Source of the DNA: Ephemerocybe angulata
Taxonomy: Eukaryota > Basidiomycota > Agaricomycetes > Agaricales > Psathyrellaceae
DNA: 64,000 nt
Assembly: GCA_013368325.1 (NCBI GenBank)
Contig: JAACJK010000006.1
Span: forward strand, 372,001-436,000
Direction of reading: 5' to 3'
The stretch's first letter is position 1. Each line of letters opens with the position of its first letter. Shown in pieces: positions 1 to 64,000 of the stretch. The translations under genes and the position numbers were made by a program. A model generated the notes under the pieces. The model did no database searches and was not told the DNA's origin. It worked only from the letters and a program-made list of their open reading frames with translations.

Positions 1-2730
1 GTGATCAAAGCAAGCCCTGGCCCTGTGTTTGGCTGTGGAAGCCGCTGCCAAACACAGGCGGGCGTCAAGCATTTTGGCGTCGTCCACTCCTCACGCACAC
101 CATGGCCTCCAATCTCGGAAAACGGAAGGAAAGGGAGGCCGATGACGCCCACGGGTGCGCACCACCCCTCACTCCCCCTCCAAAATACTGACCCGCCCCA
201 CAGCTCGACGCTCTTCGTCTCGAATCTCCCGTACACCGCGACGAGTGTCGACCTCGAGACGCTCTTCTCCGACATCGCCCCCGTCCGCACCGCATTCGTC
301 GTCACAGAGCACGGCACGGGCGTCTCCAAGGGCGTCGGCTACGTCTCCTTCGCCCTGAAGGAGGACGCCGAGGCGTGCTTCAAGCAGGTATCGGAGGAGG
401 GTCTCCTCATCGCACACAGGAAGATCCGCATCCAGTGGGCAGACAAAAAGGTGCGTCGTCGCACCCTACCATCCCTCTAAATCTAACTCCACCACAGCCC
501 CTCCAAAAACGCAACGCAGACGACGCCGAACCCACCCAAAAACGCGAACAACCCAAGCGCCCGCGCGAACCCCTCACCAAAACCCCGCAAACCCCGCACG
601 ACCCCCTCGCCGTCAAAACCCTCATCGTCTCCGGCCTCCCCACGCCGCTCGAACCCAACGTCCTCTGGAAAAAAATCCGCAAATGCGCAGGCGCCGACAA
701 ACTCATCTACCCCGCCAAGGACATCCACGGCGCCGACGATCCCACCCAAGCGCACGTCGTGTTCACCACCGCCGCCAAAGCCTCGGACGCCGTCGCAAAG
801 CTGCACGCGCACGTCTACAAGGGGTCTTTGCTTAGCGCCACGCTGAAGAAGAGGGTGGAGGCGCTCGCGAAGCCCAAGAAGGCGGCGGCGGCACCGTCGA
901 CTGCGCCTAACCGCGCGAGCAGGCTCATCGTTCGCAACCTACCCTTCACCGCGACCGAGCAAGATCTCCGAGCCCTCTTCCTCCCCTACGGCCCCATCCA
1001 CTCCATCACACTACCCAAAGCCGAGCCAAAGGAGCAGCCATCAAAGGACGAGGATGCTATGGACGTGGACCCAAACCCCGCAAACCCCACTCACCAGCCC
1101 CCGCGCAACAAAGGCTTCGCCTTCGTCTGGATGCTCTCCAAACAAGACGCCGCTCGCGCGTTGGAAGGCTGCAACGGGAAGCCTATCCGCGCGGGTATGG
1201 CGCAGGACCTTGTGAGTGCGAAGCAGAAGCGGAAGAAGCAGCTTAGGCTGGAGAGGAGGGGGAGGGGTGGGGAGGTGAAGGGGAGGGAGGGTGAGGGTGA
1301 GGGTGACGGGGAGGCTGCCGAGGGCGAGGAGAAGGAGGATGACGAGAAGGATGACGAGAAGGATGTGAAGAAGAGGGAAGAGGAGGACGAGGAGGACGAG
1401 CACAAAGAGGCCACAGAACGCGTTATCGCGGTCGACTGGGCCCTCAGCAAAGAAAAATGGAAGGAAGAGGTCGCCAAGATGGAGGAGGAGAAAGTGGACA
1501 GCGACGTCGACATGGATTCCGATTCCGCCTCCTCTTCGTCCAACTCAGATTCCGAAGACGATGAGGACGAGGCGATCGGTGTGCACGAAGACGACAGCGA
1601 CGACGGCTCCTCGCAAGACGGGCTCGACGACTCGGACTACGAGCGCGACAGTGACGAGGACGAGCCGACGAAGCCTTCGCTGCCCGCTCCCGAGGCTGGC
1701 ACGACGCTTTTCGTGCGGAACGTGCCGTATATCGCGACGGAGGAGGAATTGCGGACACTGTACGTTTCTCATATGCATTTCTTGATTCCCTGCTAATGAA
1801 TGTAGGTTCCGAGCCTACGGCCCCCTGCGGTACGCGAGGATCACGATGGATGGGTCCACTGGCCGGTCGAGGGGTACAGGCTTCGCCTGCTTCTGGAACA
1901 AGGAGGACGCGGATAAAGTTATTGAGCAGAGTGAGATCTTGAGGACGGAAACAACTGGACTCTCCACCGCGGTACGCATCACTCTATCTATCTTACATCT
2001 ATCGATTCTTATGTACTGTTGGCAGCCCAAGAAGAATCCGTTCAGCCTCCCTTCGATCCTCACACCAGACCCGTCGTCCAGCCTTGCGAAGAGCCTCGTC
2101 CTCCACGGCCGCACCCTCGACGTCGTGCGCGCCGTAACGAGAGAGACGGCCACCAAACTCCGAGAGGAAGGCGAGAAACTAAGAGAAAAACAGGACAAGA
2201 GGAACATGTACCTCCTCCGCGAAGGCCGTACGTATCCCTCTCTCTCTTTCCATACTCATACTTATACTCATATAATCCCTTCAATCGATAATCCCAGTGA
2301 TCCACCCGAACTCCCCAGCAGCAGCTTCGCTCTCCCCCTCCGAAATCGAGCGCCGCACCGCCTCCTACAACTCCCGGCGCACGCTCCTCAAGTCCAACCC
2401 CGCGCTCTTCATCTCGCGCACGCGGCTCAGCATCCGCCAAGTCCCCCTCTACGTCTCCGAGCGCATGCTCAAGCGCCTCGCGGTGCACGCGGTGCGCAGT
2501 TTCAATAGGGAGGTGAAGGCCGGGGAGCGGGAGGGGCTTAGCGCGGACGAGGTGGCGGAGCGCACGGAGGATGGGTTAGTGGATATATTGAATCAGGGAC
2601 TGAAGGAGGCTGGGGAGAACGTCCCGGCGAAAGACGATGGAAAGAAGACGGCGGCGAAGGGCAAAGGCCGCGATACAGGCGTGAAGCAAACGAAAATAGT
2701 GCGGCAGAACGAGCGCATCGACCCGCCGAC
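1..2730 (+). repeat. Segmental duplicate of 9278..12033 (NOP4 locus)
   Basis: This block is a direct-repeat copy of the block starting at 9278. It includes the 5' flank, all introns and most of the coding sequence of the NOP4-like gene. The first 592 nt are identical to 9278-9869, introns included. After that, substitutions and small indels accumulate, most densely in the acidic linkers. Similarity stops abruptly at about 2730, while copy 2 continues with its coding sequence. The left end of the duplication lies outside the window. Confidence 0.95.
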
Positions 2731-2815
2731 GAAATGCACCCTCAGCTCAGCTGCGCCGGCGCGAATGGAAACAGTGTCCCACCCATGCACGCGGATGGGC
2801 AGCAGGGACGACTGA
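102..2815 (+). pseudogene. 3'-truncated copy of NOP4-like multi-RRM nucleolar protein gene
   Basis: The exon structure matches the intact copy downstream: 102-154, 204-450, 498-1759, 1806-1971, 2026-2227 and 2298-2815, with the same splice phases throughout. The frame is open and would give about 815 residues. It keeps RRM1 ([13 protein letters not shown]), the second RRM region, RRM3 (RLIVRNLPFTATE), the long Glu/Asp/Lys linker and the RRM starting TLFVRNVPYIATE. At about 2730 it loses homology to the intact gene and runs about 28 unrelated codons to a stop at 2813-2815. The last RRM half and the basic tail, about 200 residues of the intact protein, are missing. In this family the protein acts in 60S ribosomal subunit assembly in the nucleolus. 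The copy is probably non-functional or makes a shortened protein. The lack of internal stops means it is young, or partly maintained by gene conversion. Confidence 0.8.
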
Positions 2816-4020
2816 CGGCGCTCACGAAGGCGGCATTGGGGCCGCGTGCGCAGAGGGAAGCGATCGACGACGGCACCCACGTAGCGGATGGCGAGCATCT
2901 CGACGCGAACGCCCCCTGACTCGCCTGACTAGGTGAGTATTCGTGATATAGAAATCACAACGATGACAGGCTCACCGTTGTCGTTCGCTCAGCCCACCCA
3001 CGACGACGACACGATCTCTACGCGGCCGGCATCAAAGTCGACTGCGCACTCCGGCCACCCACCCATACACATCTGACGGCCAGCATCGGCGGCAACGGCG
3101 CCGTGTGGAGGCAGGGTGAACGAAGGGAAGCGAGGGTTTGGCGTCAGAGGCCCAGAAAATCCACGACGGCACAACACAACGGCTGTGTGCAGACGGTAGG
3201 CACGAATGCCGCCTGGGTAGGTAAGTTTCGTGGTTCAAAGTATCACGAACATAACTCACATATATTGTTCATTTCAGCCCACTCTGATGATGAACACCCA
3301 GCAACGACGACGACGACGACACGGATGTCGATGGCGCGCAGGGAGAGGTCAGCCGCCCGAATGGAAACGTAGGAGTGCCATCGACGCAGTACTCGGCCGC
3401 GACCCAACGAATCAGCGAGACTTCCCAAGACGGACGACGGACGACTGCGCCATCCGCCGCATCGTCGATGACGACGACCTCGTTCGGCGACGGCAGCAAC
3501 AGCCGTGGTGTACGGAGGGGGAGGCGAGAGTTATGGTGCCGCCGAGCTCTGACTCGGGAGATCGACGGCGGCAGCTTGTGTCTGCGAATAGGTCAGTACA
3601 TTATCTTTAATTATTGACTATGATCATTGCTTACCAGATGCTCCCCGTCTGCGCAGAATCCAGGATGACGACCCGCCCAGTATGCCGGGTATGGCACGAG
3701 CGCTTTCGGTCCGTCCCACCAGCAGAGCACTGGCCCCACGTCGTCGTCGGCGGCGGCGGTATGGCAGCTGCTAAAGTGGTAAGTTCTATGGCTGTGACCG
3801 ATCTGTAAACACAACACACTCCTTTATTCAGCCTTTCCTTGGACTGCCTCGAAACACCCGACATACGATGGCCTACGACTGCAGCGTGGAACGAAGGTAA
3901 GTATCATGGTATATAAGGCTAGATTCACTGACTTGCCTTGTCTCGACCCCGTCATGGACGCGAAGCTCAAGCGCTGTCGAGCACTTGAGGCCACGGGAGG
4001 TGAGGTACGTTACATAGAAA
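2731..4020 (+). pseudogene. Decayed intron-rich sequence, unidentified
   Basis: Downstream of the truncated NOP4 copy there is a series of plus-strand donor/acceptor pairs: gtgagt at 2933, gtaagt at about 3221, gtcagt at about 3592, gtaagt at about 3779 and gtaagt at about 3897, each followed within 45-70 nt by a CAG. The pieces between read as Ser/Thr/Gln/Arg-rich low-complexity protein, for example PAQYAGYGTSAFG near 3680. No frame stays open across consecutive exons, because stops and apparent frameshifts interrupt it. I do not recognise the source gene. It may be the 3' part of another gene fused to the duplication breakpoint. Confidence 0.3.
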
Positions 4021-6359
4021 GGAATAGTTCATAGGTAGTCAATATGATGTGTATTAGGCAGAAATGAATAAACTCACCTTTTCGAATGACGGGAATGCGT
4101 GAGCATTGGGTCTAGTGGATAATCTAGTTAGTAAGTGAACCGGAAATCGAATGGGGCTTGAGTGACTTACAACCAGGTATACGTCGACGTGCTCGAGTTT
4201 GGAAGCCGAAGGAAGATGTGCTACACCCATGACAAGATGAGTCTACACCATGCAGCGACACAATTGAATACACCTACCTTGTCGAATCGCAGGTATGCGG
4301 GGCGACTGAATCTGCCAAAATAAGGTAAGCGAAGCGGAATTCGATACAAACTCTATGGCTTACTGTCACGGTGGTGCATTGAGTGAAGGTGAGCGAATGG
4401 ATTCAGCCTAGTCTGGCGAAGGATTCAATACAGGCTTACAACAACACTGCTCGAGTGAAAACAGGTTTGAAGTGAGTATGAGACGACGAACGAGGATAAG
4501 TGCAACAACTGACCTCGAGCATGTTGTTGTTGAAGACAAAAACGAGAGTATCACAGCAAGGTATATGAGCAAAGGGGTGGAGATGGATAAACGAAGTAAA
4601 GGAAGAATGGCGATGGAATAGGAAAGGAATGGAATGGGATGATCCTCAGTGGGAGGATTCTGACTTTTCCCAACCTCCCCTTCCAGCCTTTATACACCTC
4701 TGGACACCCATCATCTCGTCACACCTCTCAGCTCATCCCGAAAACCGCAGAGGACTATCCGGCCTTTCCGTGGCCGTTGCGAGGCCCAGCGCCTTTTACA
4801 CCAGCTTTACGTGTGTATCGTCCTCCTCCGATTCGCTCTGCGCTGAATGTTCCCTCAGTCACTGCACTAGCGTGTATTCTGGCTGCCGATCAAGGGTCTG
4901 ATGGGTATTAATAGGCCGCCAAGGACACTTGTGCGACAGGGAGTGTGTATGAGAGCGCTAGGAGGTCCGACGGGGATGGGGAGGAGAGTGAATGAATCGG
5001 CTTGAGGATCGTCCTTGCGGGGCTCGGGGGAAGGGGTATTCGGTGAAGATATATCAGGGTAAATAGGGGTACCACCTTGGGTGTGCATACCTGTAGTCTG
5101 TGGACTGTGGATGGAGGTACATTGGCATGTATATTCTCGCGCTGATCATCTTAGCGGTGAACGTATCAGAATATTGAAGAGATCGAGACTGGTTTCAAGA
5201 AATCGGGTAAACCTATCTACATTTAACGCGCACACGAGATCTCTAGAGTGTCGAGTCAGACGTACGGACGCGAAATGCATTTACGTGCGTTACGCGCTTT
5301 TCTTCTCTCCGCCGTGCATCTCGTTGACGAAATTTTCGCTTTTCGGCCTGGTGTGACAGCGGGCGGTCATTTAGCATGTCTGATGGGAGCTAAGCGAGCC
5401 AAGGCAACCGGGATTTGGGCAGGGAAGTCGTTGTTTCTGCGTTTTCCGGGTGAACGGGGATGAGGAGGAGAGGGTCCGGTGTTGACATCTCTGAGAGAGA
5501 TCGGTTGGGGTGGGGTACTCAGGGGTGGTCTATCGTAGCCTATGGGTATGTACTCTGGTATCTGTGCATGCTCAAATGCGATTCTATGTTCATTATGTCC
5601 CCTTTCTCTTTATCTCGTCTTTGCGCGTTAAGCGCGCATTTTCAACTCCAAGGCGACCTGGTGCTCTGCTAGAGCAAATCCCATCCACCATACCCTCCCA
5701 TACCACTAAGGGTAACCCCGAGGTATATCTACGTACGTACCCAACTCCCCCATTAACTCTCAATGCCTTATCTTCTGTTCCTCGAGAATGGCGCGCTTCA
5801 ATCTGCGTCTGCTGTTCGAGCCCCCGATATAACTCAGAGAACCGAAATTGGTGGGCATTTTCACATCATCAGTACGTATGATGTACTAGCATAAGCGTGC
5901 CAAGTCCACTCAATTGGCAGGGAAACGCTGCTAACAGCGGGATTTCGTTGAATGGTGTGGGGAGGAGAAGGTCTCGAGATTCCGGTTCCGACGGCCGCTT
6001 TTGCTATTCTTGCGCTGCGGGCAAGCCTCACTCGTCCATAGTAGTAGTAAGTAGAAGATTTAATTGTTCAAACGGCCCATGGACGCGCCCATATGTTGTT
6101 CAAATCGCTCGAAAGCGCGAGCGGCTATTTAGGCGCCGATGACTCCGACTTTCTCTCTGCTCGATTGGGCGCGTGGTAGCCAAGAAAAGCTCTGAAATTC
6201 ACAGTGTTATTACGGCAGTACTATATACAGTTGTGAATGGGTGCAAAGTGACAGAATTATGTAGGTACATATGTCCAGAATATGTACGGAAACAGCAAAG
6301 CGAGATATTGCTTGTCCGGCGCGCCCAGTGGCGCTGGTCTCGATGCCTGCGCAACGTCA
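4021..6359. other. Unassigned stretch with scattered splice-like motifs
   Basis: No gene can be supported here. Between 4070 and 4330 there are minus-strand donor-like sites (ctcacc, cttaca, ctacct on the plus strand) bordering short pieces with a repeated look, for example 4073-4107 and 4277-4320, both reading CGCAT-CC-GC on the minus strand before a donor. Around 4630-5090 both strands carry overlapping proline-rich open frames of 70-90 codons with no recognisable domain. From 5100 to 6360 I see no coherent gene. Confidence 0.3.
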
Positions 6360-8340
6360 CTACACTACGGGTACGCCAGGTACGGATACTGATGTACGGC
6401 ACTATTGGTACGTGCGTGCACTCGATCGTAACAGGGTCTCGGGCCTATTGACGTCTTACACGCCAAGTGCGGGTGGAGCGAGTAGGGCTCGGAGGGCGCG
6501 CGTACATTTTCCGAGTTCAAATGCGTGCCTCGGCCACCCAGCTCTGGGTATCTGGGTGAGGTAACATGGGATCTAGGGTCTAATGGGTGAGATACAAATA
6601 CGGATGCGAGAGGAGCGCGTGGGCACGTACCGAAATACAAATCACCAAATTGTTTGCGAGCCTCCCTGCTGATCTCCTGTCATCGTCGTTTGATGTTGGC
6701 CACTTGTTTCTATGCCGTCAGTACCGATTGGAAAATGCGACGAGGGACTGACATACCGTGAGTCGAAATCTGCCCTGAGGATGTCCGAGGAAGGGGGTGT
6801 GGTGGATCCGGGGATAAACTGGGTGTAAACCACAGTCAGAAATGCGCGCCTTTCCAAGAAAAGAAGTGCACACTCACCGAGTCCCAATCGCGATGTGCTC
6901 CCCTTATCCCCGCAGCCCACTGAACTCCCGTAACATTGACTGCCGCCTGAGTGATTCCGTGGCCATTGTGACTCTCAAACTGATGACCTGGGGAACAGTG
7001 AGGATGCGGCGATCATTAACTCACACGAGGGCGATTTTTGACATACTGAGAGTCCGTGTGAGTGTCCAAAAGTCTAAATAGATTTCTCGAGTCCGCCGGA
7101 ACGATGGCCAAGGGTATTGAGGCTGGTGGGGTTAGACGGTGAGGTGCGCGGTATGGAATGCTGACGGCTGAAGTGCGTACCGAGATACTGGGGAGTGAAA
7201 ACTTGATTTTTGGAGTTCCGGGAAACGGGTCTGGGGTGCTTTCGGGTTCTATGGTACGCGCCGATCAGTTCTCGAGGCGCACACACTGAGAGACTGAGGC
7301 GACAGGTGACGTACATGTATATTTCGGGGCCCTTTTTCTTCGTCTTGGCGTGCCTGGGGAGCATATGCTGGCAGGGGCTGAAAGCGAGAGGGTGGTGACT
7401 CCGGTGAGAAAACTTGATTTTTGGAGGTCCGGGAAACGGGTCTGGAGTGCCTTCGGGGTCTATGATACGCGTCGATCAGTTCTCGAGGCGCACACACTGA
7501 GACGACGGGTTACATACCTGGATATTTCAGGGCCGCTTTCTTCGTCTTGGGCAGTACCGTAACTCCAAATCTAGATTTTCTGAGCTCCGAAAAACAGGCC
7601 TGAGCGACATGCGGCTCTAATTAGTATCTGCCGCGCCATGCCAAACTGAGCGAGAGACGTGCCGCTATTTGCTATTGTGGGATATCGCGGGTAGTGGCTG
7701 AAAGCGAGCGGGTGGTGAGTGACACGCTTCGGTGCGTCGAGGATGCAGGGATGGGGACCGTACGAGTTGGGATATTTGCAGCTTCGGGGAAGAATGGGTC
7801 TTGGCGTCGCCCGACTATAATTGGCGGCATCAATCTCTGACCGGGCAGGGCCAACGTGAGCGAGAGACGTACCATTTCTTGAATTTCTGCAGTTTCCAGA
7901 GTCCGGGAAATGGGGTTCCCTGGCAAGGCGGTCAGCGGCCGAAGTCGATAAAATAGTGAGCAACGTACCTTGGTGCGTCGAGGATGTAAGACTTGTAGCC
8001 ATTTTATACGCAGTAATAGTTAGTGATGAAGCTGTTTAGTCGTAGAGGCTTTGCAGACCTGTGACGAAGGGTTGCGAAGGGGGTCAAATTTTGAATTTGA
8101 GCGTCCGGGGAGCGAGCGACTCAAGGAGCCGGAGACGACTCACGACTTTGGTGACGATCCCATGGATTTCTTCGACGAGAGACCTGGGACAAGTAGGGGA
8201 CAATGAACAATGAATCTGAACCGCGCTGGCATGGTTCGACGACGGAGTGAAAGTGGGTGGGGAAGAAAGAATTTGCGTAGATGGATCAGGCAAGAATAAG
8301 GCGATATTCTTTGCTAAGCCGTTTGCGGGCTAGGGTGAAC
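6360..8340 (-). pseudogene. Minus-strand intron-rich locus with repeated exons, unidentified
   Basis: Reading the minus strand, donor-like GTACGT, GTATGT, GTGAGT or GTACGC motifs recur every 100-250 nt, near 8139, 7968, 7870, 7510, 7305, 7180, 6880, 6752 and 6630. The exon-like pieces share sequence, for example the RPVSR-SKNQVF block encoded at about 7196-7260 and again at about 7406-7470. A possible first exon lies at 8293 downwards, beginning MPDPSTQILSS. I could not join the pieces into one open protein and recognise no domain. It may be a real gene with duplicated exons or its remains. Confidence 0.3.
7196..7502. repeat. Diverged direct repeat, about 95 bp, period about 210 bp
   Basis: Copies at about 7196-7290 and 7406-7502 share most bases, beginning gaaaacttgatttttggag and ending gaggcgcacacactgaga. 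A third, weaker series continues to 7970: ggctgaaagcgag occurs at 7376 and 7698, and ggtgcgtcgaggatg at 7731 and 7972. The period matches the spacing of the minus-strand splice-donor motifs, which points to exon-plus-intron units duplicated in tandem. Confidence 0.7.
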
Positions 8341-9378
8341 TGATCCCCGCGCACGAGGCTGGCGATGTGAAATTCGTCGGGCGCCCAAAAATAAATTTCT
8401 CTGACTCGGGACTTGGCGTAGTACGTACATGCAGGGTCCCGGTCAATAGTAATTTACAGGGGGTGCAGAGGGACGTGTTGCACAAAATCTAGTACCATAC
8501 TACTCTACCAACTTAGAGCTCTGCTGCGATAGAATGTGAGCAATGAGATGGAGATCCTAGGTAAGGAAAGTCAGTACGGGCTTGGGGGACAGGACATGAA
8601 ATTCTGGACATCACCGCACCATAAACCATTTAGCGGGGACAGCGGAAGCGAACAATTTACGAGACAGCGGGGGTAATAGACGTCCAAGACACAGTACGAC
8701 CTATGGCTAGGAGACACCTAGAGAGTCATATTCATGTCAAGGACCAGTTGACATGAGTAGTATGGCCTCTAGGTAGGGGAGGAAAGGAGAGGAGGTCAGG
8801 GAGAAAGTCGCTTGGCAGGGATGCTTACCAGAACAGACACCGATGCGCACACCTCGCAACCGGGAGGAAGGGTGTATGTAATCTAGTCCGAGCGCCCACC
8901 ATGTCAGAGATAGGGTTAATGTGGTCCGTGCGCGATTGTACGTCTATATAAGCTAGACCAGGTTGCTGTGCAGTCCCCCAACGAAGGGTGATGTCCCCAA
9001 GTTATGCCCGGCCGAGCTCTGCATGTTCTTCAACAGAGACGTGTACCTCGGTCGGCGCATGGTAGTTACACGTCTGAAAAGCCTGAATAGATTGAAGAGG
9101 GTGTTTAAGTTAGCGTTTTTTTCGTCTTTTTAGCCCCAAAAGGAAACTTTGAACCTTCAAAAGGAAATTCCCGACCCCCGACGCAGCCAGCCACAGCCGT
9201 GTGAGTGAGTCCAAGGCTTGAAGGAGGTGGTTGAGAGCAAGCCGCGGCGAACGCCAGTTACCGAATGAGCCGGACCGGTGATCAAAGCAAGCCCTGGCCC
9301 TGTGTTTGGCTGTGGAAGCCGCTGCCAAACACAGGCGGGCGTCAAGCATTTTGGCGTCGTCCACTCCTCACGCACACC
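8341..9378. other. Intergenic, with upstream region and leader of NOP4
   Basis: No gene is supported. The right end from 9278 is the leader and proximal upstream sequence duplicated at position 1. A T-rich stretch at 9116-9135 lies about 250 bp before the start codon. Confidence 0.5.
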
Positions 9379-12300
9379 ATGGCCTCCAATCTCGGAAAAC
9401 GGAAGGAAAGGGAGGCCGATGACGCCCACGGGTGCGCACCACCCCTCACTCCCCCTCCAAAATACTGACCCGCCCCACAGCTCGACGCTCTTCGTCTCGA
9501 ATCTCCCGTACACCGCGACGAGTGTCGACCTCGAGACGCTCTTCTCCGACATCGCCCCCGTCCGCACCGCATTCGTCGTCACAGAGCACGGCACGGGCGT
9601 CTCCAAGGGCGTCGGCTACGTCTCCTTCGCCCTGAAGGAGGACGCCGAGGCGTGCTTCAAGCAGGTATCGGAGGAGGGTCTCCTCATCGCACACAGGAAG
9701 ATCCGCATCCAGTGGGCAGACAAAAAGGTGCGTCGTCGCACCCTACCATCCCTCTAAATCTAACTCCACCACAGCCCCTCCAAAAACGCAACGCAGACGA
9801 CGCCGAACCCACCCAAAAACGCGAACAACCCAAGCGCCCGCGCGAACCCCTCACCAAAACGCCCCAAACCCCGCACGACCCCCTCGCCGTCAAAACCCTC
9901 ATCGTCGCCGGCCTCCCCACGCCGCTCGAACCCAACGTCCTCTGGAAAAAAATCCGCAAATGCGCAGGCGCCGACAAACTCATCTACCCCGCCAAGGACG
10001 TGTCCGGGGAAGACGACCCCACCCAGGCGCACGTCGTCTTCTCCACCGCCGCAAAGGCCTCGGACGCCGTCGCGAAGCTGCACGCGCACGTATACAAGGG
10101 GTCTTTGCTTAGTGCGACGCTTAAGAAGCGGGTGGAGGCACTCGCGAAACCCAAGAAGGCGAAAACTGCTGCTGCCGCACCCGCGATTGCGCCTAACCGC
10201 GCGAGCAGGCTCATCGTTCGCAACCTGCCCTTCACCGCGACCGAGCAAGACCTAAGAGCCCTCTTCCTGCCCTACGGCCCCATCCACTCCATCACCCTAC
10301 CCAAAGCCGAACCAAAAGAGCAGCCGCCGCAAGTAAAGGATGCGGAGGAAGACGACGCTATGGACGAGGACGGCGAGAACGAAAACTCAGTACCCACACC
10401 CGCTCACCAACCCCGCAACAAAGGCTTCGCCTTCGTCTGGATGCTCTCAAAGCAAGACGCCTCTCGCGCTTTGGAAGGCTGCAACGGGAAGCCTATCCGC
10501 GCGGGCATGGCGCAGGACCTCGTGTCTGCGAAGCAGAAGCGGAAGAAGCAGCTGCGGCTCGAGAGGAAGATGAAGGGCGTCTCTCTCAAGGAAAAGGAGG
10601 GTGAGGGTGAGGGCGAGGGCGACGAAGAGGGCGAGGAGAAGGAGGACGAGAATGAGACAGAGAAGGAGGAAGAGGAGAAGGAGGAGGATGAAGAGGAGGA
10701 CGAGCACAAAGAGGCTACAGAACGCGTGATCGCGGTCGACTGGGCCCTCAGCAAAGAAAAATGGAAAGAAGAGGTCGCCAAGATGGAGGAGGTAAAAGTG
10801 GACAGCGACATCGACATGGATTCCGATTCCGCCTCCTCTTCGTCCAACTCAGATTCCGAAGACGAGGACGAGGCGATCGGTGTGCACGAAGACGACAGCG
10901 ACGACGGCTCCTCGCAGGACGACTCGGACTCGGACTCGGACTACGACCGCGACCGTGACGAGGACGAGGACGAGCCCACGAAGCCTGCGCTCCCCGCGCC
11001 CGAGGCTGGCACGACGCTTTTCGTGCGGAACGTCCCTTATATCGCGACGGAGGAGGAGCTCCGAACGCTGTACGTTGCTCACATATATTTACTGACCATC
11101 AACTAATGTATTTCGCAGATTCCGAGCCTACGGCCCCCTGCGGTACGCGAGGATCACGATGGATGGGTCCACTGGTCGGTCGAGGGGTACAGGCTTTGCT
11201 TGCTTTTGGAACAAGGAGGACGCGGATAAGGTTATTGAGCAGAGTGAGGTCTTGAGGACGGAAACAACTGGACTCTCCACTGCGGTACGCACACCTCTAT
11301 ATTTACATCTATCGATTCTTATATACCTGTTTACAGCCCAAGAAAAACCCCTTCAGCCTCCCTTCGATCCTCACCCCCGACCCGTCCTCCAGCCTGGCGA
11401 GGAGCCTCGTCCTGCACGGCCGCACCCTGGACGTCGTGCGCGCCGTCACAAGAGAAACAGCCACCAAACTCCGCGAAGAAGGCGAGAAACTACGCGAAAA
11501 ACAGGACAAGCGGAACATGTACCTCCTCCGCGAAGGCCGTACGTACCCCCTCTCCCTTTCCTCCCTATACTCAATCATACTCAATAATCCCTTCAATCAA
11601 TAATCCCAGTGATCCACCCGAACTCCCCAGCAGCAGCTTCGCTCTCCCCCGCGGAGATCGAGCGCCGCACGGCCTCCTACAACTCCCGGCGCACGCTCCT
11701 CAAGTCCAACCCCGCGCTCTTCATCTCGCGCACGCGGCTCAGCATCCGCCAAGTCCCCCTCTACGTCTCCGAGCGCATGCTCAAGCGCCTCGCGGTGCAC
11801 GCGGTAAGGGCGTTCAATAAGGAGGTGAAGGCCGGGGAGCGGGAGGGGCTTAGCGCGGACGAGGTGGCGGAGCGCAGTGAAGATGGGCTCGCGGATATAT
11901 TGAATCAAGGGCTGAAGGAGGCTGGGGAGAACGTCCCGGCGAAAGACGATGGAAAGAAGACGGCGGCGAAGGGCAAAGGCCGCGATACAGGCGTGAAGCA
12001 AACCAAGATCGTGCGGCAGAACGAGCGCATCGACCCGCTCACAGCTAAAGGCCGCTCAAAAGGCTACGGCTTCATCGAGATGAACACGCACGCGGACGCG
12101 CTGCGCGTCCTGCGGTGGGCCAACAACAACCCCGCCGTCACACCGCTCTTCCGCGCGTGGTACAAGGAGGAGCTCTCTGACTATCTTAAGCGCGAGAAAT
12201 CGAAGCCCGCGGAAGAGAGGGACGAGGCGAGGATTAAGAGGATCAAGGAGGAAGTGGATGGGAGTGGGGGCGGGGCGACGGCGAGGGGGGGCGATAAGGA

Positions 12301-12712
12301 CCGCGGGACGCTTATTGTGGAGTTCTCGATTGAGAACGTTATGGTTGTGCAGAGGAGGGCGCAGGCGGCGGCTGGAGGGGCCAAGCGGGATAGGGAGGCG
12401 GCGAAGGGTGGCAAGGAGGATGTGGAGGGGCAAGCGCCGGGTGGGACTAAGAGGTCGAATCGGGAGAGGGAGGGAGGGGAGAGGGAGAGGGAGAGCGGGC
12501 CTCCTAGTAAGCGTAGGAAGACGGACGGGAAGGGTGGGAAGGAGAAGGAGAAGGGTGGGAAGAGCGGGAAGGGTGAGAAGGCGCAGAGTGTGGCGAAGGA
12601 CGAGAGCGCCTCGAAGAAAAAGAAGGATGAGGAGCATAAAAAGCCGTTCAACCCTGTTGGCGCTGTTATTGGGAGAAAGAGGAAGGAGAAGAAGATGGGT
12701 AAGAAGAAGTAG
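9379..12712 (+). CDS. NOP4: NOP4/RBM28-like nucleolar RNA-binding protein, multi-RRM
   Basis: Six exons: 9379-9431, 9481-9727, 9775-11069, 11119-11284, 11337-11538 and 11610-12712. They join in frame to 1021 residues, longer than yeast Nop4 or human RBM28 because of acidic and basic linkers. RRMs are visible at residues of roughly 18-95 (RNP2 LFVSNL, RNP1-like KGVGYVSF), 120-195 (degenerate), 215-330 (RLIVRNLPF, then KGFAFVWM) and 490-575 (TLFVRNVPY, then RGTGFACF). A split last RRM follows, ending at KGYGFIEM. The segment after the third RRM is Glu/Asp rich, and the C-terminus is a long Lys/Arg/Glu tail fitting nucleolar retention. In this family the protein binds pre-rRNA and is needed for 27S processing and 60S subunit maturation. 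The start was chosen because MASNLGKRK is followed by a donor that joins directly to RRM1. A truncated paralogue lies 9277 bp upstream. The family assignment is confident; the symbol follows the yeast orthologue. Confidence 0.88.
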
Positions 12713-15103
12713 TATGTAGGTTTGGTATACTTACGTCCGTGGCGTTGGGTTTATTCTTCGTCCAATATTGAAGTTAACCAACCGTTCTGGGCAAGCACTG
12801 TGTCGTCGAGGACACCTCGGAAACGGGACATCCGCCACATCCGGCCGAGAAAGTCCTTTTGCTCGCGCTGCTGTGCGTATAACTGTATTCTCTCGAGGGA
12901 TTTCAATCGGACGGCCGTGTTTTTCGTGTGCAGAACATGAAGGGTTTCTAAGGGGTGCTATTTGAGCGAATACTGAACCTTTAAAAACTCTCTAGTATAA
13001 TCTACTTACAACTTCCAGGGGAACCAAGCAGGAACTACAGGAGAGCTCGAGAGTGTGGCAACAGTGTCAGTTTAGCGCCCATTCCGAGTAACATGACGTT
13101 TTCTCTGTTCTACCACATCCTATTTTCCCCTGGGTCTTTCTAATATACTTCGCAGTGTCTTAGGATGCTCCTTACGCCAATGAAATATGAGTAAACGGAT
13201 GCCCTGCCGTTAAATTCGAGGGAGAGGGCGCAGAAATGCGGCTCGGTACTTGCCGGGACGGTGCAGCCAAACAGAGCCACATCCGGCTCAGGCGGGCGGA
13301 CGTCCCAATTCCGAGGAGTTTTGCTGAACCACCTGCTGAACCACCACTACCAACCACGCTGCCCACAGGTGAGTAAAATTCTGTTCTCTCGCCCAGATCG
13401 CCATAAAGGTATTAGGCAGCTGTATAAATCGCGCCCAAAGAAAAGAAATAAACGAAGCCATTGCATCCCTGAGTGTTCGTTCATCTCAACGCAGATCCCC
13501 TTCTTCTCTTCCCTGGACAACATACTCTCCCTGTGTCTTGTTTTCGTCGGTCGCGTCTGCAGGACGTCACTTCTATCCGCCAGGCCTCGAATTTGGAACC
13601 CTGGCGACGACAGACCTACTGTCCTGGCATTGGCAACTCGAAGCGATGCACAAACTCGTACAAGTGTACTAGCGTGACGAGCTGCGGCTAATCTGGACTC
13701 GAACGCGCACTGAGCATCATGTTCTTGGGCAAGTGTTGTACCCGCGTATTTCCCTCAGAGTTGTTTGTGCCTCTCGTTTCACAGGCTGCAGCACGACGGA
13801 CGTCCTCGACCACCGACGGCAGGTCGGGTGCCTGTGTAGAGGTCCCGATGTCCCCCGTCTCACTCCGCGTGCTACTTCGTCGTTGTCGCGTCATGAGATC
13901 AGCAACAAGGAGCCCGACTTGGATGGGGCGCGCCTCGGCCGAAGTGCCCCAAGGACCGCCATAGCATAGTAGGTCCCCGATAGCGTCCGCCGTCCACCTG
14001 CAAGCTCCTCACCCTCAGTGTAAGGCTCGCTCGCATCGAGGGGTCCGTCAAAATTCTAAGACGGTCGGTACTCAGACGACTCCAGATTGCGAGGACTCTC
14101 TTGGGGCTGGTGGGAGGTAGGGAACTAATATAGCAGATGCAAATGGGACGGACGTATTGGCGGAGTGTGTACACCACCCACCCACAAGACTGGCATCCCA
14201 TGCCCCACACCGAGCAGCTGAGAGGCTGCCCGAGAAAAGGCAACAGGGTGGAACCCGGTGAGGCGTTGTCTGACAGGAGTTGTGTCTAGGGGAATTGGCG
14301 CAAATACAAAGAATATTGAACAGGGGATAACATATAGCAGGTCGCAGTTGAAACCGAGATCTAGATACAGCGAATGCATAAACTTGAATGTGAGGCAAGC
14401 CAAAGGCAAGCAATTAAAGCGTACCTGCATCTTAGAGCGCCCTAGTACACCTTCACCAACTCCACCTCACTTGCGCTCCACGATGGGTGTGAAATTTCAA
14501 TAGACGCAGGATGGAGAAACTTATAGCGCACGATAATATTGAACTATGTATGTCAGAAAATGACAACTGCGCCCCAACACACCCTGCACACCAGACCGCT
14601 CACCTCTTACACGATTTCATGGCATCGTAGCTCCCAGTACTGTCCCCATCTCCTTCTTGGGGACGGACATCCGAACTGGCAACTCGGAGTCTCGGACAGT
14701 CGCCCTCGGTTGGGATGGGGGCTCGTGAATCCGGCGAGCCGCCCGTCCGCTGGAGATCACGAGGGCCGGCGTCCAACGTTCAGCTTTGGACCAGGTCAAT
14801 GTCGGCCTAAAACCACCACCACCACCTTCAACGTCGTCATTTCTCCTTTCCTCGTACACTGACTGAAGTTCAAACAGGAGGTATATGGAAGTGCGCCTCG
14901 AACGAGGTACTGCTAATAACGAATCCCAACAGGACCTGACCTAGGATATACGCGAACCAATTTGGACTCGCCGAAGGAACGTGTTTGAACACGAGGGAGA
15001 CCATGCGATTCGGGCTGCCCAGGTCTCCGACTACGTCTCGCGCTCGAGGGTACGTACGCTTTAGTGGCTTTGATAATCTCATATAGGTTCTGGACTCAAT
15101 GAT
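12713..15103. other. Unassigned stretch, possible small spliced fragments
   Basis: No full gene is supported. A plus-strand exon-like piece at about 13787-13969 reads as open protein ending in TAG (ends RSAPRTAIA) after a CAG acceptor at 13786. Another at about 13261-13369 precedes a gtgagt donor, but the pieces in between contain stops. An open frame at 14072-14413 on the minus strand has no recognisable domain. The last few hundred bases precede GLE1, and part of this upstream sequence is duplicated at about 25750. Confidence 0.3.
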
Positions 15104-17212
15104 ATGGGTTCAACCAGGTATCGACGGGGAGCCTCGACGTTTGGCCTACATTCCGATTCCGACGAAGATGACTACGACTTCAACGCCTACGACTCAGATT
15201 CAAGCTCTTCATCCTCATCCTCCTCCCAATCCTCTCGTACGTCTTCGGAATCCCACAAGCTCGCAGGGGAGATACTAGACGAATTTGGTTCACTACGGTA
15301 TGTACATACGCCATGCACCTCATTCAAATTGCATTTATACTTACGGTATCCTTGTCGTGGCGTGCGTATCCCTTATCCCTTGCACTACTCAGACTTAGCA
15401 AGCCGCCCCCCGACGGCCGAGTGCGGAGCCCGGAAGAGACGCGCGAGAAGGAGGAGACGATTGCCACCATCCGCCTCTGGACGCGCCACCGCGACCCGTA
15501 CGAAGAATGGGAAAAGAAGACGCGCTTAGACGCTTTCGTGCGTGTCACATCCTTCCCAACTTACCCAGATACTAACATATTGAAACGGTCACAGAAAACA
15601 GCCCGCAAAGAGCTCTCTACGACTCAATCATCCCTCCATGCGTCCCAATCCCGACTGAGCACGGCGCAGGACGAGACGCTCTCCTCCACCCACGCGAACG
15701 AGATGCGCGAAATCGAGTCCCAACTATCCCGTTTCCGCCTCGCGCAGGAAAAAGAAGAAGCAGCCCTGCGCCAAAAGTGGAAAGAGCGCGAGGCGAAGCT
15801 CTGGGAGCGCATCGAGGGCGTCATCCGGATCGAAGAAGACAAAGTCCGCGCAAAGCTCGAAGCGGAGCGGCAGAAACGCGAGAAAGAGGAGGCCGCGAAG
15901 AAGGAGGAGGAGATGCGGCGCCAGTTGCTGGAGCAGAAGCGCAGGAAGGAGGAGGAGGCGAAGCAGAAGGCGGAGGAGGAGCGGAAGAGGGAGGAGGAGG
16001 AGAAGAGGGAGAAGGAGAGGGTGGCGTTGGAGGAGGAGAGAGTGCGCAAGGAGAAGGAGGCGGGGGATCGGGAGGCGAGGGAGAAGCTTGGGTATACCAC
16101 TGCCAGTGAGGATTGGGCGCAGGCCAGGGAGAGTCTATTGGTGAGTAAGATCGTCTTGTGCCTGATGATGAACTAAAGGACCCCATAGGCTTTAAAAGAC
16201 AACGTCATGTCTGTCGTAAAGGCGAACAAAGAGCTTAAAGCCGAGTACAACGCAGTTCGACGCACAATCACGCCCAAGCTCGGGCAAATCACCCCCGACG
16301 CCGCCTCCATCCAAACCATCGTACGTCCCTCTCTCCCCCATACCTACTCCCACCCTAACACCCCCCTAGTCCACGCAACTCCTCGCCATCATGAAACCCG
16401 CCACCCCCCACCGCCCCGCAATCTACGCCGCCCTCTGCAACTTCCTCGCCAAGCGCATCCTCCTGCAAGCCGAGACCGAGGTTACAGCCGAAAAGCGCTC
16501 CGCAGGGCCGCTCGCAAAAGTCACATTCAACCTCCTCACTTCGCTCGACATCTTCCCCGAGGTCCTCTGGGCGAAGCTCGTGCAGCGCGTCGGCGGCTGG
16601 CCCGTGCCCGCCATCGTCCCCGAGGTCGACGTGGACAAACGTGCGTGGGGGTCTGGAGCGAAGCGGCCGGGGCGCGGGGGGGAGAATGAAAGGTGGAGGG
16701 TTATGGGGTATAGGGAGAGTGGTAATGGGGGAGGGGGCTTGGAGGCTGCCGCGGAGTATGCGACGAGGGTGGCGGGGGTTGTGAGGGTGTATTGGGAGGT
16801 TGTGAAGGTGCAGTTGGGGGTGCCGGAGAGGGCGCCGAGTGGGGGGCCGTTTGCGGTTACGAGGTTTTGGATTTGGTTTGCGAGGATTTTGGACTCGAAG
16901 GCGTTGCTTACGACTGCTGTGGGGGCCGAGTTGATTTATAGTAAGTATTCTTCGGTCGGATATGATGTTTCGTTCGCTTATTCGGGGGGTTTGCGTTTTA
17001 TAGCGGGGTTGGAGGTTCTAGGCGCCGAAGCGGCGGATATATGGGGTGTGCAGTGGATTAAGCTTCTTAAGCTCATACATGAAGGGACGACTACAGGCAT
17101 GTTTGGGGAGAAGGGTACTCTTATTGGGGGAGATTCACCGGAGGGCAAGGCGGCGAAGGCCAGGGTGCAGATGGAGGTGGAGAGGATTGTGAGCGGTGAG
17201 AGGAAGCAATAA
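15104..17212 (+). CDS. GLE1: GLE1-type mRNA export factor
   Basis: Six exons, 15104-15297, 15393-15537, 15595-16140, 16189-16320, 16370-16940 and 17004-17212, join in frame to 598 residues, within the range of yeast and animal Gle1. The N-terminus is Asp/Ser rich. Residues about 110-300 form a long charged coiled coil (repeated Glu-Glu-Lys/Arg blocks such as RKREEEEKREKE). The C-terminal half from about residue 330 is the conserved GLE1 domain: helical segments including LCNFLAKRILLQAE, then ARILD and GLEVLGAEAADIWG. In this family GLE1 sits at the cytoplasmic face of the nuclear pore. With inositol hexakisphosphate it activates the helicase Dbp5 to remodel exported mRNPs, and it also acts in translation. 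A broken copy of exon 1 lies inverted near 25.6 kb. Confidence 0.88.
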
Positions 17213-17778
17213 GGTGGACGGGTGGCGGGTGCTTCGTTTCTCCCGCAAGTGAACTGAAACATGGTGATGTGCCTTAGAGGTGAGTTGTCGACGCGATTTC
17301 CTTTACTCGGGGGAACGCTGATCATGACGATCTTCTGACCCTGACAGATGATAAATTACATATGGCGATCTTGTGTCTGTACGATATTAATGGATTTTCA
17401 GAGGAACTGCAACAACTTGAGCAGATTATGCCTGAGTAAGTCTATCGGTGAGGGACTCGGAGTAGTTGGAGGAAAAAAGGAGGTTTGGCTGGCAAGACCT
17501 TCACGTACCGCCTTGCGCAACCTCTCAGCAGGGATGGACACATTATGGCAACCTTTTGCTGCACGCAATATGGTTCATCATTTCATGGAAAGCTATAAAT
17601 GATTACCCTTCGACTAATGACCGTTTACGAGGGTATAGAATATACTATCTTCCATCCGACGGCTCAGCGGGAGTAGCCTGATTTTATTTGACTCTCGCCT
17701 TCGTTCCTTCGCTTCCTACCGATCGAACGCTCCGGATCTACTTACTCCTGCTTGCCTCGTTGTTATCACAGAAAAAAA
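17213..17778. other. Intergenic between GLE1 and precursor A
   Basis: Only short open frames without recognisable features. The shared TATA/leader motif found before the intact precursor genes was not seen here. Confidence 0.5.
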
Positions 17779-18698
17779 AGATGGAGAATCTCCCGCTTAG
17801 GGCTCGCCAAACAGACAGCAAACTGGTTGTCGAATCGCGAGAGTTCGATAGGTGCGTTCACCCTCCTTTGCCCCAGCCATATCGAAGTAAGTATTACCCA
17901 CTCCTACTGGCTGGCATCACTCCATTATAATATTCAGCTGCTCAACCGAGTCCGGCGCTGCCCGCGGACGGGGGTATTACTCCTCTGGGCCTCTTGATGC
18001 ACGCGGCAGTGCCGGGTGGAAGAAAGGCGCCAGCGTCGGCCTTACGGCTCTCGGTGCTGGGGTTACCGCGGGATACAGCTTCATGCCCCTCTTCGCGAGC
18101 AAGACTGCGGCGACTACCGCTACCGTTGAACAGGCCACCCCAGCGACTCTCGAATGCCGATGAAGGGTACGATTTGGAGACGCGGGCCGGTCACTCACAC
18201 ACACACTGCTGCTATTACTGGGGGGATTGCGGCTACCTATGTCTATCTATCCTTTCATTGTTGTCATTGGGAAGCACTAACTTCTCACCTACTATGGCTC
18301 AAGATCATCCCGGCTTATGTCATGAACAAAGACCAGGCTGCTGCTCAGCCAGTAGCACGTCGAGGCTTCTTCGACGATGAGGACGTGGAACTCGAGGCAC
18401 GCGCCGCACGCCCTGTGGCTACTGCACTCAAGGGCTACGAGCTCGTCCGTGCGGCACCACTCGTCGCCAACGCTGCTGTGACCTGGAAGTCCTGGGCCGC
18501 GCCTGTCGGTGCGTTTGTGGCTGCGGGCACCGGTCTAGGACTTGGGGCTGAGGCTGTGATAAAGGTCCGGGACTTTCAAGTTAGCGAGCTCGCAGTTGAT
18601 GCCCTGGGTCTCGAGAATTCGATGATCTGGGCCTTCGGGATCTGGAGGGCTTTTTGAAGTGTTACTCTGGGGAGCTCGAGGTTGACGAGCTTGATTGA
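17779..18698 (+). pseudogene. Decayed member (A) of the secreted modular precursor family
   Basis: Pieces in different frames resemble the intact precursor genes. A first piece from about 17779 contains VVESREFDR, then an intron with gtaagt at 17887. Around 17992-18150 a module reads LDAR followed by GWKKGASVGLTALGAG and ending MPLFASK, like the GGAGLATAIAPLF modules of gene C. Around 18300-18600 comes an ELEAR spacer and a Gly/Ala hydrophobic module ending GTGLGLGAEA. Near the 3' end, one frame (18609-18698) reads SREFDD, then GELEVDELD and TGA, the family's acidic tail, but the upstream module is in another frame. At least two frameshifts are therefore needed. I find no convincing signal peptide or shared leader. 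It is probably a dead paralogue; sequence errors are an alternative explanation. Confidence 0.6.
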
Positions 18699-19568
18699 TT
18701 TGTGGTTGAGTGTATGCATTCCATTGTATGGGTCGTTGTGCTTCATGGGATTTTGCAATGTTGCACTGGTTCTTGGCGCTTCATGGCTATGTGATTTTGA
18801 TGAGGGTGGAGTTGAAGGCCTCGGCAACGAGGAGCGCCTTTGCACTTGGCTCCAAGTTTCTGGTTCTATTCTGCGACGGGCTCGGCGGTTGCACCCTTCC
18901 TTGGTTGGGAGTCGACCAGGAAACCCGCTGGACACCTTCGACTCCTGACTAAGTGTCCGATGCAGTGGCGCATGATACTCACCGTCTCCAAACAACAGAG
19001 AATTTTTCGTAACGTCCCAGTTGACTTCTCTTCTTCATCATTAACTGTAGTCTGACTGTAGTATTCAGAACATATAGGGAGACGGGCGACTAAAGATATT
19101 GATGAAGCCGTTTCTGATATCTTTATGCAATCAGTGATCTGTCCATGGTCCGTCAATCTTTGCCAGACTCAGCTAGAGGGGAGTGTGGGCTGGTGGTTAC
19201 ATTCCATCCGGCCTTTACCTATGGATGGCCGATATTTCTTTGATGACTCTTGTGATTGTACTCTAGACGCCCTACTTCTATCACATTCTATCAACGTTCT
19301 GGCATAAGGGTTCATGCCAACCAACTTCTTCTTCTTTTCTCAGTCTACCAGGAGCCTTCGGACTAATACATACCAAGTTCCGTGTATCATGGCGTTAAAC
19401 TGATTTGAGCAGGGGTAAGCCTGTGGACAATGATTTTGTTACGACATAGCAATTGACAGGGCACGCAACTCATTCAACTCGGGAAGGCGGTGGACCGCTA
19501 AGCCCGCTGCCAAGCTGCCAAGTTCGAGCTCAGCTAAAATGGGTCAGCGCCCAATGAGCCTGCCAGGG
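18699..19568. other. Intergenic; source of duplicated flank near 26.5-27.0 kb
   Basis: No gene seen. About 18775-18985 is repeated at about 26535-26745, and about 19290-19560 is repeated at about 26747-27015. The intervening roughly 300 bp is missing from the second copy. This sequence therefore belongs to the duplicated B-C block. Confidence 0.7.
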
Positions 19569-19617
19569 TATATATACAGGGCACCAAATGCCTTTGTTTC
19601 TTCAGCTGGTCTCACCC
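19569..19617 (+). promoter_or_regulatory. Core promoter of precursor B: TATA box plus shared start-site motif
   Basis: TATATATA starts at 19569. The motif TTCTTCAGCTGGTCTCACCC lies at 19598-19617, 29 bp further on, where transcription would be expected to begin. The start codon is 142 nt after the motif begins. The same arrangement precedes B', C and D. Confidence 0.75.
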
Positions 19618-19739
19618 TCCCAATCCTACTACTACAGAACATCTGCGTTGACCGCAACCTCCTCACTCTCCACCCAATCCAATCAATCAACCTATCACCC
19701 ACCTTCTCATTAACCAACCCACCCCTCTCTATAATCAAA

Positions 19740-20792
19740 ATGGTCCACATCTCTACCGCTACCGTCGTCGTCGCCGCCGCGCTCGCCGCTGCCCCTGCGT
19801 TCGCCGCACCCATCGCCACCGAGCAGGTCGAAGCCCGGGCGCCTAAGGGCGGACTCAGGCGCGCCGGCCGGGCAGCCGGCTCCGCCCTCAACCACGCAGG
19901 CAACATTGCCGGCATCGTCGGAGCACTCCAGGGCCGCGACGTTGAGGAGCTCGACGCTCGCGCGCCCAAGGGTGGATTCAGGCGGGCAGGACGCGCCGCC
20001 AACGGCGCTCTCAACCACGCAGGGAACATCGCTGGCATCGTCGGAGCCGTTCAAGGCCTCCGCCAGCGCGAGGTCTCCGACGAGATCGAGGCTCGTTCCC
20101 CCAAGGGAGGCTTCAGGCGTGCGGGGCGGGCAGCAGGTTCCGCCCTCAACCACGCAGGCAACATCGCCGGCATCGTCGGAGCACTCCAGGGCCGCGACGT
20201 TGAGGAGCTCGACGCTCGTGCACCCAAGGGTGGATTCAGGCGGGCAGGGCGCGCCGCCAATGGCGCTCTCAACCACGCAGGGAACATCGCTGGCATCGTC
20301 GGAGCCGTTCAAGGCCTCCGCCAGCGCGAGGTCTCCGACGAGATCGAGGCTCGTTCCCCCAAGGGAGGCTTCAGGCGTGCGGGGCGGGCAGCAGGTTCCG
20401 CCCTCAACCACGCAGGCAACATCGCGGGCATCGTCGGAGCACTCCAGGGCCGTGATGTTGAGGAGCTCAACGCTCGTGCACCCAAGGGCGGATTCAGGCG
20501 GGCAGGCCACATCGCCAATGGCGCTCTCAACCACGCAGGCAACATTGCCGGTATTGTCAGCACCGTTCAGGGATTCAGACAGCGGGACCTCGAGACCGAG
20601 GAACTCGAGGCCCGTCGCAGGCTCGCACCCATCCGACGAATCCCCGGAGGTCGCCCATCCCTTCGCCGCCCACGCCGTGTTGCGCCCGCCCCCGTCAGTG
20701 AGCGGGACCTTGAGGAGGAGATTGATATGCGTGAGATCGATGACATGGAGGAATTCTTTGAACGGGAGTTTGACATCGATGAGCTTGACTAG
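19740..20792 (+). CDS. Secreted repeat precursor B (six cationic Gly/Ala modules)
   Basis: A single uninterrupted exon encodes 350 residues. Residues 1-23 form a clear secretion signal (MVHISTATVVVAAALAAAP, then AFAAP), followed by IATEQVEAR. Next come six modules of 41, 45, 41, 45, 41 and 46 residues. Each starts A/S-P-K-G-G-F/L-R-R-A-G, continues with a Gly/Ala/Asn stretch (ALNHAGNIAGIV) and ends with an acidic spacer closing in Ala-Arg (VEELDAR, SDEIEAR). The last module runs into EARRR and a proline/arginine-rich segment, then a very acidic tail ending FDIDELD. The layout resembles fungal multi-peptide precursors cut in the secretory pathway: a short cationic-hydrophobic peptide set between acidic spacers. 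The Ala-Arg junctions are monobasic, so Kex2 cutting at each one is an inference. No known domain is recognised. It shares leader and tail with B' (27187). Confidence 0.85.
   Translation: MVHISTATVVVAAALAAAPAFAAPIATEQVEARAPKGGLRRAGRAAGSALNHAGNIAGIVGALQGRDVEELDARAPKGGFRRAGRAANGALNHAGNIAGIVGAVQGLRQREVSDEIEARSPKGGFRRAGRAAGSALNHAGNIAGIVGALQGRDVEELDARAPKGGFRRAGRAANGALNHAGNIAGIVGAVQGLRQREVSDEIEARSPKGGFRRAGRAAGSALNHAGNIAGIVGALQGRDVEELNARAPKGGFRRAGHIANGALNHAGNIAGIVSTVQGFRQRDLETEELEARRRLAPIRRIPGGRPSLRRPRRVAPAPVSERDLEEEIDMREIDDMEEFFEREFDIDELD
19839..20615 (+). repeat. Three tandem 258-bp repeats inside precursor B
   Basis: Double modules start at 19839, 20097 and 20355, each 123 + 135 bp; the last half-unit is 138 bp. 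Copies 2 and 3 differ at only a few positions over 258 bp. The A-type half-modules (41 residues) are almost identical to each other, as are the B-type halves (45 residues), so the array grew as two-module units. Confidence 0.95.
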
Positions 20793-21891
20793 ATATGCGG
20801 ACCTATAATATTAGGTATAATTTAAGCTGTATTTATCTATTACTAGTCTATAGGTGCAATGCATTAGCCTGTTCTCGAAAACCCCGTTGTCAGCCACCCG
20901 GCGGCTCTTTAGGCGCCTATGATCATTGTTCTCTTAAAACGGTATAAAGGAGTCGACTGAGATGGCTAGCATAGAAAGAATGGACTGGAACCCAAATGGC
21001 GACCATAAGGCATAGGGTCGAATGAGTAAACCGATGCACTTAGTGAAGCTTCGACCGAACATAGTAGCGGATGTCGCAGACGTAAACCTCGAGTTGCGGA
21101 GTGCCCACTGTTTCGGACATCAAACTTCTCATATCAGTCCGGACACTGCAGAATGTTACAAGGATGACAAAGGTTTTATTGGACGTTTACATAGCTAACG
21201 TCACAAACACCAGCTTCGGGACAGCGTACGGACCCGAAATGCTGGCATCTGAGTACTCAGTGCTCTGCCAGGCTGTTGGCAAGCGTCAACGATCGCCGGT
21301 GAAACCCGAATGCCCGTGTGCCCAACCAAGACTGTTGGATCCAATTTTTCAGTCGCCTAGGATGCAGATGGACTCATGATGAAAGTATACAGGCTGCCTT
21401 GATATGATAAGGTAAGTTGCTAATTCTTCACCTACTATACATATCGCATATATTTCCGGACCCTAGAAAGAGCGCCCAGCTCTGATTCGTGCTTACTACG
21501 CCGCAAGCATTCAATTTTCGCGTATCCCGGACTTAGATAGGGATGGTATCGATCACCAAGTTCACTTGAGGCTGATCTTGGGCTGATCGGAGATCATGGC
21601 ATTGCTGCGGCGCGGGCGCTTGGACAGCCCCGTCGGCGTTATCGCCATGTATCCTCGCCTACTACTGGCCTACTACTACGCATATTGAACGATGAGCACG
21701 CATGATACTTAGCAAATATCAAAGCTATATTTTCAGCCCAACAGTCACTGCTGCAATCTCGCATGTGGAACAATCACCTTGGAACCGGTTCGATACCCGT
21801 GAGCCCCGTCACTTCTCAACGCATACCTGTCATGTACAGCATGCACAGACAAGTAATTCCCAAATCTCTTGGTATGCTGCAAGTCCTTGAG
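20793..21891. other. Intergenic between precursors B and C
   Basis: No gene supported; an open frame at 21101-21379 lacks recognisable features. A 30-bp sequence at 21445-21474 recurs exactly at 23532-23561. The stretch from about 20860 to 22340 is what is missing between B' and C' in the duplicate block. Confidence 0.5.
21445..21474. repeat. 30-bp exact direct repeat, left copy
   Basis: Begins cgcatatatttccggaccct and ends agaaagagcg. The identical sequence is at 23532-23561. The two copies bracket precursor gene C. Confidence 0.9.
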
Positions 21892-21939
21892 TATAAAAGC
21901 AGGCATCTGAGGTGTATGGTTCTTCAGCTGGTCTCACCC
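21892..21939 (+). promoter_or_regulatory. Core promoter of precursor C
   Basis: TATAAAA at 21892-21898 and the shared motif TTCTTCAGCTGGTCTCACCC at 21920-21939, 28 bp downstream. The start codon follows 145 nt after the motif begins, as in the paralogues. Confidence 0.75.
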
Positions 21940-22064
21940 CCAATACTCCAACTTCCCAAGGATTACCTTCGGAGCACACTCTACGTTGACCGTAGATTTA
22001 CTTCAACCTCCCCTTTCTCACCCTCACTCCACTGTCTCCTATAAACCTCACAAATCTTGCCAAT

Positions 22065-23101
22065 ATGGTCCAAATCTCTACTGCTGCTGTTATAGCTGCC
22101 GCCATTATTGCCCCCTCGATCGCTGCTCCCATCGCGCAACTGTCTGAAGAATTCGAGGCACGCGCTCGCCCTCCGCATCCTGGGCACCTGCAGAGGGTCA
22201 ACGGCTTTGCGCCTGGCCATGGACCCGCTGCGTGGATTAAACCAGCAGTCATCGCTGGTGGAGCTGCGCTTGGTATTGGCCTTGGGTACGTTCTCACGTC
22301 CTCCGTTCGATCGTTAGTCTCGAAATAACTAACAATATATTGTATCTCTATAGTGCTGGTGCCGCCGCTAAAGGAAAGCGTGAGCTCAGCATTGAAGATG
22401 AAGTCGCTTCTCGCGAGTTTCAGGATAAGCTCGAAGTTCGCGCAGGAGGTGCGGGACGGGGCAGAGCTGCATTAAACGCCTTCGGCGCTCTGAGTGGTGG
22501 TGCTGGCTTGGCGACTGCGTAAGTAGTATATAAAAGCTAAAATCGGGTGTCTAATCTGGAGCTGAAACTCTTCATAGCATCGCCCCTCTTTTCCAAAACA
22601 AGCGAAAGCGAGAGTTTGAAGAAACTGAGCTTTCAATTCGCGCAGGAGGCGCGGGACGAGGCAGGGCTGCCTTGCATGCCTTCGGTACCCTGACTGGTGG
22701 AGCTGGCCTTGCTACTGCGTACGTCAACTCTCTATGGGGACCCCGAAATGAGCTGCTCTGAAAGTTATCTTGATTTTTAGCATTGCCCCTCTCTTCAAAA
22801 GCAACCAACAGAAACGGTCGTTCGAAGAACTTGATCTCGAAGAGCGAAGCCCGGCTGTCAATTTCGCTGCGATGAGGAAGTGGGTCAAGCCAGCTGTGAT
22901 CGCTGGTGGAGGTGCTCTCGGGATTGGGCTTGGGTAAGATATATGGGCGATGCTTTCATGGTTTAACCATAACTAATGTCACGTCTTAGGGCCGGTGCAG
23001 CTGCCAAGAGCAGGCGAGAGTTTGATGAAATTGATGCCCGTGATTTTGAAGACTTCTTGGACTATTATTCGAGGGAATTCGAGGTCGACGAGCTTGACTA
23101 G
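22065..23101 (+). CDS. Secreted modular precursor C (five phase-2 exons)
   Basis: Exons 22065-22285, 22354-22518, 22578-22718, 22781-22933 and 22990-23101 join to 263 residues. Every intron is phase 2. Exon 1 holds the secretion signal (MVQISTAAVIAAAIIAPSIA, then AP), an EEFEAR spacer and a module ending WIKPAVIAGGAALGIGLG. Exons 2 and 3 each hold an acidic spacer (SIEDEVASREF; FEETELSIR) and a near-identical module, AGGAGRGRAAL followed by GGAGLATA. Exon 4 starts with APLFKSNQQKR, then an acidic spacer and WVKPAVIAGGGALGIGLG, a second version of the exon 1 module. Exon 5 gives KSRREFDEIDAR and the tail EFEVDELD. Dibasic sites (KR, KRKR, RR) sit at the spacer borders, as expected for Kex2-type processing. 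The hydrophobic Gly/Ala helices could be membrane-active, but this is not shown. No known domain is recognised. A 5'-truncated copy lies at 27.7-28.5 kb. Confidence 0.85.
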
Positions 23102-23398
23102 ACTCCTAGACTTAGTGTTAATGAGCAAAGTACAGTACAGCTCAAACGGTCAATGTCATATCAATTCGTATGATGCCCGAGCACACATCAATTGACGAGG
23201 ACCATCTGAAGCCTGAGGCTGGCTTGAAGCTTGAAAAGTTGCCTTGAAGGGACACAACTCAAGGGTATATCATCATCACATCTATCCTACACATACATAA
23301 GGCAATAAACACAGAAATCATCCAGATATAGCGAAAATCACAATCCATCCAACCATATGATCTACCCAATAAATAGAGACTGGAAATGATGTTCAAGC

Positions 23399-23491
23399 CG
23401 GCCCAGTGATCATCTTCAGATGCTCAAGCCCTTCTCCGCTCCGCACCAGCCCTTTAAACATCACATCCTTTAACAGAAAATCTATCAGAGA
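23399..23491 (-). pseudogene. Fragment of the 3' end of the DUF6699 gene
   Basis: This piece matches 28744-28836, the last about 30 codons of the minus-strand DUF6699 gene, with very few differences, then breaks off at aaaatctat. It shows that the C cassette here was copied together with the neighbouring end of that gene, so the C' neighbourhood retains the original junction. Confidence 0.85.
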
Positions 23492-23531
23492 TGGCCTTCA
23501 TCAAACAGTCTCCGCCTTCAAAGTAGACATA

Positions 23532-23561
23532 CGCATATATTTCCGGACCCTAGAAAGAGCG
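23532..23561. repeat. 30-bp exact direct repeat, right copy
   Basis: Identical to 21445-21474. It lies beyond the copied DUF6699 fragment. Confidence 0.9.
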
Positions 23562-25276
23562 GGTTCGGAATTGAGTAGTCTGAATGTTGCGATGGTTGCT
23601 AACGAGCGATTCTCGCTGTACGGTACCGGGAGGACAATGTCCCGTTTTTGAATCGAGATCGAGACGGCCTGTCTACAGGGATCATGGGGTGAGACCACCC
23701 CGTATTTTGGAGTACTTGAATTCCAGCATTTGAGCGCACAGTTAGCTTTTGTGCATTCAATTCGCCGGTATTCTGCAAAACGCGTTTGGGCGCTTAAGGC
23801 GGAATTCACGTCACCGAGCTAAATCAAGACTTTCCTCGAGTACGTCATAGATGTCTACTGTCACCTCCTCGCCCTCCACACTCCCTTTCCTGGTCTTATC
23901 TCGGCGCAGAGTGAGCCGACAGACTCGGACGTGTAGCGCACAAGTTGCCTCTTCTAGGAGTTCCGCCCTCGACTCAACTGGTCTCTAGACAGGGACCAGT
24001 CTGAATAGATACTCAGTCAGAAGAAATTTATGCTGTTAGCGTGCCGTATAATTTAACCCAAGAATATGTAGCAGGTCTCTTAATGTGCCGGAATCACGAG
24101 AGGGTTGTCAGTCTTTCTCGCCGAATGGATTATGGCATTACCAAATAGACATGAATTCCTCGACGTGGGAGCCAGGGAGTGCCACGATGGGTATCCAAGA
24201 CAGATATAGTATGTCAAATTAAACGTAGTAACGCCAAGCACCATATGACGCGACGAAATGGGATTGGTTTGTGTGTACGGAACTTGCGGGAGAGGGCATC
24301 ACACGATCCAGCCAGACCTTTGGCTATTCCGATTCTGTCACTTGGCAGTGTGACTCGCATTTCTCCCCACAGCCTCAGCCCTATCTTAACAGAAATAAGT
24401 GCTCCTGTGTGGCTATATCATGACAGAACACTCGGTGTTGTCGCCTAGGCGCCGGGGCGCCTATTTTCGTGCTCATGCGTTCCGTCCTTTGGAAGCGCGG
24501 GAAAGACAAAACACAAATGATGCGGGGCTCCACTACTAGCTTAAAATGCGGAATATGTCATCAGATGTTCTCGAGAACGATCTGGACGCACATACTCAGG
24601 GCAACGGGGCATGGCCGAATGTCTGCCATATATCCCGCCGGCCCCACGGCCCACGGAGACTCATGTATGGTTGGCTTACTTACCTCCCTGGACTGGTCAT
24701 ATTTTTGCCAGAAAAGCATACATATTGGAGCAGCGCGCATTGTGCGTGCGCCGCTGCACTTGCCGGCAAACTGCAGTGAACCCCCGACGTCAATCAAAAG
24801 CAACGAAATTCAATGCGAACACTTAGCTATCGATCCTCGGTTGCGACACCCTGCGAGTGTGAATGTGAGCGAGATAAACGGAGCGGAATGATAAGGTGTT
24901 CCTCACACCTAATTTGGGTCTCCCGCCGATGCCTGCTGTCCAAAGGCTGCGAGAAGCAGCCAGTCAGTACGTACGGCTGCGGGTGGAAAACAGAAACGAG
25001 ACTAACCAATTCAGGAGTAAGCATAGAGTCGAAGCCTTTGGTGTGGCAGTTGAATCGCCTCTGTTTGCCGTTCCGCAATAGAAATGCGTCCGGCGAAAGG
25101 GTATGGGATCTGTAACGTGAATGTCAGGACGAAAAGAAACGGGGAGAACCTGCGGATGCAAAGTATGGATAGATCGACGCCCGGCGAGCGAGTCGATCCA
25201 GGAAAGTGGAATATGAGATGTAAATTGACGACGTACCATTAATGTCGAGGGCTTGCGGTAAGGTGGCTCGTTGACA

Positions 25277-25388
25277 GTTGACTTGAAGACGACAGAATGC
25301 GTCCCGCAAGTGGCCGTGATTTGGTGTTCGTTGACTTGAAGACGGACGACAGAATGTGTTCCCGCGAGTGGCCATGATTTGGTGTTCG
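25277..25388. repeat. Tandem duplication, unit about 53-59 bp
   Basis: Two adjacent copies (25277-25329 and 25330-25388) begin ttgacttgaagacg and end gatttggtgttcg. The second carries a small insertion (gacg). Confidence 0.85.
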
Positions 25389-25532
25389 GTGGATGCCAGT
25401 CACGGATGGTACTAGGTGCTCGTCACTTTGAAGCCTTTGGAAGCCCCGAATTCCAATCCTGCGATATACGTGAGCCCGGCAGCAGAATGTGGTGGGGAGC
25501 CTGAAAGGACCGAGCTTACTCGACATCTTGAA

Positions 25533-25760
25533 CCGTAGTGAACCGAATTCGTCTAGTATCTCCCCCGCGAGCTTGTGTGATTCCGAAGACGTACGAGAGG
25601 ACTGGGAGGAGGAGGACGATGAGGAGCTTGAATCCGAGTCGTAGGGGTTGAAGTCGTAGTCATCTTCGTCGGAATCGGAATGCAGGCCAAACGTCGAGGC
25701 TCCCCGGCGATATCTAGTCGGACGCACAGGATTGAGTCCATTATCACTATGAGATTCTCT
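25533..25760 (-). pseudogene. Inverted fragment of GLE1 exon 1 and its upstream flank
   Basis: Read on the minus strand this reproduces GLE1 exon 1 from just upstream of its start codon: ASTFGLHSDSDEDDYDF, a Ser run, then KLAGEILDEFGSL, ending at the point where the real exon meets its donor. The start region is altered and the rest of the gene is absent. Two or three amino acids differ from 15104-15297. It is a broken copy. Confidence 0.92.
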
Positions 25761-25795
25761 GAATCGCACGTACCCTCGAACCCGAGACGTAGTCG

Positions 25796-26260
25796 GTGAC
25801 CTGGGATCATTTCGGTCTCGAGAAGATCAAGAAACGTCTGATCGAGTACTTGGCTGTCGTCCGCCTGAAGGAAATGAACATGGAGAAGGAGAAGTTGAAG
25901 GAGGAGAGAGGGAGCAACAGGAAGTATTGGCCATCCAAGCCTCCAAACCCGATGCCAAGACGGGCGGGGATGGGAAGGAACTCGTACTCTACGAGAAGGA
26001 GAAGAGGCAACAGTCCCTCAAGATCCCTGCTTCAGTACCTTCAGCTCCCAGAAGAGGAAAGGGCATTCGCGGTCCTATCCTGCTTTTCGTCGGTCCCCCT
26101 GGTACTGGTAAAACTTCTCTTGGGCAGAGCATAGCCAAATTTCTGGGTCGGCCTTTCCAACGTATCTCTCTTGATGGTGTACGTGACGAGGCTGAGATTA
26201 GGGGTCATAGACGAACTTATGTCGCCAGTGGTCCTGGGCTCATTGTCCAAGCAGGGCAGC
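25796..26260 (+). pseudogene. Fragment of mitochondrial LON protease (ATPase domain)
   Basis: One frame from 25796 reads [18 protein letters not shown], the conserved segment before the LON AAA+ module. A shift to another frame near 25925 gives [20 protein letters not shown] with the Walker A motif, then [20 protein letters not shown] and [10 protein letters not shown]. The fragment then ends, lacking Walker B, the rest of the ATPase and the Ser-Lys protease domain. No full LON gene is in the window, so the source lies elsewhere. In the intact family this is an ATP-dependent protease of the mitochondrial matrix. Confidence 0.9.
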
Positions 26261-26287
26261 CCGAATCGCATCGTGAACGTCTTAGCG

Positions 26288-26460
26288 AAATGAGCGCCGG
26301 ACCGGTGATAGTGCAAGCCACTATTTGGCCTCTAAGCATCTGCCAAACAAAGGCGAGCGACAGCTCGACTCTCTTCGTCTCCAATCTCCCGTACACCGCA
26401 ACGAGCGTCGACCTCGAGACCCTCTTCTCGGGCGTCGGCTACGCCTCCTTCGCCCTGAAG
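26288..26460 (+). pseudogene. Fragment of NOP4 leader and RRM1
   Basis: The start resembles the NOP4 upstream sequence at about 9265-9345 (ccggaccggtgat, gccaaaca). Exon 1 and intron 1 are then missing, and exon 2 of NOP4 follows ([20 protein letters not shown]) with an internal in-frame deletion of about 63 nt before GVGY. It is a rearranged remnant, fused in frame behind the LON fragment. Confidence 0.88.
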
Positions 26461-27019
26461 CGCCAAGCTCGGAGCCCGCACGGCCAGACGCCTCAAGCCG
26501 GCCCGAGCAAGGGGCTTGTACAGTACTTGGTCCTTGGAGTTGGTGCTCATGGCGGTGTGATTTTGATGAGGGTGGAGTGGAAGGCCTCGGCAACGAGGAG
26601 CGCCTTTGCACTTGGCGCCAAGTTTCTGGTTCTATTCTGTGACGGGGCTCGGCGGATTGCACCCTTCCTCGGTTGGGAGTCGACCGGGAAACCCGCTGGA
26701 CACCTTCGACTCCTGAGTCCTGACTAAGTGTCCGATGCAGTGGCCAACGTCCTGGCATAAGGATTCATGCCAACCAACTTCTTCTTCTTTTACGAGTCTA
26801 CCGGGAGCCTTCAAAGTTCAGACCAATACATACCAAGTTCCGTGTTACTGTATCATGATGGCGTTGAACTGAATTGATCAGGGAAGCCTGTGGACAATGA
26901 TTTTGTAACGACATAACAGTTGACGTGGCACACAACTCATTCTCGGGAAGCCGGTGGACCGCGAAACCCACTGCTTTCGAGCTCGGCTAAAATAGATCAT
27001 GGCAACGAGCCTGCCAGGG

Positions 27020-27068
27020 TATATATACAGGGCACCAAATGCCTTTGTTTCTTCAGCTGGTCTCACCC
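27020..27068 (+). promoter_or_regulatory. Core promoter of precursor B'
   Basis: TATATATA at about 27020 and TTCTTCAGCTGGTCTCACCC at 27049-27068, 29 bp downstream. The start codon follows 138 nt after the motif begins. The leader is nearly identical to that of B. Confidence 0.75.
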
Positions 27069-27186
27069 TCCCAAACCTACTACCACAGGACATCTGCGTT
27101 GACCGCAACCTCCTCACTCTCCACCCAATCCAATCAATCTATCACCCACCTTCTCATTAACCAACCCACCCGTCTCTATAATCAAA

Positions 27187-27624
27187 ATGGTCCACATCTC
27201 TACCGCTACTGTCGTCGTCGCCGCCGCGCTCGCCGCCGCCCCTGCGTTCGCCGCTCCCATCGCCATCGAGCAGGTCGAAGCACGGACGCCTAAGGGCGGA
27301 CTCAAGAAAGCCCTCTCCGCCCTCCACCATACAAGCAACGTTGCCGGCGCCGTCGGAACACTCCAGGGCCGCGCCGTTGAGGAGCTCGACGCCCGTGCAC
27401 CCGCCAAGGGACGCGCCCCTGCACCCAAACGCCCCCCTCCATCCGTTCTCAAGCAGGTTGGAGGCGTCGCCCATGTCGCTCTCAAAAACGCAGATAACAT
27501 CGCTACCATCGTTACAGCTTTTCACCCGCCAGCGCAAGCGCGCGAGGTCTCCGACGATCTCGAGGCTCGTTCCCTCCTGGAGAAATTTTTCAAACGGGAG
27601 TTTGACATCGATGAGCTTGACTAG
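27187..27624 (+). CDS. Secreted precursor B', short paralogue of B
   Basis: One exon, 145 residues. The secretion signal and first spacer nearly match B (EQVEAR). Only two modules remain and both have diverged: TPKGGLKKALSALHHTSNVAG ends at VEELDAR, and a second, proline-rich module (APAKGRAPAPKRPPP) continues into ADNIATIVTAF and ends SDDLEAR. The last 20 residues (FFKREFDIDELD) match B. Promoter and leader are conserved, so it looks expressible. Compared with B the array has contracted, or never expanded, and the central peptides changed faster than signal and tail. Confidence 0.82.
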   Translation: MVHISTATVVVAAALAAAPAFAAPIAIEQVEARTPKGGLKKALSALHHTSNVAGAVGTLQGRAVEELDARAPAKGRAPAPKRPPPSVLKQVGGVAHVALKNADNIATIVTAFHPPAQAREVSDDLEARSLLEKFFKREFDIDELD

Positions 27625-27703
27625 ATATGCGGACCTATGATATTAGGTACACTTTAGTCTTTAAGCTGTATTTATAGTCCATAGGTGCAATGTATCTCTA
27701 TAG

Positions 27704-28452
27704 TGCTGGTGCCGCCGCTAAAGGAAAGCGTGAGCTCAGCATTGAAGATGAACTCGCTTCTCGCGAGTTTGAGGATGAGCTCGAAGTTCGCGCAGGAGGT
27801 GCGGGACGGGGCAGAGCTGCATTGCACGCCTTCGGCGCTCTGAGTGGTGGTGCTGGTTTGGCGACTGCGTAAGTATTACTGTATATAAAAGCTAGAATCC
27901 GGTGTCTAATCTGGAGCTGAAACTCTTCATAGCATTTCCCCTCTTTTCCAAAAGAAGCAGAAGGGAGAGTTTGAAGAAACTGAGCTTTCAATTCGCGCAG
28001 GGGGCGCGGGCAGGCCTGCCTTGAATGCCTTCGGTACCCTGACTGGTGGAGCTGGCCTTGCTACTGCGTACGTCAACTCTCTATTATGAAGAGTCCAAAA
28101 TGAGCTGCTCTGAGAGTTATCTTGACTTTTAGCATTGCCCCTCTCTTCAAAAGCAACCAACAGAAACGGTCGTTCGAAGCACTTGATCTCGAAGAGCGAA
28201 GCCCGGCCGTCAATTTTGCTGCGATGAGGAAGTGGGTCAAGCCAGCTGTGATCGCTGGTGGAGGTGCTCTCGGGATTGGGCCTGTGTAAGATATACAAAC
28301 GATGCTTTCATGGTTTATCCATACTGATGTCACATCTTAGGGCCGGTGCAGCTGCCAAGAGCAGGCGAGAGTTTGATGAAATTGACGCCCGTGATCTTGA
28401 AGACTTCTTGGACTATTATTCGAGGGAATTCGAGGTCGACGAGCTTGACTAG
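27704..28452 (+). pseudogene. 5'-truncated copy C' of precursor C
   Basis: Exons equivalent to exons 2-5 of C are present with intact splice sites: 27704-27868, 27933-28067, 28133-28285 and 28341-28452. They keep phase 2 and end in the same tail (EFEVDELD). Exon 1 with the secretion signal, the promoter and the motif are missing, because the sequence joins straight to the 3' flank of B'. In exon 3 the dibasic KRKR site has become KKQKG, and six bases are lost in the GRGRAA stretch. With no start it should be silent, unless read-through from B' is spliced into it. Confidence 0.85.
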
Positions 28453-28743
28453 ACTCCTAGACTTAGTGTTAATGAGCAAAGTACAGTACAGCTCAAACGG
28501 TCAATGTCATATCAATTCGTATGATGCCCGAGCACACATCAATTGACGAGGACCATCTGAAGCCTGAGGCTGGCTTGAAGCTTGAAAAGTTGCCTTGAAG
28601 GGACACAACTCAAGGGTATATCATCATCACATCTATCCTACACATACATAAGGCAATAAACACAGAAATCATCCAGATGTAGCGAAAATCACAATCCATC
28701 CAACCATATGATCTACCCAATAAATAGAGACTGGAAATGATGT

Positions 28744-29778
28744 TCAAGCCGGCCCAGTGACCATCTTCAGATGCTCAAGCCCTTCTCCGCTCCGCACCAG
28801 CCCCTTAAACATCACATCCTTTAACAGAAAATCTACCTTCTTCACCCCCGCACTCCTAAGCGCCATCTCTGCCTGAGGGCCCGAAGACCTACACCTCCTA
28901 ACATACGCCCGTGAGACCTCCAACTCCTCCTTTGAGCTCAATCCTCCCCAATCGTACTGCGTGATGCCCTTGTGCAGCTCCCGATGAATTGTCGCCAAGA
29001 TATCCCCTACGAGAATGGGCGGTAAGTTCGCGGTGCCCCTCATCGCGTACGCCGGATCCATGGGGTTGAAGACGAGCTCGATAGGGAATTGGGGGAGCTT
29101 GTCGCAGGTGATGGTAAGCTTGTGCAAGTGGGGGTACGTTGCGACCTGGCCGAGCTCATCGGGCGCCAACAACGCCGTCTCTCCACGTGGGCCCACAATC
29201 CGCATGGGCGCGAAGGTCGGGATCGAGAGGTTGAATATAAAGTCATTGCGGAACGCCTCTCCGTTTAGCCATGGGTGGATGTGCATCTGCGACTCCGCCT
29301 CGTGTCTGCCAAGGCTCAGGAATCGGTTGAACCAAGGCGAGTGTGAGTTGGGGCTCCAGTTCGTATTAATGGGCGCTGTCGCGGGAGGAGGCTGCCCGTA
29401 GTAGGCTTGGTTGGGAAAGAATGGGGGGTCTGACTGGCCGAAGGAGTTCGAGCGGAAGTGGCCTGGATTGGGGCCGCCAGGGGAGAGGAGGCCCGTTGGG
29501 TTGACCCCATGCCAGGAGTTCTGTCTGGGTCGGCGGTAGCCCGAGTCCCAGAGTGGATCGGCTCCCCCAGTCATGGTAGGGAACAGGAGACCACCCGGAG
29601 GGAGATGTGAGTAGCCATGGTGCGGAGAGGGGGGAAGGGATGCGGGATTCGAGTAGGGGGATGCGCCTTGAAGATTCACATTTGGGACGAACGGCGAGCC
29701 GTATGGCGATTGTCCATTCTGGTAGTATGCAGTTTGGTAGAAGTTTGCTTCCGGGACGTAAACGTATGGCTGAGACAT
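28744..29778 (-). CDS. DUF6699-family protein
   Basis: Intronless, 344 residues. The first 140 residues are low complexity (Pro, Gly, Ser, Asn, Tyr). The rest resembles the basidiomycete DUF6699 domain: IHPWLNGEAFRNDFIFNLS, a middle segment THLHKLTI-like region (PHLHKLTITCDKLPQFPIEL), and ILVGDILATIHRELHKGIT followed by SRAYVRRCR. The domain's function is unknown; it is widespread in mushroom genomes, often in many copies. No signal peptide or membrane segment is visible. The last 30 codons are copied at 23399-23491. The assignment is by recognition of the domain pattern. Confidence 0.75.
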   Translation of the reverse strand: MSQPYVYVPEANFYQTAYYQNGQSPYGSPFVPNVNLQGASPYSNPASLPPSPHHGYSHLPPGGLLFPTMTGGADPLWDSGYRRPRQNSWHGVNPTGLLSPGGPNPGHFRSNSFGQSDPPFFPNQAYYGQPPPATAPINTNWSPNSHSPWFNRFLSLGRHEAESQMHIHPWLNGEAFRNDFIFNLSIPTFAPMRIVGPRGETALLAPDELGQVATYPHLHKLTITCDKLPQFPIELVFNPMDPAYAMRGTANLPPILVGDILATIHRELHKGITQYDWGGLSSKEELEVSRAYVRRCRSSGPQAEMALRSAGVKKVDFLLKDVMFKGLVRSGEGLEHLKMVTGPA

Positions 29779-30662
29779 GATGAGAGGGTAGAGAAGGATT
29801 GAAGGGCAGGCTTATATATCGGCTCCCCTGAGTACGGGCGCTTATTCGAGGGCCCAGCTGCTGCGGCCTCGGTGGATAGCTGTACGAGGCAGAGGGTTGC
29901 GCATACGTCAGTGTTCCATTTCTGCTTAGAACTGCCTTCCCTACTTTTGTGTGAGCGAGCTCTTGTTTGCTTGGACGATTCAGAATGACAGCGTTTAACC
30001 AATCGATCCTGTGAGGGCGGAAGGCTGTGCGTGACGCGACCTTGGGCGTCTCTAGGGAGCGATCTCTGACCCGCAGCTCGAGAGTGGCTGGTGCTTCCTC
30101 GAGACTTCTTTTGGCTGTGCGAGAAGGAGCTAATCAAGCCCCGATTAGGTGTTGAGGTTCGGAAGAAGCTTGCTAGCGGTGACTCACTTGTTTTTGTGGA
30201 CGTGGCGGAACAAGCGCTGATAACAGACTCAATAGCCCTGGATTACACTGTGTCTGCTTGACGGGGGGAAGAAGAAGAACTGAACACTCAGGGTTCAGCG
30301 CTCGTCTTTATATCCCGCCAAATCGGTCAGGTGCACCCTCAACCCTAGATAGCTCCGGACCGAGTGGTGAGCGGCTTTGAAGCTAGTACGAAGGCAAAAG
30401 GTCAAGATGGTAATAGAACGAGCAACTGGATTTGGTACTGAACCTATATGTTGGCGGAGCAACGGAAGGGTGTTCAAGAATTGAGATCCCAAGAATCAAG
30501 CCCTTTCTCTGTCTGGCAGATACAGTGTGGAGGTAAACAATACAGGTTGGCGCTCATGGCTGGGCGCCGTTGCCATACTGACGTAGATGGGCGCTCGGGA
30601 GTACTAAATTAAAAGCAGAACTATGGCATCACAACCACAATGCCCTGCAACCACAATTATAA
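29779..30662. other. Intergenic between DUF6699 gene and CAX4
   Basis: Holds the upstream region of the DUF6699 gene and the 3' flank of CAX4. An open frame at 29676-30137 (minus) is mostly over the leader and has no recognisable domain. Confidence 0.5.
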
Positions 30663-31623
30663 TTACCCTGTCTTCACCTTGTGCCTTTTATCCCATTCTT
30701 GCTTCCATCGTATCCAATCTCCTTCTCTGCCGCCGTCGGCCCAGACATCCCAGCCATCGCGTAGCTGCACCCACGTCGAGACAGGGTTTGAAATTAACCA
30801 GGCTTTGAATTGTCCGAGGAGGGACTGTGGATACCAAGTTGGAAGGAGTTGGGCGAAGGTGTAGACAAATGCTCCCAGTGACGAGCCGATAACGAGTCCC
30901 CAGAATATTTGGTGGAGATTATGATATCCAAGATAGTATCTGGGATGGATGTGCATGTGAGTATCGATACATGTCGTACATTTTGGGCAGCGCACCTCGA
31001 ATATGCGACAAGTCCAGTCCAGAGTAAGAGGCCTGAGTATACACACAGTCTCCAAATGACGTCGACTGCCTTGCTCCCCGTTGAGGAGAAACGATGGCGG
31101 AAGTACAAGTGCAACATCAGGAAAGTACAGAAGTATGCCATGTATTGACTATGCGACGATGGGAAGCCATATCCACTTCCGATGCTGTCTAGCGTATTGT
31201 CAGTCAACGTAGAAGTGTCTCAGTTCGTGCATATTTCCTACCGATTGGACGTTCCTGTTTTATGAGGTGCTTGATTACGAGGTTCAAAGCTTCACCTGCA
31301 AACTGACCGGCCCACATCGCTAGGATAAGGTATTCACGAGACATCACAGCCAACGCGGCGTATGATGCCTGAGCATAATATAAGTTCCAGAGTCCCGTTG
31401 TGGTGAATGTGGAGGAACGGACCATCAGGAGTATCGGCGTCAAAGTAATGACCGCCAAAAGGAAAGAGAATAATGATGAATCATCGTCTGCATAACGTGA
31501 AAGTTCCTATTAGTTGAAGTCAATCGCTGACCGAACTGCAGTGTCGGGGAGGTTTGGCTCACATAGAACGTGTGTCAGATCTAGAGACGCTCTAGGTCCT
31601 TCAAACTTGGGGTGTAAGACCAT
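30663..31623 (-). CDS. CAX4: Dolichyldiphosphatase (CAX4/DOLPP1 type, PAP2 superfamily)
   Basis: Four exons on the minus strand: 31623-31563, 31487-31242, 31188-30996 and 30939-30663. They join to 258 residues, near the yeast length of 239. Several membrane spans are visible (FSFLLAVITLTPILLM, YLILAMWAGQFAG, LLLWTGLVAYS, FWGLVIGSSLGAFVY). The three phosphatase motifs of the PAP2 family are present: KHLIKQERP, GFPSSHSQ, and SRYYLGYHNLHQ with the catalytic His. In this family the enzyme removes a phosphate from dolichyl diphosphate on the lumenal side of the ER, recycling the lipid carrier for N-glycosylation. The start was chosen because MVLHPKFEG leads into the conserved LDLTHVLYDDDS across intron 1. 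It is divergent from the TFIIIC gene across about 340 bp. Confidence 0.92.
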
Positions 31624-31963
31624 CGCGGAGGGAAGGAAGGAAACCGTGGCCGCGTCTGGCCGCGTCCATGCAGTCGTGGCATCATTCTCGTGAGAAAAGC
31701 AAATATTTTGATGGCCGGTCGACTCAGGGCACCGGGCGCCAAACTGGGTTTTTGCCATACCACCACGACGCGCCGAACTTCACTTGGGCGTAGCTGCAGC
31801 ATTCTGCCATAGGTGCCCGTCGAAGCTCATCACTAAGATAGAGGAGAGAGAGGAGCTTCGGATATGCTCAACTGTGAGTTCTTTGAACAGATGGAGCTGC
31901 CTAAGCTCATTGCAACTTGAATGTCAAGGACCCAACGAGTTCTTTCACCGTGATACACCCAGC
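31624..31963. promoter_or_regulatory. Divergent promoter region between CAX4 and the TFIIIC90-like gene
   Basis: 340 bp separate the two start codons. I see no clear TATA box; both genes are housekeeping in type. Confidence 0.5.
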
Positions 31964-34900
31964 ATGAACGTTTATACGATTCTCTCCGTCCCCACGGTCA
32001 TCTCATTTCCATCTCCTCGATGCTTAAGGTGGTCCTCTGGAGGCCAACTCGTTTTCATAACGAAATCAGCCGTATACATTTTGGTAGCTCAGAATGTCTT
32101 CAATGCACCGGCTGAATATCACTCACGTCCGTCCTTCAGACACCCGACCATGGTATCAATTTCGACAACGAGTCTCTCATCAAATCTTCGATACCCAAAG
32201 ATCTTCTGGGGAGCCAGCAACCTGTTGCATGGTTCAGAACGATGGTTCAAGACGACAAACTCATGGACGGAACTCGATGGCCAGACCTTTCGCAAGGTGC
32301 CCATTACAGCGGTACTCCGCAATGAACACAAATTGACCTTGTTAACAATACAGCTTGGGGTGCCGTGTCTTTGGGCTCAATTGACGCGTCTATCATGGGA
32401 GCGGAGTGTTCCCCGAGCACAGTGAGCAATGACGGGCAGTGAGTTCCCCGGGGTTCTTTTAGGTATCCCCACTCTGACTTTTGACTTCTACCAGATCTGT
32501 TGTGGCCGTCATGACATCCAACATGGACATATCACTGTGGAAGGCAGATAAGAACTATCTGAAGGGAGAATGGAAGAGGGTAGGTCTCTAATCGTCCGGT
32601 GGGTTTCGGATAACTTCATTACGCCTTCCAGATTGTCGACGTAACTCCTATGCTTCTCGCCCATTATGGTGCTCTTGGAAGTGCCGACCCCTCGCTGGCT
32701 TCTATACTGCGATCCCAGTCAACATGTAAGAACGGCGTTGTGATGTCCTTGTGCGAAATCTCATCGCGGGAAGTCAGGCATGTGCTGGACGTCTCAACCT
32801 GACTTTGGCATGGTACCACATCCACATATCGATGGGTCCTTGCTTGTGGTTGGAAACAGGGGAGGCTCTTTGACGTTCATCAGGTATGGGCGCGCACGCC
32901 ATGACGCAGTATAATTCTGACTCTGTCGCTAGATATGGAAACAGCGATCTCACTCGCATTCTGGAAACAGTGCAGGTTACGTCTGGGTGGGTAACACAGC
33001 TGGGCGCATCGGACTGGACAATGATCCCCGACAAAAATTGTTTGTGTTTACCTCTACCATCGCGTAAGCACTTATCAACATCGCGCCAGGCACCAGTTAC
33101 CTCGCATTTGGTAAAGGGGATGGTGCGGTAGGCCTCGTAAAGCTCGAGCAAACCGCGAATCCCCAGGAGACTCAATTTGCCTTCACGACGAAATACGCAG
33201 TGGCCCTTTCGACAGAATTACTCCAGGAACCTATCATACCTTCTGACAATGCGGGGATAACAGCAATAGAGTGGATAGCCACCACTCAAGGAGCAGTATG
33301 TCCTATTTTACGCTTTCCTGCATATTTTGCTGACCTGACATCGTAGGTGATTCTGATCGTTTGTAAGCCAGGTGTCGTCTATCTCTGGTCCCCTCCCGAG
33401 AGCCCAGGAATGGCCTGGACGGGGGTTAGGTCCTTGGACTTTGAACTCCAGAAAATATCAAGCGCAGCCTCTATGTATCATCCGGCATCTGGAGTCTCAT
33501 ATGCTGGCACAGACGACACCCTGACATTGTCGCTATTCGATGGTTCCATTCATGTCATCCATCAAGTGACTAGCAACCCTCAGTGGACGCCACCTACTGT
33601 CGATACTTCTTGGACATCCAGCAAACTCTCTCGAACATGCCGATCTATTTTCAACAAAGTCGAAAGTGGGGCTATTGATGACAAAGTCATGAACAGGATT
33701 AGCGGGTTTTGCAGTTATGACAACAGTTCTTCGTTTGTTTGGGCCCACGAGTGAGTTTGCGCATTCACACCTCCGTCAATGCCGCGGCTGAGCAGCCCGT
33801 TAGGTCATCAGTCCCATCCGACTTCAGCTATAAGCATGATGCAAAACATAGCAGTACTATCGTAGCAGCTCGTTTGGCGGAACCGATCGACGACAGTGAA
33901 TTCTTACGACGACTAGAAGCAACTCTTTCTCTCAAATGCAGCGGTAGGTAAGACTTCACTCGCCTATTTTCAATTCTCACCCCCCATAACAGTCCGCCGT
34001 TCGATCTCTTTAAATGAGCTGCGACCCATCTTCTTCGGGCTGCATAATCAACGGCGTTTGGAATCTGTTCACGATCGCTTGCTGGGAGTCTTGCAGAAAG
34101 CAACAGAAGACTACTCTCTAAGCGTAACTGTACCCGTTCTGGAGGTGCCCATGACCGATGAAATCAGGGATAGTTTTAGAGAAAGCCTGACTCTACATCT
34201 CTTCGGCTGGGCCGAAACCTCGTCACTACGAATGCGCCTCGCGTTGGCCGACTTCATGTGGAAGTTCTCGATGACGGAGAAACACAGGACGGAGTGTGGG
34301 CAAGTCGCCCAGGGAATTCTAAACGCCATCTCGCAACGAACACTTCGAACGCTCATTCGCCACGTCTCTTCTGCTGTGAGCGGTCTCACGGGTGAGTTTC
34401 CCATTGTTTTGCATCGTCCTGGTTGAACCCTGATATCGTTGTCATCTTTAGCCGACGATATACCATTCATCATGAGGTTGATTGTGCAGTCGCTCCTTCC
34501 TGGGTGTCCACCAGATCTCTCTGGAGAAGGGCAGGCCCTGTCGCTTTCCACACAGCATCTCATTCCTCGCGAAGATGGCCCCACGCCAACGAATAACGAC
34601 TTCACGGAGCAGTGCCCTGCGTGTCATGTCGCAATCCCCCTCGAGGACATCAATTCTGCCGTCTGTCCCAACGGTCATCACTGGTCAAGATGTTCGATCA
34701 CTACATTCATACTATCGACTCCCTGGGTCCGAACATGTGTTGGGTGCAGCCGCAAAGCGTTGCTGCCACCGTCGGTGTCGCGTGCAAACACCGGTGCGGT
34801 GCAGCTCCCACCCTTGGCGAAGGGATGGGTTGTCACAGAGCTCTTGGAAACCGTACATCAGTGTCTGTTCTGTAACAACACGTTCGTCAGTCTCCTGTAG
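31964..34900 (+). CDS. TFIIIC 90-kDa-type subunit (GTF3C4-like)
   Basis: Twelve exons (31964-32083, 32140-32296, 32354-32438, 32495-32579, 32632-32725, 32778-32883, 32933-33039, 33090-33295, 33347-33750, 33828-33943, 33993-34391, 34452-34900) join exactly in frame to 775 residues. The N-terminus matches the TFIIIC delta/beta-propeller pattern (PSPRCLRWSSGGQLVFITK, then TPDHG). Later blades read VVAVMTSNMDISLWK and GWVTQLGASDW. The C-terminus has the paired zinc-binding motif of this family: CPACHVAIP, CPNGHHWSRC, CVGC, and a last CLFCNN. TFIIIC recognises the internal promoter (A and B boxes) of tRNA genes and recruits TFIIIB for RNA polymerase III. The exact orthologue name between fungi is uncertain, so no symbol is given. 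Confidence 0.82.
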
Positions 34901-36009
34901 ACACGAGGTTAGGTGCGTAGTACATCGTTGACATTGTATCATACTTGTCTTGAGCATTTGAGCAGGTTCGACCCTAAAGAGGAATGATAAAGATAAAGCT
35001 GGATCAGTGCTTCTCATGTGGCCGGTCTCAACCATGAGTGTCCTTCGAGTTATATGGGGCTTGAGAACTACGCAAAGCACGTTGAATACCGTTCTTCTGA
35101 TCGCTGTATCTATCGGGCGAGCGTGGCGTAATGCTGAATGGGCGCTAATCAAGTTGGATGACTACACCTCTCACTTATACCAGCTATCATTGATTCACGC
35201 CACAGACTGAGACAAACATGGAAATGAGTTAGCCGATCTCGCTTCGTCGGCATGGGGTTGCTTTTTCCAGTGCAAAGATAGATAATTATGTTGAAGAAGA
35301 ACTTCGAAGATACGATCATGGATTGTCTTTCCTTACTCCTACCCCCCACAATCTATCCAGCTTGACAGCTATCATTGATATTTCACAGCCTTGTTGTCGC
35401 CGGACTTCAGTAATCAGTTCACATGTGTTAAACCTCAACCTCTTCGCATGGTGGTTGACTTGCTTCTGCACACTGGTAAAGCATTGGTATTCTAGTGCAG
35501 AGCAGTAGAGTTGCAATTACACCGTCACGAGCCTGGGTCTTGTGATGATGGGAGATCGGCCGCCTGTCCATTGTTTTGTTCCGACGATGATACCATCAAA
35601 CTGAGGTGCCGATAAGCGCCAGTGGGTTGAAGATATCTCCTCACTGAAATAGCGATACCAACTTATCGATATAGAATTCGTTACACGGTTTGACCTCAAC
35701 TAACGGTTGCTTATCCGGCCCAAGGACTGGTAATTTGAACCGAACTACACGACTTAGTTGCCGCCGAATTGGCATCAAATCAACGGACCAGGCGACTTCG
35801 CGATCTTGGGACAAACGTTGGAGACTTCTTACAACCACGGGGACGCAATGGGCCCGAAAAGTCAACATCAACCGCCCAATACTGATCCCCGGGTACGGCC
35901 CATCGGGCAGCCCCCTAGCGCCCACCACATGCTATCAAAGATCTCTTCTCTTCACCAATTTGGCAGCCTGAGCGCTCGAAGCCGCGAGTGAAGGGAAGCT
36001 AGGAAATGC
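34901..36009. other. Intergenic, nothing recognised
   Basis: Short open frames only, the longest 95 codons on the minus strand at 35641-35928, without recognisable domain. The right end is the upstream region of precursor D. Confidence 0.5.
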
Positions 36010-36057
36010 ATAAATACTGGGGCCTCTCCACTTCATATTCTTCAGCCGGTCTCACCC
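36010..36057 (+). promoter_or_regulatory. Core promoter of precursor D
   Basis: A TATA-like ataaata at about 36010 and the motif TTCTTCAGCCGGTCTCACCC at 36038-36057, 28 bp downstream. It differs at one base from B and C. The start codon is 141 nt after the motif begins. Confidence 0.75.
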
Positions 36058-36178
36058 CACCACTTCTTCTACTTTGCCACACTTCGAAGCGTTGCACGCA
36101 CCTCGTCAATTCTCATCCACTTCATTTATCAAACAAGCCCCACCCCACCTCTTCTATAAGCTAAACCCTTCATACACA

Positions 36179-36967
36179 ATGGTTTACGTTTCCAAGCCCC
36201 TTGTCGTTGCCGCCCTTGTTATCACCCCCAGCATTGCTGCCCCCCTTACTCAGGTTTCTGAGGAGCAATTCGAGGCTCGGGATCAGTACGAGGATCTCGA
36301 CGCCAGAGGGAAGTTTGCGGTCGCCAGGCGTGTCCTGCACCACACAAACACAGCGGCAGGTCACATAGGAACCGCTACGAGGTCAGTGCTACCCTCCCAC
36401 AGCTTGATTCTAAAGCTGATGAACCCCTAGCCTCTGGTCGATGATCAAGGGACAACGTGACATCGACTCAGACCTTGAAGCTCGTGGAAAAGGCTGGGAG
36501 CTCGGCAAGAAGATGTTTGCCTCTGGTGCAGCCGCTGCAGCCTTTGGCACTCTCATCGCACCTATCTTCAAGAGGCCTGCTAAGCCTGTGTATAACCGGG
36601 ACTTCGAGGAGGAGATGTATGAACGCGACTTCGAAGATGATGTCTTTGAGCGCGACTTCGATGACGAGGAGCTTGAACTTCTCGCACGCTACCTGGATGA
36701 AGCGGCAGCGCTGGAGGGGCGCTCCCCCAATTACGGCGCAAGCCTCCTGAAGATTGGAACCTTCCTTGGAAGGAAAGCGAAGTTCCTCGTTCCGGCTGCT
36801 GGCGCCGCTGGCTTTGGCCTTGGGTGAGTCTTTCGGTCGTTTACGCATCAGATAGTAGCGACTAACATCTTTTAAACAGTGTTGCTGCCAAGCTCCGATC
36901 GCGGGATTTCGATGAATTCGACATCTACGAACGTGACATGGAAAGCTCTCTCGACGAGATGGATTAA
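36179..36967 (+). CDS. Secreted modular precursor D
   Basis: Exons 36179-36381, 36431-36823 and 36880-36967 join to 227 residues; both introns are phase 2, as in C. The N-terminus is a secretion signal (MVYVSKPLVVAALVITPSIA, then AP) followed by SEEQFEAR and DLDAR spacers. A first module is cationic (GKFAVARRVLHHTNTAAGHI). After a spacer ending DLEAR comes GKGWELGKKMFASGAAAAAF with a hydrophobic stretch. Then follow three similar acidic units (NRDFEEEMYERDFEDDVFER type) and a last module GTFLGRKAKFLVPAAGAAGF. The tail is acidic and ends SLDEMD instead of DELD. It lies about 7.5 kb from the rest of the cluster, separated by ordinary genes, yet keeps the same promoter layout. Function unknown. 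Confidence 0.82.
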
Positions 36968-37359
36968 GCTCGTCGATGATTTGTACTAGTAATATTAGCT
37001 TACAACAATCGCATTCCTTTTGGCAAAGATTTTGAGCCTTGAGGTCGGCTTGAGAGTGTTGGTGGGGGTCGTAAAGCTCTGGTACGCCCCTTCAAGCCAT
37101 TCGCCTCAGTAAGGGTTTAAACCTGCGGTGTGTATTCTTAAATGAGAAGTTGCTCGAATTAGCCCGCTATACACAGTAACAGGTGTCCGTCTGTGGGGCG
37201 GATGTCGCACAGGACTTGCACAGGACTGGATCACCGGTTTACAGCATCCGTGGGAAACCACAGATAGGCGGGCGCTTAAATGGCCGATCCAAGTTGTTTC
37301 TTCCTTTTCCCCCTTGCATTCATCTAACACCACCTTTACTCCAGCCTTTGGCCCAAAGA
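36968..37359. other. Intergenic between precursor D and the interrupted gene
   Basis: Nothing recognised; contains the upstream region of the gene that starts at 37360. Confidence 0.5.
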
Positions 37360-38916
37360 ATGCGTCCAGGGAAAGACAGAGCTGTTGACGGAGATCTCGA
37401 CCCCGACCCCGACCTTCGAGTTCATGGTATGGAATTCATCGAACCTGTCGCTCATTGTCCAATCGCTAATATTGGCTACCTGCAGATCGTAGTCAGAAGA
37501 ACCCACTCTACACCGTCAGAGAGGCAAAAAATGCAAGTCTGGGAGACAACCATGGTACGATATTTTGGTTCCTACTGTATCCCTACTCTGAATATGCACT
37601 CAACGTTTCCTCAGGGACGATAGTTCAAGGAGCACACTCACCCGAGATATCGACATTCGCTGTCAGAAAGTCAAACATTCGGGACCAGTTTTATATTCAA
37701 GGCGGAAATGTTGGGATTTATCTCACCTCCGATTCAAAATCGCCGGAGATGACATTGCAGCGAATGGGTATCGCTGAAGCGCTCTCCCACCTCGTGTCTA
37801 CCATCTTAGGTTGGGGAACCCCCTCAGACCAGAAAGAAGGGCCGCCGCCCTCTATGGCAGACATGAACATAGAGCAAGGGCATATTTTTTACACTGGATT
37901 ACGAGGAAATAGTGACGTGTCCATCGAAGCCCCTTCTACGTTGTCAGACTCAGTCTTGCAAGATCAAGCGGAGCTCGATTCTGGCACAGAGCCCCGAAAA
38001 GTGGACGCAGTCTCGAAGACGTTAATTCCTCCGCCAAGTCAGTTTGCTGATGCTCCTGTTTTCTCCCTGGTAAGTCCCACAGTCTCTGGTAGCGTAAACG
38101 ACGGATGAACAACTTATTTGTTGATGTTGTAGCTACCACTGAATGAGCTCGCACTATGAGCCATATACACGGTGAAAGTCACCGGGTAGGACCCACGGGA
38201 AGTCATCGGATTTGCACAAGGAATTTACATGGGATACCCGGTGAGTTTCAATGGGTTTTTACTGGATTTTACCTGGATTCCCCAGCAAAAAGTAGTGGAA
38301 TCAGCCCAGTGAACAAACCCGGTGAAACGGACATTAATCCAACAGATTTACCCGTCTGTTTGCCGTCCGTCAAAGGTGGTAAAGACATTATTTCCGGTGT
38401 TTTGCTGGGTACCCCTGGGGTTTCAATCCCAGTGAGATCGCACCAGGACGTCAGAAATTCACAGCAATCCACAGCCGCACATTTCGATGAACTGCCACAG
38501 ATTGCCATAGAATGCCCCAGACCTCAATTTGGCTCACTTTTCACGCCTGGAATCGCCTGGAACTGCTCGTAGAAACTGAATTGAAATCAAATATAATTAG
38601 TATTATACTAGGTCGTGCAATATACAGAATACAGGACAGAAATGCTACGAAACGCGCGCAAGTCGTCAGAAACAGAAGTACAACGAGGGAGGGGGCACTT
38701 ACCGTGAGCGAGCGAAGGTATAGAGTGGCGTAACGCGTTGGTGGTTCCTGGGCTTCGGAGATGATGGTGATATAGCTAAATTGGATATATTAGAGAGTGC
38801 CTTGGAGCGATGGAACTTGGAAGAAAGGGACACACCAACATTGACGGTATGGCAGAGGCAGAGCATCGAGTGTTGATAGCGTGTCGAGAGGTTGTTCATT
38901 GGTGGACCGTGGAGAG

Positions 38917-38968
38917 CGACGAAAGCGATGAAAGTGACGAAAGCGGCGACAGCGACGAAAGCGGTGAG
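38917..38968. repeat. Short 9-bp-type tandem repeat inside the transposon
   Basis: Repeated gacgaaagc / gatgaaagt units; would read as Asp-Glu-Ser if translated. Low-complexity filler within the element. Confidence 0.7.
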
Positions 38969-39941
38969 TACCGCTTCTCAGTGAGCTTAGCCATGGCACA
39001 TGGGAGATGCACAAGGAGGAGAAGGGCATCCAGAAGGGGCGGAGAAACTTAGAACGTCTTGGCAATACTGAACGGGCATCAGGATTTTAGTAACGGCGGG
39101 AATGAGAGGTTCAGACGTACCGAAACGAAAGGGCCAAACCGTGATGGACCCGAGCCGCAACTCGCGAGGGCGGGCTTTGGAGAAGGAAGTTGAACTACTG
39201 GGAGCATTCGGAATCACAATGACCATGGCTCTCACCGTGACACGCGGAACGCACTGGGCGTATTGTGGTTGGATTCGTGCTGGGCGGGCTGGCCCGATTG
39301 CCAGGAGACCCCGGATGGGGTGGCGGGGCCCCGACTACAGTGCTCGATAGCAACCCGCCGGGGGAAGTCGGTGGGGCACCTCCCAGTCGCTATCGTTGCC
39401 GGTCCAGAGGTATAACTTGATCAAGTGCCGGGTGGGCCATGTAACAACGGCGAGGCTTGGGTGTGAGAGCTGGTGGTGGTGGAGGAGGAGAAAGGACTTA
39501 GAAGTTTCAGGCTGCTTGGAAATCTTGAAATACGAAGACAAGCAGCATAATTATACATCCCAAAGTACTAAGCAAAATAAATGAAGGAAACCTGTCACTA
39601 TGAGACGCTGTGGACGGCTGGAGGTTTATGTGTAATGAAAAAGTAGTAGGTCATAGGCGGTATTGCAGCTCTGGGCGGTTGTGGGCAGGTGGCCCACGGA
39701 ATCGGCGGCTCCAGCTTGCTGAGAATTATTCGCGGCCTGGTGCGATCTCACTGGGATTTCAATGGGCGTAATCCAGTGACATTCTCTGGGTGCCACCATA
39801 CTGTGTGAAATAGTGGTATTTTCGAGCTCACATTTGAAATGACTAGGCAATTCAATCGCATTTCATATTACGTAGGTAGCGGATTACAGTGAATGTACAA
39901 AACCGTGCCAGGGGATTATCTATATACAGGGGATGGGATGC

Positions 39942-40635
39942 TCACCAGTGCAGCACACGCAGCGACACCAACACCACCACCAATGAGGAACCTTCCCCCG
40001 ATCTACCGAGACGGCTCAGTACGTCTGCATCCGGAAACACAGCACCCAACGCAAACTCGCCATACTCCAAACAATATGACACACAACCTGCCCAATAGCC
40101 CGCAAAAACAAGCGTCCACCGCCTCCCCGTCCAGTCCGACATCACACCCGCCGCCAACCCCCCAAGTAGTGCACCCAACGTCGTCGCAGACATGATAAGC
40201 TCCTACAACAGGAAAGATAACATGTAGATGTGAGCCCTGGACCGAGTCGGATATCATCGCGTTGAACGAGCGCGATGCCCCATCAAGGTCGCTCAAGGGT
40301 GCTCACCAAACAGCAGCCAGAGATCGCAGAACACAAATCGTCCTATCCTCTCCCTTGGCATATACAGCGCCCTCATCAAGGTCCTCCAGAGCCCGCACGT
40401 CGGCTTCAGGACATCGCGCTTCTCGGAGTCGTAGCTGGGCGCAGCGGTGAGCGCCTCCTCTTTTTTCGTCATGGGGGTCATTAGATGTCGTTGGGCGAGC
40501 CGGCAGTGGCGAGGCGTTAACATGGTCGATAGGATCGTTCGCGTTCACATCGCTGTCGTACGCGTCGCCGTCGTTGGAGTTGGAGAAAAGAGGCGGGGGA
40601 GACGATGGCGTTGGGATGAAGGACCTTGGCGCCAT
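39942..40635 (-). pseudogene. MFS sugar/inositol-type transporter fragment carried in the transposon
   Basis: On the minus strand, 40186 downwards reads SATTLGALLGGLAAGVMSDW followed by TGRRW. This is the third membrane-span region and the D-x-x-G-R-R loop signature of major facilitator sugar transporters. Upstream, 40635-40303 gives a Pro/Ser/Asp-rich soluble start with EDRTICVL, comparable to the N-terminal segment before the first membrane span. Frameshifts and the loss of most membrane spans make it non-functional. It may be host sequence captured by the CACTA element. Confidence 0.7.
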
Positions 40636-43057
40636 CCCGCCCTCAGCGGCATTGTCGTAATTAGGGAGCTAAGGCGAAAGTGAGGCGGTCCCGTCCAAAT
40701 TGGTGTTGGCGGGTTCGAGTTGAGTAAAAAAGAGGGTAGAAGGTAGGTGACGGAGAACAAGAGGCTGACGCGCCGCCTGCGATGTATACATAGAGCATAT
40801 GGTAGACTGCATGCTTGCCGGGGTAACCTCAGGTAACCTCGCTTTTTAGGTGGGGTAACGTTACCTGGGTCAAATATAAATTACCTTGGCATGTATCTAG
40901 GACCTTTATCAATGTGCATTGTCCTTTCTGCCACCCGGAACTGGCCCGTTGTTGCCAGGGAGGCCGAACAAAGGCCGGTGATGAGGAGGGTTTCCGAATT
41001 AGTCAATGCCCCTAACGCAGCCACTGATGGCAATCTCAGGCACTCAGGTCCATTTTGCCCTGACCGTCCTCCTGGTACCTCATCTTTTGTACTCCATTAG
41101 ACTTAAATACATTTATTTTAATATCTACACTAGTTTCTATGCACAAGTGTTGCTGGACAGGGAGTTCGAGGGGTCATCCTGGACCCCCAGGCGAAAATCC
41201 GGAGATTTCCGGAGTCACGTGACATTACCCGGTCAGCCAGGTAACGTACCCGAGGATTCATACATATCAATTTGGAGCTCCGCCTGAACGAACTTGGCAA
41301 TTCAGAGGCTCGAGGGGCTCCCAGTGACTACCCAGTTAAACATGGTCACCCAGTGACAACCCATGGGCCGTATTTCCCCAGAATATTTGACCCAGTGAAC
41401 GGACAGGGAACAGTGCCGGTGAAAACCCACAGGTCCAGTGAATGCCCAGGGACAGCCAGTGAATGCCCAGGGGTACCCGGTGAGCACCCGGTGAATTTCA
41501 CCGTGTATATGGCTCATAGTGTCGATTCAAATTCACTCGGATTGCTGGATAATAGGCCCATCCCAGCCGAGATTTACGTGGGTTCAATGCTGAGCTATGG
41601 CATGGGTCTGGCATGCTGGAATACAAAAACCCACTCTGGAGATGTAGGACCAGTTCTGGGCGATGTGGGTACATTTAGTGCTCAGGATGGCTTCGCCAAG
41701 ATTTTCAATCTTTGGGATGACGAAGAGTCCATCAACCTGACAGTCAAGGCATACGCTGGACTGAAATCATACAAAGCGCCTGTAAGACGGTTCAAGAAGA
41801 CCAAAGAAGGCCGCCTAAGGCGAGGTGAGATTGTGAAATCTCCTGGGGTAGGGGGAAATGTGATATACAGGCCTGACTACTCGTGAGTGGTATTCTCTGC
41901 CATCCCCGCACGCGGCTGGTCACTCATCGATACTCGCCCACGAAAATGCAGAGACATCAGCAACTTCGAAATTCGCTGCACATCTCAGCACGGTGCGGCA
42001 CTCATGCTGACTTCTGCCGCTGACCAGGAGGATCTTGATCACCTTCACACACTCCGCGACCATATCCTTAAGTATCCTGAACTATTCTACAGGCACGCCA
42101 ACGCCATTGAGCGCCTTGGACAAGACGAATCCCTCTATATAATAACTGGCTCTGTCAAGAGCAACAGTTGTGGACTTGCAGCCTTTGGGGAACCCACCGG
42201 ACCAGATGAACATCCCGTGATACTTGCGAACTCAAGCAGGCAAGGGCAGCGCATAGCATCATGGGTTTGGACAAACCAGGGAACCGCGAATACTCAACTA
42301 TCCGATCCCAGTCTGGATGGCATAAAGGACCAGACCCTCTTTCTGCGAGGGTTCAAACTCGACATTTCATCAGACTTCAGATCTACTTTGGGGGGTCCCG
42401 CATCGGGAGGTGGTAGGGATGAAGGGAAATCCGGCGGTGAAGGTAATGATAGGCGAACCGGCGGTGAGTATGGAGATGGCAAGGAAGGTGGTGCTGGAGT
42501 CGGGACCGGCGGTAACGCTGGACATGGTGGCCCCAGCTTTGGCGGAGGGTCCAATGGCACCCTGGGTTCTTCAAGTTCTCAATTTCGTGGAAATGCGGTG
42601 CAAGTTCAGTCATTCCCAGACTCATCTCGTCGGAGGGTAAGTGCCTCGACAACAAATGAACTCGGCCTGCGCTAACACTTGTTTAATAATAGAGCTGCCA
42701 CCCATGCGACATAATTAACGAGTGTCTTTTGCAAGCCGTCCGTGCCTATATTAATACAACTACTACCTATTGACAGCGTTTCGGTATTCTAGACGAGCTC
42801 ATCATTTGCGCTGAGCCATGATGACGACTGGCTGCCTTTCCTGAAGGGTCGATCTATCTGGGAAAGTACGACAAGATCTCCGTAGACACGTTCATTCTAT
42901 GGGCTGACCTGCATACTGATAGGCAGTCCTCCAGGCGCACCACCACTCATAAATAGCTATACTGGTGTATGCGTTATCCAGGGTGAGCTATCCCATCTAT
43001 AAATTGTAATCGATAACTAGTTGCAGTTGCTCAACGGACGGGTTCGATTTTGCAGGT

Positions 43058-43366
43058 GTGGCGTGCCTTGTAACCAATCTAGAAGCCTTGAGAGCTATCG
43101 ACCGCCAGGAGAAGGTCAACAGCTGGCTGGGAGGGGCCCCCCCGTTGAGGAACTGGGCAAGCACCACCGGTGCCATTCATGATCGTCCACTCTTCCCCGG
43201 TGGCATAACGCGGGGTACCCCCTCCACTCCCCCAGTCGTTCAAGGCAAAATTCCAAACCCCTCCCAACTCTCATCTACATCCCCAACGGAGCCATCCACG
43301 GCAAAGACACAAGAACTGAGTGGTATAGAAGCCAAGCCACTGGGGAATACTATGGACAGTGATTAG
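43058..43366 (+). CDS. Possible terminal exon, unknown protein
   Basis: An open frame after a CAG acceptor near 43056 begins VACLVTNLEALRAIDRQEK and becomes Pro/Ser/Thr rich before the stop at 43364-43366. Short exon-like pieces with gtgagc and CAG borders lie just upstream (42920-43055). It may be the end of the interrupted gene or a separate small gene; I cannot decide. Confidence 0.35.
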   Translation: MACLVTNLEALRAIDRQEKVNSWLGGAPPLRNWASTTGAIHDRPLFPGGITRGTPSTPPVVQGKIPNPSQLSSTSPTEPSTAKTQELSGIEAKPLGNTMDSD

Positions 43367-43728
43367 TGATTGACTGAGCTTGACGAGGCCCAGCGCCGTA
43401 CCAGCGTCCCACTGTAACGCTTCTGAAAAAACCTTGAATCATTTTTGAGAGTGACCCGGGCTTGTTTGCATATAATTCGTGACGACAAGGTTTGTTTGAG
43501 CACCCATAGGGTTCGAAGGCGTGCTCTGAGCTCTCCCGTCATGAGCGCACTGTCCCAAAATTCAGCCATGGAACTCCGGGCTACCGTACCCTTACCACCC
43601 TAGCTCTCTGGCGGTATGAGATAAGACCGATGGTATTACAATGCTTGAATGCTTGCGTATGATACAGATGGCGATGATGAATCATGATGAAGTCTTCGGG
43701 TCTTCTGACGAAATGCAATCCGTATGTA

Positions 43729-45155
43729 TCACCGAGTCGTCCTCTGCGCAAGACTCGATATCGTGAGGAACGCGTCCAACAGCGCAGGCACAATAAAAGG
43801 CTCCTTCGCCTCTTTACGTATATCTTCCAACGTCCGTGTCGTTTCCTCCGACAACTTGCGCGCGATGGCCAGCTCCTGTTTCGTCCACGCGAGATCTGCC
43901 TTCAGATCTACAAAGAGCTCCAATGAGAAACAAACAGAAACATTCTCCCCAAACCTCGTTGAACGATGTAGTATACGCACCTGCGAGTTCCTTCTCTGCA
44001 GGCATTAACGGAATAGGTGTGTCAGGCTCGAGACGCTTGATGGCCTCTATACACCGGTCTCGGCGTCCCTGCGCGACATTAACATGCTTCTGCGTATCGT
44101 GGAGCTCCCGCAAAAGGCTCTGGACGGCGGTGCCGGGGCCGCCTCCCCCTCCTCCTCCACTACCACTAGGCGGTGGTGGTGGAGGCATGGTGGCTTCGAC
44201 GGGTTCGTTCTTCACTACTGGCCGACCCAGACGCGGCTCTGGAGGAGGTGGATGTGGGGGTGGGGGTTGGAATGCCGTAATGGACCCGAGGAACTTCTCG
44301 ACCTCGGCGATCTCGACGGGGGGTGTTGAGCGAGCTGTCGAGGACTGGAACTTCTTGAAGGGGGGCTGCGTGTGTGTGTTCTGTGGGAATGGTCGTTTCT
44401 TGGTGTACTCTGGGACAACGGGTGCGCTTGTTCCACTGCTAGGACTGGGAGGCACCGACCGTCAGATGGAACGAATGCGGTAAAGCGGTGGGGAGACATG
44501 GAGGAGGCAGACGCACACTTCGCGAAATGAGGCGGTGGTGCTGGGCGGGAAGATTTCAGGTTGGAATTTGGAAAGGGTCGGAGGGGAGGGGGACTGTACA
44601 TTGAGAGGTCATTCAACAGATTCTGGAGGTTCTGTTGTGCGATAGAGTCTGTTGGGCGGAGCTTCTGGAGCAGGTTCTTGTGCAGGATCTGCGACAGACA
44701 GCAAGCAGGTCGGTCAGCCGCGCACGGCCAGTCATGATGACAACAACATACCTTGTGCGGCTCTATGCCAGTCCAAAAGAACTCGACGCATCCATGGGAG
44801 GTCAGATAGATGCTCTCTGCCTTCGGGTGAGGAATCTTGAGAGCTATTAGGTCCTGCCGCAGAATCTCGATAGAGTCCTTGTCAAGCTTGGAGAAGTACT
44901 GGGTGGCTTTCAGGCCGCGGTATCGGATGGCTACAGTGATATCGAGGAGGTCGTTATCGTTGTTGTTGTTGTTATAGTTCCGTTTGTAGTAGTGGTGGTC
45001 GCCCATGACGCGGACGGTCTGGCATGAAAGTGTGTTCAGAAAGTGGAGGAAGCGGAGCAAGAAGCGCCCACCTGTCGGACCCTTACCCGAGGCCGGATTC
45101 CGACGGTCCTTTTGAGCCGGTATTTGGCTGGAGCCTTCCGCCCAAACAATGGCAT
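43729..45155 (-). CDS. Unknown protein with proline-rich centre and C-terminal coiled coil
   Basis: Five exons on the minus strand (45155-45087, 45018-44752, 44688-44519, 44444-43981, 43907-43729) join in frame to 382 residues. The start is basic (MPLFGRKAPAKYRLKR). Residues 25-110 look globular (LLDITVAIRYRGLKATQYFS, YLTSHGCVEFFWTGIEPHK). The middle is Pro/Ser rich with poly-Pro and poly-Gly runs, and the last about 100 residues look helical (LKADLAWTKQELAIARKLSE). No family recognised. Intron 3 was placed using the ctgac branch point and frame continuity. Confidence 0.7.
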
Positions 45156-46547
45156 CTTCGAAGGCGGTTGACTAGTACTCTTGAAAGTTGAGAGTCGAGA
45201 CTCGGAAATTGAACGGTGAAGACCCCTCAACTCGGTAAGGGTTAATATGAGAGAGAGATGGAGGTTTGAGGCGTGTGTCAAGGTCAAGGACAGGTACAGG
45301 ACTCGCAACGGCGACGGAGGAGCAAGAGACGAGAAGAAACGCGTTTGAATCGACAAAGGAGACAAAAGCAAGCGTACACTACGATGATATATATATAAGG
45401 TGGTGAGCATGGACCAGTGGGAAGTGGGCTATGGTGACAATGACCGTCACAGCGTAATAAAGGGCCATCGAAAGGCAGGAAATCCAAATACCTTTCCCCG
45501 AATGAATTGTTCGCGAAAAGGACCACTGAGTACTGACCACCAACCGGCCGCACTTGCCACTGATCAAGATCTTTGTTGCCGGAATCCTCGAGAACGGTGC
45601 TGCTGGCCCCTTCAAGACCCCTTAGGCTAAATTGGCCTGGCGCGCCCGGTGGGAGTCAGACCGCAGCAAATGTCAGCGAGAGCGGACGGTCACCACTTAG
45701 TGGCTGTTCAATCAGTCGGATGGGTAGTCTGGAGCTTACCGTAGTATCAGCAGCAACTTACATCCATGTAAATGAGTTCGCGATGGAAAAGGCGGTGGTT
45801 CAAAGTGGTTCAATAGGGGAGCAACCAAAGAAGCGCCCACTCTCGGTCCTCGGAAGCAGTCGACCCGCCATTTGGCGCATGCCTTTGGACCAAACTTTCG
45901 GAGGGACACCGGCCAATGCCTTCCAAGTTCCCCGCTGAACTTTCTCCCAGTCTGCAACAGAAATCGACCAGGCATACGACATCTCTCTTGGAATCTCAGA
46001 GATCCTCTATTCATACCTCGAAATCTATGCCCCCAAAGGCTTATATTTATGGCGGCGGTCTGCAATCTTCTCGGGCTTCAAGGACTTCTCTTGGCCACCC
46101 TCATATCAGCCACTCACCGCCACGGTTGCCCTCCCAATCTTACTACCTCAATCACGTTGCGACGCTGGCCTGCTGTAAGTCGTAAGGCCTGGGGCACCAC
46201 TGAGTGCTCGTACCACTCAATACCCACATAGAGCCAACAAAAGAAAGGAAGTAGGATGCACGGCGTTGCCCGGTCGGACAAAGGCTGGATGAAGACAACA
46301 AAGGCTGTGTCAATCTCGGGATGATTCAATTGGAGTATAAAGGCGCCAAGAAGGTCAAGTGCTTGATCACACCTCCCTTTCCCTCGTTTCGTGTCCTTGC
46401 TTCGCTTTGAGCCGGCACTCGACTTTCGGTCTTTCTTCTTTTGTGTCCCGGGACAGCAACGTTTAAGACGCACTCAGGCTCAGTGCGACCACATCCACAG
46501 TACAGACCTTCCTTTTCAACGACACCTTCTACGACTATCAGCACACT
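45156..46547. other. Divergent intergenic region
   Basis: 1.4 kb between the unknown minus-strand gene and the beta-propeller gene. Open frames of 100-120 codons on both strands at 45573-46231 have no recognisable domain. Confidence 0.5.
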
Positions 46548-48383
46548 ATGGTCAACTTCACGATCCTCGCTGGAGGCTTTACGACCTTCATTGCTACATA
46601 TGTCTTCGATTCCGAGGCTGGGAGTCTTTCGTTGACGAAGCAGAATCCCACCGGAGAGAACCCGTCGTGGATTGCCTCTCACCCACTGAACAAAACTGTT
46701 CTCTAGTGCGTTTCCATGTATCCCTAGCAGAACACCCATGGTTCTAACACCTCCTGCAGCGCCGTCAACGAGATCGGACCCGTTGGAAACCTTCAATCGT
46801 TCCTCATTGACGACAATGGATTCCTATCGCTCGTCGACACTGCAGCAACAGGTGGCAACGGACCTACATACACGGAGGCGCTCTCAACAGGCGAGGTGTC
46901 AGGCATGAACGTGAGTAACGCAACGGCCTCATGACTGCCCTCCAGTCACTTTGACTTCCAATGATACTTACCATAAATCCATTCCCAACCTGGTAGTTCG
47001 GCTCCCCAAATGCGTCGTTCATTGCCACAAACCCCGAAGACCCCGCCCGCTTTGTGCAATCAGCGTCGCCCGTGGTCAGCTTCCCCGTGGGCGACGGCCC
47101 CTCGAACCCCCACATGTCGCTCGAGTTCAACGGAGAGGTCTTCGTGCCCGACCTGGGCGCGGACAAGATCTGGCGGCTCAAGAACGACGGCGGCGAACCT
47201 GGCAACTTCAAGGTTCAAGGCCAGATCGACATCACACCAGGCAACGGACCCCGCCATATCGCCATCCGGGGTGCGTCATCGTCTCTCTCATCCTCTCATA
47301 CCAAATTGAAGTTATAGCTAAACTAACGTACATTCATTCAATGGTTCTTTCCACATAGACAACCTCCTGTTCATCCTGCACGAAAAGACCTCAGTCCTCA
47401 CCGCCCAGCCCATCCCCTCCGCCCCAAACGGCACCACCCTCCCCGTCCTCGCCAACGTCTCCATCGTGCCTGAGGAAGCCAAGTCCCTCAACGGCTCGTT
47501 CTTCGCCGCAGAGCTCGTCATCTCCGAGCCAAGCGCGGCATTCCCCGACGCCCTCATCTACGTGAGCAACCGCAACTTGGGGCCGGACTTTGACCAGCGT
47601 GGCGATAGCATCGCTATCTTCGAGTACACTGCGCTCGTCCCTGGCGGTAACGGCACCACCGATACTACCAACACCGAGCCTTCCACCCCAGCTGGAACTG
47701 ATGGATCAGCGGAACCCACCGTCACCGTGACCGCGACCTCGACCCTCAGCTCCGCCCCCACGGCGACGCAGACGATCAAGATCGCGCCCACGGCGTTCAC
47801 GACCCTCGTCGCCGCCACCACCCCCGCCAAGGCCCGACGCGAGTCCGCTGATGCTGAGCCCGTTGCGAAGCGTATGGTCAAGTATCACGCGCGCAGACGC
47901 GCTGAGCACGAGCAGTATCATAAGCGCCAGGACTACGGCTATGGCTCCGGGGACTCCTCGCCTGCCGCACCTGCGTCGTCGAGCGCTTCGTCGAGCACTG
48001 CTGCTGGCGCGTCTACGATCACCCTCGTCTCTGGCTCGACAACCCCTGTTTCATCATCACCGTCAGGGACCGCCACTGCGACAGGGACTGCGACTGGCAC
48101 TGCAACTGGCACGACGACGGCAACTTCAGAAGGCCCCATCGTAGCCACCGCCACGCCCACCGCCGCCACCCTGCGTCTAACAAACCAAGTCTTCACGGGC
48201 CTGCGCCAAATCCGCTCCTTCGCGATCGGAAAGACGGAAGGCGGAGGGGACGAGTTCCTCATCGCTGGCGCGAACCTTGATGGGGGCGTCGCTGTGTTTA
48301 AGCGCACGGAGGGGGGCAGGAATTTGGAGCTTGTGGTTCGGAATGAGGAGTTGCAGAATCGGACGAGCTTTGTGTTTTTGTAG
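46548..48383 (+). CDS. Lactonase-type seven-bladed beta-propeller protein
   Basis: Four exons, 46548-46705, 46760-46910, 46997-47270 and 47359-48383, join to 535 residues. The start ILAGGFTTFIATYVFDSEAG and blades such as NPHMSLEFNGEVFVPDLGAD, KIWRL and GPRHIAIR are typical of the 6-phosphogluconolactonase-like / muconate-cycloisomerase-like propeller family (PF10282). Family members hydrolyse lactones or cyclise muconate; the substrate here is unknown. After the sixth blade (FPDALIYVSNRNLGPDFDQR) there is an insert of about 190 residues rich in Ser, Thr, Ala and Pro, with a basic patch (KARRE, VAKRM, HARRR, HKRQ). The last blade follows (GLRQIRSFAIG to VAVFKR). No signal peptide is visible. 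Confidence 0.85.
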
Positions 48384-49055
48384 TGGGTGGGATATTGTGC
48401 AGGGGGGTTGGCCAGCCAGCTAGATCTGGCGCTGTGAGGTTGAACTTTGTGCTGTATGTTAGTTTTTTGGTTTTGAGTAATTGGCATTGAATGCTATCCT
48501 TCCTTTCCTTTGAAACGACTGGAGATTGTTATGATTTCGAGCTAAGTGGTGTGCCGTCGATCAGTGAAGAAGATGATTTCGGATGGTTCTCAGGTTTCGT
48601 CATAGGATGCTAGAGAACCTCACGGGTGCTGCGCAGACCTTTCTCATCGTTTTGTGGGGTCGGCAAAGATGGTCGAAGCATGAATATACCGCTACATGGG
48701 AGGCGACCTGGGACCACCACGGCAAAGGATAGGCATCTGTGATGAATAGCCTGTTTCACAGTAGAGATTTAATAGGATCGTAAAGAACCTCACAGGCCCT
48801 GCTCATCGCTTTGTGGTCGGAAAACAGGTCGAAGCATGGACAGCACCCAAAATCGTTGCACGTATCGCGGGCGCCTAATAGGTTATTCCGAATCGCTAGA
48901 AACTATTATAATAGTAGAGAAACTGATGGGCATCAATTTTTCCAGATATCCACCCTCTCAGAAGCACCAGAAGCACCCCTTCGAAAGTGCTGGTATTTAA
49001 AGCAAAGGTTCTTGTGTGATGGAAGAGGTGACCCCAGCACCCTTGGACGCTCTTG
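48384..49055. other. Intergenic with a diverged direct repeat
   Basis: Sequences at about 48608-48681 and 48776-48838 share gaacctcac-gg, ctcatcg-tttgtgg-tcgg and ggtcgaagcatg with gaps. No gene seen. Confidence 0.5.
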
Positions 49056-51016
49056 ATGGCCAGCATGAGTCTGAATCATGTGCCCGACATAGTGGAGAAC
49101 TCGATATCATCGGCCTGGGTGAGGTCACGGCAAGATGTCAGTACTCTGTCCTTTGAACTTCCCCCCGCACTGTCTGAGCCTAACCTATTGCTCGAATTCC
49201 TCTAGTATATATCTAGTACGTGGCACGCTGCCTCGATTCAGCTCACTGCCAGCGGTCATGGAGCTGATTGCTCTTCTATTTTGGCAGTTGGCTTTTACAC
49301 CATATACGTGAGTGAGGCGTTGTCAGCGTTTCGACTGGCATGCTGGAGAGCCTCACACGGTACTTGGGGTATGATTAGATGTGCCAGTACCTGACCACCC
49401 TAGAGGAGGAGGTAAGTAATGCATCAGAACGAACACCTAAACTGTCAGCAGTCCCCGACTGACCAATTGTAGATTTCGATAATATGGCCGCAGAAATGGA
49501 GAAAGGGGAAGATGCTGTTCTTGATTATTCGCTATAATCCATTCGTTCTCACCCTTTTGGTGCTAATTGGTACGCCCTCTGGAACGATATTATTCAAGGA
49601 CTGGTCGCTGAGATACTAACTATGCGCATAGATAATCTAAGAAACTACTCAGTTGATGGTCCTGGGGTATGTCGGGCGTTCCTATCAGGATATCTAGTGC
49701 TACACTGAATTGAACTCAGAGCTGCGAAGCGATTTCCTTGGTCCGTTTTGGTGAAGCATTTCACTGAGATGCTTAGTGCGCATGCCTTATTGACCCTCAA
49801 GGCTGTGACAGTCGTGACATTTATCAACAACGTCGCACCCGAACGTGAGTGGTCATTCAGCCTTGTAGCCTTCTGCTAGCACTATAAGCTAACCGAGCAG
49901 TAGTCGTTCTTCTAATTCTCCTACATGGAGTATTGGGAACAAAGAGACGTTACCTCGCACTTTCTACATCCCTATGGATGGTGAACATATTTCAGTTGAA
50001 AGAGTAACAATGATTGACGAAGTTCAATTAGGTGTTAAGTCTTGGGGTCCTCATTCCTCAAATCATGTATTTTCAAAAAGGAACTCAGGGTAAGTCTCCC
50101 ACCTTCATTCATTTGGCCGTTTGCTGCCAGGCTGAGAGCTCCAAATAGCGGATGCAGTCCCTCGGACATCCGATGGCTTCAATCGATTCGGGCGAGGATA
50201 CGCATGTTCCTGGTACATGTTTTATCCCACCCTGAAGGGGTGGGAAAGCAGCCTGAGGATCGAAGCGTTTGTATCCCTGGCCAAGTCCCTCTGTAAGCCG
50301 AAGTGCCCTGTAACCTTACCCTCTGACCCACCCACCCCCTTTGGCATGCGCCGGCAGGCACATCTGCTTTGGCAATCACCATATTCTCCCTGCGTTATAG
50401 AAGCAACCGAGGACCCCTAGTAAAGGTCGTCCGTCGAGATGGTGGGGTCTGCGTTTTATCACTTGCTGGTATGTCCAGTATGCATTTTATTTAAGGCTTG
50501 CGATTGACGCCCTCCTGATCAGCAATACGCATTGGATTGGCAGTTGCTACCGGCATGAATCTAAACCTAGTAAGGAGCACTCAACATTTCCAGCCTTCTA
50601 TGGACTCAATATGGACTCACGCACACGGAATAAACAGCAACCTGTTAGTGCATCCACGAGCATAGGCCTGTAAGTCTCTCAGAATTACTACTTCCAGTGC
50701 GCCCGACGATCTCATAGTACGTATGCTAATTAAATTATGCAGCATCGTCCATCATACCTTCACCCAGTACGTATTTCAACAGCCTACATCCCTCGTCCCC
50801 CTCACATCATTTGTGACTTCCAGGCTGCAAGATATTGTCGTGCCTATGCTTGCGTGTCGTCTGCTTCTGAACATGCGGGAGACAGAGTTGGATTGTGGGG
50901 CGCACACGATCACATCGATATTCTTTGCACCTCCGAGAAGCAACGGGGAGCCCGAAAACGCCGCTGAAGATAATCTCGCGACAAGGCAGGCGCCGCCTTA
51001 CGCGGGTCTGCGCTGA
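49056..51016 (+). CDS. DUF6533-domain membrane protein, possibly frameshifted
   Basis: Exons with good splice sites give the mushroom DUF6533 pattern: start MASMSLNHVPDIVENS, then GFYTIY joined to MCQYLTTLEEE, ISIIWPQKWRKGKMLFLIIR and NPFVLTLLVLI. These parts correspond to the YDYLLTL-E-E-V and WP-KW signature of the family, which typically has seven membrane spans and unknown function. The exon near 49720-49850 continues the family pattern only in a different frame (SVLVKHFTEMLSAHALLTLK), so a frameshift or an unusual splice is needed. The last exon, from about 50823, ends QDIVVPMLACRLLLNMRE and a short tail to 51016. Exons between 49.9 and 50.7 kb are uncertain. It may be a recently damaged gene. 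Confidence 0.55.
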
Positions 51017-51571
51017 TGGACTCGGAGAGGGGGTAGTAAATAGGCGCCCTCCGGGACGCAACCGCTAGAATTATGACTTTATGCCTGTATGCACCTACAT
51101 AGCTTATCCTCATCTCACAGCCCCACACTACCGTCGGATTACTGACGGTGTGCGGAAGACGCATTTCCTCCAGGTGAAAATATCTACTATTTCTGCTGCT
51201 AGGGAGGACCTAGTAACTCGGCTGGCCAAGGAGAGCGCTCCTGTGCTCTACCGGAAACCTATAGCTCCAGTAAAAAAAAACTAAAAAAAAAAAGAGAGGG
51301 AGCAGTAGTCAGAGCAGTAGGTGGGGGCCCACTTCAAATTTGTAGGACGGGTTTAAAGTCCAACCCCAGTCTAAGGAAGGGTCGCAATTGAGAGCCTGTA
51401 GGAGAGCCTGTAGTTTCCAGGCCACAAGAGAAATGATAGCTGACCTGGGGACAATCGGTTTTATGTCTCGCTTGATGAATCTCGATTTTCGAAGCTTGCA
51501 GGCCGGCTGCCAACTTGGGGTCCCCGGAGCCTGGAAGATCAAAAACGCTTACCAATGCGACAAAAAGGTAA
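51017..51571. other. Intergenic with an A-rich tract
   Basis: A run of A interrupted by one ct at 51271-51294 follows the DUF6533 gene. The rest shows no gene. Its right end is the 3' flank of the tRNA gene. Confidence 0.5.
51562..51566 (-). terminator. RNA polymerase III terminator of tRNA-Arg
   Basis: Five T residues on the minus strand, 5 bases after the tRNA discriminator base. Confidence 0.8.
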
Positions 51572-51643
51572 TGACCGACGCAGGGGTCGAACCTGCAATC
51601 TCCTGATTCGTAGTCAGACGCGATGCCATTTCGCCAGACGGCC
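51572..51643 (-). tRNA. tRNA-Arg(ACG)
   Basis: Seventy-two nucleotides without an intron fold as a cloverleaf. The acceptor is GGCCGTC with GTCGGTC plus discriminator A. The D stem is GCGA/TCGC. The anticodon stem TCTGA/TCAGG carries loop CTACGAA, giving anticodon ACG. The T arm is GCAGG-TTCGACC-CCTGC, with a canonical B box. Position 6:67 is a U-U mismatch in the acceptor stem, and 2:71 is a G-U pair. The first anticodon base would be edited to inosine to read CGU, CGC and CGA. A T5 terminator follows. Confidence 0.93.
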
Positions 51644-51875
51644 GATATGTGAGCGATCCTTGCGAACCTCATGTTGCGTCAAAACGAAATAATGGGCGAG
51701 ATGCGAAAAGGCATATTCACCCATCTTCGAGATCGATGCGATGTATTGGCGATATACAGACATTGACCGAGATAGATATATTCAGATATTACAGATTTGA
51801 GCTACTTCTTCAGATACGGTGCTGTGGATCGGTCGATTGCGAAAGGCGATGTGTGATCGAGGAGGAGGGGAGGAA

Positions 51876-52429
51876 CTAGTAGCCGACAGAGATGAGGTAG
51901 TCGGCGAGGTTCTCGACTATTGGGGTTGCTTCGGGAGCCTGGATCGGGGCGTTGTACTCCGCGACGAGAATGGCCTGTTTGGTCTTCACAATGACAGCAC
52001 CATCGGCCTACATCGCGGGGGTTTAGCGTCCAGCTGGTAGGAATATGTGTGGTACGAACCTGCTTCTTGAGGTAGATGCTGCGGTCGTTGGCCTGGAGAG
52101 TGAAGAACTTGTTACCTGCGAGGCGCAGTCCTGAGGCCTGAACAGCAGCTGGGTCCTTGAACGCGTTGATCACAGCTTTCTGCTCCTCTGCGGAGAGCTA
52201 GTCGACGACAATCCGTCAACGAAATGCCCCACGTATCGCTGATGAATGGACACTCACGTTGAACCCCGCAGAAGTTGCCCAGACACCTCCTTGCTGTCCC
52301 AGAATTACAGCCCTCGAGACTCGGCCACTGCCAACAAGGTTGGTATCGACATAGGCTGACCGGGAGGTCGAAGATGTTCATATCCACCCCATCTGGAAAC
52401 AACCTTGAGCACGTACCTTGCCAAGACAT
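51876..52429 (-). CDS. PFY1: Profilin
   Basis: Four exons on the minus strand (52429-52417, 52355-52258, 52197-52060, 52007-51876) join to 126 residues, exactly the usual profilin length. It begins MSWQAYVDTNLVGSG, with the conserved W and Y of the poly-proline site. It continues AVILGQQGGVWATSAGF, then LAGNKFFTLQANDRSIYLKK and ends ENLADYLISVGY. Profilin binds G-actin, promotes nucleotide exchange and delivers actin to formins through poly-proline stretches. A very short first exon (13 nt) with the start codon is common for this gene in fungi. It is divergent from the aldo/keto reductase gene. Confidence 0.96.
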
Positions 52430-52900
52430 AGTTAATTGAGGAGGGTGTGTGTGGATCTAAGTCAAGGATATAGATCGCGGTACGAGGTCAAGGTAAGAGT
52501 CAGTTCTGGGTGAACAGCCCTTGAGCTTGCCAAGTAACCGCGCCCGCAACCGGCGATTTCCCAACTGATAAGATAAAGAAGCGCCCGGCACCGTTGATAA
52601 AACATTGATCTAATCTCGCGTACAGCACTATTTACCTTCCTCCATATACCTCCAACATCTACCATTTTATGACTTTATTCCAGCCTTACTTTTCGTCTGC
52701 ATTGGAGGAATACAGAATGGCGAACTTGCCGCCCTGGATGACGTCGCCGAGGAGGCCAGCGGTTCCGTTCCCGGCAACAATAGCCTCCGCTTTAATTCCG
52801 TTATTCGACTGCCCTCATAAATCGCGACATGACCGCGCACCGCACGACTTGCGTGGTACCGCGTGCTTCTTCTCAACAGATCTTCTCTTAAACCACCACC
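52430..52900. promoter_or_regulatory. Divergent promoter region, profilin and aldo/keto reductase
   Basis: 471 bp between the two start codons. No certain TATA box identified. Confidence 0.5.
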
Positions 52901-54428
52901 ATGCCCTGGGACAAAATCAAGCTCAACGACGGTAAGCAGACCAGTTGATCTCTCGACACCCCTAATGCTGACCCCGCATTTCATATTGTATAGGTAGTGA
53001 GATTCCCAGCATTGCGTGCGTCCTTTCTGCCCTGGAGTAACAGATTCACAGAGAGCTCATATGATTGGTAACACGCTTTGCAGATTTGGCACCTGGAAGC
53101 TAGGGAAAGGCGACGACGGGACAGGCTTCGTGGAACAGGCGTTGGATGCGGGGTTCAGCCATATTGGTGCGTTAGTTCTACGACATCCTCATCTCACGGT
53201 TAACCTTCCAGCCAGACACCGCCCAAGCTTATCGTAACGAGGAAGAAGCGGGAAGGGCCATCCGCGAAAGTGGCCTTTCGCGAGAGGAGGTGTTTATCAC
53301 CACCAAGTACTCGGGCTCTGACGGCAAAGACATTGAAGACTCCATCAAGGATAGTCTGGAGAACGTATGCATGGGCTCTCTATGACTTGGGCTTCCACTT
53401 ATCATGGACGGTGCTCTCAATTCTAGTTAGGCGTGCACTATGTCGACCTCTACCTTATCCACGGTCCCAGCCTTGCTCGCCCCGATATACCGACCGCCTG
53501 GGAGCAGTTTGAGGGCCTGAAGGGCGCCGGTCTTGCGAAGTACGTTTCTCTCACTTCAATTGGATTGCTTCGGGCTACGTACCAACCACGGTTTTCAGGA
53601 GCATTGGAGTTAGCAACTTCAACGTTAAAGAGCTTACAATACTCCTTAACTCTGCTAAGATAAAGCCCACTGTCAACCAGGTAAGTCTCGAAGTCCGAAT
53701 TCTAACTTATGGGGCGTGCTTCTTCGGGATCTGGGAGACCCCCGTCCAAGTCGTTGTCTCTTTACTATGCACCTCTATGACCCGAGGACAATTTACTCAT
53801 GGGCCCTTCCGCAGATTGAATTTCACCCTTACGTCTATCAGCAGCAAAAGCCCATTCTCGATTTTGCAAAAGAGCATGGGATTGTAATTGAAGCATACAG
53901 CGCTTTAGAGTGCGTAATCTCCCAAGTTATCTGACTCAGTGACTTGTCCCATCTTCTCTAACAATTCATCTCATTAGGCCCATCACCACTCGCCCTGGAG
54001 GACCTGTAGACAAACCTTTGAAAAAGATCGCGAAGAGCAAAGGAGTAGCCGAGGAACAGATCTTGCTGGCTTGGGCCAAAGCCAAGGGCACGGTCGTTGT
54101 GACGTACGTGTACTTCAGTGTCCTCGAAACGGAAGGCGCCGCCCTGACATTATCTCAAGGTCGAGCAGGAGGAAGGGCAGACTGGAAAGATACCTCGACG
54201 CCGGGAACATTGGTTCGTGCCGTCACTAGCGATACCTGCGTAGACTGAACTAACATATTGGCTTTCGCAGAGTTGTCGGAACAGGATATCAAAGCCATTG
54301 ACGAGGCTGGTGCCCGTGGTGCGGTGGCCTACCGCATTCGAGATTGGGGAAAGAGGTGTGCTTGTGTAGCTGCAGTCGGAGCCTTCGTCTTGGGAATGTC
54401 CTATTTATCCGGCGTCGAGCTATATTGA
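52901..54428 (+). CDS. Aldo/keto reductase with C-terminal membrane segment
   Basis: About nine exons join in frame from [11 protein letters not shown] to a TGA at 54426-54428. The catalytic tetrad of the superfamily is visible: Asp and Tyr in DTAQAYRNE, Lys in FITTKYS, His in DLYLIHGPS. Further family marks are [35 protein letters not shown] and the cofactor-binding loop [18 protein letters not shown]. These enzymes reduce aldehydes and ketones with NADPH. Unusually, the protein does not stop after the last helix ([14 protein letters not shown]). It continues with a basic patch (RIRDWGKR) and a hydrophobic stretch [20 protein letters not shown], fitting a tail anchor. The substrate cannot be told. 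Confidence 0.88.
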
Positions 54429-54563
54429 TACCCTCCTCCAAACTGTACAAGAAGATGGCATGGTATTCGTCGCATACTAAGGATGGACTGTACATATATA
54501 GACTGTCTGTAATGGTGGTCCAGGAGATTATACCAGAGAATATCTATACGAGTATGATGTAGC

Positions 54564-56523
54564 TTAAACGCGGCAGACGAGCTCTTCGTCCCAATCATCC
54601 GACCCAACTCCACGAGGAACCACGAACAGCCCAGTCGGGTCCACGCTATTCTTGATCTTCTTCAACCTGTTGTAGTGTGGGCCCCAGAATGCCTTCTTGA
54701 AATCGACTTCATGCAGGGAAGCCTACCGAATATGTCAGAATCACTGGGTAAACAATCGTTCTTTCCTGCAACAATAACTCACCTCGTTTAGATAGGCAGC
54801 AGAATCTGTCGAAATTCGGTCAAGGATCGCTGTATTGTCTCGGAGGCGCTGTTGGGCCGCATGGATGGTGTCAGCTGAATCCCCGTCCTGCCAGTTCTCG
54901 GCGATGTAGACTTGAGCCAGGGCATTTCGCCAGGCTGGGTTCAGTCCTGCAGACTCGGGATCAACTTGGAGGACAGCACCGCCAGCTACGTAGCTACGAA
55001 GGCAGTTAGATGTCTGAATATCGAAGGATGTTGAGAGAGGGAACTCTTATACGCACTTGATGGCGACGAAGTCCAAGGAAAGGAGGGTGCGCGCTGTTTC
55101 TTCGGCTCTGTTCAAAGCAGTATCCCGAGAAAGGAACCTGGATGAGAGCTCAACCTTGTTCCCCACTTGTGGTCCGGCCGGGTTTGGTACTTGAAGATTC
55201 AGCAGAGCGTAGAACGATTCGACGGGTATCAGCTCCGTCAGAATTCCCTCCTCGCCGACTTCCTTCAAGACGTCGAAAAGCGGCGTTATCGTCGCATTGG
55301 CGTCAGGCAAAGACACGTTCGGAGCGAAGTAGCCGAAGAAAAGCGTGGAGTTGGTGAGGAAAGAGTATCCGCCCCATTGCTTGTCGGAGAGTGTGACGTG
55401 GGTGTGGATGTACTCGGTTATACCGCGCTGCGCTGCATCTGGGGACGTGAAGTTGACTGAGGCGAGGGCAAGGGTGAGGGGCACGATGGGGTGCGTGCGG
55501 TAGGTCACGGTAGTCGTGATGCCGAAGGTACCTCCTCCGCCGCCACGAAGGGCCCAGAAGAGTGTGGGATTGGTGTGAGCGTTGGCGGTAACATGTTCCC
55601 CCTTTGCATTGACGAGAGTGAATTGGAGGACATTGTCGACGCCTGTAAATTGTGTGAGGAGTGTATGGGCAGCTCGTGATTGAAGAGACGTACCGAGTCC
55701 AAATTTGCCCGAGAACGCGCTGTGACCTCCTCCCAGAATCCACCCGCCAGCTGCACCAACGCTTCCGGTGTCTGATATGCCACCAACGACATATTTATTC
55801 TGAGCAGCCGCTGCGGCGTATGCCTCGCTCCACTGAACACCTGCGCCTAACGTAACGGCTTCAATTCAAGATAATCAGAATCCAGCCTGCGGATCTCCAA
55901 GTATAGCGCGCCTGCGACTCGCACATACCTTCGTGCTTCTCCGTATCGGGAGCGCCCTCTGGAGCGAAGTCGTCGTGGAAGTCGATGCTCTTCATATGGT
56001 GAGTCCAAATCATGAACGCGTCCCGCGCAGCACTACGACCAAGATAGTCGTGGCCCGTGTTCTTCACAACGAGCTTGAGATTGTGCTCCCTCGCAAAGTT
56101 GACGGCCGCCTGGATGTCTTCGGGGGACCGGGCGTCTACACCCAGAGGAGGCACGGAGCCCTGGCCACATGTCCCGCCGAGGGTCGTGTTGAAGTAGCAA
56201 GCGGAAACGGTATTATTGGGAAAGATGTATGCCTCGAAGTTGGTGTTTTGGTACGCCCCGGGAACACCTGAGAGCCAAGTCCCGTTGTGGGCGTTTGCTT
56301 GCGCCTCCGAGCATACCGGTGCGTCCTCTGGGATGAGAGAGTAGCATGGGGAGGCGGGAGGGAGAGGGCGGATGAGAGGTTGAGATAGCTTAGATGCGAG
56401 GGCGTTGAATGCGTCCGATGAAGGCCAGCAAGATTGTCCGTACAAGCATTTGCACGAGTTAGAGTTGGATATGACCGTCTGAGAGAGGAAGAGGAGAGGG
56501 AGCAAGGCTTTGAGTGACTTCAT
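54564..56523 (-). CDS. Secreted FAD-linked oxidase, berberine-bridge-enzyme-like
   Basis: Exons on the minus strand from 56523 to 55929, 55858 downward to about 55690, then about 55640-55060 and two further short exons end at 54564. The start was chosen at MKSLKALLPLLFLSQTV, a good secretion signal; an earlier in-frame Met at 56565 would put 14 residues before it. FAD-binding (PCMH) features are DARSPEDIQAAVNFA, VKNTGHDYLGRS with the His that usually bonds FAD, and GGWILGGGHSAFSGKFGLG. The C-terminal BBE segment ends FWGPHYNRLKKIKNSVDP. The segment where bicovalent members carry a second FAD-bonding Cys reads GGISDTGSVG, so attachment is probably through His alone. Several N-glycosylation sites fit secretion. 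Family members oxidise alcohols, sugars or alkaloids; the substrate is unknown. Confidence 0.88.
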
Positions 56524-59138
56524 GATGCTCGTTGGTGATTTTTCGAGAGTAGTGGCCTTGGTCATTTATACCCTAGTGGTTTGTTGGTTAGGATCTCAGA
56601 CTGCGGAGAGAGGTGGCGCCTAACCTCGTCAGTGTTCGGTTCCTAGAGAAACTGAGGGCCTTGGCTATTCTTATCATCTGCTGGCGACCTCGACTCGGAA
56701 CTGCGCGCTGTAAAGTGCAGTAGAATTATAGGCCGGCTTTTAATTAGACCTTGCTCCTGACCGACAAGTGGGGATGACAAGAACGTCATCGGGTGCCACA
56801 ACAGTTATGCAGGGTCTCCCAGAGTAAGTACCAGTGTACTCGTGGTCGATGCATCTGTGAAGAGTCGGGTGCCAAACTGGATGCTCGAATCTAAGAGGAA
56901 CTAACCCTGCTGTGGATCTCAGCTTTGGACTTGGAAGGTTTGGATCAGATACATGCGTAGTCCGAAAGGAAAAGCGAGGATCGATGGCCAGTTGACCTCG
57001 TTGAGGACAAGTGCAGTGCAGGTACACCAGTATAGGAGGAGTTTCATGTGGCCGCCAAGAGAAAATGCGGTACACATACACACTAGCGCATGCTACCGTG
57101 ACATGTCCATTGCCAGCTGTGGTCATTTCGGAAGGAAGGTTATGGAGTGGCACCCATGGGGCGCCCAAGTTCCCCACCTTGCACAGGGAAACAGACCTTC
57201 GTCCTATGTCAGGGCCAGAACCAAATGGCTGTGTACGGCGGGGAAGCCATGCTCGAATTGGGAGAGAGGCAGGAATTGGGCGGGAAGCGAAGAGCTGGAG
57301 CCCGACTATCTCCATCTGGCTCTCCCGGCGGCAAACACCGTTGGTCTTGGACTCCGATCGAATCAGGCCGCTCGGCAGATGGGCGCCAACCTTTCTGCCG
57401 AAAAGTTCGCCACTCAGACATGGCTGGTTGAATCTCCCAATTTCACAAGCCCAGGACTATCTGAGAGTGCCGGTTCTTCTCGACCCTCGACTTGTCACTT
57501 GACCCGATGAAAGAGATGAGGGACATTCACCCGTATGAGGTATAGCACTTTCCAAATGTAAGAGGTGTCCAACCTACCATAGGTTTGGGATGCCCAGAGC
57601 GCTGGACCTGAAGAACGGTAGGGATCGACCATCAACCCAGCACAGAGGTAACGTTCATTTACAATTGGTTGTAGTAAGTAAGAAAGTGCTGCCCGTCAAG
57701 AATAATGGCCCATTCCTACCTTCAAATATGACCGCAGGTCTAAAGCTGTTTCCTACGGATGCCCGAAGTACGAGCACTATTGGTATCACCAGGGTTTGCA
57801 ATGCCATGCAATCCCCTCGGCAAGTACTTGTCTAAGGCCGGCCAATGTGGGGTTCCAATTCCATCAGCAAAGGCCTACGTGCGTAGTCGTGCATCCCTCA
57901 TGTATACGTTATTTGTTCTCATCGAACCCTTGAGAATCTTGCTTAGACTCAGCGTTAGGTAGAAAGGTGTTACCAAGGATCTGGGTTGCATGATGCAAGT
58001 CCACCCTTCGTTACCATTGCTCTGGGCATTCACCCAACGGCTTGAGCGGCTTGGAAGTTGGCTGTCAACTTTCCTTGTACCAATCTTCTGGCTCAGCGCT
58101 TAATTTTTTCCTGCGGTGGCGCCAGACCCCGGAAAACTCTTGAAACCTAAGCATTGCCCAATTCAGAGACCTCAGAAACTCTGAACGAAAAGCGATACCT
58201 CTTGTGAAATAAATAGATACGGCCTGGAACCCAATCCCCTACTTACCACTCAAGGTCTTGCCTCACTGACCTTTCCAGATTCAGAGATGGCCGAAATCGA
58301 TGTTCTTCTCTCGAGCTGGATATCAGAGGATATCAGTTTCCAAGGAAATGTACGAACAAAAGCCACTGTCACTGGGGACCCCGGTGCTTATACACCTATA
58401 AGCGGGAAGGGGTTCAGTTAGTCCTGTGTCGTTCCGAGACTCGTACTTATCGTTCGGTAAGTTCCCTGGAGTCTGAAGGCTGGAATACTTTGAGCCATTT
58501 GAGGGTGAAGAAGAGACAATGGCCTATCCCGGGGTTGCTCCACATTCCCTATATCTGCCTCGAGTTCGTTCCCTAGCATACTTACCCTTGTTATTTTATC
58601 CAAACAATGGAAAGTACTAACCCACTTTCAGATACCTGCAACGGAATGCGTGTTTGCCTAATCCCTGAGCCACAAGGAGTGGCAATCGCGATTGGCACAT
58701 TAAATTGGATGAAGTCGCCCTTCTGCTTCCCTAAGTCAGGAAGGCTGAAACTAAGCCACGCATGACCGGGGGCCTTTGTCTGTGTGCGAGGCCTCGCTGA
58801 CCTCGACGAAAGGCCAGCCCGAGTCCAGCCTGAACTTACGCTTTCCACATCCTCTCGGGTCTCACGGATTGATCAACTGTGACCATGCCAGCGATGTGGG
58901 CACGAGTACAGCTGGCTCAAACTCGCCGGAGGCTGGCGAAACCGTGGCCAGAGCATTCTTGGATGGGAAAGCTACCCCGTAGATATACTTAGTTCAAGTC
59001 GGTTAGGCAGTCCGGCTTCTGACTTCCTTCTCTTTCTTTCCCTTCCGTTTCAATTTTCCCCTCTTCCCCTCCTCCCCACTCTCCTTTGCCGTGACTGAGG
59101 TCACTTCCTCTCCTTTGCATTCTCCTTGAATAAACACG
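56524..59138. other. Large intergenic region, no gene supported
   Basis: Overlapping open frames on both strands at 56740-57510 (up to 191 codons) have no recognisable domain and look like chance frames in GC-rich DNA. The rest has only short frames. The last few hundred bases, with a CT-rich tract at 59023-59125, lead into the ferric reductase gene. Confidence 0.5.
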
Positions 59139-61282
59139 ATGGCACCCAACGGAACCAACACTGCTGCCCCAGCGGCATCCGGCGACCATATGCTCACCGG
59201 CGCAGTCACAATCCAAGTCAACGTCTTCATCTTCGGCCTCATTGGTCTCATCATCCTCTTCCGCCTTCCAGGCCTCATTGGCTTCCTCCGCTCCAACTCC
59301 GGGCGGCCCTTCCTCCAAACCTTTGGGCGAAATCCTCCCACCCCAGGAAATGGAGGCATGACCAGCAACCCCGTCTCTGCGGTCTCGAGTCTGGACTTGG
59401 ACTATAGCCAAAAGACCGAGAAGAAGATCGTAGTGCACGACGTGCACCGGCCGAGCTACCCAGGCTCACAGTGCCCCCCGCACGTCCCGTCTACGCCGAA
59501 GCTCCTCGACCCGCTCCTGAAGCTCCTCCACGCTAGGGTGGTTCCAGGATACTCGGCCTTGCAGATTGCGATCTTGATGAACTATACCTATATTCTCTTG
59601 TATGGGGCGTTCCGCACGTCGAACCCGTTCACGGATAATACGCGGTCGGCGTGGCTTTCGGTGTCCCAGTTGCCTTTGATCTTCGCTTTGGCGCAGAAGA
59701 GCAGCATTCTCGGAACGCTTTTAGGATACGGTTATGAAACTGTGAGTGGGATGATTGGATTTAACAGGGAGCGAGTGAATAATATGACATACCTTCGTCA
59801 TTCCTGCTCATCTAGCTGAACTACGTCCATCGATACGCAGGGCGTCTTTCGATCCTGGCAGGAAATATCCACTCGATTTACTACAGTATGTCGACCAAGA
59901 TTCTCGGTCAGTAACCGGGGCTAACTTTATCCCGTAGTTTACAAGTGGACGAACGCAGGCACGTTCATAGCGAATATATCGCGTCCAGAGAACGCGTGGG
60001 GTCTTGTCCTTCTTCTCGCCATGGACCTCCTCTACGTATTCTCGACCGAGTTTTGGAGGCGCAAGGCATACAACGTATTCTTCTGGACACACACCATCGG
60101 TGTCATTGTCCTCTTCCCTGCTGTAAGCCTCTATCTTCTGTAGCGGAGATTGACCAATACTCACCACATATACTTCGCAGGCTTGCCTCCATCGACCGGC
60201 CCTCCAGCCCTACGCTTTCGCCTGCGTAGGTCTTTACGGCCTCGACCGGCTTCTACGGGTATTCAAGTCAAGCATTGCCACCGCCAAAGTCACTGCCCTG
60301 CCAGAGATGGACATGGCCTGCCTCGAGATCCCGACCATCAAATCTGGCTGGCGCGCAGGCCAGCACGTCCGCCTGCGCATCCTCTCGGGGCGCATGGGTC
60401 TCTTCGGCTGGACGGAGACGCACCCGTTCACCATCGCCAGCGCCGCAGGGGCGAATGATGGCCTCGTCCTCCTGTGCAAGAGGGCGGGAGACTGGACTGG
60501 CCGACTCGTTGATCTGTCGAAGGAGCTTGACAGTAAGGTCGAGGGACAGGGTAGGCTGAAGGTCTGGATTGAGGGACCGTTTGGCGGGCCTTCGAGGATG
60601 GTGTTTGCCAGTTTCTCGGCGGCGGTGCTCATAGTTGGGGGCAGCGGGATCACGTTTGGGCTTTCGACCGTGGAGGAGCTTTTGGCGAAGGACCATAATA
60701 ATCAGAGTCGCCTTAAGTATATTGAACTCGTATGGGTGGTTCCAAACCCAGGTTAGTCTCTTTTCTGCGATGATACCTGTGGGATTGTATTGTTGAGGAG
60801 GCTTGTATAGGGTCAATGTCGCCGCTTGTCCCGTTGTTCACGTCCTTGATACAGCAAAGCGAGTCAACCGTCTTGAAGATCTCAGTCTATTACACAAGAG
60901 CGCTCACCGAGAGGGTGCCAGTCTTCGAAAAAGTGAACGCCACACCATGTACCCCAGTCGCGATTGTTCACCCCAACCTCACGCTATCCCCCGGCCGTCC
61001 CAACTTCAAGTCCATTTTGAATAAAGCTGTCGACAGCGCGCTAGGGGTGAGCACTGTCACAGGGAAGGATGCATTTTGGGTGTCGGGGTTGGCGGTAGGC
61101 ATTTGTGGGCCTCTGAGCTTGGGAGAGCAGGTTGTGAAGTCCGTCGGAGATATCGACAGCGCGACAAGGTACCGCGTCGGAGGTGTCGAAGTGCATGAAG
61201 AGTGAGTGGGCAGTCTTGCTTTGACGCGTGGTACATATCTGACTGAACTGGGTTCTCCTCATCCAGGACATTCGGGTGGTAG
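59139..61282 (+). CDS. Ferric/cupric reductase (FRE, NADPH oxidase superfamily)
   Basis: The exons join from MAPNGTNTAAP to ETFGW and a stop at 61280-61282; the first exon is 59139-59741 and the second 59816-59885. The N-terminus is lumenal/extracellular with one span (VFIFGLIGLIILF). A ferric reductase-like membrane domain follows. Haem-ligand histidines are plausible in NYVHRYAGR, GNIHSIYY, FFWTHTIG and ACLHRPA. The FAD-binding segment includes AGQHVRLR and HPFTIAS, and the NAD-binding part has VGGSGITFG and a terminal GP-S-L / F-W ending typical of the family. It moves electrons from cytosolic NADPH through FAD and two haems across the plasma membrane to reduce Fe(III) or Cu(II) before uptake. 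No iron transporter gene is next to it. Confidence 0.9.
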
Positions 61283-62008
61283 AGTAAGCTGCATACATTC
61301 TTTTTTCATGTCTTTCCCCTTCTATTTGCTAGTTAGCGCAGGCCCAGGAGGTCTATGATGTATCGTACCTTCGGCTACGGACATTTGTCCGTACGGCGAG
61401 GTTCAAGAGAGCTCGTTTTAGCGCGTGCTTACTCATTTAATGTGAGATAGGGAGGGCTTTGCTGAGAGACTAGTAGCAAATTCACTATCCTTCCTCGTAT
61501 TAGTGGCATAGAACGGCGTCAACCCATTTCCGATCGCCACATCTCGTCACGTCCTGAAGCGGCGGCCAGAATCATACTTAGCATATGTCGCATGGATATG
61601 GCGCCTTTGTATTCAGCGACGAGCTCCAGAATCGAAAACTGGACGAGGGGAACATGAGCGTGCGATGCAGAACTGGCATAGACGCCGGCAGAAGCGCGAC
61701 CGACGGCCGAATTCGCCGGTCGGACTCGCACGCTCCATCTTATCTTATCGGGCGGCCATCGCGCCACTGGCCTATGCGGCGGCGCACCTTCAACGGCCAC
61801 TTAGATTCCAGATAAAAAGTCGTCATCGCTTCTTGGCTTCTACCACGACCACCAATCCATCCGACCACCCCCGAACCTCGAGTAAGTCTGCGAAACCGGG
61901 GTAGGGGCGAAGGCATAAAAGCCTTATTCTCGGGCGAGCCTCGCACTACCTTGCTCATCGCGTTCAAGGATTACGACCGAAAACTGACAAGATTTACCAG
62001 ATACCAAA
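61283..62008. other. Intergenic, upstream region of TPI1
   Basis: 726 bp with no gene. The last 100 bp before the start contain a CT-rich and CAAG-containing leader typical of highly expressed fungal genes. Confidence 0.5.
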
Positions 62009-63061
<1,053 letters not shown>

Positions 63062-63509
63062 GGTACATACATTCCCGGCTATATAAGAAATTGTATCGGT
63101 GGTTGACTGGAGGCATCCTTCGGTCTGCATCGGTTGTATACTATAGTGCATCGTCCACCTACGGCTGTCTTTGAAAACTGATTGGGTGTAATAGGGACAG
63201 GAAATCTGCGTTGTAAACAGGTAAGCCGGGTATATAGATGGGAAAGGTGCTTTAATCTGCAGAAGTATATATTCGAAATGATGCTTGAGCCTTGAACCAA
63301 AGGCGCCAGTAACCTGAACCTGCCTCGCCGCGTCGCGTCCTTGTCGCGCCCCTCACGTGGGATGATCTGGCCAATCATGAGGCCGCTATGTTCGGCCCGA
63401 AAACCGACGATCGATCGGAATTCGGAAGTGCCACGTTAGGCGCCCAAAAAAATTCTTTTCTTCCATCTTACCTTCCTCTCCGTCCTCAAGCTTCAAGCGC
63501 TACCTTAAC
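63062..63509. other. Intergenic between TPI1 and the SET/MYND gene
   Basis: No gene seen; 3' flank of TPI1 and upstream region of the next gene. Confidence 0.5.
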
Positions 63510-64000
63510 ATGATCGCCCCACCAAACGCCGATCCAGACACACTGGCACCCACAACGCCCCCGCAGGCCTCGTCGTCTTCCTCTCCTGCCTCGAAAACGT
63601 CGATCGAATCTAGTACGAATACACTAGTGGCCTCAGAATCGGAATCGGACTCATCGCCAGCCTGCCTTTATGCGATCCGACCCACACCCTACGGAGGCCG
63701 GGGTGCATTTGCAAATAGGCGGATACCCAAGGGCACGGTGGTGCTAGACTGCGAAGCTCCGTACGCCAGTGTCGTATGCAGGAAGTTTAAGAAGGAGGTG
63801 TGTGTGTGGTGTTTTTCGTGGTGCTTTGAGAGCGGGGATGGAACAAGGAGGAAGGGGAGCTGGAGTGTACGGCTGAGTGTTAGGGGAGAGGCTGGGAAGG
63901 AGAAGGAGAGAGCGTGGACGCCGTGGTTCTGCTCTGAGGGGTGTCGGGATCGGTGGGCGGGGGCGTATGCGTGGGGTGGGCTTGAGGGTAATAAGGGAGG
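63510..64000 (+). CDS. SET-domain protein with MYND-like zinc finger (SMYD type), 5' part
   Basis: An open frame from the ATG at 63510 runs off the window end (about 163 codons). The first 50 residues are Ser/Pro/Thr rich. Then YAIRPTPYGGRGAFANRRIP has the G-x-G start of a SET domain, followed by KGTVVLDCEAPYASVV. Cysteine pairs CVWCFSWC and later WFCSEGCRDRW fit the split-SET arrangement of SMYD proteins, where a MYND-like zinc finger interrupts SET. The family methylates lysines of histones or other proteins. The rest of the gene lies outside. Confidence 0.72.
   Translation, partial: MIAPPNADPDTLAPTTPPQASSSSSPASKTSIESSTNTLVASESESDSSPACLYAIRPTPYGGRGAFANRRIPKGTVVLDCEAPYASVVCRKFKKEVCVWCFSWCFESGDGTRRKGSWSVRLSVRGEAGKEKERAWTPWFCSEGCRDRWAGAYAWGGLEGNKG

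Follow-up and report, generated by a model that had tools for sequence, protein, structure and literature searches.

The question raised by this locus is what is encoded by a group of neighbouring agaric genes whose products alternate acidic and cationic stretches behind a secretion-type leader, and how peptides might be cut from them. The window analysed was a stretch of 64,000 bases (bases 372001-436000 of contig C11) from the 58.7 Mb genome of Ephemerocybe angulata. Four of its genes (B, C, B' and D; Table 1) had been predicted to share a modular, secreted-type design. This was confirmed: the gene models held and public records agreed with them. By translation, all four are modular precursors of secreted type; leaders such as MVHISTATVVVAAALAAAPAFA were taken as signal peptides by eye, and the proteins would be secreted. 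Gene B encoded a leader followed by six cationic modules of the B type with acidic linkers, and closed with an acidic tail; its repeat array consisted of 2.7 copies of a 258 bp unit with 95% matches. Gene C contained four hydrophobic, Gly/Ala-rich modules, each split by one of its four GT..AG introns, and was found intact elsewhere as E. angulata record P0030 (99% across the full length). The gene D protein was identical to P0005 (D9611_009128, Ephemerocybe angulata).

Table 1. Coordinates of the precursor genes and their start-site elements within the window
Feature	Position	Strand	Description	Basis
Gene A	about 17779-18655	+	Decayed family member without promoter element	
Gene B	19740-20792	+	One exon, 350 aa	Translation, tandem repeat and junction analysis
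Gene B, first core	19839-19937			
Gene B, first between-core linker	19938-19961			
Gene C	22065-23101	+	263 aa; five exons: 22065-22285, 22354-22518, 22578-22718, 22781-22933, 22990-23101	
Gene B'	27187-27624	+	145 aa; shortened, diverged copy of B	
C'	27691-28452	+	Copy of C without leader exon and promoter element	Self-BLAST, exon reading, codon comparison
Gene D	36179-36968	+	227 aa; three exons: 36179-36381, 36431-36823, 36880-36968; three cationic modules and acidic linkers	
TATA box and element of gene B	19569..19617 (element 19601-19617)	+	Exact 17-mer; TATA at -32/-30	
TATA box and element of gene C	21893..21939 (element 21923-21939)	+		
TATA box and element of gene B'	27020..27068 (element 27052-27068)	+		
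TATA box and element of gene D	36011..36057 (element 36041-36057)	+		

Self-comparison of the sequence indicates that the gene region arose by duplication. Four blocks (18773-18969, 19292-20100, 20746-20864 and 22341-23484) recurred in the same order at 26540-26744, 26745-27574, 27578-27695 and 27691-28835, and the last pair, holding C and C', was 95% identical by self-BLAST. At its start, C' had part of intron 1 abutting the 3' region of B'; the stretch expected to hold the C' leader exon was missing there, where the two matches overlapped by five bases. The annotated C' product (P0031) likewise began without a leader. Codon comparison of C and C' (187 codons) gave a dN of 0.034 and a dS of 0.060, and showed one Arg-ended core boundary lost in C'. 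The counterpart of A on contig C185 closes its last frame with a family-type tail, and the 3' end of A departs from this copy. A is decayed and C' truncated, as had been proposed. Of the 9.9 kb compared from C185, the part matching the window (81-88%) was limited to about 1.7 kb surrounding A and B, besides one 84-base match; the C185 copy was therefore read as a paralogous copy, and its reading as the other haplotype was rejected.

Elsewhere in the window, positions 1-2726 and 9278-12038 formed a 2.8 kb direct duplication (90% identity) with an RRM-domain frame in each copy. An AAA-type ATPase-matching frame lay at 25753-26727; part of it recurred inverted at 15018-15299 (86%), perhaps as a gene fragment. 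Neighbouring DUF6699 and GLE1 frames were found at 28744-29811 (minus strand) and 16370-17212 (plus strand), respectively. As regards neighbours of the ustiloxin/dikaritin type, a Pfam search of ten large window frames returned RRM, GLE1, AAA and DUF6699 only, giving no hint, in the frames tested, of a cluster of modifying enzymes.

Searching the modules for relatives revealed homologues in other Agaricales. A profile search, scored on the 7998 candidates sharing most words, gave at least 29 proteins at E <= 0.1, and the named matches came from five genera: Ephemerocybe, Candolleomyces, Agrocybe, Hebeloma and Gymnopilus. Altogether, 42 proteins were collected as the family set. B-type and D-type modules were combined in single chains in three metagenome proteins found in a search with B, which ties B and D together. 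Within the E. angulata genome, family matches were spread over many contigs; one gene, on C220, encoded six near-copies of SPIFGKIFRGAKRVVGGLFGR separated by acidic linkers. The family proteins also tended to close alike: 37 of the 42 ended in [LM]D, the remaining five including fragments and ends not fully seen, and 32 had an acidic tail ending in DE[LM]D (in the window, for example, at 20778-20792).

No Pfam family reached its cut-off on B, B', C or D. Among relatives, P0011 slightly exceeded the Clavanin cut-off (23 bits, cut-off 21) and P0025 exceeded that of Rep_Org_C (44.2, cut-off 27); both were read as effects of composition and repeats. WD40 kinship was likewise rejected for B. Five WD40-type PDB chains were matched by phmmer, the best (E 1e-7) being a designed repeat protein, but the alignment kept to the 43-residue period and lacked the Trp-Asp motif, and the single-sequence B model was helical (at low confidence), so the match was taken as a periodicity artefact. 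No PDB match was obtained for profile A2 or for two single cores, and two low-confidence models (mean pLDDT near 43) neither showed nor excluded a fold. In the open-licence literature, covered mostly as titles and abstract beginnings, no paper was recognised as dealing with the family, with acidic-x-Arg mushroom precursors or with the element described next; supplementary lists for C. cinerea may hold relatives.

The four intact window genes were each preceded by an exact copy of a 17-base element, TTCAGCYGGTCTCACCC, about 30 bases past a TATA box. With two mismatches allowed, these were the only four copies in the window (0.01 in shuffles), and no copy stood before A or C', in line with their decay. 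Genome-wide, 14 copies were found at one mismatch or fewer, against three in the reversed control. A family-type leader lay 78-142 bases downstream of all 14, followed in 13 by recognisable precursor sequence; on C55 only the leader was recognised. The two-mismatch scan returned 33 sites and its reversed control 21; the 16 beyond the 14 closer copies and three known ones may be chance. Among the 17 aligned copies, three of which have two mismatches, the spacing from the start of a TATA-like box to the element was 29-32 bases for 16 copies and 35 bases for the other. This distance places the element at the likely transcription start.

AGCYGGTCT(C) was conserved in the matching position of six more distant members; a TATA-like match lay at -35 to -41 in five, and the pattern detected none for C220. 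The window and loci together amount to 179,916 bases, selected for their family genes, so that other genes within them form the only control. There, the ten-base core occurred 16 times: 15 times with both a TATA-like box and a family-type leader, and once with neither. In total, the element or its core was carried by 25 genes (17 + 6 + 2) on 13 contigs. The element or its core pointed to precursor-type genes at C11:351k, C67 and C124 that were not among the protein-search matches, and to C114:396k, whose protein match was weak (E 0.055). TATAA followed at 30-42 bases by AGCYGGTCTC occurred at 17 genomic sites, against none in the reversed control; six were known family genes. The other eleven are candidate family genes (G000): C38:843k, 860k and 866k; C73:192k; C133:161k, 200k and 221k; C189:247k; C196:422k; C117:299k; and C232:152k.

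The alternation of charge along the proteins exceeded chance: 36 family proteins contained 339 acidic linker segments, whereas 500 residue shuffles averaged 73.6 (sd 7.5, maximum 96). Linkers and junctions alike were counted after six of the 42 (P0017, P0008, E_L050, E_L048b, E_L073 and P0021) had been dropped as near-duplicates or fragments. When a linker was allowed to end in any basic string, there were 151 linker-to-core junctions: 132 with a single Arg, four with a single Lys and 15 with at least two basic residues. These 15 were RK, RR or RRR, all starting with R, and KR was absent. At core-to-linker junctions, two or more basic residues were found in 45 of 168. The linkers had been described as ending in DAR/EAR or in dibasic KR/RR; the single-Arg part of that description stands for most of them, KR does not occur, and dibasic sites are commoner on core ends.

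Proline stood at P2' in 96 of the 132 single-Arg junctions. A stricter rule, which required acidic and barred basic residues inside the linker (so that its 0/149 dibasic count is built in), left 149 junctions with Pro at P2' in 95, P1' in none, P3' in four and P4' in nine, compared with 32 of 587 after other Arg residues. By source, Pro at P2' was found in 8 of 15 junctions from the window, 11 of 26 from the rest of the genome and 76 of 108 from other genomes. Asp or Glu at -2 to -4 (133/149), Glu (104/149) and Ala at P2 (109/149) were also frequent; these counts are partly built in, since the linker rule itself requires acidic residues. One C core was counted behind a linker containing Lys.

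These junctions bear on the original prediction that the proteins are Kex2-processed repeat precursors, an assignment that is only partly right; the general plan of a secreted-type precursor with numerous short cationic modules, together with expansion and decay of members, is supported by the relatives, by the junction statistics and by the promoter element that the genes share. Were they ordinary Kex2 repeat proteins, cutting would fall at basic pairs, and the product of gene B would be a 43-residue repeat still holding its acidic linker. Gene B does yield ten KR/RR fragments, six of them alike, kexin-type genes are present (as are DPPIV-type genes), and multiple basic residues do close about a quarter of the cores. 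Using a simplified form of the published screen for Kex2-type precursors, which asks for three or more similar fragments bounded by KR/RR sites (PMC6339444), eight of the 42 family proteins passed and 34 failed; in the window B passed and C, B' and D failed. Further, [KR]R occurred 23 times within 52 cores, against 21.0 (sd 3.9) in shuffles, so dibasic sites are not kept out of the cores, and X-Pro is placed after the linker Arg and not after other Arg residues. Together with the predominance of single Arg and the absence of KR at linker ends, this makes ordinary Kex2 processing an unlikely account of the family, although the likeliest of the rival readings. On C114, a gene with a kexin-type P-domain is separated by about 3.3 kb from a precursor gene that bears the element (G000 C114:428,970 and C114:432,326). 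That precursor gene belongs to a row of four such genes on this contig; the kexin-type gene may encode a dedicated protease, or its proximity may be chance.

The cores were strongly cationic (55 of 58 representatives were net positive), had a median length of 37, some long representatives spanning more than one module, and were very diverse within one genome. Their description as amphipathic fits B, D in part and many relatives, and fails for C. Gene D cores were modestly more amphipathic than shuffles (z 1.63, 0.86 and 0.68) and gene C cores less so (z -1.97, -1.22 and -0.61). Because the C cores are hydrophobic and Gly-rich rather than amphipathic, a membrane-active reading is weaker for them. 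The strand-type moment of the cores was not raised. A glycine zipper was rejected: G-x3-G alone was not enriched (z 0.64), and although G-x6-G (z 3.96) and small-x3-small (z 6.35) were, other small-small spacings were also raised (z 2.05 to 4.31).

On the computed architecture, junction statistics, core properties and linkage of the element to the family, the reading we prefer, and hold to be moderately probable, is a dispersed, co-regulated family of precursors cut after single Arg residues and trimmed of X-Pro, supplying what is probably a membrane-active arsenal. Its members would be expressed jointly, driven by the TATA box and the AGCYGGTCTC element at the start site. The N-terminal signal would send each precursor into the secretory pathway, where the acidic linkers would hold the cationic cores neutral and apart. 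An Arg-specific protease would cut after the single Arg of most linkers ([D/E]-x-R), and also after the Arg or basic pair ending each core; cuts after single Arg have been seen in mushroom precursors expressed in Pichia (PMC9769878). A Ste13/DPP-IV-type peptidase would then trim the X-Pro dipeptide from the new core N-terminus, such dipeptides being substrates of Ste13-type aminopeptidases (PMC6339444, PMC9769878). The products would be numerous cationic peptides, prone to helix formation and roughly 20-40 residues long. Release of peptides is likely. Membrane activity of the cores is plausible: most may act on membranes in defence or competition, and the Gly-rich peptides of C may perhaps insert into them. 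Against this last step, synthetic peptides from other mushroom repeat precursors were reported to have no antibacterial activity (PMC9769878).

The same manufacture could instead serve signalling between hyphae or to other organisms, by peptides made in the manner of alpha-pheromones and without action on membranes. The X-Pro motif of Ste13-type processing marks alpha-pheromone precursors and has been found in other basidiomycete repeat precursors (PMC6339444, PMC9769878), but the length, strong charge and diversity of the cores in one genome are unlike a receptor-matched ligand, and this is improbable. Slightly less probable again is that no cutting takes place and the proteins act at full length, disordered and either secreted or on the hyphal surface, their alternating charge blocks serving assembly in the way of repellent-type coats. 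In favour of this, charge blocks do alternate, the models have no confident fold, and the peptides of a Kex2-type precursor, Rep1 of Ustilago, form amyloid-like fibrils (PMC9769878). Against it, Pro is fixed at P2' after the linker Arg across unrelated cores, which processing predicts and charge alternation does not, and the strand-type moment, which bears on fibrils only indirectly, is not raised.

If the preferred reading of a single-Arg-cut, co-regulated family is true, one agaric genome encodes uncharacterised cationic peptides by the dozen, and further precursor genes, too dissimilar in protein sequence to be found that way, can be located through a short promoter signature. Which fungal protease cuts acidic-x-Arg, and how start sites control a dispersed peptide set, also become testable questions. 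Two published fungal precursor screens rest mainly on dibasic cutting (PMC6339444, PMC9769878), the latter adding a repeat finder and inspection where proteins are shorter than 300 residues; precursors with single-Arg linkers would often escape them. A bolder version is possible, and we advance it tentatively: agarics may have independently evolved a venom-gland style of manufacture, in which at least 25 co-regulated precursor-type genes, governed as a set by a conserved 5'-end sequence, yield many membrane-active peptides through monobasic acidic-x-Arg cutting and X-Pro trimming.

Among known systems, the fungal Kex2-processed repeat proteins (KEPs) are, like this family, secreted-type precursors with repeated units between basic sites, specific to lineages and mostly of unknown function (PMC6339444, PMC9769878). 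The family differs in its acidic linkers with mostly single-Arg ends, its cationic and diverse cores, and its low pass rate in the simplified KR/RR screen (8/42). Ascomycete alpha-pheromone precursors share X-Ala/X-Pro after an endoprotease site and repeated peptides (PMC6339444). Their sites are KR and their peptides near-identical, whereas the cores here are long, cationic and diverse. Ece1, cut at KR, releases a membrane-active helical peptide. This Candidalysin precursor (named in PMC9769878) is likewise a fungal multi-peptide precursor. Also similar in plan are the cupiennin and latarcin precursors of spider venom, in which several cationic peptides are parted by short anionic linkers (PMC7889660). 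No relationship in sequence was found: the Pfam spider antimicrobial model gave only E 0.59 in P0007, below cut-off, and nothing in the window genes. Spider linkers start after an Arg, hold acidic residues close to both ends and terminate in Arg; the PQM/iPQM rule places Arg at -1 and Glu at -2 to -4 of the linker end (PMC7889660). The family often has Asp where the rule names Glu (Glu in 104/149), and X-Pro after the cut is no part of the rule as quoted from that source (PMC7889660). With these differences, and with acidic counts that are partly built in, the junction grammar of the fungal family resembles the spider PQM/iPQM rule.
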